Shown: in pieces, positions 1 to 64,000 of the stretch
How the letters are laid out: each line of letters begins with the position of its first letter
Position numbering within the stretch: the stretch's first letter is position 1
DNA from: Apostichopus japonicus
Taxonomy: Eukaryota; Echinodermata; Holothuroidea; Aspidochirotida; Stichopodidae
NCBI RefSeq assembly: GCF_037975245.1
Contig: NC_092566.1
Location: 17,455,001 to 17,519,000 of the forward strand
Reading direction: 5' to 3'
Length of the DNA: 64,000 nt
Program-made: the position numbers and the translations under genes
The notes under the pieces: model-generated
Seen by the model: only the letters and a program-made list of their open reading frames with translations
The model's database searches: none
What the model was told of the DNA's origin: nothing

Positions 1-605
1 ATATATATAATATATATATATAATAATATATAATATATAATAATATATAATAATATATAATAATAATATATATATAATATAATATATATAATATATATAA
101 TATAATATATAATATATAATATATATATATATAATATAATTCGTATATATAATATATATTCGTATAAGTTATCCAATTTGGCAATTTGGCAATTTGGCAA
201 TTTGGTAATTTTTTTTAAATTTGGCAATTTGGTAATTTTGCAATTTCGTATACCCTTATGATTTTGTTCGATTTTGGCCCAAATCACGACTTTTTTAATT
301 CTTCCCAAAATTATATATAATATAATATAATATATAATATATATTATAATATATAATATAATTATAATATATAATATATAATATTAATATATAATATAAT
401 TATAATATATATATATATAATTATAATATATAATATAATATAATATATATATAATATATATAATATATATATAATAATATATATATATAATAATATATAA
501 TATATAATAATATATAATAATATATAATTATAATATATATATAATATATATAATATAATATATAATATATATATATAATATAATTCGTATATATAATATA
601 TATTC
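1..605. repeat. AT-rich microsatellite with one embedded partial satellite unit
   Basis: Long runs of alternating TA and TAA fill about 1-167 and 311-600. Between them, about 168-311, lies a piece of the 324-bp satellite that occupies the next 2 kb, including several short copies of the motif AATTTGGC. The AT runs appear to have expanded inside a satellite unit, because the same satellite piece recurs immediately after the second AT run. Reading frames here are low complexity and not coding. Confidence 0.85.
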
Positions 606-2745
606 GTATAAGTTATCCAATTTGGCAATTTGGCAATTTGGCAATTTGGTAATTTTTTTTAAATTTGGCAATTTGGTAATTTGGCAATTTCGTATACCCT
701 TATGATTTTGTTCGATTTTGGCCCAAATCACGACTTTTTTAATTCTTCCCAAAATTGTACCTGCGGTGTGTGGCGCCCTTTTGATACCTTTCCATGTGAT
801 CAGAGCAGAATAAACAGTCATATTTCGGTGACAAATGAAATTTAAAAACCATATCTTGACGTCATTTCATATCAAATTTAAATGACTAAAACTTCGTCGA
901 ATTCCACTTTTGTCACGAGAGAAGCGTTTATTTGGGTTCTGGGAATCCGTATAAGTTATCCTGAGAGATATTTGAGAACTTTCATTTTTGGCCGAAATTT
1001 GGCAATTTCGTAAGGATATACCCTTATGATTTTGTTCGATTTTGGCCAAAATCACGACTTTTTTAATTTTCCCCAAAATTGTACCTGCGGTGTGTGGCGC
1101 CCTTTTGATACCTTTTCATGTGATCAGAGCAGAATAAACAGTCATACTTCGGTGAAAAATGTAATTTAAAAACCATATCTTGACGTCATTTCATATCAAA
1201 TTTAAATGACTAAAACTTCGTCGAATTCCACTTTTGTCACGAGAGAAGCGTTTATTTGGGTTCTGGGAGTCCGTATAAGTTATCCTGAGAGAAATTTGAG
1301 AACTTTCATTTTTGGCCGAAATTTGGCAATTTCGTAAGGCTATACCCTTATGATTTTGTTCGATTTTGGCCAAAATCACGACTTTTTTAATTCTTCCCAA
1401 AATTGTACCTGCGGTGTGTGGCGCCCTTTTGATACCTTTTCATGTGATCAGAGCAGAATAAACAGTCATATTTCGGTGAAAAATGAAATTTAAAAACCAT
1501 ATCTTGACGTCATTTCATATCAAATTTAAATGACTAAAACTTCGTCGAATTCCACTTTTGTCACGAGAGAAGCGTTTATTTGGGTTCTGGGAATCCCGTA
1601 TAAGTTATCCTGAGAGATATTTGAGAACTTTCATTTTTGGCCGAAATTTGGCAATTTCGTAAGGCTATACCCTTATGATTTTGTTCGATTTTGGCCAAAA
1701 TCACGACTTTTTTAATTTTCCCCAAAATTGTACCTGCGGTGTGTGGCGCCCTTTTGATACCTTTTCATGTGATCAGAGCAGAATAAACAATCATATTTCG
1801 GTGAAAAATGAAATTTAAAAACCATATCTTGACGTCATTTCATATCAAATTTAAATGACTAAAACTTCGTCGAATTCCACTTTTGTCACGAGAGAAGCGT
1901 TTATTTGGGTTCTGGGAGTCCGTATAAGTTATCCTGAGAGAAATTTGAGAACTTTCATTTTTGGCCGAAATTTGGCAATTTCGTAAGGCTATACCCTTAT
2001 GATTTTGTTCGATTTTGGCCAAAATCACGACTTTTTTAATTCTTCCCAAAATTGTACCTGCGGTGTGTGGCGCCCTTTTGATACCTTTCCATGTGATCAG
2101 AGCAGAATAAACAGTCATATTTCGGTGACAAATGAAATTTAAAAACCATATCTTGACGTCATTTCATATCAAATTTAAATGACTAAAACTTCGTCGAATT
2201 CCACTTTGGTCACGAGAGAAGCGTTTATTTGGGTTCTGGGAATCCGTATAAGTTATCCTGAGAGATATTTGAGAACTTTCATTTTTGGCCGAAATTTGGC
2301 AATTTCGTAAGGCTATACCCTTATGATTTTGTTCGATTTTGGCCAAAATCACGACTATTTTAATTCTTCCCAAAATTGTACCTGCGGTGTGTGGCGCCCT
2401 TTTGATACCTTTTCATGTGATCAGAGCAGAATAAACAGTCATATTTCGGTGAAAAATGAAATTTAAAAACCATATCTTGACGTCATTTCATATCAAATTT
2501 AAATAACTAAGGCTTCTCAAACAGGGATTTGAGAACTTTATTTTTGCCCGAAATTTGGCAATTTTGTAAGGCTATACCTTTATGATTTTGTTCGATTTTG
2601 GCCCAAATCACGACTTTTTTAATTCTTCCCAAAATTGTACCTGCGGTGTGTGGTGCCCTTTTGATTCCTTTCTATGTGATAAGAGTAGTATAAACCCTCA
2701 TATTTTGGTGGAAAATGAAATTTAACAACCATATCTTGACATCAT
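606..2745. repeat. Tandem satellite array, 324-bp unit
   Basis: The marker CTGCGGTGTGTGGCGCCC recurs at 761, 1085, 1409, 1734, 2058 and 2382, spacings of 324, 324, 325, 324 and 324 bp, then once more in variant form at 2641 (259 bp later). The array therefore holds about six full units and decays at its right edge. Each unit contains the palindrome TGACGTCA. The unit length is a multiple of three, so a minus-strand reading frame of about 69-92 codons recurs in each unit, but it ends at the same stop in each and resembles nothing known. Confidence 0.93.
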
Positions 2746-3721
2746 TGTTACAGAGCACTGACCACTTGGCCATGGCAATTATTGAGAAGTTTCTAATATT
2801 TTCACTTCAGAATGGAAGAAGTGAGGAAAAGAGCCCCCCCCCCCCCCAAAAAAAAAGGATGCCTCAACTGAGGTTTGAACTCAAGACAATGATATTGTCT
2901 GACTCCATATTTTCCTTCTGATAAGCTAATTGTTCTTGCTTGCAATATGTGGGTTTATTAACTCCATAACTTTCTTTAGTTTCTACAAGCCCTCCCTAGC
3001 CCCATTATGCACCACCAATTTCTTTATCATTTTTTATTTTTATAATTCCTTGCTGGAGGTAAAAGGAATCTGTGAGATGGTGATGGCCCATATGTGTGCC
3101 TTTGCGACACCTTGGTTTATAAACATGTAATGCAAAGGTACATGGTGGTTGAACTCCATACAGGCATCTGAGTCAAAGAACCCTATTGTCATTGGAGGTC
3201 AAGGTCAGCAAAGGTCAGAGTCTGAAAACTTGTAAAAACTATAACTTTGAAAGTAAAGCATGGATGAACTTTAAACTCAGTATGTGACTTCATCTTAGAG
3301 ATTACAAAATATTTTTATCACTTCCATAGAGATTAAAGGTCATTTGAGGTCACCAAAGGTCAAAGTCAGACAACTGTAATTTTATAACTTCAAAGGCAAA
3401 GCAGAGATGAAATTCAACCAAAGTAGGTGGGTCCAACTTTAATAGCGAGTACAAAAAGTCCTATTGTGTTTCATAGAGGTCAAAGGTCACCATATGTCAA
3501 AGTCTGAAAATTGAACTTGATGTCTTCAAAAGTGAAGCTTGGATGTTCTCACACTCGGTATGTAGATCAGACTTTATACGAAAGTACAATAATCTGTTTC
3601 TCCAGCCATGCCCAAATTTTGAAAGAGGGCCGTGTTCCAAGAAACTTGACAAGTTGCAGATGTTGACTAAGAATCACAATGGTACCGTGAGTTGAACGTA
3701 TATACACTTGTGTTTGTCATT
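2746..3721. repeat. Degenerate repeat rich in AGGTCA half-sites
   Basis: From about 3180 to 3620 a loosely conserved segment of roughly 130-150 bp repeats about three times. Each copy carries two or three AGGTCA-type hexamers followed by a stretch like ATAACTTTGAAAGTAAAGC. A further copy lies at about 4300-4560, and an inverted set lies in a carboxypeptidase intron at about 8030-8460. The rest of this stretch is unique-looking non-coding DNA with a C/A run at 2836-2858. I see no gene. Confidence 0.6.
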
Positions 3722-4140
3722 ATTGCAGGAGAGATCTTTTGAAACATATCATCAAAGTTTCAAGTGACAGGCTAATTGTGTTTCCGCAGACTCCTCAACA
3801 TATCCTACAGGGACCACATCTCCAATCAAGAAGTGAGGAAAAGAATTGGCCAGGCTATCGGGCCCTACGATGACCTCCTCACCATTGTGAAAAAACGCAA
3901 ATTGAGATGGTATGGCCATGTCACAAGATTTACAGGACTGGCTAAGACGATCATGCAGGGCACGGTACCGTGAGAAGGAGAGACAGACAAAGGAAAAGAT
4001 GGGAGGACAACATCCCAGAGTGGACGGGCCTCAAACTGCCTGATGCCCTTCGAGAGGCCGAGGACAGGAAGAAGTGGAAAGAAATTGTTGGGAGGGCATC
4101 TGTGGCGCCCCTACGGTCTACCAGACTTCGGGATAGGTGA
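3722..4140 (+). pseudogene. Non-LTR retrotransposon reverse transcriptase, C-terminal remnant
   Basis: The translation contains RKLRWYGHV, then an RQRKRWEDNI block and an EWTGL...EAEDRKKW block. These are typical of the region after the polymerase domain in non-LTR retrotransposons annotated as 'endonuclease-reverse transcriptase-like'. The first part is in the frame reading through 3776-3973 and meets a stop at the QGTVP position. The second part resumes in another frame at about 3974 and ends at a TGA at 4138-4140. The endonuclease and the catalytic YxDD region are absent, so this is a 5'-truncated, frameshifted copy. Confidence 0.8.
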
Positions 4141-7100
4141 GGTGAGTTGAGTTTCTAGAGCCAAAATGCACAGGTGGAACTTTGAAATATGCAGGCTTCT
4201 CCCAACATGATCATATATCTTGTGAGCTTTTTCACGCTATTGTGCAACTTCCGAGTCAGAGATTCTGAACAGTACATATCACATTGGACCTATATGACTT
4301 GAGGTTAAAATCTGAAAGCCAAGCAAATCTTGAATGAACTTCGTACTTGGTAGGAGGATCCAATGTAGTAAGTATTAAAAAGAACCCTGTTGATTTTTTA
4401 TGGAGTTCAAAGGTCAATGGAGGTCAGTATTGGTCAAATTTTGAAAACGTTATGATAGCAATAACTTTAAAGGTAATGCTTGATTGAACTTCATACTTGG
4501 AATGTGGATGCACCTTTTTATAGTACAAATAAATTTGTGTGCACAGTTAAGCCAATTTTGTGCCTATAAAATGCGGGCCAAGAGATTACTAACTTGGATT
4601 TCTGGTTCTCTATTGTGAAGAAAGAAGTCCTTGAGGCGAATGAGATATCAATAGGCGGTGTACAACGCTACTGTAAACATCAAACTGTTAGCAGACGGTT
4701 AACGATAAATCATCTCTGACAACAATTCACAAAAGGTTTGCGGCTTACTTTCGATAGATTAATGTAATCAAATTAGCATGAGAGATTCACATGGTAACTG
4801 CAAAGTCAAAAGAGAAAGAGAAAGAGGTTTCATTTTAAAGTTAACTACGACCATAAATATATATTTATCCATTCTTTACACTAAGCGTTCATCTGAAAAT
4901 TGCCTTAAAGCTCAAAAAAAAAAAATGTATGCTAAAAAATTATTATTACGGCTACAATCTCACCAGAAAAATAAACTTCTTCCATTTATTATAATACCAC
5001 AAAGCTTACTTTTATGATTTACCTTTCAATAATAAATGTACTTAGTTTTCCAACAAAACATATAGAAACATTTAACATAATATAACTGTTCAACAATAGT
5101 ATATGAATCTTCTAACATGATCTTCCACTCAGTATAACTCCTCCCGACCTGTTCCCACAAAAACAAAAATTTCTCCAAAAATAATTTTTTTTTACCCAAG
5201 TGAATGAAAACACTTTTCTAGGACTATGCTCACTTTGATTGTATGCATGAGATTATGAGAAATCACCTTTTCGCTTGCCAACTTACATGGTGGGAGTTGC
5301 TTTGAAAGTACTTGAAATGTAATATGCAGGGAAAAGAATATGCTCATATCAATTTTAATCATAAATGGAATGATTAACTGCAAAATTGGTTCATCAGCCT
5401 TTTCATAAGACATATCCTGATTTAATCTGCATCTTTTAAGTGACCTTTAAAGTGACCTTACACCAATAAAAAAAAATAGAAAATAAATAAATAAAACAAG
5501 AGTGAGAGACATGTTAAGTAATTGATTACAGTGAAGCCTACATTATCTGTACCTTCTGCGATTCAGTGATATCTGGATGATCGGATATTCATAATTCTTT
5601 TTATACGTTAAGTGTATCATGCTGTAAGTTTATACATTTCGACTCACGGGTACGATACATTATAAGACAAATGTAGGTAAAGAGTAAGAGGTCCAAACAT
5701 CACACTCAATCAATTTGTTTGTTTAGTTTGGCCTCAATTTCTCAGTTGTCTGTCACAGACCAGATGTGTAGACTTGTGATCTAGGTATCAAATAATTCTA
5801 TTTCTATAATTTCATAAAATCAAAATCTACAATTATATACGTGTGCAGACTTTTGTGACCTGAGTATCAAATAGTTCTATTTCATAGTTCCTAAAAATCG
5901 CAAATCTCCAATCATGATGAGAGGGTAAAAGTGAGCGACAATAATCTTGAATATCAGAAACTTACCGTAAGCGATCAAGATAATTAGGTTGTTTCTCTAA
6001 GTATTAAGCCTGAAGTATTTAACCTAAACAATTTTCTTTAGCTTTCATTTACTTCCATATTCCTCCCACTGTGTTTGTTTTAACTACATGTTTGTATTGT
6101 TCCTTAAAACTAAAGACAAATAAATAAGATTATAAAATATTAAAGACACCAGAATATTCAGCCTCCTGTATATTGAGTTGTTTTATCTTCAAAAAAACTC
6201 TCCCTCCTCGATGTATGGTAAACAACACCATAAATTGTCATGCTATGATTTCACTCCATGCTTAACACACGTCTTCTGGTCACTGCTAAAACAAGCTAAC
6301 CTTCCCGTTGTTTTATTGGGTTTTTTTTTTAACTCCCTGTAATCAAACCAAGTGCCTCTTGGATATCATCATTCCTTAACAAAGTTGATCCATCTAGCAG
6401 ATGGGCCATCTCAACAAGTCAAATATTTTATTGAAGATGGAGATTTCGCAGTCCAAGAGTCTGCCGTCTTTGAGCTTCTCAAATCACAACAACAACTACA
6501 AATAGTTTCCTTTCAATTCAAACTTCCTCAGTATGGTGGAGAATATTTGCGACAAGTTTGATCGTAAATATTTATATGCATTAAGTATCTTCAAAATTAA
6601 CCTTGACAAACATGTAGCAATGTCACATGATGAGAACTAGGAAAAGTCACCCCCCCATTTCCTCACCCCCCCACCCTCCACACCCTCATCTTCCCCAACA
6701 TCCACTGAATAACTGAACACAATTGATCACAATACATTCAAGGCAACATTAAACTCTCTTTATCTACAAAAACTATAATGCTGCATATTTTCTTTTCTAA
6801 AGGTTCACAAACGGTGGGGCTATTAAGCTAAACACAAGGTTCACATTTCTTTCATGTATGGGAATGAATTTGATGCCACTGGAATCAACTTTGACTATAC
6901 AGGTTGGTTGGTTGCTTGATTCCAGTTAAGAAACTGCCTTCTTGTTGCTTTGAGATTTTCCATTCTACTTCTTAAAACTAGATGATGTTAAGATTCGAAG
7001 AGCATTCTCTCGATAGAATGGGCACTATGCCAGTGTTTATGGAATCTTATAAAGTACATTGGACATGTGTCTGACATCGAAAAACTTTTATCATCTAGCA

Positions 7101-7348
7101 CCGAAATGTATCCTGCAAGATAATTTTGTAATAGTTCGATACTAACTGATCTAATAAAAAAAAAAAAATCTGTGACACCTGATCCTTATAGCTGCTGCAA
7201 TTATTGACCCTAAGACTGATATTTTGTAGAGACAACACGTTTACATTCCCATACATGAAAGACGAGAGGGCACCAATAAACTATGTGGAGGTAACACACT
7301 GATGGAATGAACGAGGAAAAAAACTTATTCACAGACTATGTGAATACA
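4141..7348. other. Intergenic DNA without a recognised gene
   Basis: AT-rich sequence with short homopolymers. The only structure seen is another AGGTCA-repeat copy at about 4300-4560 and a C-rich patch at 6650-6690. The plus-strand frame at 6352-6561 has no splice context, no recognisable domain and no neighbours on its strand, so I do not call it. The right end is the 3' flank of the carboxypeptidase gene; I did not find a convincing canonical poly(A) signal there. Confidence 0.5.
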
Positions 7349-7560
7349 CTAGAGTTGGTTTAGCAGATTCTCCAGTCGCTCGTCGAACCCCTTGACAGTC
7401 TTGGGGATTTCGTTGCTGGGACGAAGCTCAAAGTTGCAGATGGATGCAGTCTCCATCTCGGCAACATAGCAGGTTTTGGTCTCGGAGCTGTAGCCATCCG
7501 CGGATGCGGTGACCCTGTAGGCACCGCTGGTCAGGAGACGCCAGTAATCGCCGTCGAGTG
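7349..7560 (-). CDS. Carboxypeptidase exon 7 (C-terminus, stop TAG)
   Basis: Acceptor CCAATTGCAG. Encodes [18 protein letters not shown], completing the transthyretin-like domain, then a charged tail ending in [10 protein letters not shown] and TAG at 7349-7351. The tail is amphipathic, not a GPI signal. Confidence 0.92.
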
Positions 7561-10500
7561 CTGCAATTGGAATATAGAGGGCAGTGTAACTAAGACGGCA
7601 GGTGAGGGTTAAATGATGAAAGGATAGCACTAGTTAGCAGTCCTGTGTACCACCAAAATCAATCTTATAAATAACCAGAAAGCCAGGTGGCTTTGTGATT
7701 CCAAAGCAAAAGTCATCTTGCATAAATCACAGAGAGAATGGCCAAAGTTTGAGAGCTCGATATAACCTGTTGACCCCTTGAGCCAACTTTTGTACCCAAT
7801 TGAGATGACCTGTTGACCCCTTGAAACTCAGAGGGTGAAAACTGATAAGAGCCCTTATGAGGGGGTTAAAGAAACACTGTGTGAAAAAGGTTTCATTTCC
7901 TGGATGCCTATGTGTTGTTGCTCAGCCCTTTCTCAAAACTGTCTGAACTGAGTTTACCAAACTATGTTCACCAAATGAAAATCATTGGAGAATTCACAGA
8001 TTAATTGTAGCTTTAATTTTGGGGTTATCCTATTTAATAGGTTTTCAGACTTTGACATCTGTTGACCTCATGTGACATTTGACCTCTACCAACATCAATA
8101 GGGTTGTTGCACTCACCAAGCTGGATCAACATAACAAAGTTTTCAGTTCAAGAAAGATGTACTTTCTTGAGTTATCGTGTTTACAAGGTTTTCAGGCTTT
8201 GACATAAATGTTGACCACCAATTTCAATAGGGTGCTTGCACTCATCAAGCTGGATCTGCATACCATTTACAAAGTTCAACAAAGATGTACTTTTTGAGTT
8301 ATCCCAGAAATTGACCTCTGTTGACCCCAAATGACAATTGAACTTCACAGCAAAGAATGAGGTTCTTTGTACTCAATAAGACGGATCCACATACTAAATA
8401 TGAAGTTCATCCATCTTGAACTTTTTGAGTTGCTGTGTTTACAAGCGTCACACAAACACACAAGGTCACCATTGCCAAACATTCCATCTGCCTCTGGCAG
8501 GGACTTAAAAAATGTTTTTACCATCAGATTTCATGACGTGTGATGTATCGGGCAAATTGTAAAAGATTTGAGGAAATGTGATATATTTGTTGATTGTATA
8601 ACTTTTCAGGAATATGCAATGGTTATACAGTGTTGCCAACAGATAGATCTGTCCATTGTATCATAAAAGCGTCGCCAGTATTTCTGGGTATAAGTTGTTG
8701 GCTCGAGGCATGATGGGTACTTACCAGTGGTGATGTCATGATCTATGCCCGCGACATTAATGTTTGCGTTCGGAATGCCGTTGCCTTCTTCATCGACTAC
8801 AATGCCCTTGATACCGATGTGAGTCTAAACAATGGAAAAAAAACAATGGAAAAGAAACAAAAAGTAATCAGGGAACGTTTAAATGTTCGGTCTCAGTGTA
8901 AGTTGCTGAGTTACCAAAATAAAAAAAAAATCAAACTGTTTTATTGTTATAAATAATTGTCTTCTGTCCCCCCACCTTCTACCCTTGTTCCCCCACCCAC
9001 ATCACTTCTCTTCTCATGGCTACCCTTTTTCCTCCACACCTTTCTGCCTTTGTCCCTCGCCAGCTTATACCCTACCCCCTTCCCTTAATCCTCTCTTTGT
9101 CCCTCAACAGTTTATCTCCTACCTCTCCTCTTCCCCTGCTGGTTTCTTTCTTTCTTCTCTCCATCCCTTGTTTACTAATCCCCTTACATCTATCTCTTTG
9201 TGTTCACCATGCTCATTAACCTGTCTGTATTCTGGGTGTGTTTTTTTCCCTTCTAGTACTGTTACTTGTCATTTTAGCCTTTGAAGAAGATCCTGCTAGG
9301 ATCATAACGTCAGGCCAACTTACTTTTACATATTTTCTTACACAGGCTCTCTAGTGGATAAGCTGTTTGCTAACAGTTTTATTTTATTTTTATTTTGTTA
9401 TAAATAAATAAATAAATAGTTGATTATGTACAGTGAGAGTTAATCTTGCAGTCAATGTCTTCTTGATGTTTGGAATACCTGCTTCCATGATCAAAGACCT
9501 CTGACATAAGGAACATCACTACAATGTAAGAGTTCTTGAGGCTAGAGTTCCTTTTATGGATGAGTGATTTGTGCATTGCAATGAATGAAGGCAAAGCCAT
9601 GTTTCAGCTCAGTTGCCAAGGCGATGATGACACTTATTCAACTCTTGCTAGATACACTGTCATGAAACTTTTTTCATCTCTGTCATCTTTGTTATGAAGT
9701 ATGCCATCAGAATGTGACTCTATCACCTTGTTATGAAGATACTAAAAATCCTGATTTTGAAGTCAATGTCTGTAAATTTACTTGTACAACCTATCGTGGG
9801 TCACCCCACTGTCAGAGAAATCATTCCCATGTGGTCTGTGCGTGACAGAGACAGAAAGCAACCAAACTTGATTATAAACTGCTATTTACGACACTATCCT
9901 CTTGCAAACTTATGGAAGCTTGTCAGTAACTTCCATCCATTACTTTAGAACTGGAACAAATTTGATTTGATATAATTAATTTCGATTTCAGCTCTGCTTA
10001 GAATCAACGAGAGAGGGAGGGAGACAGAGAGAACTGTTAGCAATCTGCTTACATACTGTCGCAAAAAAGCCAGCATAATAATAATAACAAATTACATCTA
10101 TATAGCGCTTAATACTGCGTTTCAAAGCGCTTTACAAAGTAGGAAAGAGACAAAGGAAACCAAGAAAAAAAAAGAAACTAGGAATCAAACAGAAATGTTT
10201 TAAGTTGTCTCTTGAAAATACAAAGGGAGGGAGAGTCACAAACGTGAAATGGGAGTTCGTTCCAAAGAGAAGGCGCAGCGACAGATAAATAGATAAATTC
10301 TGTCAAAAGTGAGAGGGGCCTGACGTTTCTATCTTAGCAGATTCTTCTTTAGAGGTTAACTGAAACGAAAACACCTAAGGACACGTTAAGAGACACGGAC
10401 TGACAGACAAACTGGACGAATGAGACAGCAATGAATAGAGCAAAACAGAATCATTAAAAGGGAGGTAAGATGAAAGAAGAGGATGACAGGAGCATTAAGG

Positions 10501-13500
10501 GCTCTCGAAGGGCTCCAGGCACAGCGTGAAGGAGTGACTGGTTTGGGTGGATCGTCTGCCTAAACCTACCATTCTGATGTAATGCAGCAGTGAGTTCAAG
10601 TTATCCAACCAGTACTGTTGGAGTTCACTCTCGGGAGGCATCTTCACGCAGCTCAACTCTATGGTCAGCTCGAAGGTATTGGTGTGGAGGTAGTTGTAAT
10701 CTTGCATACCTAGAAAGGAGGAGATTAAAGAAGAACTATGATGTACCAACAAAATCCCAGTAGTAAGATTTTGTTGCGAGTGACTGGCATCTGGCCTCCT
10801 CAAATCTCATATGAGTGTTCATACTGAGAGGATGTTATCTAAACAGGGGATCCAAAACCAGACATGATCCTCTGCTCGTTTTCCAGTGTGAACACTGCCT
10901 ACTATTATCCTTTATCACTTCCCAATTATCGCCACCTCGCCACGGACTTACCGCCACTTAATGGATACCATTCTGCTCCATTAGTGATGCCATCTGGGAA
11001 CAGCTGTGAGCCCATGTCAGTGCAGGCCGCCTTGTTGCCTTGCTGTGACATGACCGGATGCCACTGGGAGTAGCTCAGTGCCAGGAAGCGGAATACGTCG
11101 TTGTCGGGCGACACCGAAAAGCCCTTCTTCCCAGTGCAGCTATCATCGTAGGGGTAGTTGGCTACGATGTCACCACCGTGCAAGTTTGCTGATAGAACAA
11201 ACGGGTACTCCTGCAGCCACTCTATAACTGCTTCTGTTTCAGGTTCAAGCTGGAGATGAACCAAGAATATTTTTTTTAGTTTGTTTTGTTATATGCACAA
11301 TATATATTCACTGTGCTGGTAACAGCTTCCTCACACACCAGTTAAACACCAAACATAGAATACTTGTAACATTCACTGCGCTGGTAACAGATTCTTCACA
11401 CACCAGTTAATCACCATACTATGAATACTATGTGCTGGTAACAACTTCCTCACACACCAGTTTAGCAAATTACAGTGAATACTTACATTCACTGTGCTAA
11501 TAACAGATTCCTCACACACCAGTTTAAACACAATACAGTGCATACTTACCTTCAATCTGCCGGTAACTGCTTCGATGTGGTTGTTAGGTCCGTGTCTACG
11601 GGTGTGGTCAAAATTAAAGCAGTTCCGTTTGTCTCCAAATAAAACTCTATCCAAGTCAGGAAAGTTTCTATTCAGATCTTTGTCGTTAGCATTTGTGCGA
11701 CCAACCAACCAATCATTAGTCGATTCTTCTTTTAACTGACCATTAAAGAAAAAGAACAGTATGTTTGAACTGACCAATGATAAAAAACAATATTTTTGAA
11801 CTGACCAATGAAAACCCAGTTCTCAAGTTAAATACATCATGTTTTCTGCTTCTTTCACATCATTCTTCCTTTGACAGTCTTAAGTCAAGTACCACTGCCA
11901 GACTATGACAAACATCAACACAACATGCCAGCCCAAAAGTTCATCAATATCATAAAACTTACTGGAAGCTGGCGGAAACGCACAAAGCAGTTTCGCGGAA
12001 CTACTACCTGAGAAAGTTATGCTACTCAAAAACGAACACATGGGCGTGGGTCGCACACTAAAAACAGCCCCCAAACTCCCTCCCTTTATAAGAAAAGGAT
12101 ACTTATCAGGCTGTAAAAGACTGTAGAACGTTCTGAAATCCCAAAAGATGTATAGAAGGTAAAAATCCAATGTATTGCGGGCAATTTCCGTAAGATTTGG
12201 TATCCACTACAAAAACTCATGTCTAAACACTTTGGATGGTAGAATGAGAAGGAAGGGCAACGACCGGAGGAGCCGGTCACTGAGGGTGCACAGTGTTAAA
12301 AGATTACCAGGGCACACTAGACACGGTAGAATGAGGTGCTAAGGTTGTGAGGAGACAGGTAAGCGAGGAGCGAAGTAAATTTCAAGCAACTTGAAACAGC
12401 TCAAAGATAAAGGCTATCATCCTCGTGACAATTTTAAGTCACAACACCGTTCCCTACACAGGAAGAAGATGATATAAAGTAAAGGGTCAAGTTAAAGTCA
12501 AGTGGTGACTGCTCCAGGATGTCTTAAGTTCACCCCTGTTGCTGTACATACACATTGACAATTGGTAAAACTAGACCATCTGATGTGCCGGTGAAGAAAA
12601 AGGCTTCCGAGGACAACACAAGAAGTGCAAAGGCTTGACCGAAAGAAACCCTCTGGGGAATATTTGGGAAACCTAACATACAAGTACTGTAACTTACTGT
12701 ACAGGCCTCTTACTGAATCAACAGTCATTTTGAATTCATTTTGAAGTGTACCCTCCTTCATATTTAGGAATAATTAGGCTGGAGATTCATTTTTTTTTAA
12801 ACTGTCAGCGATATGAGTACAGTATGAAAGAAATCGGAAGCAATACCATTATTATACCAATATCTTATAAATTATGACATCTTTTTTGTTGGTTGTACCA
12901 CAGTACGGAGGGGTATCTCAATGCTGTGAATTTGGTTTACAGTTTAAGTGAGATATTCTGCACATAAATGAAAGTTTGTAAGATTTGTAAGAAATATAAA
13001 CTTATTTACATTTTTCCTTTGAAAATTAACTTGGTTCTTTCAGACAGCTTTACTTTTATATATATACACTTTAAACTTATAACAAGTCAAATTTATAATA
13101 TAAACTTTTTTTCAATATGGCTTTGAAAACAATTAATTTGGTGCTTTCAGACAACTTTACTTTTATATATAGAAAACTTATATTCAACAGTCAAATTTTG
13201 TAATATATAAACTTATTTTCAATTTGGCTTTGAAAAATTAATTTTGGTGCTTTCAGACAGCTTTTACTTTGATATGTATGTGGCAAAAACCTTCCATCTG
13301 GCTTCATGGCTGCTAGGATACCACGCGACAACGGCAGGCCTGATTCATGTTACTGAACGATTCATAGAATTTCACGTGTCAACGACAGACAATTTCACGT
13401 CGTGACATCTCCCATTTGACATTGTCACTTTTACAGACACAGTTCTATATTACAGGCATGAGCTTTTTCTTCAAATTCGCGGAATATCCGTGATTTCTCT

Positions 13501-16500
13501 TCTACCTCGGGGACAAAAACTATTATCCTAACACACTGTAGCATACACAAACTGGAGCCTATACCGCAATTTTTTTTTACCCCAGGCTCATCCCTGATAT
13601 TATTTACCCATCTTTCATTCAGGTCACTACTATGTACAGTGTGTTTAAACTCTAACCTGTTTGAGAGCCTTTGCGAATCCGTCCGGATTCATGGTCGGGA
13701 GGATGTGGATGCGGGTGTTATTGACCAGCCACTGTATCCGCTTGTTACCATTCTTGTACTCCTTGCAGAAATACTCGGGCAGCGTGAGTAGCAGCTGACG
13801 ACCCACGGCTTCGTTTCCATGCATGTTGCCGACATATTTAAACTCTGGTTCACCTGTAACGAAGAAACAAGTACATAACGGGTATTAAAATCAATGCAGG
13901 GTTTGGACCATTTCTACGAGCTGAAAAAATGATGAGGTATATACTGTATAAACTGAGGTTGACCTGCCAGTGTGTTAGCAGAGGTGCAGTCCAATTAATC
14001 ACTTAAACAGGACCCCTGCTTTAACAGACTAAACCACTTTAACAGGACCCTGCTTTAAAAGACTTTACCACTTAAAAGGAGCCCTGCTTTAAGAGACTTT
14101 ACCACTTAAACAAGTCCCCCTGCTTTAAGAGACTTTACCACTTAAACAGGAACCCTGCTTTAACAGACTTTACCTATTAAACAGGACCCTTGCTTTCGAA
14201 ACGTTTCCTTGGCAAACGATGTTGTGATATTCCAAGGTAGAGAAGGCTAGACAACTGACCCATAAGGATTATAAGGTGGCATACACCTATTAGGTGTATT
14301 AGGTGTACCTATTGGGTATATACACCTATAAGGCGGCAAACATCTATAAGGCGGCATACACCTATTATCCACACGCTTGATTGTTCCCCTTCAGGAAAAG
14401 TGCCAAAAAGCAGCAGGAGAAATGTTTTTTGACCTGTTATCAATCATGATCTAGTTTTTTGTTGCTTGCATGTTGAAGAGCATTAATGGAAGTACATGTG
14501 GTAGAAAATTGGGTCAATTGAGGCAATTTTAGACCCCTTTAGGCCTCCCAGGAGCAGCGTACACAAAATTGTTTACTACTGAGTGAAGAGGTTTGTTTAC
14601 AAGTGACGAAATCTTCCGGCTCGGATAGCAAAAAATCTACATGGTCATGATACAGAAGATTGATGGTGCCACAAAGGCCAACTTGTCAGCTATCCGGTGA
14701 TGGGTAGCGTTAAGCAAGTGAGAACTTCTATCTAGACTTAGAGACCACATTACTATTGTGATTTCGTGTGTAAGTCAATGGGGCTTTTAATGGGCATATG
14801 CTACCGTAAACTGTGCATGTACTCTGTTATAATTGCTGATAAAGAGTTTGTTTGATTGTAACTGATCGCACACTCTCAGAAAGCTAACTTCAAACAACAG
14901 CAGATGTACACATATAATTATAACAGTTTGGGAAGTGTGGACATAAGACTACATTTGTTGAAATGCATTTGTCTCTTGATGTCATTCTTTTAATATTCCA
15001 AAAGATGCATAATTAAACAACCATGAACAAAGATAGAAATAAACAAAGACTTTTTTAAAATTTAAAATCAATCATTGAAGTTGACAAATTTAGATTCCTC
15101 CTATTTGTTTTCCTGCCTGGAAGGTAGACAAGGTGTGCGGGGAGGGGGGTATAAATGTTATATTTTTCATTTGGAAATAATTTGGTGGGTGGGATGGGCA
15201 ACAAAGGGGTAGATGGAGGGAGTGGAGAGGTGAATAATTCTCCTTTTACTGTCATTTTGAGGAAGGAGAAAAAGAAGTAACCTTGTTTTGTTGGTTTGCC
15301 AAAAACCTGCCCCACAGCACACATTTTTTCCTTCCCCCTCCCAAAGAAGTTTATGATGCAAAAGAGGCCCGCTGAGTGCTGACAATTAAGCCTTACTAAG
15401 ACAAATAGCTCATTATTGGGATCTTTTACATTCAAATAGCTTTTTGTATTCTTTAATTTAGTCAATGGTTGCATCAGAATGCCAGTGATAAAAAAATATG
15501 ACCAAATAAGGCAGCATTATTTTCTTTCTCTCCCCCCCCCCCTACATTTCCGTTTCAAGTACTTTCTCAAAATCTATCTGCGTGGGTGATGTTTACTGTA
15601 CCAGTTAATGATTCATTGTATTTAGTGACAGCTCACTAAAAGCTCCCAAACTCCTACTAATGAGTTTGACATATTTATGACACAGTTAAAACTGGAATGT
15701 AAAAAGCTAATTACACTCTGGTTCTAAATGTCAAATACCGCAACATATCTGTTGAAAGCTGCACGTTTTAGTCACACATCTTCATCTCTGTTGCCTGCAG
15801 GGAATGACTTTTACATCAGCTGAAGGTCTCGTTTACCTCTCCAGAGTCGATTTAAATTTATAATGCTCAAAACCGGCAGAATCTCTTCAGATTCAAATCT
15901 TGGAATTCGAAATCCACAACAGTGAGATTGAGAATGACGATCACTTCAATGACCAGTAAAACCACTAAATCCAGGCTTAATTTAAGCTTACAAAACTGAA
16001 ACAAGTAAGAACGGTGTCTTTGATTTTACAGCAAACTGGTAAAGCGAGTACTTCTTTAGTATAATGTGATGGTTAAGTTTATAATATACAGTGTACCTAC
16101 AGTACTGTACTGTACAAAGTTAAGTACAGTATAATGTCATTTCAAAACAAATGAAATTCAGCAAATTCTATCAGCTCACAAGAAAATGACCATAAAGTTT
16201 AGCAAGTTACTCCTAGTGCATGTACTACGTACTGAAGTCACAGTAAATCTACTGACTTAACTTTAAGTTGTTTTAGATTTCAAGTACAGCACAGTTCAAA
16301 CCTCTCTACCCCCAGGGAATAATCCCCCCACCCCAGTATAGCATTGCATTATGATACTTGTCCAAAATGGTCAAATTGTTATTCAAGTATGTACAGTATA
16401 GCAGTTTTTGTACACAGAAACCTTAGTATTTTCAAAGGGACAAAATACAGAACCTTCAAAGCTGCAACACAAAATTTGATGAAATGCTGAAAGTTTTCTT

Positions 16501-19500
16501 TTGACCTCTATACTGTACGAGTACAGTACTGTAAATGCTTGTTTATTGATGCAGTGTTACACAACATTTATACTACAGTAGCATACTGGTCTACTGTAAC
16601 AATCTAGACACAGTACAGTATATGTTACATTTATTTAAACACATACTAACATACTGCATATAAACATTTAAGAGGCCGTGTAACACATACTGTAGTGCCA
16701 AGCTACTGTATATATATGCTTGGCACATACTGTACTTTATAATGCATGTAATTACCACACTATATCCCTATATTACCAAATATATATATCAATAACATCA
16801 AATTTCTGTACTCTGACAAATTCTGATATAACGCAATTAACTTCGCTAATTCACACAATGTTTGCATTAAACGTCAGTACCCCTTGTCCTCGACAGCATG
16901 GAATAACAATATAAGGTCTCTTTTTAATGAGGAGAAAATTTGATTCCCATGGCAACCGTCTCTTTCCAACCTACGTCAGAGTGGAGTTGAGTGGTGTGTG
17001 ATCTCACAGTTCTACGGCTTCTGATTATTGTACCGTGGCCAGGCTTGAAGTACGATAGCACGGTACGGTACACACATAACTTACAGTGCAGGGCACTGCA
17101 GGCATTGGTATGTAGAGTCAAACCGGCACACTTCACCAGTTTTGCACTGATATTTAATAACTTGTATAATTTTACCACCGGACGGCACTGTGTAGTTAAG
17201 TGTAAAGGGTGCAGGAGGGGTGCAGGAGTGGTACAAAACAGTCGTACAGTTACAACAGGGTACAGCTCTAAGAAATAGATCTTACTTCAACGAGACTGAA
17301 GTTACACTATGTACATTTTGTAAGGTCTGATCATAATATAGGTTACAGGAAAAAAACAGTTAATTGCTCTGATCTAGAAAACATTGCTTCATCATTGCTT
17401 TTAAATACAAGTTTATTTACTTGCTTACTTTATTATTATTAAAATTAATAAAATATGCTGGTATATTTAATCTCAGTGGCTATCATTGTTCCAGCAGGTC
17501 ATGATAAACAAAATTGTTTATGATTCATTTAATTGACATCAATTTGAAATAAAAAATAAATAACAATAAACATTTGGCTTTCTGACACATCTTACAATAC
17601 AGAATATTTTTTATAAATTTTTTAACTTTCATGAAATGATTTACATTTTAAAGCAAATTTATACGCATATCAAATTGTAGATTTGGTAAGAAAAGGGTAG
17701 TGTTGTGCCTGGTCATTGTGGGGTGCAGTGCAAGTACAGTATGTTAAAAGTTGTTATAAGAGCTACTGTACTGTAGGTGGATCGAAATCTATACAGTATG
17801 TATACTGTAAAAGACAGGTAGAGAGAGAATTAAATACTGGCCATTAGTTGACAAAGAATGGCTGACCTTGACCAACTTTAGCTTGAAAAGTTCTAATTAA
17901 TTAACTGCTTTGAATCCACTGAAAACTAATCTCACAAGTTTGAAAGATCTATCATCATGCATTGCATTTCCTGTACCTTGCCAAGGATGGCCTACTTTAG
18001 CTTAAAAAGTTCTAATTAATTAACTACTTCAAATCCACTGAAAAATAATCTCACCAGTTTGAAAGATCTATATATCATGATTTCCTGTATATATTGCATT
18101 TCCTGTACCTTTTCAAGGATGACAAATCCGAAATGACTTCACTGTGTTGCTGGTAGTGTTGCTGGTAGTGAATTACATTGTGAATCTTTCTGACATTATA
18201 TGCAATGTCGATATATATATGTAAACTCTATAAGACTCTTACATATAAGACTATACTTAAACTCTATCCTTGTGCTTTCAACGTGGAACATATGTTACCC
18301 TTTGGCATTTCCAAAAGAAGTGTATTGCGAATTCTTTGGTCGACAGATTTTTCAAGATATGTGCACTAGTTGGGAGGCCATTGTCGACTGACAAGATTGT
18401 GTATACATAGTACATACACTAATGTAAATAATGTGACATGAACGGCCCTTGTACTAATATTTGCCCTTCATGAACAGGACATTAAAATTTTGTATTTGAT
18501 TAATGGAAATTATCCCTTTCGAATTGTTAGGTATGGGATCTGGGCCTTTGGCAGTTACTTTATGAAAGCAATTGTAGTTCACACACACCGTGAAACAAAA
18601 TACTTATGAGAATACACTGGAAAAAACACACTGTAGGACCTGTGAATGGTACTGTAACAAACTAGATTATTATATATATTATTTTTTTCTGTACCATAGA
18701 TTCTGTCATTCAGAAGGAGGAGGGTCATGATCTTAAAGGGACATTGGAGGGGGGAGGGAGGGGGAGGGAGGAGGGGAATGTAAGAATGTTACCAGTTTGT
18801 GGTTATAGGAGACCGGTATGAAAGGAATGATTCAAGTTTAATAATTTAGTACAGTACAGACGTTTAGACTACAGAACATGCTGTAAATCTAGTTATTTCC
18901 CGCCTGATTTTAATACTCCATTTCCACCCACGCAAATAACGAAACAAACACTGAAATCACTTGCTGGACCTACTAACTATCAATTTACACATGATGGTAC
19001 TTACCTGTCTCACCTCTGCATGCACTCTGATTTTCTGTAACTACTGAATAAGCTACAAAATGTGGTAACATTAGTTATAGCACAGCCAATCCCGTTGAAC
19101 CCTCCCCTCCCCTTCCTTCTTTTCCATTGGTTACATTTACTGTACATAGTTTACAGTACGTATGGATGGGGCACAAGTTTCTCGTCATGAATCCATGAAT
19201 TGAAACACAGACTATACTATACACATTTATACCATGGCAATACTGAACTTGAAGAATTGTTCTGTACAGTATGTCTAATTTTATGCTACAAACATTTAAA
19301 AATGTGCAGCGGGGAGAAGGTGGGGTGGAGGAAGAGGGGGGGAGGAGAGAGGGAGGGATGGTGGACACCTCAGTGACCTCACCAAACATTTTACAGACAT
19401 TAATACTTATTGTCTGATGTCTACTTTAACCTTCGTCAATGGATATCAATTGAAAGGGGAGGACAAGTAGAGTATCTACAGTATAGTAGGAAGGAGTATT

Positions 19501-21906
19501 TGAAAACATTTGGCAAATATTATAGCAGACTAGATGCTGGGAATAATTTATCCAGTACATCGCATCGCAAAATGCTACACAGTATTAGCTACTGTAATTG
19601 CCGTACGAATGCAAAGATGTACATAGCAATTTTGTACATAGGAAACATAGAACTTTATCAGCTCTAGACAAAATTCACAGCTTTCAAAACTGCTACAAAA
19701 ATTTTGAACAAAATTCCTTGTGACAATACAGTTGGCGAGTTGAGAAAAATGAAAAATGAACAAGTTATTGCACTACTGGAAGGCCTGCACAATACCACAC
19801 TTAACAATACGGTAAGTATATATACATTCATTTATAAATTTATATAATTATTAATCTTATTTATGTCAAAGTTTGAATTGTGCAATGTTCTATTATATAA
19901 CTAACGTGACCAATTCTTGGTTCCGAACCGATGAGAGAAATTATTGATGATACTTGTAACTTAAGTAACCAAACAGCCATGTCTCAACTTAGTAGCTTTT
20001 TAAAATAATAAAAGTCAGGGCTTTCTCAAGATCTACAATTTTTGTCTAATCCTTCAACTGGTGAGTATTTAAACATTAAACAGGTTATCGGGTCGCCTGC
20101 CACGTGTGGTCTTCGCATCAGTATTGATCTTGGCGGCGGGGGGGGGGGGGGAGGTAATGATACTTGTTGCTGTTGATTTAGAGGTGTTTTGGCATTGTTA
20201 TCAATCAGTAGGGGTACTGAATTAGGGTAGCTTCAGTAATTAAATATATACTGACATAGTCTACTGTACAGTACTGGCAAATATATTGTACAGACTTCAC
20301 ATACAATTTTATCATTTTGGGCTTGATTAAGTACAGTGCAGTACTTCCGATAAACTGCGCGCTTTGTGCAGAGTAGTGATGTAAAACAATAGGCTTGTAA
20401 TTACATTAATAGTTTTGCTTTCATATGTCAATTCCTGCAAGAAGTGAACCTTCTGTGACTTGACATTCATAGACTAAGCCTAGAGGGCTTCAGTAGGTCT
20501 GAAAACTAAGTATTTCATACTAGCGTAAAAGTCCACACTATGCCTTCTTGATAAATTTATGTCATGAATGCTGATTGTTCACAAAAGTTAACAAAAACCG
20601 TAAAGTCATGAATGTTAACTGAGGGTTGGTGGACCTACTCACAATTCACAACCTTACTTCACTCTACCTTGAGCATATCAACACAAATTATTCTTAAAGT
20701 CCCATTATGCAATCAATCTCCACATCTTTCTTCTTTATTCTTGAGTTTTAAATAATAACACAATCGATTTGATTGAGCAAGTTTAAAAAGAAAAGGTGTC
20801 CTGTCTTTGCTACACAATTGGTAGAGCTAAAAACATTAATCGGACACAAACCGGGGAACCAAATGGGCTAGTCTAGGCATAGTAATGAGGAACATGTCAC
20901 GTGACTTCCATGGTTGGTACTGTACATGTTTTCTTAACTATAGTATAGATGTTTTTTTACTTTTTGTGAGATATGTCATACTGTTGCCTAGAGACTAAAC
21001 CTGCATTTTTTTTTTAAATTGATGGGTAGCCTATGGCATTAGCAATAGGTATGAAATACAATGGATATACTAACAACATGAATTGGGGTAGTGGTCTGAA
21101 GTACTATAACAAATACAAGTTGGGCCTAACTTTAGAATCTGTACCATATGATTAAGAACGTATAGGGGTTAGGAATTAGGGCTAGCTAGGGGCAGGGAAT
21201 ATGGGTTAGGAAGTAGGGTAAGGGAGTAGGGTTAGGGGTTAGGAATTAGGGTTAGAAAGTAGGGAATAGGAGTTAGGGAGTAGGGTTAGAAAGTAGGGAA
21301 TAGGGTTAGGGGTTAGGAAGTAGGGTTAGTCGAATGGTACGGATTCTAAATTAGTACCATTAATACCATAAAAGAAACCCTACAAATTGACAATTCATAA
21401 TCATGGACGTTAAAATATGAATCTAAGAGACTGACTTCGGTCAGCTTGCGGCTTTGATAAGCCAATGATGGCTTCATCGCGAGTTCCTGTTTGCAGGATC
21501 TAAAATTTACATACATACATACAAATGTAGCCTAGGCCTAGGCCTACACTGTAGCCTATGCTAACAAGTAACAGACCGAGACCCTATATTTGTCCTGCAC
21601 TGACACAGGCTAATAGTAATAATACTAATAATAGGTCTAGGACTATATTTGTATCTCACCAACTTCATGAACCCCTGGATTGCTGGATATCTCGATAGCT
21701 ATGAGTTCCCTCCCTTCTACGCTCGGTATAGAAAGGCTGTACACTCGCGTAATTTCTGGACAATCTGCATTGACATCGTGTAGGATCTGTGTCATTTGAT
21801 CATGATCTTGGTAAACCCAATCATGATCTTCTACTGAAAATCCACCATCACTGGAGGTTGCCAAAACCAGGGAGAATACCCCCAATAGAGAGCAGAAAAC
21901 CCTCAT
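7349..21906 (-). CDS. Secreted M14 metallocarboxypeptidase (N/E subfamily), seven exons
   Basis: Join on the minus strand: 21906-21660, 13853-13657, 11735-11550, 11249-10952, 10709-10570, 8824-8725, 7560-7349. The sum is 1,380 nt, 459 codons plus TAG, and all six junctions keep frame. The protein starts with a signal peptide ([16 protein letters not shown]). The catalytic domain has zinc ligands H94 and E97 ([11 protein letters not shown]) and H234 (SANLHGGD), substrate-binding N170-R171 (DLNRNFPD) and the presumed general base E327 (TIELSC). A transthyretin-like domain follows from about 357. Family knowledge: these enzymes remove C-terminal Lys/Arg from peptides in the secretory path or outside cells. 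The length fits CPN1 or CPE (about 460-475 aa). There is no GPI-type hydrophobic tail, which argues against a CPM-like anchor. Activity and the exact orthologue (CPE versus CPN) are inference. Confidence 0.93.
7561..8724. repeat. Carboxypeptidase intron 6 with inverted AGGTCA-type repeats
   Basis: About 8030-8460 contains three or so degenerate repeats with TGACCT hexamers, the reverse complement of the family at 3180-4560. They alternate with CAATAGGGT...CACTCA(T/C)CAAG...GGATC blocks. The rest shows nothing recognisable. Confidence 0.55.
8725..8824 (-). CDS. Carboxypeptidase exon 6 (start of transthyretin-like domain)
   Basis: Acceptor GTTTAG, donor GTAAGTAC. Encodes [15 protein letters not shown] and [16 protein letters not shown], matching the beta-sandwich domain that follows the catalytic domain in this subfamily. 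Too short and unsuitably framed to appear as a long open frame. Confidence 0.9.
8825..10569. repeat. Carboxypeptidase intron 5 with retroelement-like fragments
   Basis: About 8975-9240 is strongly pyrimidine-rich. About 9278-9420 is a repeat end with the inverted repeat GATCCTGCTAGGATC and an A/T-rich TTTATTTTATTTTTA tail. It resembles 3' ends of retroelements common in marine invertebrates. About 10070-10340 is another fragment, starting with an ATA run and containing TATAGCGCTTAA...AGCGCTTTACAAAG, a motif shared with the tail of the SINE at 62.5 kb. No exon is seen apart from the flanking ones. Confidence 0.45.
10570..10709 (-). CDS. Carboxypeptidase exon 5 (catalytic glutamate)
   Basis: Acceptor CTTTCTAG, donor GTAGGTTT. 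Encodes [15 protein letters not shown] and [15 protein letters not shown], the latter holding the presumed catalytic glutamate. Ends in phase 0. Confidence 0.92.
10952..11249 (-). CDS. Carboxypeptidase exon 4 (third zinc ligand)
   Basis: Acceptor TCTCCAG, donor GTAAGTCC. Encodes [11 protein letters not shown] and [18 protein letters not shown], where the histidine is the third zinc ligand. Ends in phase 1 within the conserved WYPLSGG-MQD motif. Confidence 0.93.
11300..11549. repeat. Minisatellite of about 55-65 bp abutting a splice donor
   Basis: Four imperfect units each contain CTGGTAACAG or a variant followed by TTCCTCACACACCAGTT. The CTGG marker falls at about 11316, 11381, 11435 and, as CTAA, 11497. 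A fifth related block at about 11540-11575 is the end of carboxypeptidase exon 3 with its donor. On the minus strand at least one unit carries a decoy donor (GTAAGTATTC). Confidence 0.8.
11550..11735 (-). CDS. Carboxypeptidase exon 3 (DLNRNFPD substrate-binding motif)
   Basis: Acceptor GGTCAG, donor GTAAGTATGC, 62 codons. Carries [19 protein letters not shown]. The donor end looks like the last unit of the minisatellite that fills the following intron (11300-11549). Confidence 0.93.
13005..13280. repeat. Tandem repeat, about 115-120 bp, three copies
   Basis: Each copy contains a TTTGAAAA-AATTAA stretch, then TGGT(G/T)CTTTCAGACA(G/A)CTTT(A)CTTT and a TATATA run ending in AAACTTAT. Three copies lie in a row in carboxypeptidase intron 2. 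Confidence 0.75.
13453..13596. mobile_element. MITE with CAGGnATGAGC inverted ends
   Basis: Left end CAGGCATGAGC and right end GGCTCATCCCTG are inverted copies. The six bases ATATTA flank both sides directly. The interior (ATTCGCGG..., CTACCTCGGGGACAAAAAC) is repeated in inverse orientation at 48911-49065. The superfamily is uncertain; ends of the CAGGG type occur in hAT elements, but those usually duplicate 8 bp. Confidence 0.75.
13657..13853 (-). CDS. Carboxypeptidase exon 2 (zinc-binding HxxE)
   Basis: Flanked by acceptor GTTACAG and donor GTTAGAG. Encodes [17 protein letters not shown] with the first two zinc ligands, then [13 protein letters not shown], a strongly conserved block. Ends in phase 0. 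Confidence 0.93.
13995..14200. repeat. Minisatellite, 37-38 bp, about six units
   Basis: The unit reads approximately ACTTAAACAGGACCCTGCTTTAA followed by CAGACTTTACC. Six imperfect units run head to tail in carboxypeptidase intron 1. Confidence 0.85.
17865..18120. repeat. Tandem duplication of about 125 bp
   Basis: Two copies share AAAAGTTCTAATTAATTAACT, then AATCCACTGAAAA(C/A)TAATCTCAC(A/C)AGTTTGAAAGATCTAT and TTGCATTTCCTGTACCTT, with minor differences. Intronic. Confidence 0.8.
21165..21335. repeat. Interstitial telomere-like tract
   Basis: Degenerate TTAGGG-like repeats (GGGTTAGG, GGAATTAGGGTTAG, GGGAATAGG) run for about 170 bp in one orientation in carboxypeptidase intron 1. TTAGGG is the telomere repeat of deuterostomes. 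The degeneracy suggests an old internal tract, not a chromosome end. Confidence 0.75.
21402..21523 (+). mobile_element. SINE-like retroposon, partial copy
   Basis: Matches the insertion at 29694-29905 through CATGGACGTTAAA, CTTCGGTCAGCTTGCG, TGGCTTC(T/A)T(T)CGCGAGTTCCTG and a terminal ACAT tail (ACATACATACATAC). The tail and dispersed nature suggest a short non-LTR retroposon. Confidence 0.7.
21660..21906 (-). CDS. Carboxypeptidase exon 1 (start codon and signal peptide)
   Basis: The ATG at 21904-21906 opens a hydrophobic leader, followed by the N-terminal part of the M14 domain with [19 protein letters not shown] and [12 protein letters not shown], which match the family. The exon ends before a GTGAGAT donor in phase 1. 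The next exon completes a glycine and continues [12 protein letters not shown]. Confidence 0.9.
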
Positions 21907-22102
21907 ATTGGTTACTCTGATTGTCCTTTACCACTTCACAAGGAATGTCACCTTTAGATTTTGTTTTAAATGTCTGATTTCGATAGAAGTTCAGTACAAA
22001 AATTATGTGGCTTGTTTGCGCGATCGCTGATAACGTGTAAAGACTATGCATGCAATACTGTACGTTCAACTACTACTACAAGCATATGGACAGTCGTAAA
22101 AT

Positions 22103-22112
22103 ACACTATATA
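22103..22112 (-). promoter_or_regulatory. Possible TATA element of the carboxypeptidase gene
   Basis: TATATATA lies about 200 bp upstream of the carboxypeptidase ATG. If used, transcription would start near 22080 with a 5' leader of about 170 nt. There is no other support, and AT runs are common here. Confidence 0.25.
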
Positions 22113-22237
22113 TAATTACATAGTGCGCTGAGCGGATACGGATGTTACTATACTGTTGGTGATATCTGACGTCAGTGATTGACTAACTGGTCCATATAAA
22201 TGAATTTGCATCACTATAGTTTTATGGTTATTCGTTT

Positions 22238-22276
22238 AACCATGGAGCTATAAACCAGGTTTATAGCTCCATGGTT
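22238..22276. repeat. Perfect short hairpin (19-bp arms, 1-bp spacer)
   Basis: AACCATGGAGCTATAAACC is followed by a single A and then its exact reverse complement. The 11-bp sequence GTTTAACCATG occurs at 22234-22244 and again at 22274-22284. A second hairpin with a similar border (AACCAGGGAGCT) lies at 31548-31591. Confidence 0.85.
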
Positions 22277-22627
22277 TAACCATGTAAGCAGGATTCAACC
22301 AGATTCGCGTGATGTTCTAAAGTTATTTATATTTGGTAAAGGTGAAGAACTTTTCCTACGTTTCATGCTATTAAATATTTGTAGGAGAAGTTGGAAATTG
22401 TTTTGCATTTCTAAATCTGAAATTGGCCCTAAATGTCAACATACCAATTGTTCAAAGTTTTCACTAGCGCAGACATTAATGTGGCAAGCCAAATTAATTA
22501 ATTAATTTTCTGGCACATGTTATCTTCAGCAAACAATAAAACAATTTTTTTTTTATATATCAGAAAATTATGAAGAAACTGCAAGAGAGTAGATATTATA
22601 CTAGTCAAAATCATTCGTGGGAACAAG

Positions 22628-23938
22628 CAGTGGCGTCGTGCCCATTGGGGCCCGGGGGGCACAGCCCCCCCCCCCCCAAATTTTGTCAAAGGTGTCATAA
22701 AATGTTGTCATAATTTTAAAAAAAAAGTGTTTTGAAATCTAAAAGAAGACTAAATTGTCAATTGCTCTTTGATGGTCGTTGCGGATTTTCTTAACGTCGC
22801 TCGTGCCTATCAGCCAATTCTCACCCTGCCAGTCACTTCCTGCTCATGCGAGCGCAGCTTTTCGGCGTTAAAGTTTGTGAAGAATTCGTTGCGGACGAGC
22901 ATGTCCCCAAGCACGCCTGAGTGACCTGATGGTGCTGGCCACGCACCCCGACTGCGCGAAAGCGTGCAAGCAGACTGCCATTGACTCATTTTGGAACCTA
23001 ACTCAGCGACGTTGAATGAGAACAGTGTCAGCAACTGAATTTCTTGTAGGGCCTACGAGAAATGGGGCTTCTGTTGACTGCTTGGTCAATGGCTGTTAAT
23101 TGTTGACATTCAGTCAATCGAAACAGTTAAATAATTACTGGTTGATAACTAATGAACCAAATGTGCGATCAACGCTGCCATCGTCGAACAATATTATATA
23201 TACGTAGTCTTAGAGTAAGTGCAACCCGTTACCTTTGCCAAAGTCAGTCAATTTTCCATGAAAAAAATATCCAAGCCTGTAACAAAGCCGGAAAGTTAAG
23301 ATAAATGTAGTGAACAGAGATTATGGGACTCCATGTGAACTTCTTCTTAAGTAATGCAATCAGTTCGCTAAAAGGTCCACCAGGATCAATTTTCCTCATG
23401 ATCTGATAGGTAGTTACGAAAAAAAATTAATACTAATAATCATTTCAAATACAGTCACAATTAACCTGTAAAATAATCACTTCGTTATCGCACGTTTTAC
23501 CTTAGGTTTCGCTACTCTCGCTTTTTCTGCCCATGTTTTCAAACGGCATAGCTTTTTCTTCACCCAGTGACCACTTCTCACGGGCATGGGCGACAATCAT
23601 GGATCAGCCAACACAAAAATGTTTCGATTTCTTAAACTTTGGGCGCTTCTGGGAGACGAGGAATTGGTAAACTGAGGAATAAATGGCGATCAGTTCCTTC
23701 GAGAATATTTCCCAAAATAAAAAATTGCCGGAAATTGTTATCAATGTTAGGGGTGTTGCTTACTGCCATAAGGCACGGGAAGTGCCGTTTCCTGCAATCT
23801 GATGGGTCTGCCAGACGAAAAATTTTCTTGTACGCTGCGCGCCAACCTGTGGTGGCGCTCCGCTTAGATAGTCATCACCTGCTGACGGCCCCCCCCCCCC
23901 CCAAAAAAAAATATATATATTTTCGCACGACGCCTCTG
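22628..23938 (+). mobile_element. hAT-family transposon, internally deleted
   Basis: Terminal inverted repeats CAGTGGCGTCGTG (left) and CACGACGCCTCTG (right) are flanked by a perfect 8-bp duplication GGAACAAG (22620-22627 and 23939-23946), the hAT signature. A transposase remnant lies inside at about 22807-23012. The right part holds the core block shared by other MITEs here (about 23775-23875), next to a C run. Confidence 0.9.
22807..23012 (+). pseudogene. hAT transposase C-terminal dimerisation domain remnant
   Basis: The plus strand encodes LPVTSCSCERSFSALKFVK followed by NSLRTSM, the conserved hAT dimerisation block. A frameshift near 22910 moves the reading to RLSDLMVLATHPDCAKA and then a stop at about 23012. 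No DDE catalytic region or zinc finger is left, so it cannot encode an active transposase. Confidence 0.8.
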
Positions 23939-23946
23939 GGAACAAG

Positions 23947-24952
23947 TCGAAAAACTTTTATATAGACAACTTAAAATTCCAGAAGAATTTTGAGATCTAT
24001 AGCCTAGTTGACATTTCGATTGAGTAAAAAGATGAGGAAATTGTAAGACAAATTAGACTATTTGTAGATAAAATGAAAGTTGAAAGAGTTGACATTCCAA
24101 TGTCGCATTCGAGCGCCAATTTATGATACGATATAGCTTCCTATCCCTGCACTGCTCTAACATTTTGCACCCCATTGGACCAAGGAAATGGTAAGACCAA
24201 ATTTAGCACACTTTTTTGGGGGCATAGGGGTTGGGGTGGGGGGGGGGAGGTCCATGTGTTGTCCCAAACATTACTGACAAAAGGAAGTTTTCAAAAATTC
24301 TTTTCCCCACATGTTTATCAGGTTTATTTGAGAAGTATTTAATTCAATATCACGAGATTGTGAAAAATTGACGTAACTTCATGTGAAATGTTGAAATTTG
24401 CGATTTGGCAGTTTATTTGGCTCAATGTTGGTATCAATGGAAAAAGAATTTGGGACAAGACTACCACAGAAAACCCTTAGAATTTATTTTTAAGATAGCA
24501 GATATTGTATGATTTTAATTTTCCTCACATGTGACGGAGACTAATAGAAATCATCTTCCATATAGCTAAGATATTAAATCTCTTTCTTGGCCCACCTTGG
24601 GGCACAGGAGGACGGTTAAAACTATAGAGCGTTAGAACTTCTAGAGAGATTCTTGTCAGAACTTTTTCGAAAATTTGATTTGCTACGAAATTGGGGAAAT
24701 GGTGTGGTAGGACTGCATGTTTTCTGAAACCTAGTTTTGGACTCAGTGGGACCAATGATGTACTTGCTGGAATTGGATTTAGTTATAAATAAACAACAGA
24801 GAAACAGACACATGTTAGAATTAGGTCAAAATTTGTTTACGCTATAACGGTAAACTTGTATTAAACCCAACAATCGGCCTCTGACGTCAACAAGTCTTCA
24901 AAACACAATTTGCATCGAATTGAATACTAAAAATTAATTGAATATTCATTTT
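23947..24952. other. Intergenic DNA, 3' flank of the minus-strand paralogue
   Basis: No gene recognised. TTTATT at about 24484 and 24411 would be AATAAA on the minus strand and could serve the gene ending at 24953. A G run lies at 24238-24249. Confidence 0.4.
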
Positions 24953-25581
24953 TCATGTGTCATCAGGAATATCGCATCCAAAGAGTTGAACAAATAACTT
25001 TCCAGCGGTATCAAGGAATGACGTCATGTAGTAAGGACTAGACACTTCTTCTGATTGGTCAGTGTAGCTCCTACTGGCGAGTTTTTCAATGCACTTACAG
25101 TACACGCTCAATTTCGGCTGACGGTCTGTACTAATGAAGCTGAACAGGTTCCTCTTAATCTTATCTTTGAGCCCTTCAGGTTGTGTCTCATCAAGGAGAT
25201 GGTAAGCCTCTTTCAGATCCTTTCTGAATGAGCTGTTGTACCCAAAAGAACTTTGCAAGGGATCTTCGTGACTGACTTTGATGACTGGCTTTGCGATGGA
25301 TTCGCCACGTCCGCGTTCTTCTTCACTTTCAACGGCGTTTGCTATCGGTTTGCGTTGATCAAGTGGAAAAGAGTCAAGCGCCCTCTTTCCGTTAAGGTCT
25401 TCTTTTTCTGGCTTTAGCAGAGACTTTCTCCAATTTCGATGTAACGTCTTCGTGACGTCATCGGTAATTCCAATCGTCATCTTGGAGCGATGCATGATAG
25501 GAATTTTCTCCTCCTTGACGATGTCTTGAAGGAGCACAGCGTTGTTATTGTTGGCATTACCAACATGATTGATTGTTAAAT
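24953..25581 (-). CDS. Exon 2 of the minus-strand unrecognised gene
   Basis: Starts after acceptor ATTTGACAG and completes an aspartate codon with exon 1 (MENTF-D-LTINHV). Runs open to TGA at 24953-24955. An in-frame ATG upstream of the acceptor (25586-25588) would be intronic. Confidence 0.85.
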
Positions 25582-28086
25582 CTGTCAAATATAATAACGT
25601 TAATATTACACGGCCCCGTTACAGTACATCATGCAATTTTCACGTTTTACATTAGTTTGATGTGCCTACGATGTATACTTAATAGTTTCTACCAAACTTC
25701 CAGTTAAGCTTTATAATTTATACTGCAAGAAATGTATGTGAGCAACGACATATTTAGGAGCTTTCACAGGAGATAAATTTAATGTAGTCAAGCAGTGGCG
25801 GAGAAACAGGGGGGGTTGGGGGGGTTTTAACCCCCCCACTTTTTGAAGAGGGGGGGTTGGCCCACACAATCAACCCCCCCTAGTTTTTGCCAGTAATGTT
25901 CTGTTATAGCCTATGTTATGTGCTCCAAATGGCATAATAAATCAAATTATTAAATTTGAAATTGTTAAAGTCATTTCAACCTTTTACCTGGTAGGCTACA
26001 TCAACAATTAACGACCGAAAACCGAGTTAGAATTGACCGACACATTATTTCTAGCCCCTTTCCCCCACCTTGCGCATTGGAACTTGTAGCTCATAGCGCT
26101 AACTTCACCCCACAACAGAAATACACAAAATAACGTTTTGTTGCTGTTGAATAGCTTTGGAACTGCATACACTTGCCAACTTCAACGAGGTGAAGGAAGG
26201 AAAAGAAAAAGAAGAAAGAGAGAAAAGGATGGAGTAGAAAATACGGCAAGAAAACGGGAAGAGGAAGAGGAACAGTGACAAAATTATTCGAATTTGTAAA
26301 GCAAACAGCAGATATCACATCATATCAGTGAGCATGAAAATGGCGTTCCACGATAAACAGCCTCCAAACCATGGGCGCAGATCCTGGTGAGGACAGCGGG
26401 ACGCGTACCCACCAACATTTTCAGTAGTGGGGACATGATATACCGTGTCCCCACCAATTTGTCTTTGCATTTCAAGTTCCCCTGTATGGAACTTTGGCGC
26501 AGTTTGATCCAGCATTGTGCAAATGACATGTAGCAGTTCTCATTTTATTGTATTTTATCCACAGTTGTTAAATATAGGACGGAAATCGCATTTGCGGCAG
26601 CCTATATTTGTTTTCTGGGAGAGGACCCCAGACCCATCGTATATACAAAAGTCTACTTGGATTATTTGTCCCCTGATTTTCTTTCTGCAGACGCCCATGT
26701 ATTTCTCCAAACTAAATTTCTAAGCAATGAGATCTAAAACTTAAGGAGGTTTAGGAGCATCATTAGGTCTGGGAAGTGTTATTTCCGGCGATCTGGGAGG
26801 TATATTTGCCCCAAAAAATCGTACGCTACGCGCGAACCCATGGTCGCGCTCCGCTTAGATAGTGTCATAGAACAGACACGCGTCCCCACCAATATCCAAG
26901 ACTGATCTGCGCCCATGGTCAAAAATGTCGATGTGTGTAGTGTTCGGTTTCGGAAATATCTGGTATATTTTTATTTCCTTGAACGAAATTTTTTAGTAGC
27001 CGTCTGAATTTTCGAAAATTCCCTAACCAACATTCTTCATCATACTTCATCATACTTGTGCAATTTTGACCCGTCTGTTAGGGTTTGAAGGAGGTTTTTC
27101 TATATCGGTTGTCCATTGATGATATTTTGTGCAACATTATGGGTATGTTTTGAAGTGAATTTATTCACGAGAATTGTGAATTTTCAAATTCTGAACAGTG
27201 GGGCTGACGGATATTGTGGGCCGCGATGAAGAATCACCTACAAAAGCAATGATCCACAGGATATGTGATGAAGTCGAACATGATGTGTGACTGGTGACAA
27301 TCTTCAAAAAGGTTATAGATGAAAAAAAAAGTATTTGGAAAAAACTTGGTTGTCAGGCAAAAGTGTACATATGGTTGGTCAGTTTCAAGCCATTTCAAGT
27401 GCCATTTCCGGTGATCTGGGGGTACCAAAACCAGAAATTTTCTTGTACGCTGCGCGCCAACCAATGGTGGCGCTCCGCTTAGATAGTAATACGCGCCCCC
27501 CGGGTTAGAAAATCCTGTATACACCCCTGGTTAAATCCAGCTTTTCAAGGCCTGGGCAGTGCCATTTACTGCAATCTGGGAAGCAATATTTGCCAAAAAA
27601 TTCTTGTGCACTTCGCGCCAACTTATGGTGGCGCTCCACTTAGATAGTGAGCCAGCAGTTATGACTTTTTATTTCATCAATGGCCTGCAACCCCCCCACT
27701 TCTGACAAGAAATCTCCGCCACTGTAGTCAAGTTTGGACAAAGCGAACTTTTTCGATTATCTTGTTTTTCTTTGGAACGAGTCTATTATTTATTTAAAAT
27801 TTCTGCCAAGATTAAAGTTGATAAATTCTATATGGTACATTTATTAATAGAGAACACCAATGCAGACAGCATCATGAATTTTATAAGCTTTGGAATAGGT
27901 TGCAACACTAAACACTACATTCATTAGCATATATAGATACAGTAAACTGCATCCCATTTAGCCAATTCTAAAACTGTATCATAAAAGTTATTACTATAAA
28001 TAGATAGATAGAAACTTTACCTACAAATATTCTGTCTTTGTATGAAATTGGACTAGTTTTGAGTACTTACCAAAGGTATTTTCCAT
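24953..28086 (-). CDS. Unrecognised two-exon gene, minus-strand member of a divergent pair
   Basis: Join: 28086-28071 (16 nt, encoding MENTF plus one base), then 25581-24953. The total is 645 nt, 214 codons plus TGA. The donor is GTAAGTAC, the acceptor ATTTGACAG, in phase 1. I do not recognise the family. The N-terminal half is polar and low in hydrophobics (HVGNANNNNAV, DDVTKTLHRNWRKSLL). The C-terminal 110 residues look alpha-helical and globular (SSFRKDLKEAYHLLDE, KIKRNLFSFIS, SVYCKCIEKLASRSY, FLDTAGKLFVQLFGCDI). There is no signal peptide or membrane segment, so it is probably intracellular. A paralogue faces it at 29159. Its intron carries a 1.9-kb hAT element. Conservation between the two copies supports a real coding gene. 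Confidence 0.8.
25793..27724. mobile_element. hAT-type non-autonomous transposon in the intron of the minus paralogue
   Basis: Ends CAGTGGCGGAGA and TCTCCGCCACTG are perfect inverted repeats, flanked by the perfect 8-bp duplication TAGTCAAG (25785-25792 and 27725-27732). The element is a mosaic: it contains three copies of the shared core block (about 26767-26866, 27395-27488, 27548-27650) and a nested element at 26370-26917. Without it the host intron would be about 550 bp, near the 366 bp of the paralogue. No transposase frame was recognised. Confidence 0.92.
26370..26917. mobile_element. Nested MITE with CATGGGCGCAGATC ends
   Basis: CATGGGCGCAGATC at the left and its exact reverse complement at the right bound 548 bp inside the larger hAT element. 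Flanking bases do not show a clear 8-bp duplication, so the insertion may be old or the ends recombined. It includes one copy of the shared core block. Confidence 0.7.
28071..28086 (-). CDS. Exon 1 of the minus-strand unrecognised gene
   Basis: A 16-nt coding exon, ATGGAAAATACCTTTG, directly followed by donor GTAAGTACTC. The plus-strand paralogue has the same-length exon at 29159-29174 with one amino-acid difference in the first four, and the bases before ATG (AACAGATA-AATC) also match. Confidence 0.8.
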
Positions 28087-29158
28087 GATTTTATCTGTTG
28101 TTAACAGATAAACAAGTTAAATATGTTGTACGTAATAGTAAATATGTCTTCACTTTTCTAAGGCAACTATTGTTGTGTATATGTTTTCTTTGTTTTTCAC
28201 ACACAATTGTGTATTACATCTATTGCTCTCTGTGATTCAACAATGACCCGTGTGAGCATAACGTCATTATTATACGGCGTGCCCCAGATGCGTGAATGCG
28301 ACTTAAGAGTATGCACATTGACTGGGAAAACAGCGTCAGTCACAATTTTTGTTTTGGGCGTTTTGCGTGACCAGCCAGACAACATTAATGTATTTGGTCA
28401 TGCGGTATGATGTGCGCAGGTTGTCGGCGTTCTGAATAAATCAAAGACTTCCGGCGCTAGATTGATGACTCCTATACTGTTAACACACAAACACATGAAG
28501 CCAGTACACGCGCGCGTCTGCAGAATAAGATTTCTTGAAGTGCGTTCGTATACACGTAATGATGAAGCCAACGTGCGCGCGTATATGCGCTGGGTATTCA
28601 TTTAGCTGTTGTTCGTTTTGTGAAACTAGTACTAGTAGTAGTAAGTTGAGTCTCGTCTATCCGACATGCTCAGTGATTAACCTCCGCGACGTATCACGAT
28701 CTTGCGCAGGTTTATTACTTCCTCGAAATTGTTAATGTTAACGTCCTTAAATTGCGACTTTATTTTTCCAAGCAAGGTAGTCACGGGTAGTCACGGGCAG
28801 TTTTGTGAAACTGCTTTGCCGTATTTCGTTGTGATATGTTACCGCGCCGATACAATTTTTTTTTTTTCTGCGCAAATGTGGCATCAGCAATACTGCAACT
28901 AGTATTACTGCGGCGAAACGGACCGTTTGCGCATCAGGACGCGTTATAATATTTGCACCTCTGGCAGTGCCATGAAACAACGCATAGTTCTACATTGTTT
29001 AGTCACAAACAACAGGAGGTTTGTTCAATATGGTATAAACAGAAACAAACAAAACACATATATACACAACAAAAGTTGCCACAGAAGTGAAAACATAATT
29101 ACTACGGTATTACGTACAATATATTTAACTTGTTCATCTATTTGAAACAGATACAATC
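28087..29158. promoter_or_regulatory. Shared intergenic region of the divergent pair (candidate bidirectional promoter)
   Basis: 1,072 bp separate the two start codons. The outer parts (about 28087-28200 and 29030-29158) are inverted homologues, for example ATTACGTACAA...ATATTTAACTTGTT and CATATA(T)ACACAACAA(A/T)AGTTGCC on each side. The middle 830 bp are not obviously related. Conserved promoter-proximal arms suggest co-regulation; that is inference. Confidence 0.55.
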
Positions 29159-29174
29159 ATGGAAAATATAGTTT
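29159..29174 (+). CDS. Exon 1 of the plus-strand paralogue
   Basis: 16 coding bases (ATGGAAAATATAGTTT) followed by donor GTAAGTAC; phase 1, same structure as the mirror gene. The upstream sequence AACAGATACAATC mirrors that of the other copy. Confidence 0.75.
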
Positions 29175-29540
29175 GTAAGTACTGATTATTCAACTAATTT
29201 CTGTTATAAACTATAATGTTTTCGCTTTTCTCTCGGCCACAACATCAAATGTAAGTTGAGCGGCTCTACTTGATAATTATAGATCACTAAAATCATTAAT
29301 ATATTACGTATAACTATTGAACTCCCTTTTTACTCTAGTTATACTATAACAACGATAGCTGCATGGAGTAGGCTATAGGCTTGTTTGGAAATGTTATATG
29401 CAAATAAGAACATTGATCAGTTTTAACAGTTACGCGTAAAGGTAGGTCAAGTGGACACTACAAATGTAAGCCAGAAATGTTGAAACCGTCTTGCGTAATG
29501 CAAAGTTAATTAACATTTTGTACTCGTTGTTTTTGGACAG

Positions 29541-30438
29541 ATCCAAAAATCAATCATGTTGGTAACGCCAACAATAACAATGCTGTGCTCCCTCAATACA
29601 TCGACACGGTGCATAACATTCCCATCATTCATCGCTCCAAGAAGAAGCATGGAACTGCTGGTGATGACGTAACGGAAAAGTTACATCGAAATTTTTACAT
29701 CCCCGTTAAAAGTTACATCCCCGCCGACAGCAATGTGTGTCGTCTGGCAAGGGTGTTGTTCAATAACAACTTCCCGACATGGACGTTAAATGGATGTGTG
29801 CCGAGAGATTGGCTTCGGTCAGCTTGCGAGTCTACAAGCCTCCATGGCTTCTTTCGCGAGTTCCTGCTTGCGGGAAGATCACATATACATACATACATAC
29901 AAATTGGAGAAAGTCTCTGCTAAAGCCACGAACGAATCGCCCTGATGAAAAGAGGGCGCTTGACTATTTACCATTTTGCCGAGCTGATATGACAAAACAT
30001 GACGTTGCAAGCCAGGGCAAAACTGAGGGCGTCACTCCAAAGATCCTTAAACCCGTTGACTCGAACAACCACTTGCTATCTGTTCCTTCGCACAAGCGTC
30101 TTAAAGAAAACCAAGGGAGCTTTAAGAATCCTTTGCAAAGTTCGTTTGGTTACAGCAGCTCATTCAGAAAGGATTTGCAAGAGGCTTACCATCTCCTTGA
30201 TGAGAAACAACCTGAAGGGCTCAACGATAAGATTAAGAGGAACCTGTTCAACTTCATAAGTACAGACCGTCAGCCGAAACTGAGCGTGTACTGTAAGTGC
30301 ATTGAAAAACTCGCCAGTAGGAGCTACACTGACCAATCAGAAGCAGCCTCAAGTACTAACTGCATGACGTCATTTCTTGATACCGCTGGAAAGTTATTTG
30401 CTCAACTCTTTGGATGTGATATTCCGAATGACACATGA
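29541..30438 (+). CDS. Exon 2 of the plus-strand paralogue (contains the insertion)
   Basis: Begins after acceptor TTTTGGACAG and completes a tyrosine codon. The part after 29906 encodes SSFRKDLQEAYHLLDE and ASRSYTDQSEAASS, close to the minus copy, and ends in CDIPNDT. Translation through the insertion in the original frame fails. Confidence 0.75.
29694..29905 (+). mobile_element. SINE-like retroposon inserted in coding sequence
   Basis: The insertion is bounded by AAATT on both sides (29689-29693 and 29901-29905), a target-site duplication. It ends in an ACAT tail (ACATACATACATAC), and its 3' half matches the copy at 21402-21523. Comparison with the intact minus-strand paralogue pinpoints the insertion between the bases encoding LHRN and WRKS. 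Confidence 0.88.
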
Positions 30439-30612
30439 AAATGAATAATCAAATCACTTATAATGCACAATTGTAACGTGAAGCCTATGCCACCCGACCC
30501 AGCGAGAGGTTCTCGTCAATAATACATAATTGTTTAGATAAATTACTGTTTGTTTTGATTAATTACTTTCTTAACTCACTTAAGCGAAAGCACTGATTGC
30601 TTTGTTATGGCG

Positions 30613-30618
30613 AATAAA
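30613..30618 (+). terminator. Poly(A) signal of the plus-strand paralogue
   Basis: AATAAA lies 175 bp after the stop codon, a usual distance for cleavage and polyadenylation. Confidence 0.5.
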
Positions 30619-30878
30619 TTTTTCTTAAATTTGTAAATTTAACTTTGCTGATTAACTTCTGTCCCAATCCTTTGCGAAAGTCCAATAGTCCGATGATAGA
30701 AACTCCACCCTCCTCTTACTACTTATATACGCTAGAAGCTTTTGAATTCATAACATGACCAAATCAGTATTGTTCCCCAATATTCTAAAAACTCAAATAT
30801 CGAACTTCAGCACACAGTTTACTATAGTCTACCACAAGCAAAACGGTCTTTGATTACTGAGAAGTGTTAATAACTAAT

Positions 30879-34092
<3,214 letters not shown>

Positions 34093-36145
34093 AGTATAAA
34101 TTTCGGATCAAATCTGTGAAATTAAAACAGATAAATGTATAAGTTTTCTTTGTTTCAAATTCCAGAAAAGAGAGAGAGAAAAAAGAAGAAACCTGTTATT
34201 GTTTCAGCGAATTTTATGTGTACACAGTTCCTGCAGTGTTAAGTATATAACCAAACAAGTTTCTGTCTCGGCCGTTTCAACAAGTTAACTAAAAATACAT
34301 AACTGTTTATTTGTGTTTATTTGAGACAAGCATTTCTTAAGCTCTTTGGTCCGTTTTGCAGTTCTATAGACATCACTCATTTTTTTTGTTGAAATTGCTT
34401 TTTAATGTAATCGATATAAGCAAAGTGTTTTCTGACAACATGTTTTGTTAAACTGCTGTGTCATTCTATAATTTGGTATACATGCTATAACAGGTAGGAT
34501 ATCGACCTAAACTGGTAACGAGAAAAGTTTATCCCTAATTTATTTCTACGCGATAATTTTATGTGTACTGACCTATACCAGAAGAATAGCAAGTAGAAAA
34601 TTGTAAATGGGAGGCATAATGAATGCAGAATTTGTAGTCACAATTCAGTATGAAAGTACTTAAACACCCCCTCACCCACCCCACTCCCTCTCCGAGCAAC
34701 ATACACCCTATACAAAACGACAAAAATGACGATGAAAATTGTTGTTTAACGATGGATTAATTTTTCAACAATATCCACTGTTTCCCTTCTGGAAAGAAAA
34801 TTGCTATCCATAACGTGTTGTCACCCATAAATTGCATATCATAATGTATATCCCGTAGCTCTAGTTATAAACATACATTTATTCCAGAATTCAACGAAAC
34901 ACTAAAATTATTCAATAAAATCTTGACAAGAGGCATCTTGAATATTCACTGATTAGCTTAATTAGTTTCTATAAACAAATCAAGGTACGTAAGGACTACA
35001 CAGTCTGATTACATACATTGGATTCCTCTGCGATCACCACAGATCATCACTAAACAAACTATGGTGGTCAACATTATACTGTTACTTTTATTCGTATTAA
35101 TATTTTGAAAACTGTATCCATAGTACAAAGATTGCCATGACACCCCTTCTTTTACTAAAATTAACGTTTTAGCCATGGCCTACAACAGTTTGGTATATTA
35201 TTTTTCGTTCGGTGACGATGTGTGTAGTATATTTAGCCTTTATGGATGATGAATATGATGATAATAATATTAATAATAACATAAAAACATTCTAATAAAA
35301 AGCAATTTATTTACATGATTTACTCACCAACCTGCTAAGATTTCCCCGTTGTAACTTGCTGTTAAGGTTGATATGAATTTCTGTCTTTAAAGTCGCCGCA
35401 CCATTTCAAACTTAACCTCCTTCTCAGCATTTTCTTTCATTTGTCACGACAAACATTGGAAGATATATTGCATCTGTCTCCGGTAGTAATCAAACATTTA
35501 ATGATCGTTTTTCTTATCCACATAGAGGAAATGGCGAAATATTTTTTTTTTTTTAGCTTCTTTCAGTATTCTGAATAAGTCATCGAGAGTCGAACAGTTC
35601 AACGAACCAATAAATGCCCAAACAAAAAAAAAAACAAAAAAAAATGAAAAATATAAACGGGAAGGAATAATTTCAACTAAAACGAGAAAGTGATATTTCT
35701 ATCCTAATGAAGGATTGATTTATTGCTGCACCATACGTTATAGTTACTGCATCGAATGAGCACGTGAGTTCTCAACTAAAGTGAAAACACTGGCAGATAA
35801 TCAATGCTCAGTTATGTATTCAATGTGCAGCGGACTGCGTTTCATTATTAAATCCGTATTGCAAACAGCAGTGCGTACAGTATAGTTGTCAAGCAAAAGC
35901 AAGGATATAAGTGACAGCAGAATTGGAGAAACTTCCTACCAGTAGGCCTAGTATTTAATGTTAATAGCAGGGTACCTGAAACCGAGGCCGAGTAAGACCA
36001 AAGCATACCCTCCCCCCCCCCCCCACAAATGGACTTGGTATCCCTTTTTTTATGGTGTAGGCTAGCCCTTTCTTTTTCTACCCTGTAGAAAGTGACTTTC
36101 TGTGTGCACATTTTCAATTGAAATTAAGCATGTATAAAGTCCATG

Positions 36146-36197
<52 letters not shown>

Positions 36198-37145
36198 TAT
36201 TGCCAAACTATCTTTTCTTTTACGGATATTTGATCTTAAGAAGGCTGATCGCTGTCATACTGCGGAAGACGACAGTAAGTACATTTTGAAGAATAATATG
36301 ATACCAATGTGTCAGTGTCTATCTGTGACATCACACCTGTTTGCTTCAAGTTCACTTTTGGTACATTTTCTGACCACTCCAGTGCCCTCCACACCCTCTC
36401 ACAGAAGCCAAGCGACAGTACCGAGAATAAAAGGGATTAAAATAAAGACGTTACAAAACTGAATGTAACAACCTCACTAGCTCTACACAAGTAATTGTGC
36501 TGGAAGTTATGATAAAGTAAATTAAGTTTGGGCTGTTTGGTATAGATTTTTGCATCCACCTCAATTTATGCACTCTTTGTGTAAACATCGGCGATGTTAA
36601 TGTAATGACAGCGAAGTGATTTGCTATCACCATGGGAATAACTGTTCCTAAAATATAAAAAAAAAATGAGTTACTCATTTCTTTCATCAAATTAAAACAA
36701 ATCTTGTTTGCCATGTTGTCAAATTGATGGAGTAGGTTCCTTTATCAATTTTGGACAGCGATGTTTAGACATTGGATACGATTGTGGGGGTGATAAGGAG
36801 GGATTTTTCATTAGGAGGGAGTTTTAAAAGTCGGTTGCTAGGGGCTGTTCAGATGAGTCAAAATTTGAAGTGTCGTCTGAAACACAGATAACGGATAGAC
36901 CAGACAAGATGACAAACATGGTTCCCTTCTATTTGTAATGACCAAGAGGAATACTCTAATAGGTCTTTGTAGCTCCGAGTAAATTTATGAAAACGAAGTA
37001 AAATCACGCATTTCAGACTTGGCAGGCGACTTAATTACTGAGTCTTCCCGGTTTAACTTATCAAAGCACGGAAAATGTGAGTCTTATTAGACAACACATA
37101 TAATGGCCGACAGAGTGGCGGGGTTGAGGAGAGAGGGGGCAGGGG
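34093..37145. other. Intergenic DNA upstream of the Ly6/uPAR gene
   Basis: No gene recognised. Contains an alternating AT tract (about 36149-36194), C runs at 36011-36024 and poly(T)/poly(A) patches. Frames at 36118-36462 (through the AT tract) and 36451-36714 on the minus strand lack recognisable domains. Confidence 0.45.
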
Positions 37146-37524
37146 CAGTGGCGGAGCGTCCATACAGTCAGGGGGCGGATGCCCCCCCCCCCCCCCGACG
37201 GACTCAAATGGACTGCTGGCGCTCTTTTCAGCTTTTTACCACTTTTTACTTATTCGCGATTATTGACTTTTTTATTGCGCTCTCATCTACTTATTGACAT
37301 TTGTCACATTATGTTGGCGATGACACCTATTTATTCTTCGTTTATCTGCTAATTAACAAGGCCTGGAAAGGGTAATTTCCGGTGATCTAGGAAGTATCTT
37401 TACTCAAAAACTTTCTGTACCCTCCGCGCCAACCTGTGGTGGCGCTCTGCTTAGATAGTGTCGAAAGCGCCCCTATACAGACCATTCTCGACCCCCCTGA
37501 CCAATACCCCTAGCTCCGCCACTG
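37146..37524. mobile_element. hAT-type MITE, 379 bp
   Basis: Ends CAGTGGCGGAGC and GCTCCGCCACTG are inverted repeats flanked by the perfect 8-bp duplication GGCAGGGG (37138-37145 and 37525-37532). Contains a C run and one copy of the shared core block at about 37362-37462. Confidence 0.92.
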
Positions 37525-38739
37525 GGCAGGGGAGGCTCAACCAGTGACTAGCGCGATATTATATAAAGTGAGGCAGGCCAGAAATATTCAGGTTGAGTTA
37601 TCAAATCATTGAAATGTTCCAATTCCCAAGTCATTTTATCTTCATACAAACACACGCTAACGTATGTCAGTTGTACGTTACTACTCAATTGACGTATTCT
37701 TCAGTATTATAAATCTTACGGTCAACTTATTAGCCTTCTTTCTGGTTACGTTATCATAAAAATGGATACAAGTGTGCGAGAACACTGGCTGGGCATGGTT
37801 AGGCTTCCATGAAAGGGGCTGATCCCCACCCACCCCAACCCCCACACGCCATTCTAGATAATAACAGGAAGGTATGTACAGTACGGCGAATAAGGGCGCA
37901 CAAAGTCTAATTTTCGTGCTTTTGTTTAGGACTGCATCAACGAACACCAAATTGGATTTATGAGGCATGACGTCATTTTCAATAGATTCGAAGATGCACT
38001 ATTGTGATACTGATCCCTTTACTCGTGTTGAACATGTATATCCCGGTAGCGAATTTTTTTTTCCCAAACAGATTTGCAATTACGGATTTTTCAGCCAATC
38101 AGATTGCTCGTGACGTCAGCATCAATAATGACCATCGCTTGGAAGTTCGAAGACATATACTGAGTTACACACTGACACTTGATTGTGTCTAGTTAAGGGG
38201 TTTCCCTTCAAACGCCCTAACTTTACTTTTAAGCTTGGATTACATATTGACCTCACTTATGATACATACACTACATTCTATTTGGTTCGTGTTTGCGTTA
38301 TCCACGATTCGTGAGCCGTCCTATTGAAATCAGAATTCGTTTCGTGGAATGGGGCCTACACTAAAAGCAACTTCACGACGCGAGTTCACGAGTCTTGAGT
38401 GAATATACACAAAACAGTATAGTGCATAGTATGATATATTTCCGTCACTGCACTGTGTACGAAGTTATAATACATATAGGCCTACAGCGCATGTGTGATG
38501 CACCCTGTACGAAACTTTCACTGTGCGATGTTATCGATTAATGCCTTCACAGAAAACTTCGATCAAAGTAGATCATACAATAGTAATACTAGTGTGCTAA
38601 ATATGTCTAAACCAATTCCAAACCTATCTAAATATATGTACGAAAAGCTACGGGTAATTTGAACGGGTATATCTTCGTTGCAACAAATGGATGCAGAACC
38701 TCGAAGTGAAGGTTTCTATGATGATAACGTAACTTTTCC
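37525..38739. other. Intergenic DNA between two MITEs
   Basis: No gene, RNA or repeat recognised in this 1.2-kb stretch. The sequence appears mostly unique. Confidence 0.4.
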
Positions 38740-38798
38740 CATAGGCGTACGAGTCGGGGGGGGGGGGGGGCAGGGGGGGGGGCAGACTGCCCCCCAAA

Positions 38799-38943
38799 TT
38801 TCCAGAGGACAAGAAATTCGGGCAAAAGTCCTAAAAAATTCGGGCAGCCTAAGAGGAGAAAAAAATATATATATTTATATATATTTTTTTTAGGCTGCCC
38901 GAATTTTTCAGGAGTTTTGCCCGAATTTCTTGTCCTCTGGAAA
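38799..38943. repeat. Inverted repeat with about 54-bp arms and an AT-rich loop
   Basis: The arm starting TTTCCAGAGGACAAGAAATT at 38799-38852 is mirrored at 38890-38943 with a few mismatches (for example AAAAGTCC versus GGAGTTTT), leaving a 37-bp AT loop. The motif GCCCGAAT recurs within each arm and just beyond. Confidence 0.85.
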
Positions 38944-39129
38944 TATATGCAGTAGCTTGCCCGAATCTTTTTCAAATTTTTGCCCGACAATTCCATGATT
39001 TTCTTTATTTAGCATCATGATGCCCGAATATTTCCGTGTAACACCACCGTAAGCGCAGTTCATCTGGGTTACCACACTTTTTGCACGATCAATTTTTTTT
39101 TTTCGAACTAGTCAATTGTATACCTGGAC

Positions 39130-39478
39130 CAAGGGCGGCGGAACCAGGGGTGGGCACGTGCCCCCCACTTTTCCTCAGGTTAAAAATGTGCCTTTTTTCT
39201 TCATCAAAATTGAGGTGCCTCAAGTTAGCAAGAGGCCTGGGAACCAGAATGAACACTCGATCGGAAAGGGCCGTTTCCGGCCATCTGAGGGGTTTGTAAA
39301 ACCAAAAAATTTCTAGTACGCTCCGCGCCAACCGATGGTGGCGCTCCGCTCAGATAGTACAATAAGAGTTATAGTGGGTACTAAATATAAGGCTGCATCA
39401 ATCCAATCGAATTTCTGCGAAATGCCCGTTGTGTCGGTGCACCCCCCTCCCCAGATTAAAGTGCTTCCGCCGCCCTTG
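39130..39478. mobile_element. Nested hAT-type MITE, 349 bp
   Basis: Ends CAAGGGCGGCGGAA and TTCCGCCGCCCTTG are inverted and flanked by the perfect 8-bp duplication ACCTGGAC (39122-39129 and 39479-39486). Holds a shared core block at about 39258-39360. It inserted into the older element 38740-40048. Confidence 0.92.
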
Positions 39479-40056
39479 ACCTGGACATCCCCAACATGAG
39501 TGTATATAAGAAGCATTTTCTTTTTCATGGATGATGGGGGGGGGGGGGGGGAGTGCCTACAAGCCTAGAAGTACAGGTTTATCATATTCTTTGTTATATT
39601 TTATACTTTTTTGTGAGACAAATTGCAGTCTCACCCGACACAGCGACATTATTCCGCCTACGTGTCGTTGAACAATGTATGTTTTTCTGGAGGTAGCTGA
39701 GTACCGTGTTAAAATATTAAATAAGGTAACTAAATAGGAGCTTAAAAAATATACTGTCCGATTTTCCCCTTCAAAGTGATGTTACCATTTTTTCTTCTTC
39801 TAATTTAGCAAATTTTTGGGGAAGTGTAAATTTCTAAAACGTGAGATTATAAAATAAAGAATGTTTAGATGCAACTTGCAAGGCCTCAGAAGTGCCGTTT
39901 CCGGCAATCTGAGAGGCATTGTGTGCCCAAAATTTTCTTGTACGCTACGCGCCAACCAATGGTGGCGCTCCGCTTAGATAGTGTCACGGGAACTTTCGGG
40001 CACAAAAAGTTCTGCCCCCCCAAACTGAAATGGTCCCGTACGCCTATGACTTTTCC

Positions 40057-43000
40057 CACCAATCATGAACGACTATTTACGCACACTTGCAAACCTGTTT
40101 GGGAAAAAAAAAATTCGCATCCTGGTACGTAAACCAGTTACTGTCCATGGTGTGTGGAGTTGGTAGAGCCTTACTCCTGTTACCAACATAGTCATATAGG
40201 AAATATGGATGATGGGTGGTAGGAGGGTGAGGAGGTGGCCAGGGGTAACAGAGGCAGCAGGCTGGTGTATTCAGTCGAAGTTGGTCATTTCAAGACTGAA
40301 ATGGTGGATGGGTTAGTCATGAAATGAGGTAGGTATTGGTGGGAGGGGCTGGACCATTCAGTCACTTTGGAGATGAAGGAAGGGGTGCTAGAAGGGGTGA
40401 GTGATGGGGCAGTTAAGGGGTACACTGACCAAGACGACACAAAATAAACCCAGACACAAATTGCTTAGTATTATAATCAAATTCTATTTGTCTTTCTGCA
40501 AAGCCGCCATTTTTATTACCAAATAATTCCAACTTGCATTTTTTTTATTATATATGTACACTATTAGTCAATTTCTTCTCATAAAGTAAATGCTTCTAAA
40601 TACATTTCTATTCAAAATTAAATTTTTCTTTCATACCAAACTTTTATAAACTACAAACTAAAAGATGACTGGGTTAAAGACATTATCACTCTCAAAACAT
40701 TTCATTAGTTTAGAGACAACTTACAAAATATAAATATTTATAAAAAATGGTCAAATATTGCACCCCCCTCCCCCTTACCTCATACTTTCTTATGAAGTAG
40801 AGAATTAATTTGAAAAAAGCCTGACATTTTCTGGTATTTAAACAGGGTAATAGGTATGATAATTTTTTTTGGGCCACACAAAAAAAAAACCAATTTTTCA
40901 TCTATGTATTTGTGTCATTAGTAATAATAAATAAAGTCACAGGGGAATTATCATGATTAACTTATTTTTTTGCTCTATATTTCTGTTCACATTTGATCTC
41001 AGCAGGACTGCTTCTTAGGAACATCATGGCACCTATAAAGATGACTGCACTGAGCAATGCAATAATTTGTCACTTCAGTCCTCATCTTGGCACCTAATAT
41101 GATAATAGGCAGTTTTTGCTAATTATGCATACAAAATTTATAACTGTTATTTTGTGCTATTTCACAGTTTCTTAGTAGGTGTTTTGCTCTTGGGTGAATA
41201 TGTCATAATACCACATAAATAAGTGTGTTCTTTCCATGGACATTTCACAAAAGAACCCATGTTAAGGATGAAAGGGGTTAGACTTAGGTTCAGTAACCCC
41301 CACCCCTATTCTGGAAGACATCTCCCCCCCCCCCCCCACTCTTCTCCCAAGTTTTCATATCAGTTGGAAAAGTGCACTCACAAATAATAAGTTTGAAACT
41401 TATTTGTGACATAACTATTTTAAAATTGCCTTCACATCTTACTTCCCATCACATCATGAGACATTATCACGGTATGACCTTCTCATTGTAAGTTAAACTG
41501 TTCATTATTTTTAGTAATATAATTATATAATTCTACATTGACCTGCCCAGTTATGTGCAAAATTACATAGTTTGGAGACATAAAGAGCACATTGCTTTGT
41601 GTGTCTTGTGCTAAATTATGACCATTATTTAGTTGTTGTATTACATCATGCATATATGATAATTGCTAATAATGTTCAAGTCCCTAGCAAATGCAATGTC
41701 TTCAAAATAAATCGATTTTACAAATCCATATATTGTGATAAAGAGCTGTAATAAATTAATAAAAATATATCTTAAAAAAAGAAGAAGAAGAAACACATCT
41801 ACCAGATTTAGTTCGAAATTTCAAGCAATTCAAATAAAAAATATCTAACTATATAAAATAAAAAAAACTCTAGAAATAACCTATACCACACCAAACAGAA
41901 ACCCTACGTTAAAAAAAAAACACATGCATAAGTTTCTTACAAAAATATTTCCTTGGAAGTTAAGATCGCCAACATTTGTTACCACCCCCCGCCCCTGACA
42001 GAATTATACATATAGCCAGTAACATTACAGGTGTCCATGACAAGCTTTAAACCTACTCAGAGACAGTCAAGTTATAAGGGTTCCATGTTTTTGTGATTCT
42101 TTGCTTCTGAATAAGTTATTAAGTAATCAAATTTCAGAGGGTTTTGCTGAACATTTATCACTTTATTACCAATCGATTTCTTTTAATCCTCAGGAACTAA
42201 ACGTAAATTACACAAACTTTGTACTTCATTGCAGAGAGAAAATACAGGACTTCCTTTCACACATATAAACCTACTTCATTGCATCACCTTACATGTTAAT
42301 AAAAATATTTTGTGATGAAACACACCAAACAGGAAGGCTGCTATAATTGTTGCAATTTTGAAGATATAATTATATTTTCTAAGGCACATAATTATTTAAA
42401 ATAATTTCTGAGTGTTACTCAAAGTTATTTTTTCCCCTCATAGTTTAACCGGTCAACTTCATCATGTATTCCAGCCTTCGTTTACATTGTAGATTGCAGT
42501 GATGATATGAACAACACACCAATCTTCATTTAAAAAAAAATCACCACAAATTCGACAAATTATGTCTAATATCTTCAAGTTATTATTAAACTTAAGACAT
42601 ATTGAAAATGAAAGAAGATAATATTGCAAAAGCTACCAAAATTCTGTTTTTTTTTCTCTTTCTAAAGTAAACTTTCCAAGGTGATTTAAGGACTGAAAGA
42701 TTTTCCTTTTAAATTACTTTAAAAGTTGCACTAAATAAAAGAATACACTAGTCCCAAAAAAAAAAAAAAAAAAAAAAAAATCGTTCGTACAAAGTCAAGT
42801 CCTTTCTTTTGGCGGTATAAACAAATTCTAAAGAGAATATAAGCAAATATATCTCTGTGTGTTTCAATGATCCAATATTTGTAACCCACTCATTGTCATT
42901 TATATACAGATGTATATAGGTTTATCTGGCTTAATATCTTTACCATACAATCTTGCTTAATACAGATGTGGCACTTACAGTGTGTCATATAATATTTGAA

Positions 43001-43744
43001 TTTAAATGTATTTGAAGAGATTTTCAAGAAGGCAGTGTAGTTTGAAAACTGATTATATAATAAAGAGTAATAAAGTACTGGTCTAAGCTGAATACAATAG
43101 TATAAAACGCTTTTAACTATTTTTTGAGAGAGTTCTACGTATGGCAGTGAGTACCTTAACAGCAGGTTTAATCTGTAGAAAAACTAAAAATTTGACTTTG
43201 TTCTTAGATTGCTGCAAAAACCTATAATCCCCCTACCCCATCCCCCCAAAAAACATTAATTGGTGAATAATGTCATGATTGCATTCAATTCTATCAATAC
43301 TTATTAAAATTAACTCACTATACACCCACCCACAGACTTACGAGTTTGTTCTACTAAATGAAGTTGACATAGTTCATTGTCTCTAAATTATGTATTTATA
43401 CAAACAAAAGAAATTAAACAATTGCTTGTTTCTTTGTGTTTTTATGCAACAATGGGAGTTATATATAATAGACAAAGCAGCTAACACCAAATCTGTTGGT
43501 TGCGTCCCACTTAGAAGGCTATCACCACACAGAGCAGTATCCTGTATTGTTCGATCTGTCGCACATCGCCACAGTGAACACTTCATACTGCACGAAAGAG
43601 CATGTAGCCGCACAAGGAACGAACGTCTGTAATTAAATTGCATCGTCATTTTAACAGTAAAAATTTCATCAAGGTTTGGACTGAGTTACCTTTGCAGCAA
43701 GCCCACAAAAAAATTGTGCTGCGAACAAGTTGTGTTTGTGAGGT
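40057..43744. other. AT-rich DNA downstream of the SORBS gene
   Basis: No gene recognised. AT-rich, with a 20+ base poly(A) at about 42758-42780 and several C/T patches. A slightly GC-richer stretch at 43490-43640 is open on both strands (about 80 codons each) but shows no domain. Part of this region could be distal 3' UTR of the minus-strand SORBS gene. Confidence 0.45.
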
Positions 43745-45265
43745 TTATATCATTAGAATCTCCTTTACATAGCCTAGCAATGTAGGTTGGGTTTTCATCA
43801 TTAGAATCTCCAGTACATAGCTTAGCAATGTAGGTTGGCTTTTTCAGCATTACAATCTCCATGACCTAGCTAAGCAATGTAGGTTGGGTTTTAGTCATTA
43901 ACATCTCCATTACCTAGTTTAGCAATGTAGGTTGGGTTATCATCATTAGAATCTCCATTACCTAGTTTAGCAATGTAGGTTGGGTTTTCATCATTAGAAT
44001 CTCCATTACCTAGTTTAGCAATGTAGGTTGGGTTTTCATCATTAGAATCTCCATTATATAGCATAGTGATATAGGTTGGGTTTTTAATCATTAGAATCTC
44101 CATGACCTAGCTAAGCAATGTAGGTTGGGTTTTAGTCATTAACATCTCCATTACCTAGCTTAGCAATGTAGGTTGGGTTTTCATCATTAGAATCTCCAGT
44201 ACATAGCTTAGCAATGTAGGTTGGGTTTTTAATCATTAGAATCTCCATCACCTAGTTTAGCAATGTAGGTTGGGTTTTCATCATTAGAATCTCCATGACC
44301 TAGCTTAGCAATGTAGGTTGGGTTTTCATCATTAGAATCTCCATTACATAGCTTAGTATGTAGGTTGGGTTTTTAATCATTATAATCTCCATTACCTAGC
44401 TTAGCAATGTAGGTTGGGTTTTCATCATTAGAATCTCCAGTACATAGCTTAGCAATGTAGGTTGGCTTTTTCAGCATTACAATCTCCATGACCTAGCTAA
44501 GCAATGTAGGTTGGGTTTTAGTCATTAACATCTCCATTACCTAGTTTAGCAATGTAGGTTGGGTTTTCATCATTAGAATCTCCATCACCTAGTTTAGCAA
44601 TGTAGGTTGGGTTTTCATCATTAGAATCTCTGTTACAAAGCTTAGTGATGTAAGTTGGGTTTTTAATCATTATAATCTCCATTATATAGCTTAGTATGTA
44701 GGTTGGGTTTTTCATCATTACAATCTCCATGACCTAGCTTAGCAATGTAGGTTGGGTTTTCATCATTAGAATCTCCATTACCTAGCTTAGCAATGTAGGT
44801 TGGGTTTTCATCATTAGAATCTCCATTACCTAGTTTAGCAATGTAGGTTGGGTTTTCATCATTAGAATCTCTGTTACAAAGCTTAGTGATGTAAGTTGGG
44901 TTTTTAATCATTATAATCTCCATTATATAGCTTAGCAATGTAGGTTGGGTTTTCATCATTAGAATCTCCATTACCTAGTTTAGCAATGTAGGTTGTTGGG
45001 TTTTCATCATTAGAATATCCATTACCTAGTTTAGCAATGTAGGTTGGGTTTTCATCATTGGAATCTCTGTTACAAAGCTTAGTGATGTAAGTTGGGTTTT
45101 TCATCATTATAATCTCCGATAAATAGCTTAGCAATGTAGGTCGGGTTTGTGAGTTTTTATCATTACAAATCTCAATTACATAGCTTAGTATGTAGGTTGG
45201 ATTTTTCATCATTAGAATCTCCATTACTGTACATAGCCTAGTGATGTAGGTTAGGTATTTCTTCT
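43745..45265. repeat. 48-bp minisatellite, about 30 units
   Basis: The unit begins with AATGTAGGTTGGGTTTTCATCA, then TTAGAATCTCCATTACCTAGTTTAGC. Most units are 48 bp, some 46-52 bp. On the minus strand 48 bp encodes a 16-residue repeat like GDSNDENPTYIAKLGN, giving four open frames of 70-106 codons that are broken by length variants. It lies just beyond the last SORBS exon. Repeat units show three or four variant types in a recurring order, suggesting higher-order duplication. Confidence 0.9.
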
Positions 45266-45626
45266 CCTATAACAGTGTATATAATAGTGCAACCCCACCC
45301 ACCAACCCACTTGAATTCTTCTGGCTGTACCAACATACTAGGAAGAATGTTACTCCTCCTCAAGGGTCTTGTGCACCCACTTGACTCTTCTTAAAATAAC
45401 TCACAAAACATCTCTTTGAAAACCGTGTCTCTTCCGATCGCTGTCGGCCATCTTGACAGCTTCGTAGAGAGACTTGACTCCAGCGACAGATACTGTAGGA
45501 TTTAGCTATCGTACAAGGCTTTCTTCTTCCTGGCAGGTTTAGGGCTTCTCTACATTTCAAAAGGCAATCCATTAAGGCACTCTCGTCTTCATCTTCCAGG
45601 CCGCAAATTAAAAACCGAACTTTTCA
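45266..45626 (-). other. Probable 3' UTR of the SORBS-family gene
   Basis: Follows the predicted stop at the last splice junction. No further SORBS-like sequence is seen. I found no convincing poly(A) signal, so the end of the transcript is not defined. Confidence 0.35.
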
Positions 45627-45628
45627 TC
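45627..45628 (-). CDS. SORBS: SORBS terminal coding bases (stop codon split by the last intron)
   Basis: SH3-3 ends with a lone T (phase 1). The best downstream acceptor, CCTCCCTCTCACAG, is followed by GA, so T+GA forms TGA and the protein would end ...FPGNYVTKA. Vertebrate relatives also end a few residues after this motif. An alternative acceptor at about 45550 would give TAG, again a stop. Confidence 0.55.
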
Positions 45629-48600
45629 CTGTGAGAGGGAGGTATACATATTCAAGGAAACCAACTTGACTGAGAGTGACTGCCGTCCCACCCTAATTCT
45701 CCCACTTTCTTTCCCACCCTCCCTCCATCCCTTCTCTCCCTCTTCCCCCCCCCCCCCCCCTTAAAAGTATCCTTGCTAAAACCAATTCTCTGCAGGAAAT
45801 ATTGAGGATTGATAAATCACACAAATGACAGTCCATCAACAAGCGGAAAAATGTACCGAGGGTGGAAATATTAATGTTGTTGATGGTTGGGAATGACTGA
45901 CCATAACCAGACTCTCTAGCATATTTTTTGGTCTAGACTGAAGATGGATAGGTCAAAGGTTATCCAGCAATCCAGTCAACAGGACTCTTGCAGGGAGAAG
46001 GAAGTGGAGGGGAGAGGGCATATCAAGCTCGTAATCTTTGTTTTTATTCGAGATACTTACAAGCTTTGGTAACGTAGTTGCCAGGGAAGGTGCCAAACAT
46101 CCCCGTCCTCAGAGAGGTTCCTACGAACCACCCGTCGTCACACTTCTCTAAGACCACCACCATATCGCCGTCTCTTAGCTCCAATTCGTCGTCGTTCTGT
46201 GGCACGTAGTTATACATCGCTTGGTATCTGAGAGTAGCGAAAGGGGTACGACATGGTTAATATGACAGACCATCATGTGTGTAGACAAAACCTCTCTACA
46301 TAGGAATATTGTAAAGGAAATATACAAGTCCCTCATCCAATTAGAAAGACAACATGACAGATGGTTTGATAACTTCAAGATGTTTTCTCCCCAAAACACC
46401 AAAGCCTCGACCTATCAAGCTTTCATAGCAAGGGGTATCAAGGTCTGTTTGTACAGGACACTCGGGCCAGCAGTTAATGCAGTGAACAGGCACACCATCT
46501 TGAAAATATCCTTCCCATTTAACCCTTCTTTTCTTTGGAAATGTTTTTGATTCACTTACTGATCTTGAGGTTGTCTTGTGATGGGTGTTGGGGATTGCCT
46601 ATCGATGGTGTACGTTTGAGCCGTCCCATGGTGCGGAGATGGTGCGATCTGATGGTGCTGTGATTGTGATACCGGATGTTGTGAGACGCCTGGGTTATAT
46701 TGCTGGGTCCTAGGTGGTTGATGTTGTTTTTGTTGATACATAGGCTGTGGAAAACGAGAATTTGAATAATCACCAGGTCTACAGTTTTACAACGAAGAAC
46801 CTAATGTTACACATCTAGGTGTCAGTGTTTACAATATAGCAAATTACACAAGATCACTTTTAGCTGATTCGACGTACCTGAGATTGGACAGGTGTGGCTT
46901 GAGTTTGTGTTATTCTCTCGTCCGGAACCCTTCCAGGGCTCATTGGCTGACCTCTGGCCGGCTGCTGGTTCATTGAGCGTCTTGTAGGGGACTGAACCGT
47001 TCTTGATGAGGGTGAGTGCGGTCCCCCTTGGGTACCAGCAGGTGAGATGGGGCCTCTCGTAGGGGAGTGGCTTCCTTTCGATGAGGGTGAAATCGGCGAA
47101 CGGTAACTTCCAGTGGGTGACAGTGCAGATGGGACAACTGTAGTAACAAGTGAAGTGAAGGAAGTCATAAATTTCATTCTTTTTTGGAGAGAATCAAATT
47201 CTTACTTTGACATATACCTAAATATTCTAAGGCAAGCCAAACAGGACATAATGTATGCATACTATAAATTGTTATCAATACAACCTTTTCACTCATCTGC
47301 CACCATTGTATAGTCATCATCTCATTTTGCAAAGGCTGACCAATAATTTGTATCAAAACACAAACAAATACATACAAAAAAATATATACAGGACTACTAG
47401 CTGGTCCAATCCATAAAGTTAATGTAACACAGGAAGAAACTACACAATCAGGTTTTGTCAGCAAAGACATGTCATAATTTTTTTGGCTATGTGTTTTCAT
47501 GATATTTAGAAGATCTCATTGATGGAGAAAAACTTCACACATTAATTGTTTTGATGTGTAACAGACAGACAGGCTGACAGAAAGACAGACACTAAGGACC
47601 CACTGGGTGGAAATATGAAAGACTGTGTATGTTGTATGACACTAAATCTAAGATTATACTAGTCTTTTCACACACCTTCAGGATGCTTGAGGACTTCAAT
47701 GTAACTGTCGGGGAAGATTCCCGTCCTCGGTCCCAGACGACCCTCCCACCAATTACCATCCACTCGTCGGATAAGATCTATGTAATCATGCTGTAGAAAG
47801 AAGAGAAAAGAAAAAAACTCTCAGTTTAACATGGCTGAATATTTACCATAAATTATGATTGAATATTGGAGGTGTGTCTTCTCAGCTTTATGAACTGAGG
47901 AAAGAAACTTGATTCTTCCAAGCCTCGATCAGGACAGTATCAATGGATTCTACTTGTTTTACTTCAAGAAGGCTTACAATACTTGTTACAATAAAGTTAA
48001 GTTTGTGCTAATGTCTTTATGTGGCAAAAGATGTCTGGCAGCAAATGTCCAGACATTCATGAGCAAATTTTGCTAGATGATATAGATCTGCTATGAAAGA
48101 GCACACTTCTTGATAAAGTCATAGTTGCTAGGCCAAATTCCCGTAGGAATACAAGATGTATCGTAACATTAATGCAACACATTAGTTGTGTTGCAAGAAG
48201 ATGCCAACCTCAGCAACACAAGTAAAAGCTAGAAGCCAGACAAAGAAATAACATCTTTTTTTTTAAATTGCATATATGTTTGCCCTTTGATCTGTCCAAT
48301 TCCTTTATGAAAGGTAATTAAAATTACACTTAAAACTCACTAATTACTACTTTTAATACTTCTAGCCTGGACGATATAAAGATGGATTTCACACTTACTT
48401 TATGAAGACTGACTAAGATTTGATTCACATATTGCAATAATGCTTACTTTAGTAATACCTTAGAATCCCAATGCATTCATACTAACCTCATCGATACTAA
48501 CTTAATTCACTAGATTCAAACCATCTTCACACTGATCTACATCTCACCTTACTAAAAGATAATTCATTCTGGGTCTCTCCTTTGAATTTAAATTTAGCTT

Positions 48601-51600
48601 TAGCTTTCCCTTCTTTACTGGGTAACGCTAATTGGTTCTTCCTGGCTTCATCTATTGATGTAACAACCTGCAAAATAAAATAAAAACAAACTCTGGACCA
48701 TCAGCAGGAACCTATAAGTTCAAGAGCAAACGCTCTAACTGCTACAAAACATCTCCATCACACATGCGAGGGCAGGCGGGAGGGCGGATGAGGGTGTGGA
48801 AGCATCAGGGTACTTACATTAAGTGTTGGCAGTTTGCTTACAAGATGAAAGACATTTATCTAACAAAATATTGTCTGTTGTTGCAGTTCAAAAAAATCCA
48901 CAACTATATGCAGGGATGAGCCTGGGGTAAAAAAAAAATCACGGAACTTTGCAAAAGATGCGGTATAGGCTCCAGTTTGCATATGCTACAGTGTGTTAGG
49001 ATAATAGTTTTTGTCCCCGAGGTAGAAAAGAAATCACGAATATTCGCGGAAAAAGCTCATGCCTATATATGTTGTACTCATGTCTCTCTTTCTTGTCAAG
49101 CAGCTTGACTCATCTTCTGAAACAATTTTTTTAAGTTTAATGAAACTGTAAATAACTGGGACTGACCTCGATGTAGGACCTGGGAAATATTCCCATCCTC
49201 CCGTGATGTTCTCCCTTGTACCAGTTCCTATCGATCTCCTTTGTCAGGTACAAGGTATCTCCTTTCTTGAAACTTAATTCTCTGCAGAGGAAGAACAGGA
49301 AGACTTTGTTGTAATGTTCCATTGATTGGACATTTCAATCTAACATTGGATTTAAATGATGAGTATTCTTTCCTGTGATGTCATTATTTGAGGCAGGATT
49401 TGTTATGGCCAGAATATGGTGGTAATGAGACAATTTAGGGACTTGAATATAGTGTAATATTGAGAAAATAATAGAAAAGAAATTAAAAAAAAGGAAATAA
49501 TAAGAAATAATACAGTCATTACTGTTGTGCTAGTTAAATCCAAGATTCACAGTCTGATGCTTCATAAAGGTGGCTGAACAAAAAGTAGTATTCATAAATG
49601 AACCTCATGTGTTTTAGTCCGATGAAAAAAAGAATTGTGGAATACTATTTGCTAATCAATAAAAATTTCCCTTTTTTTATTCATTTATGAACATCTTAAC
49701 ATTAGTTTCTTCATTGCATCAAGGATTTGACAGGGAATTCGGTTAGGTAGGACTTTACTTTGCACTTGTGTGCGAACCTCCGAAAAAACTTCACTATAAA
49801 CTTTATAAATATTTTTAAAAAAAGAAAGGCTTACAAATGTTTTCCAGGTCTTCAAAATATGTTGGTATATATTGATACTAAATGTAAAGGATTGTTTCTA
49901 AATAAATTTGAAAAAAGTTGTGAAGAAGAAAAATTGTTCATTACTTTGCACATGTGATTAGCCAAGAAATGGTGCAATAAGGTGTGACTTACTTTGGGCT
50001 TTGAGCAGAAAAGCTGTACAAAGCAATGGCACATGCCCTTGTCTGTAAGAGAAACATTAAAAAAAAAAAAAAAACCAATAAGTATTTCATGAGTATTGAA
50101 CTGACAGACAAAATGACAATTATAATTTTCCTTGTGAGCTTCGCCAATCCAGTCTAGGTTATTTTCTGACAACTAAACCTGCATCAGGAAGAAATCTTTG
50201 CAGGAATTATTGTCAAACGACAAACACTGCTTTGTTCTTGCTTGCATCGTTAAGTAGCTGGCCAACTTGAGATGAACAAAACATTTTTTCCACAAATCTT
50301 CAATAAGTATTTTGCTACCCACTATCGAAAATGATTCCCAAATTTGGTGGTCTCATTGTTGAATTTGACTCTAGTCTCCAAAAAGACCTTTTAAATAATC
50401 TGGAGTGGTAGAACTTCTAGGAAAGTATTTTTCAAAATTTTAAAAACAATATAAATTTCTGAACAATTAGAGCCAATACTGATGACATCTAAATCCATCA
50501 CTAGATTTACAGACTGATTCCATCATCTAATCCAAAGACTCAAATCATTCGTTTAATTTTTTTTTGTTTTAATTACCTCTTTCTTGGACGTATTGTCGAT
50601 GATCGGTTTAGCGTCAGCAAGAATATCCTTGAATCGGTCGTCCGTTATGATGGGTCCTTTGGTTGAGGTGTAGTCGGAGTGTCTTCTGCTGTCCTGAATC
50701 TCTCGGTCAGCTAGCGCCCTCTTCTTCTTCTCCTCGTCGATAATTTTCTGCGATTCACACAAAATGATCGACAAGATAACAATGTAAAATTTTGGTTGTT
50801 TGAGATAATTATCTTGCCCTTTTTTTTTAGAATTTTATCAATGTTATAAAGATACATCATGCAGACAAGCATGAATTTACTCCAACAGTCACCGAAGCCA
50901 AATTCTGATATTGACGTTAAATGATTTCAAAGCTTTTGGAAATGTAATAACATGAAAGATTTCTTTAGCCTTATAAGGCAAATTCAGTTTTCTATAATGT
51001 GCATGTCCATTCGTTCTGATAAAACAATCATGTGTCCTGTTTCAATACCAAACATTATCTTCCTCAATATATATGAAGTGAAGGAACTATGATATTTACA
51101 GAGCAGTATTTTTTTTATAGGTCTTGTGTGTTGCGCAAATCCAATGTTCTTCTATGTTCTTTTAATATGGATGGACGACATCTTGCCTCTGATGGTTTTA
51201 CAAATATTAACCTTGTGTACAACAGATTTTCTAGTCCGTCTGTTTCCACCACTTTTACACATGAACATTCAGGTACTGACAATTTCTTGAAAGGTTCTTT
51301 AAAAAAGACAACGCATCGAAATGCAAGGTGCACTGGGAAAATGCGGCCTTCTGAATACTCACTTGCACGGAGGCCTTGTCCAGTGTGTGCGGTGGGTTTT
51401 TATAGTTGTAATTCTTATCTTTACCAGATATATTGGAGGCACCCAAACCTAAAAATATAACAGAATATATCTGTTAAATCATTTAGGCAAACGCCACTGA
51501 ACTTCAAAACAACAATTCAACTTTTTGTTAGGATATAGACTAATTTGTAAACACATTTAATGGACTGTTCTATTTATGGCATACTACTAATTTGAAACTC

Positions 51601-54600
51601 CCAAACATGGGCTGCTTCTGTTCCTGTTACATAGATAGATAGCAGATAGGAAGGAACGAGCCATTCAGCTTTCCCACATCTGTATATGTGGTTGTGTAGC
51701 ATTGTACCATGTACCCTTGCATAAAGTTGTATCATAATAACAGCCTTCCAAGCGGATTGTTACAAGGATGCTAAACACTGCCTGCCTCTCAATACTTCTT
51801 GGTCTTTGTCTGTGACAAACCTCACATCCATGAAATATCAGGTCAGGAATATTTTAGGAATATCTGCATGGTGAAAAATCACATTTAGGAGATGCTGTGC
51901 AACCATTTTCTAACCATTTGGAAATGAAAGACCTGTTTCATACATACATCATCTGAATTGTACGATTACTGGTGTCATCAGCAAGTAAATATTTCATACA
52001 CTTTAGTACCAATTCACGGCTGGATAAGACTATCCGTAAAGCACAGGCAGGGTTATTTCCAGAGCTAAACTGGCAGAAATGCCGATCAATTCCTTTTCCA
52101 TGAATTTCCCAGCCGATTTTCTGTTTGTGTCTTATTTTTGACTCACGACTATTCTAACGACTTTGCCCTTTACATAAACTTCCGTGATTTGGTCAGCAAA
52201 TGTTTTGAGTGAATGGTAGAAATGTGAGGAATAGTTTAGAATAAATCTCAGAGACAAATAATGGTGAAAATATATCCAACTATGGACTTTACATCAGTAA
52301 ACAAACTACTACTGGAGTTGGTATTAAAATGAATGATCAATGATAAAAAGAGATTTATTAACAATGGATTAGATTTAAGATACCTCGCATTAAATCCTCA
52401 TTCATCGATGACCAATATTCAGACAAATTTTGTGCTATAATTTAAAATGAGCTAGATCAAGTCTTATGTTACTCAAAATGACCACTGCATATTTCAATAT
52501 AAATTTCAACTTCATAGTTAGTAGCTAGATGAAACACTTTGAAAAGATTTTTTTTGTCTGAACAAAGAATTATTTCATAGATTGATGTCTTTAGTACCAA
52601 CTACATGATATTATGAAAGAGATGATGAAAATACCTCGCTCATGTCTGCGCTAAACTACTACATCATCTTCCAAACACGACAGATACTGCATGGCCCACG
52701 TGAAAGGCACACCTAACATTTGAGGGGTAGGTAGAACGCCTTTTGAATTCCTTCATTCTCTGGAACAAAAATTCTGTTCTTGGCCAGAGTTGTAACAAGT
52801 CCAATCATTTTAAGCTTGAGTTGAGTCATTTGCCAGTGATTTTCCTGACTCCGGTGGAGTCCTGGACTCCATTCACTGCTTTTTCTCTATGTAAAAATAT
52901 TCTACTTTTTGAGTCACGGCTCGCTTAAGCACTAGTTCTAGTCGATAATTGTTTGAATTTGTTCTTTCTTTTAATTTCCTAATTTTTTAATATTTTGGTT
53001 TAGGCAAGCAAATGTTGGGATATAAAGTCATAATGGAACCACTTAATTTCATGCCAGAAATACATTCACAAGGTTTAGTGTACATTTACATATTCCAAGG
53101 GTAAAATCATACATACTATTAATATTTTATTCTAGCCAAAAGTTGCCCATTTTAAGTTTGTTTATAGCTTCCTTGTTGTTCTTTTCTCATTTAGTAACAT
53201 ATATATTTAATTGTCCAGCTTGGAACATTCCATAGATCCAAAGAACACCCTAATTTTACAGGATAAATAAATCATTCAATTTTACAATCAAGTAATCATA
53301 TATTATATAATCGATATCCAAAGAAACTTGAAAACATGCAAAGTGCAATATATATGTCTTTCAACATGTTATTGTGCGGTTATTGGTTAATATTTTTCCA
53401 TAGTGCAAGTATTGCCAAAGCCATTATTGTAAAGGAGCATATTATCCATCTGGAAGTTACCTTTTGAATATTGATATCGACGTCTTAATTTATTTGTGAC
53501 ACCTTCTGCCATATTTTGTTCGTATTGTCGTCTTTTGTTATTCTCCGCCAAGGAAAACAGATACAATACACTCCCTTAATATATAGGTAAGTTTAATTTT
53601 AAAAATGAAAATAGCAAGCACCTTCGAGAGATGAGAGAGAGGGCGCCCTCCTAGGAGGAGGTGATTTGATACCCAGCCTCTCTGCCGCTGAAAGACGTCT
53701 CCCTCCGGGCTCGCTGCTTAATCTTAGAGAGCGATGTCGGGGCAGTCCACGTGGGAGGGACATGCTTTTATATTGATATTGTGATCTGGTGCGGGTAAAA
53801 CCTGCCGACATGCACAGACAGAGAGACAAGGCATACGTTTGGGTTGTAAAATAGGTTAGAGAAGCTGTCATGCTACAAGAAATGTCTACATGCATACTAC
53901 TACTACTACGAGTATATGAACAGAGATATTACATCTAGAGAAGAAGGAACATGCAGAAGAGGAACACATAGTAAAGTCAAACAGTCAAAAAACGATAACG
54001 GGTACATGGATTATCGGAGCGGTTGTTTAGTGTTAGTATTCAGTGGAGACATTGGTATTAAAAGGCTTTTCATAATTGTGTTTGGTAATGTGTAAACTTA
54101 TAGCAATTAGGAAACAGACAACACCATGCCAGACCCCCCCCCCGCTCCCACTCCCTGAAACCCAAGGGACAGCATTGGTTGATTTCGCTAGTTAATGATG
54201 AATGTCAAAACCGCTTCAAATGATTAAGATAGTAAAGGAGTACCCTCACTTACAATCCTCCCCCTCTCCCCCTCTCTCCCTCTCTCCTCAACCACCCACC
54301 AAATCTTCACAACCACACATGTGTAGGAATATTCATAAAGTTTACATTTTCAATCTGAGTAATGCATAGGAAGGGGCATTGATACATGTCCACTGGGTGG
54401 ATTATCCTGACAATAATTTTAGAAACTAATGATAACATAACATGTGGAATTGGAGAAATTTAGTTATATGAATGAAATGGTAAAAAGATGTGAACCTCAT
54501 GAATCCATGTTTAGACCTCAGCTCTCCCACTACTTCTGGAGGTTTAAAAGAGGAACTATTTTTTTTTTTTTTGTGGATGATTATCAGTTCTATCAGTCAT

Positions 54601-57600
54601 TGGGCCCACCTTAGCTAAATATTGTCATAAGAAAATGAGTTAAACCAAAATCCACAATATTTCATTTGACCTTTCATTTGTGAAAATTAAAAATAATTTC
54701 AACTACTAATATCACTTTGTTTGGGGTAAGTTTTGCCTAAATTTACTTTTGAAATTACATCACTGATGTCCATTCTTCCAAATAATACTTTGGAGAAAAG
54801 TAACTACCTAATAGGAAAAACAAAAAGTTAACTGAATGATCTCTTGCTGAGAATGAGTATGGCACTAAGAAAAAAATATCTATTTTCTAATCTATTTGCA
54901 ATGATCAATAACTAAAACATTTATACATGATGATAATACTTAAGAGAAATGACACTCATTCCATCCCCTCCCCCTCCCCCTCCCACATGAAGTTATTTGA
55001 AATGAATTCTTGATTTTGCTTGGAAACAGGGAAATGGTAAATGATGAATTCTTTGATACCAGGTGAGGGCAGACAAATTGAAGAACAAGAAAATTGAGGA
55101 AGTAATAGCATCAACCACCGAGCAAACTGAATAGGACAGTGTTCAGAATCGCATTCCTCGTATGAATGTAGCACCGAAGGTAAAAAATATGCACAAACGA
55201 TATCAAGAAGACCAATAATGTTGTGCAGGGCCTGCTGGTTATGTATGGGAGAGTAAACCAAAAAAGATAGAAAATGCTATTCCATAGTGAGCAGATTACA
55301 TCTTTGTTGTGGCTATTTCATTTATACTAGCCATAAAGACGATTGTTTCCAAACTACATATTATCGCCCAGATTTGAAAATTATTCTAATGTAGACATGA
55401 TCTGCTTGTGGGTGTGAGAATATGAGGCAATGTGCGGGTTGCAGGTTTATAGAAGACACAAAGGAGTGAGGTGACGAAGATGGCGGACTGATGAGAATTA
55501 TAGACAAAAGAATGAGAGCTACGTTAGCACATGCAGTATTACCTGTTACGTGGTGTTGCGTTACTCCAGAGGCAGTGTTAGTAGGTAACGTGGAGGAGGA
55601 GGAGGATGACGTTACATCAGTTAAGATCAAGTGTGAAGTACTGTTTGATAATTTGTTAAAATTCTGTGGCGATGATGAAATTGCATATTCATGACGTTTA
55701 TGATAATAAGGTGTTGGTGTGACATGACTGTGATTGATCCTTGTGACAAGGTTTGGAAGACTGCGATAGATTTCTTTCGAGTCCTGCGGTTGGTTATCTC
55801 TGACGTTCAGGTCGTGCATGGCGGTGTCGGTTAAATGACTCTGTTTCTCTTGACCCGTCGGTCGTGATTGATCGAGGTGACTTTTACTAGAATTTAGGAA
55901 GACGTGAGGTGACTTGTGGTGAGTGGAGGAATTGTCGTGGCGTTGAAGTTGTGTCGGTAATCGTTGCTCGTCGGTGTCATCAACATTTGTAGGAGCATGA
56001 GCCACTCCTCCCGGCTTATATTCTCCTCGACTTGTTTCTTCAGGTGATGCATCGATGCCAAGATGGTCATTGTTCTGTGACGTCACTGACACACGATGAC
56101 GAGTAACGTTGGTAGCAGTCAGGTGAGGGTCCACGACTGCACCCGTTCCATGCACGTATGCATCCGCAGCGGTTACATCTGACGATCTAGATTCTGCCTC
56201 TAGGATTTCTTCCCAGTTGCGGTGCACTTCATGAACCTTGTCTCTATCCATCTCCTCGACTTCAACATCATCACTTGCAGGAATTGCTGATTTTTTAAAC
56301 CAACTCTCCATTTTCTTATCTATGAGATCAGGGCCGTCATCTTGTGGAGAGTAAGCCAAATGTTTATCAAATCTTACACGTTTCTTTTCTGAAGTTTTGT
56401 TTGGGTACAATCGTGGCAACTCTTTTCCGGGAAATGTTGTCCTTACCTCTTCCTCACCATCATCTACTCTACCTTTTAACAACTGTTCCCAAATCTCATC
56501 TTTCTCAGTTGGGTTAAGATCGGATTTATATTTATCTGTTTGTCCATGCTGCGTACCTTTGACCGAAGAGGACTTCTTGTTCAGCTGTAAATAGAGTCTA
56601 TCGAAAGTGGCTGAATACCTCAATTCGGATGGTGATATCTGACCTTCCATGCTCTGTACTCTATGTTCATCAACATCGACTTCCTTGGTTTTAATCTCCT
56701 TCCTCTCCTTCCCTTTGACGTTACTTTTACGGTCGATGTCTTCCTTAGAATTTCGATATAGACCCACATCTTCCACTAAGTCTGCCCTCCGGCTATCAGC
56801 ATTAGGTATCTTCTCAGTGTCATCGCTCCTTCCATTCTCCTCTCTTTGGCTGCTGTTGTTTTCCCTCTCGACGCCTTCCAAGCCGTGCTCGGCACTCAGC
56901 CCTCTAAAGTTATAATACTCACTTCCCTGTGCTAATATTTTCCTGACAAAGTCATTGTGTGTAAGTTCTTTCGATACCGTATAACTGCCTGAATTGCTCT
57001 CAGTGGCTTTGATGATGCCATAATGCGCAGGGCTACTTCCCTCACCTCCAACGCTCTTCGTTCTCAGATTTCTATGGAAGTTTGATTCATCCCTGCTGCC
57101 TACTCCGGTATCCGTTCTCCCAGAATCAGATAAATACTCCTGCGGTAACGTGGCACGACTGAGTGGATTGCTAACGATCATTTCTCTCGGAGATTCAGAT
57201 GAGTCCGCAATACCAACTCGATGGTTCTCTGTTAACAATTGCCGATTGGCTTCTTTCTTGTCAACAATAGTTGTCCTCCCGTTGAGCTCTATCTCCTCCC
57301 AGTCGACTTGGACCTCTAGATTATCTTTGACTTTACGGAACCCCAACATCTCTGAGAGAGAGAACTTCGGGCCTTGATGACGATCGGAGCTTTCCACAGA
57401 AAGGTTCTCAAGACTTGTGTAATAGTTTAATGCAGCTTCAAATTTATCGGCATTGTCGGCATCATCAAGAGACTTACTAAAATATTTCTCTTTCCTTTTG
57501 GAATCGCTTTCATTCGACGATAGGGAGAAGAGTTCCTTAATTTTGAAGAAAACATCGGAGGGCAATGTTGATTTTTTGACAAGGTTGCTATATTCCTGAT

Positions 57601-60600
57601 ACCCCAGTCTTTGCTCAGTTGACGACATCTCCGCATCGGGACTAGGTAAACTTACCATCGCCACTCGCTTTTCACTATTCTTCCTTTCTGTCGAGATGTT
57701 AGCCACATGTGTTTCATTCTTTTCTTTGCTTTGAATGCTCCCATCTTTGATGATTAATGGATCAGCACTTTCTGCCTGTCTTCTACTTGAAAGGGATGGA
57801 TCATTGATAGATGTTTCATCATCAACGATTAATTTGTCATCACTTGCGCTAGCATCGGAAACGCTTTGACCTACGCTGCTCCAAGAAGGATCATCGACTA
57901 AAACAGCTGAACTTTCTGAATCGAGGTTTGACTTCCTCGACAGATAGAAACTGTCAATTAAATCCCCAGATTTGATGTCAAATCCATTATAACTGACATC
58001 CTCATACATGGTCTCATTCCTTTCACTTCTCCAAGGTGGATCATCAATAACATGGGAAGTATATCTACTGTAGCATACATCATTACTCATATCAAATTCT
58101 TCTTCACTGTCCCTTATATCTTTATCATCACTTTTCCCAGGTGATTTTGTATCATCGTTTAGTGATGGATGGTTATCATATGTATCTCCAGAGTAGTGCT
58201 GGTGCTGTTCAATTCCCATGACCAATGGAGTATTGTCCTGATCAAGTCTTTGGTCGTCCTCATCATCATCACTCAAATCAACAATGGCACTGCTGACACC
58301 AGAGTGTTCATGATTAACATTAGATGGTACGACCTTAAGGGTATAATTGTCATCATCATCCACATAATCATCACTTAAATCAACAATACCACTGCTGACA
58401 CCAGTTTCTTCATCATCCACATTGACTTGCCGACCTGTCTGACTATAATCATAATAATCATAATTATCATCATCCACACAACCATCATGGTCATCCTCAT
58501 TAACATCATTCATAGATGGCATCTCATTTTGTGTATCATCACTTAAATCAACAACACCACAGCTGACACCAATTTCTTCATCTTTCACTTTAAGTGGTAA
58601 CAACTTCATTGTACAATCATCATCTACATAATCATGATGATCAATCACATTATTGCTATCATCATTCCGAGATGTAATATCATTCTGTGTATCAACTACT
58701 CCAACAGTATCAGCACTTTGTTCAGCTGACCAACCTGCGGCATGGTCATATGGCAGTCCTCTTGCAATGGGCGACAGTTCCTCCGATAAAACATGGACAC
58801 TGCACTCAGCAGAGTCACCTTCCTCATCTTTTCCACCCTTAATGACAGTCGAACTATCGATGGGTATTTCTGTAGAGTCTTGTTTCACTTGAGGATCTCC
58901 ATGAACAACCCCAGGGACATCAACCAGTTGCCAGGATAAACCATCTTCATGAACTCTTTCCACTACTGCTGTACTACTGACCTTTGACCTATCTAGAGAA
59001 TCAGTATTCACATTGACTGAATATTCTGCATCAGATAAAATACGGTAATCCAATCCTTCGTAATTTCCACTGTCAACCCTATCAAGTTTCTGCATTAAAG
59101 TGCCTACATTTTTGTGAATCTCTCCTGGAGGTGGATACCTATAATTACTGCCATCTGTGATGGTCTCGTCTCTGTTGAGAGTTTCATCATGCTCAAATGT
59201 CCTTAAAGGGGAAACCTCTTCCAAAGTAGATCCTGCATCCTCGGTAGTTGTTTTCCAATTACTATCAATTGGAAAATGGTGATCATCAACTTTGCTAGTC
59301 TTAATCAACTTCTTAGATCTCTTAGATGGGTGTGAATTTGCTTCATATTTTGATGGGTCCTCAACAAGACATGTCTGTATCTTATTTTGGTTATTTGTGT
59401 CGCCTTTGGCGCTTTCCTTCCCGTTCGGAGGGGCACCGCCAAGATCAAGACAAGGTTTTCGAAATAGGCCTTTCCCTCTAACATCGGTGACCGTTCTCAA
59501 CTTTCCTCCGGCCAGAAGTAATAACCATAATAGTTCATGACAGATGATGACTTTGGAGTGAAAAACCTCTTCTTCAGAGGATGAAAGATAACAATGGGAG
59601 AATGACAAATGACAACAATAGCGTCAACTATGTAATTGTTTGAAGTAGCAGGTCGTCTCGTCATGTTATTTATGACATATTGTTTACTAAAGTGGAGTGA
59701 ATGTTCTCTTGTTTATTCAAAACTGTGATTATGTTCACAAAAGTGTGAACTAAATTGCTACATGATTCTACACATTAATATGTTATGGTTTAATGATAAT
59801 ATCTTTGGTATTCAGGATTTAAATGGCAGCTTTTGATGTGGTAGAAAACTATCAGAATGTAGAAGTTCCTGACATTCATTGCCCAAGATAAATGTCATGT
59901 CCTTGTCACTATGGAAATGGATAATGTAATACAATGTACAGGCCAGATGAGGTGTAGAACTTGTATGTAGAACTTGCATTAGATATGGAGTTTACGAGAT
60001 GATTTAGACTATCCTCAACTGCAAACTTTAATAGAAGTATCTTACTTCCACTTCCAGTGACCTTTACTCTTATACGACACAACAATTGCCTAATTACTAG
60101 GTTCATGTAAAGTGAACTCATAGTGTGTATGTAAGTTGAGATATATATTTAATTTGTAGCCTGTTTGTTGGTGGAACAATTAAGAAGAGGAAACCTTAAT
60201 GAGCTCATGAAGGTCTGCTTGACCTTTGATGGGTTAGTAAAGAAAGAGGATATAGGAAGCTGTTAGAAACACTGATATGCTACTAAGAAAAATTGAGAGC
60301 AACTGCCAACTTCGAAACACAAGACAGACCCAACAGCCGAAGGGAGAATACTACCTATGCCATTTTTAAACTTCATTTTGGAAAAAGTCTCTAACATTAT
60401 GTACTAGATAACAACAGCTAAAGACATTCTATGTCATCAGCATCTTAATTCTCAGGACAATTTGAACAAAAAGTGTCCCAACAACATATTAGAGATAAAT
60501 AACCAGTCACACTTAACTATCTCCAGAAACACTAATTTATTGTGCAGCTCACCAACAATTTGATATAAAAGATGGCTCCTCCATCATAGAATAGTTTGGT

Positions 60601-63600
60601 CACACAGTTTGTAAGAAATGTAGCAAACAATAAGAAACTAGAAAAAGAATTTCTTTTCAAAATGATCTTGTTGGATCGATAGCCAAAATATTTTATGTTG
60701 GACTGTTAATATGAATCTCTCCCATAGATGACAAAGAGAGGGGGGTGGGGGGAGGGGGAAGAGTGAGGAGTTGGGTCTGTCTTGCAAGTTCCACTGGCTT
60801 CATAATGCAGACATGTTAGTATCTTTACAGATTAGTAACTGCTTTTACATCCAGGTGAAACAATGACTACATTCATTCTATACCAGTGGTTTATACCAAT
60901 AATTCATGCTTTGGCCTTTGTTCCAGTATTCTTAATCTTCATCTGCTTTATCATTCTCACTTCCACCCATGACACCACATACCCAAATTTTAAGTAGCTA
61001 AAGAACCATAATGGAAATGAATGACTTTGAATTCTTCTCTTCAAGGATAAGGAATTAAATCTGGCTACCTGTCTAAATGTTAATATTGCTACATTTGAAG
61101 CAGAGGGGGGGGGGGGGGAGGGGGAGCAGTATTGAATGAATGATTGCAACATTTTGCAATCATTTTACTTTGAAAGTCAATGAAAAATAATTCCCTGTTA
61201 ACAATGCTTTATCGTCTCAGAGTGTTGTAAAAATTTCAACCACCGAAGCAGAGAACTTTTCCCCTGTCTCATTTTATAGCTTTTGAAACCTCAATCACCA
61301 AAATGCCAAATTCACCAAAAATCTAGATTCCAAAATGCAAATATTTTGACCATAATGCAACAAAAGTTCTGGGCGTATTTCATATTTCCAAATGTGTGAA
61401 TGCTAAAATTCAAATTTTATACAAACTCTGTAAATAAATTTCTGAACTGTTATAAACTCAATACTATTAAATAATACAGAGAAATCTAATTTGGAGAACA
61501 GGTTTTTCATGAAATAATTTATCAAGAATTTTGAAGCAATTGTGGGTTTGAATGACAATGACAAGAGACAGAATGTTAACATAAATCTGTACTTTTGTAA
61601 CAATGACTCAAAAGCTAATTTAACTGCAAGCAAGCAATGCATTAAATCTTATCAAGCCTTATTTCATCATTTTGAGGATCGAATCATGTTATTCCAGTTC
61701 TATGTAAATATGTTAAGCAATTTCATTAGCTACTAAGTGTTTCATGTTTAAAACACTGGGACAAGCCAAGTATCTATCAATATTAGAACTTAAAAATAGC
61801 ACACTTTGCACAAGTTAACTTTTTCTAGCATGAGCCACCTATACCAATGTGGTCAGCCATTTCAATTTTTTTCTCATATATGATATTTGACACATCTTTT
61901 CCATATGATACATGTTACATTAGCAAATCTGAGATTAATATCTCACTCTAAAGAGACATAACATTATCTATAACTATGCCAAGAAACGAATAGCAGAAGT
62001 TTTCTTGGCACTTACCTTGGTTGTTCTTGTCGGGATACTGGTTTACTGGCAAGTTTTGTTTAGCTCTTCGACTTTCATCGTCTGATCCGTAGCCAGATCG
62101 ATGACTACAAGAAGGAAGATGATGAGTCTGAGATCATTTAGATTGCGGAGACATTTAGCATGAAAATTTACGAAGATTTCTAAACAGTGATGTTAAGAGA
62201 TGTTCTGACCCTCTCAGGTATTGGGAGCGACCAACCATGTTAAATTGACTAGCTGAAATATCTCAGACCGGATGAACCTTTCAGGGTGACAGAAACCAGA
62301 ATTTATGTAAACAATTGACAACAGAGGATGGCTATTTCTTGGAATTTTGTCATATATAATCTGATTGAAACACTGTTTTAAGGGTCAAGTGTATAAATCT
62401 GCAAGTAGAATTAAAAGATACTGATAATTTACTCTTCATGAGTCTATTATTTTGTACAAGCCAATCCTACAGCTGTGCATGCAGGCAAATTAAGTGCACT
62501 GCAAGACATATATTTAATAATAATATTTGCTTTTTATATAGTGCTTTATACCAGCGATAGGTCTCAAAGTGCTTTACAGACGTTATATTACCCCTGGTCA
62601 ATGATAACCTGTCCCAGAGACAATCCCGCCAGTCGGCAGCAGTTAAATACTGCCCCAATGTCAAGTTAACCTCACAGGTACCCATTTAACCCCTGGGTGG
62701 AGAGAGGCAAGTGAGATAAAGCATCTTGCCCAAGGACACAACGTAATGAACTAGGCAGGAATCGAACCAGCAATCCTTGGATCACGAGTCCGACGCCTTA
62801 GCCAATTGGCCACCACGCTCTCTAACATGATACATGATACTCAGTGCTCTTACCTTTGTGGAGGCGGAGCTGCATAGTCCTGACGTACAGTCTGTGCTTC
62901 CATCGGCTAGAGAAGAAAGATAAACCAAGACGAAGGAATGTGAGGGGAATGTAAATCTTCCAGGCTCTAACAGAATGGGTAAAAGAAACATGAATGAAAC
63001 CCTTGCCCTGTTCAAGGCTTGAGTTATGAAGGAATGCTCAGCAGCAATTTGTTTAATATTATCATATAATTGTTGCAGTTTTATGAACCTGTGAACCTGA
63101 CAACAAAATATTAAATTACCCCAAAAACTTTTATAACACGAGACAGAGAGAGATAGAGTTAAATCTTCAGCATAGTTGAATCATTGAACAAGTCAGACTA
63201 AAATTCAAAAAGCAATGTAGGGGGTGACAGTACTCTGGAATAATTTAGTGATCACTATTTATGAAGCAGTTTTCAATTTTATATATTTTGCTTCCCATAA
63301 ATTACTGAAACTGTGCTATAAATATTTACAATTGTACAGCAATTTGCAGAGTTTTTGCGTAGCATTTTACTATTCGATACCAGATTTACTCCTTAAGACA
63401 TTCTCCAAAAAGCGGCGGTCCCAGAATAGGAAGAGAAATAGAAACAATTGTGATTGCTTCATAATTTCTGGCTTAAATGAGAAGATTTGCTATAAGTTGG
63501 TCCTATTCTTTCATAATCACAAAGAATAGGGTTTCACTCAACAGGACTACGTAAACCTTACTCTTGTAACCTTGGTACCTTGGAAGAAACCCATCAAACT

Positions 63601-63715
63601 TACTGCTCTTTCTGTTCCCACAAGAGATGATTTTCCAGGTTCATAGTCAACAATACTTCTGGGCTGCTGTCTGTATCTATTGACTGGAGTACTGACCACA
63701 GGGTTGTCTGCAGGC
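45627..63715 (-). CDS. SORBS: SORBS-family adaptor (sorbin and SH3 domains), 3' part of the gene
   Basis: Join, minus strand: 63715-63604, 62906-62854, 62104-62016, 59571-55543, 53801-53622, 51448-51363, 50747-50577, 50042-49993, 49281-49167, 48667-48548, 47790-47676, 47137-46878, 46744-46560, 46227-46061, 45628-45627. All junction phases agree; 1,910 residues in the window, or 567 if the giant exon is skipped. The first exon holds [13 protein letters not shown], matching the segment that follows the sorbin-homology core in vertebrate SORBS2. Three C-terminal SH3 domains follow, the last with CDDGWFVG and GTFPGNYV, nearly identical to the family. Family role (known): scaffold at focal adhesions and cell junctions that binds vinculin, Abl/Cbl-type ligands and actin regulators. 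The start codon and the N-terminal part lie beyond 64,000. Confidence 0.93.
46061..46227 (-). CDS. SORBS: SORBS exon, SH3-3 complete
   Basis: Acceptor GCTACTCTCAG, donor GTAAGTATCTC. Encodes [31 protein letters not shown] and FGTFPGNYV, the most conserved SH3 of the SORBS family and the best identifier of this gene. Confidence 0.96.
46560..46744 (-). CDS. SORBS: SORBS exon, Gln/His/Pro-rich linker
   Basis: Acceptor CGTTTTCCACAG, donor GTAAGTGAA, phase 0 in and 2 out. Encodes [19 protein letters not shown] and [19 protein letters not shown]. Joins to SH3-3 through a split glutamine codon. Confidence 0.85.
46878..47137 (-). CDS. SORBS: SORBS exon, Ser/Pro-rich linker
   Basis: Acceptor GTTACTACAG, donor GTACGT. 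Encodes repeated SP motifs ([44 protein letters not shown]), many of them candidate proline-directed phosphorylation sites. Matches the variable linker between SH3-2 and SH3-3 of the family. Confidence 0.82.
47676..47790 (-). CDS. SORBS: SORBS exon, rest of SH3-2
   Basis: Acceptor CTTTCTACAG, donor GTGTGTG. Encodes [17 protein letters not shown] and [15 protein letters not shown] with the conserved WW and P-x-x-Y residues. Phase 1 end. Confidence 0.93.
48548..48667 (-). CDS. SORBS: SORBS exon, linker and start of SH3-2
   Basis: Acceptor TTATTTTGCAG, donor GTGAGATG, 40 codons, phase 0 both ends. Encodes linker [17 protein letters not shown] and [19 protein letters not shown], the opening of the second SH3. 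Confidence 0.9.
48911..49065. mobile_element. MITE with CAGGnATGAGC inverted ends, second copy
   Basis: Inverse-orientation relative of 13453-13596: starts CAGGGATGAGCC, ends GAAAAAGCTCATGCCTA. TATATG flanks both sides directly. Lies in a SORBS intron. Confidence 0.75.
49167..49281 (-). CDS. SORBS: SORBS exon, rest of SH3-1
   Basis: Acceptor CTTCCTCTGCAG, donor GTCAGT. Encodes [32 protein letters not shown] and SYIE, including the conserved Trp and the P-x-x-Y ligand-binding residues. Confidence 0.92.
49993..50042 (-). CDS. SORBS: SORBS exon, first strand of SH3-1
   Basis: Only 50 nt, acceptor TTTCTCTTACAG, donor GTAAGTCAC. Encodes [16 protein letters not shown] with the ALYxF signature that opens an SH3 fold. 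Phase 2 end fits the next exon. Confidence 0.88.
50577..50747 (-). CDS. SORBS: SORBS exon, charged helix before SH3-1
   Basis: Acceptor AATCGCAG, donor GTAATT. Encodes [18 protein letters not shown] and [24 protein letters not shown]. It parallels the segment before the first SH3 in vertebrate SORBS proteins (charged helix, RRHxG..., ITxERFxDLL). Confidence 0.88.
51363..51448 (-). CDS. SORBS: SORBS exon (linker)
   Basis: 86 nt between acceptor TATATTTTTAG and donor GTGAGTATTC; phase 1 in, 0 out. Encodes [19 protein letters not shown] and HTLDKASVQ. The longer plus-strand frame over the same DNA has no such context. Confidence 0.75.
51449..53621. other. SORBS intron
   Basis: AT-rich non-coding sequence with no repeat family or exon recognised. 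Confidence 0.45.
53622..53801 (-). CDS. SORBS: SORBS exon, basic Ser/Arg-rich linker
   Basis: Acceptor ATGTCGGCAG, donor GTGCTT (weak), phases 1 and 1. Encodes [18 protein letters not shown] and [20 protein letters not shown]. The SPPPRR stretch could bind SH3 domains. Confidence 0.72.
53802..55542. other. SORBS intron
   Basis: Non-coding, with C-rich and T-rich patches (for example 54133-54160, 54255-54300). Nothing else recognised. Confidence 0.45.
55543..59571 (-). CDS. SORBS: SORBS giant symmetric exon (1,343 codons)
   Basis: Open throughout. The acceptor TCATCCTCTGAAG (phase 1) and donor GTAATACTGC (phase 1) bracket 4,029 nt, a multiple of three. The reading frame also runs on past both ends (open 55361-59608), so the exact acceptor could differ. 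The product is highly acidic and serine-rich, probably disordered. Around residues 352-358, 409 and 444 of that frame, VVDLSDD or IVDLSDD occurs three times in repeated context (GVS(C/S)(G/A)xVDLSDD). [10 protein letters not shown] near residue 1077 fits the RVxF PP1-docking pattern, and YRYPPPGE is a possible SH3 ligand. Large tissue-specific exons are known in vertebrate SORBS genes; homology to them is not evident by eye. Confidence 0.8.
59572..62015. other. SORBS intron before the giant exon
   Basis: No exon or repeat family recognised apart from G runs at 60737-60758 and 61105-61124. AT-rich. Confidence 0.45.
62016..62104 (-). CDS. SORBS: SORBS exon ([19 protein letters not shown])
   Basis: 89 nt, acceptor CTTCTTGTAG, donor GTAAGTGCC. 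Polar segment; ends in phase 1, which fits both the giant exon and the exon at 53622-53801, so the giant exon can be skipped without a frame change. Confidence 0.78.
62510..62825 (-). mobile_element. tRNA-derived SINE
   Basis: On the minus strand it begins with a tRNA-like head: TGGCCAATTGGCTAAGG (A-box-like) and GGTTCGATTCC (perfect B box). A body with CCTTGGGCAAGATGCTTTAT and CCACCCAGGGGTTAAATGGG follows, then a tail with AAAGCACTATATAAAAAGC and ATTATTATTAAA. The body sequence is of a type widespread in marine invertebrates. It lies between two SORBS exons. Confidence 0.88.
62854..62906 (-). CDS. SORBS: SORBS small exon (proline-rich)
   Basis: 53 nt between acceptor TTCTTCTCTAG and donor GTAAGAG. 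Encodes [17 protein letters not shown]; phase 0 in, phase 2 out, matching both neighbours. Confidence 0.78.
63604..63715 (-). CDS. SORBS: SORBS exon with [13 protein letters not shown] motif
   Basis: Acceptor TCATTACAG, donor GTAAGTTT. Enters in phase 2 (one base completes a codon), so it is internal. Encodes [19 protein letters not shown] and [15 protein letters not shown]. Confidence 0.85.
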
Positions 63716-64000
63716 CTGTAATGAGCAAAGGTAGCGACATTCAAATCAATGTACATTGTCACTGAGGCAAAAGTGCTATATTCAACTAGTAGAGTTTAGT
63801 GAGTATTTACTCAGCTTTCAGTGTTCCTGAGTTATTTGTGCTTATTTAACTATGAGTGTTACTGAGCCATCAATGCTATGGGCATGCTTTCTCAATAATC
63901 AGAATTACTGAGTAAAGAAGCTACCCAAATCTTATCGCTCTCAAATGATCTTCCAAACCTAGCTGTTAAACTATATTTCCAACCAAAACTCAAATATCAG

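Follow-up and report, generated by a model that had tools for sequence, protein, structure and literature searches.

Two known kinds of locus come closest to the one that we describe here. In the first, duplicate genes that are paralogous, adjacent, on opposite strands and of equal exon phase diverge from a bidirectional promoter. In the second, a gene has become an unprocessed pseudogene, its frame broken and its intron and splice sites kept, through insertion into an exon of a SINE, that is, of an element with many dispersed near-identical copies and a simple-repeat tail. The locus has features of both, and the reading that we favour, which we hold to be fairly probable when all its parts are taken jointly, is that an unnamed gene was duplicated in inverted orientation and that, of the two copies, gene A is open and gene B has recently been broken by a SINE-like element. 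It lies in a window of 64,000 nucleotides (positions 17455001-17519000 of contig C6), within a genome that was searched over 671.6 Mb in 35 contigs; in the literature, no published title concerned this pair among the matches listed.

An inverted duplication of a two-exon gene

Genes A and B are an inverted, head-to-head local duplication of one two-exon animal gene, an event of an ordinary kind. As the original prediction had it, the two genes diverge, A on the minus strand and B on the plus strand, and their proteins are homologous, which comparison of A with B bears out. Their start codons are 1072 bp apart, and each gene opens on a coding first exon of 16 nt that comprises five codons and the first base of the sixth (28086-28071 in A, MENTF; 29159-29174 in B, MENIV), the two exons being homologous. 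The same prediction placed some 110 bp of homologous flank upstream of each ATG, and there are indeed two such arms, at 28087-28195 for A (minus strand) and 29047-29158 for B (plus strand), with 80% identity over 114 aligned columns. Both introns run from GTAAGT to ACAG in phase 1, so that the predicted matching phase stands; a single main exon in each gene, predicted alongside, does not, as exon 2 of B is split by an insertion of 212 bp. Paralogous, adjacent, on opposite strands and of equal exon phase, A and B thus have every feature of a divergent duplicate pair.

Gene A is open and encodes 214 amino acids, its frame being completed by exon 2 (24953-25581, minus strand, stop codon included); the stop-free stretch in which it lies, 221 codons, exceeds the longest (189 codons) obtained when 60 sequences of 64 kb were simulated at the dinucleotide content of the window. 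Its intron (25582-28070) cannot be aligned to that of B and contains a DNA element of 1932 bp (25793-27724), which we take to be hAT-like from its termini, CAGTGGCGGAGA and TCTCCGCCACTG, and from its 8-bp flanking repeat, TAGTCAAG. Once this element and one copy of TAGTCAAG are subtracted, 549 bp of intron are left, against 366 bp in gene B (29175-29540). We see the intact gene A as a reasonable target for annotation.

There is no further copy of the gene in the genome beyond A and B. With the A protein as a query, three stretches were found at E ≤0.001, every one of them at A or B; the 3′ part of B returned two matches at E up to 10, namely B and A, and the 5′ arm two places, both within the locus. 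No relatives were found in the viral and prokaryote contigs searched, as is expected for an animal gene. Between the two arms lies a spacer (28196-29046) with an observed-to-expected CpG ratio of 1.37, to be compared with 0.62 for the whole window and 0.58-1.02 for seven other stretches near the genes, where it is in places raised too. Such a composition suggests a putative unmethylated promoter region serving both directions, from which A and B would probably be transcribed outward.

Other features of the window may be recorded here. On its minus strand, the interval 7352-21927 comprises three exon-like stretches matching M14 zinc carboxypeptidase (at 10929-21927) and, at 7352-7633, a match to a carboxypeptidase regulatory domain that is under its cut-off; an exon with an SH3 domain is found at 46047-46256, also on the minus strand. 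With these carboxypeptidase and SH3 exons the window fits an animal chromosome. A stretch of 1420 stop-free codons (55364-59623, minus strand), in which D and S look abundant on inspection, has no Pfam match at E 0.001. The repeats are of several sorts: a satellite-like array at 670-2746 with a unit of 324 bp (5.6 copies at 693-2510, 97% matches), which has related copies on either side and AT-rich arrays beside it; an array of about 31 copies of a 48-bp unit (43742-45227), in which two periods of higher order, 193 and 241 bp, are also present; degenerate GGGTTAG-rich repeats, telomere-like by eye, at 21162-21329; and dispersed copies of a repeat about 95 bp long, 76-96% alike when taken in pairs, at 23776-23872, 26713-26867, 27397-27488, 27543-27649, 37357-37462, 39262-39359 and 39827-39986. 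Nothing rose over the gathering scores in an Rfam scan of positions 20000-32000.

The dispersed element in gene B

Exon 2 of gene B occupies 29541-30438, insertion included. Its 5′ part (29541-29693) is identical to A in 131 of 161 columns, acceptor included, and is followed by the insertion (29694-29905), a stretch of 212 bp absent from A that shifts the frame, and then by a 3′ part (29906-30438) whose own frame is open while it is out of frame with the ATG of B. Read from that ATG, the interrupted gene would encode only 132 residues, the first 56 alone coming from its own exons, before a stop at 29921-29923; on the assembled sequence it is unable to make, from its own start codon, the conserved C-terminal domain. 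The prediction of two working genes has therefore to be given up for B as assembled, since a dispersed element disrupts it; with a broken frame, and with its intron and splice sites kept, B has the features of an unprocessed pseudogene.

The element is 5′-truncated and ends in ACAT repeats, and the motif AAATT, one copy of which is counted in the 212 bp, is present at both of its ends; at 5 bp, this flanking repeat is short for the target duplication of a SINE. A first look at the genome gave 1343 candidates, of which the best 40 were scored, one of them being B itself: the 39 others are 100% identical to the insert over about 183 bp, a figure that describes this slice of the family. Seven copies were fetched from elsewhere in the genome, and the 183 bp are exactly present in all seven. 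The insert thus has the many dispersed near-identical copies and the simple-repeat (ACAT) tail of a SINE, and it is on copy number and structure that we call it SINE-like. In six of the seven copies, a head stands before the shared core, and motifs in it resemble, by eye, the consensus A and B boxes of a tRNA; the remaining copy, L006, has only the B-box part of the head, and the copy in B has no head at all. ARAGORN and Rfam called no tRNA in those six copies. The mir-297 rows that Rfam returned on copy L005 are ACAT repeats, below the gathering score of mir-297, and we set them aside. A diverged relative of the insert is found in the window at 21402-21526 (100 of 129 columns).

Because the insert is identical to many dispersed copies, the break in B looks recent, and is perhaps not fixed: it may be carried by one allele only. 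Gene B has the look of an inverted duplicate that was disabled not long ago. It was probably working until lately, as the comparison of codons presented below shows selection, and as both frames, the insertion aside, have survived the differences in length that separate A from B; a recently active SINE-like element would then have interrupted it. A gene duplicate has probably been caught here at the moment of its loss, the transposable element that broke it being still identical to copies elsewhere.

The same identity can be read in another way, with A and B both functional, and with the insertion a rare or heterozygous allele, or else bypassed by splicing. An insert identical to copies elsewhere may indeed still be polymorphic; B has an open frame in its 3′ part, which closely resembles A; four of the five candidate AG sites listed in or before the insert are in frame with this 3′ part; and a stretch of 219 codons, in the frame of the C-terminal part, opens with an ATG that lies within the insert, at 29779. 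However, the assembled frame of B ends after 132 residues, and these AG acceptors are candidates by sequence. We see a small chance of an alternative product of B, started at the ATG at 29779 or reached through the in-frame AG sites, and we hold it unlikely that both genes function.

Divergence between the two copies

The homology between A and B is a mosaic, conserved in the 5′ flank and exon 1, at the start of exon 2 and again at its end; the introns, the 3′ flanks and whatever lies outside the 5′ arms are no more alike than shuffled sequence. Just beyond the insertion, 66 of 83 columns of exon 2 are identical. The C-terminal part had been singled out as better conserved than the rest, and so it is: over the last 326 bp, which reach about 15 bp past the stop, 301 positions are identical, as are 88% of the residues. 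The middle had been described as merely less conserved, which is not how it turned out: no alignment is obtained between residues 80-109 of A (25271-25360) and the corresponding stretch of B (29977-30123), the score being reached by 51 of 300 shuffles, whereas residues 56-79 do align (0 of 300).

Codon comparison separates the two ends of the protein. For residues 1-79 (78 codons), dS is 0.217 (9.5 silent changes per 50.5 sites) and dN 0.224 (35.5 replacement changes per 183.5 sites), hence a dN/dS of 1.03 (bootstrap 0.50-2.57). For residues 110-214 (105 codons; 25270-24956 on the minus strand in A), dS is practically the same, 0.224 (12 per 62.0), and dN falls to 0.057 (14 per 253.0), which gives 0.257 (bootstrap 0.12-0.60). 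Silent sites are saturated in residues 80-109 (15.5 per 20.0), where the ratio is not informative, and the 213 aligned codons taken together, unalignable part included, give 0.57 (0.40-0.87). In Fisher tests on rounded counts, silent and replacement changes differ within the C-terminus (p = 0.001); between the C-terminus and residues 1-55, replacement changes differ (p = 0.0007) and silent changes do not (p = 0.79). From these values and tests, the C-terminus appears to be selected as protein and the N-terminus not detectably so. By this comparison the C-terminal 105 residues are under purifying selection, and the protein-level constraint that the original prediction had sought in the dN/dS of the pair is found there (0.26); for residues 1-79 the ratio is close to one, a value that the original prediction had itself named as counting against it. 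A constrained helical domain had been proposed for this same part; the constraint holds, and as to helicity, only the hydrophobic moments, helix-like in part of the C-terminal segments of A, suggest it.

It is worth considering whether the blocks owe their likeness solely to a recent conversion of one inverted arm by the other, in which case the C-terminus would be no special domain. Silent divergence is about 0.22 both in residues 1-79 and in residues 110-214, a level so low that introns would be expected to align still, and yet introns, 3′ flanks and residues 80-109 are unalignable, a pattern in which conversion may have a part: either blocks were homogenised by conversion, or unconstrained sequence was replaced through insertions and deletions, and A against B, as a single pairwise comparison, cannot separate constraint from conversion. 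Yet, at equal dS, dN is 0.224 at one end and 0.057 at the other, and this inequality makes conversion alone insufficient to account for the pattern; we regard such an explanation as doubtful. Returning to the favoured reading, with A open and B lately broken, the likeness of the 5′, N-terminal and C-terminal blocks would probably reflect constraint together with some gene conversion between the arms.

Gene A would then make a soluble protein of 214 amino acids, in which an N-terminal half that changes fast is followed by a compact domain, some 105 residues long, at the C-terminus. We would see in this domain a helical protein-binding module, and in the protein most likely a small adaptor.

Family identity and comparison with known systems

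That the family could not be named was part of the original prediction, and this has been upheld: there is no named match in Pfam or among PDB sequences, and it is with respect to these two that we speak of an unnamed family. Pfam scans of the whole proteins and of the C-termini of A and B gave no family over its cut-off, and searches of PDB sequences gave nothing under E 0.7. The Pfam rows for Vps54_N, AvrPphF-ORF-2 and TPGS1_C are weak and mutually inconsistent, and we consider them to be due to chance; for Vps54_N (PF10475), the score of A is 11.5-14 bits where the cut-off stands at 27, and B has no such row.

One named candidate deserves discussion, namely that A and B might be distant relatives of SHLD1 (shieldin subunit 1), small subunits involved in the protection of DNA ends. 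SHLD1 is laid out similarly: variable at the N-terminus, conserved in the C-terminal half. The motifs RK.L...Y...QP, CKC and SF...F..GC follow each other in the same order, by eye, in A and B and in what we take to be the human SHLD1 sequence; the BLOSUM62 local score of A against this sequence was reached by 67 of 2000 shuffles. A search with PF15021 revealed no clear SHLD1 elsewhere in the genome. The size is also near, 214 residues for A against a residue numbering that extends at least to 205 in PMC9240092. Against this, the C-termini of A and B have no SHLD1 row (PF15021) at E up to 10, although the filters of HMMER may drop weak matches, and the whole-genome search with PF15021 gave three matches, the best at E 1.5, none of them over the cut-off and none at the A/B locus. 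HMM, phmmer and hhalign gave no significant match, and similarity to human SHLD1 does not go beyond chance; identity with SHLD1 is not supported, and we hold it very improbable that A and B are such subunits. It is just as improbable that they would be SHLD1-like subunits, strongly diverged, of an animal not necessarily a vertebrate; were this true, a DNA-end-protection protein would be placed outside vertebrates, against published accounts in which its origin goes together with that of class switching. The family would matter more if it were a diverged repair factor, which the tests made do not support.

We can therefore come back to the unnamed gene and its two copies, for which no new kind of system is needed. 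With SHLD1 (PF15021) they share small size, a conserved C-terminal half and a few residues in order by eye, unaccompanied by a significant sequence match. With divergent duplicates that use a bidirectional promoter they share the inverted arrangement, the 1072 bp between start codons, the homologous 5′ arms and the CpG-rich spacer; they depart from them in that B is disrupted as assembled, and in that the spacer is a putative promoter. With unprocessed pseudogenes made by insertion of a SINE into an exon, gene B has in common its kept splice sites, the dispersed element and the 5-bp flanking repeat; it differs from them in that its insertion looks so young that it is present perhaps on one allele only.
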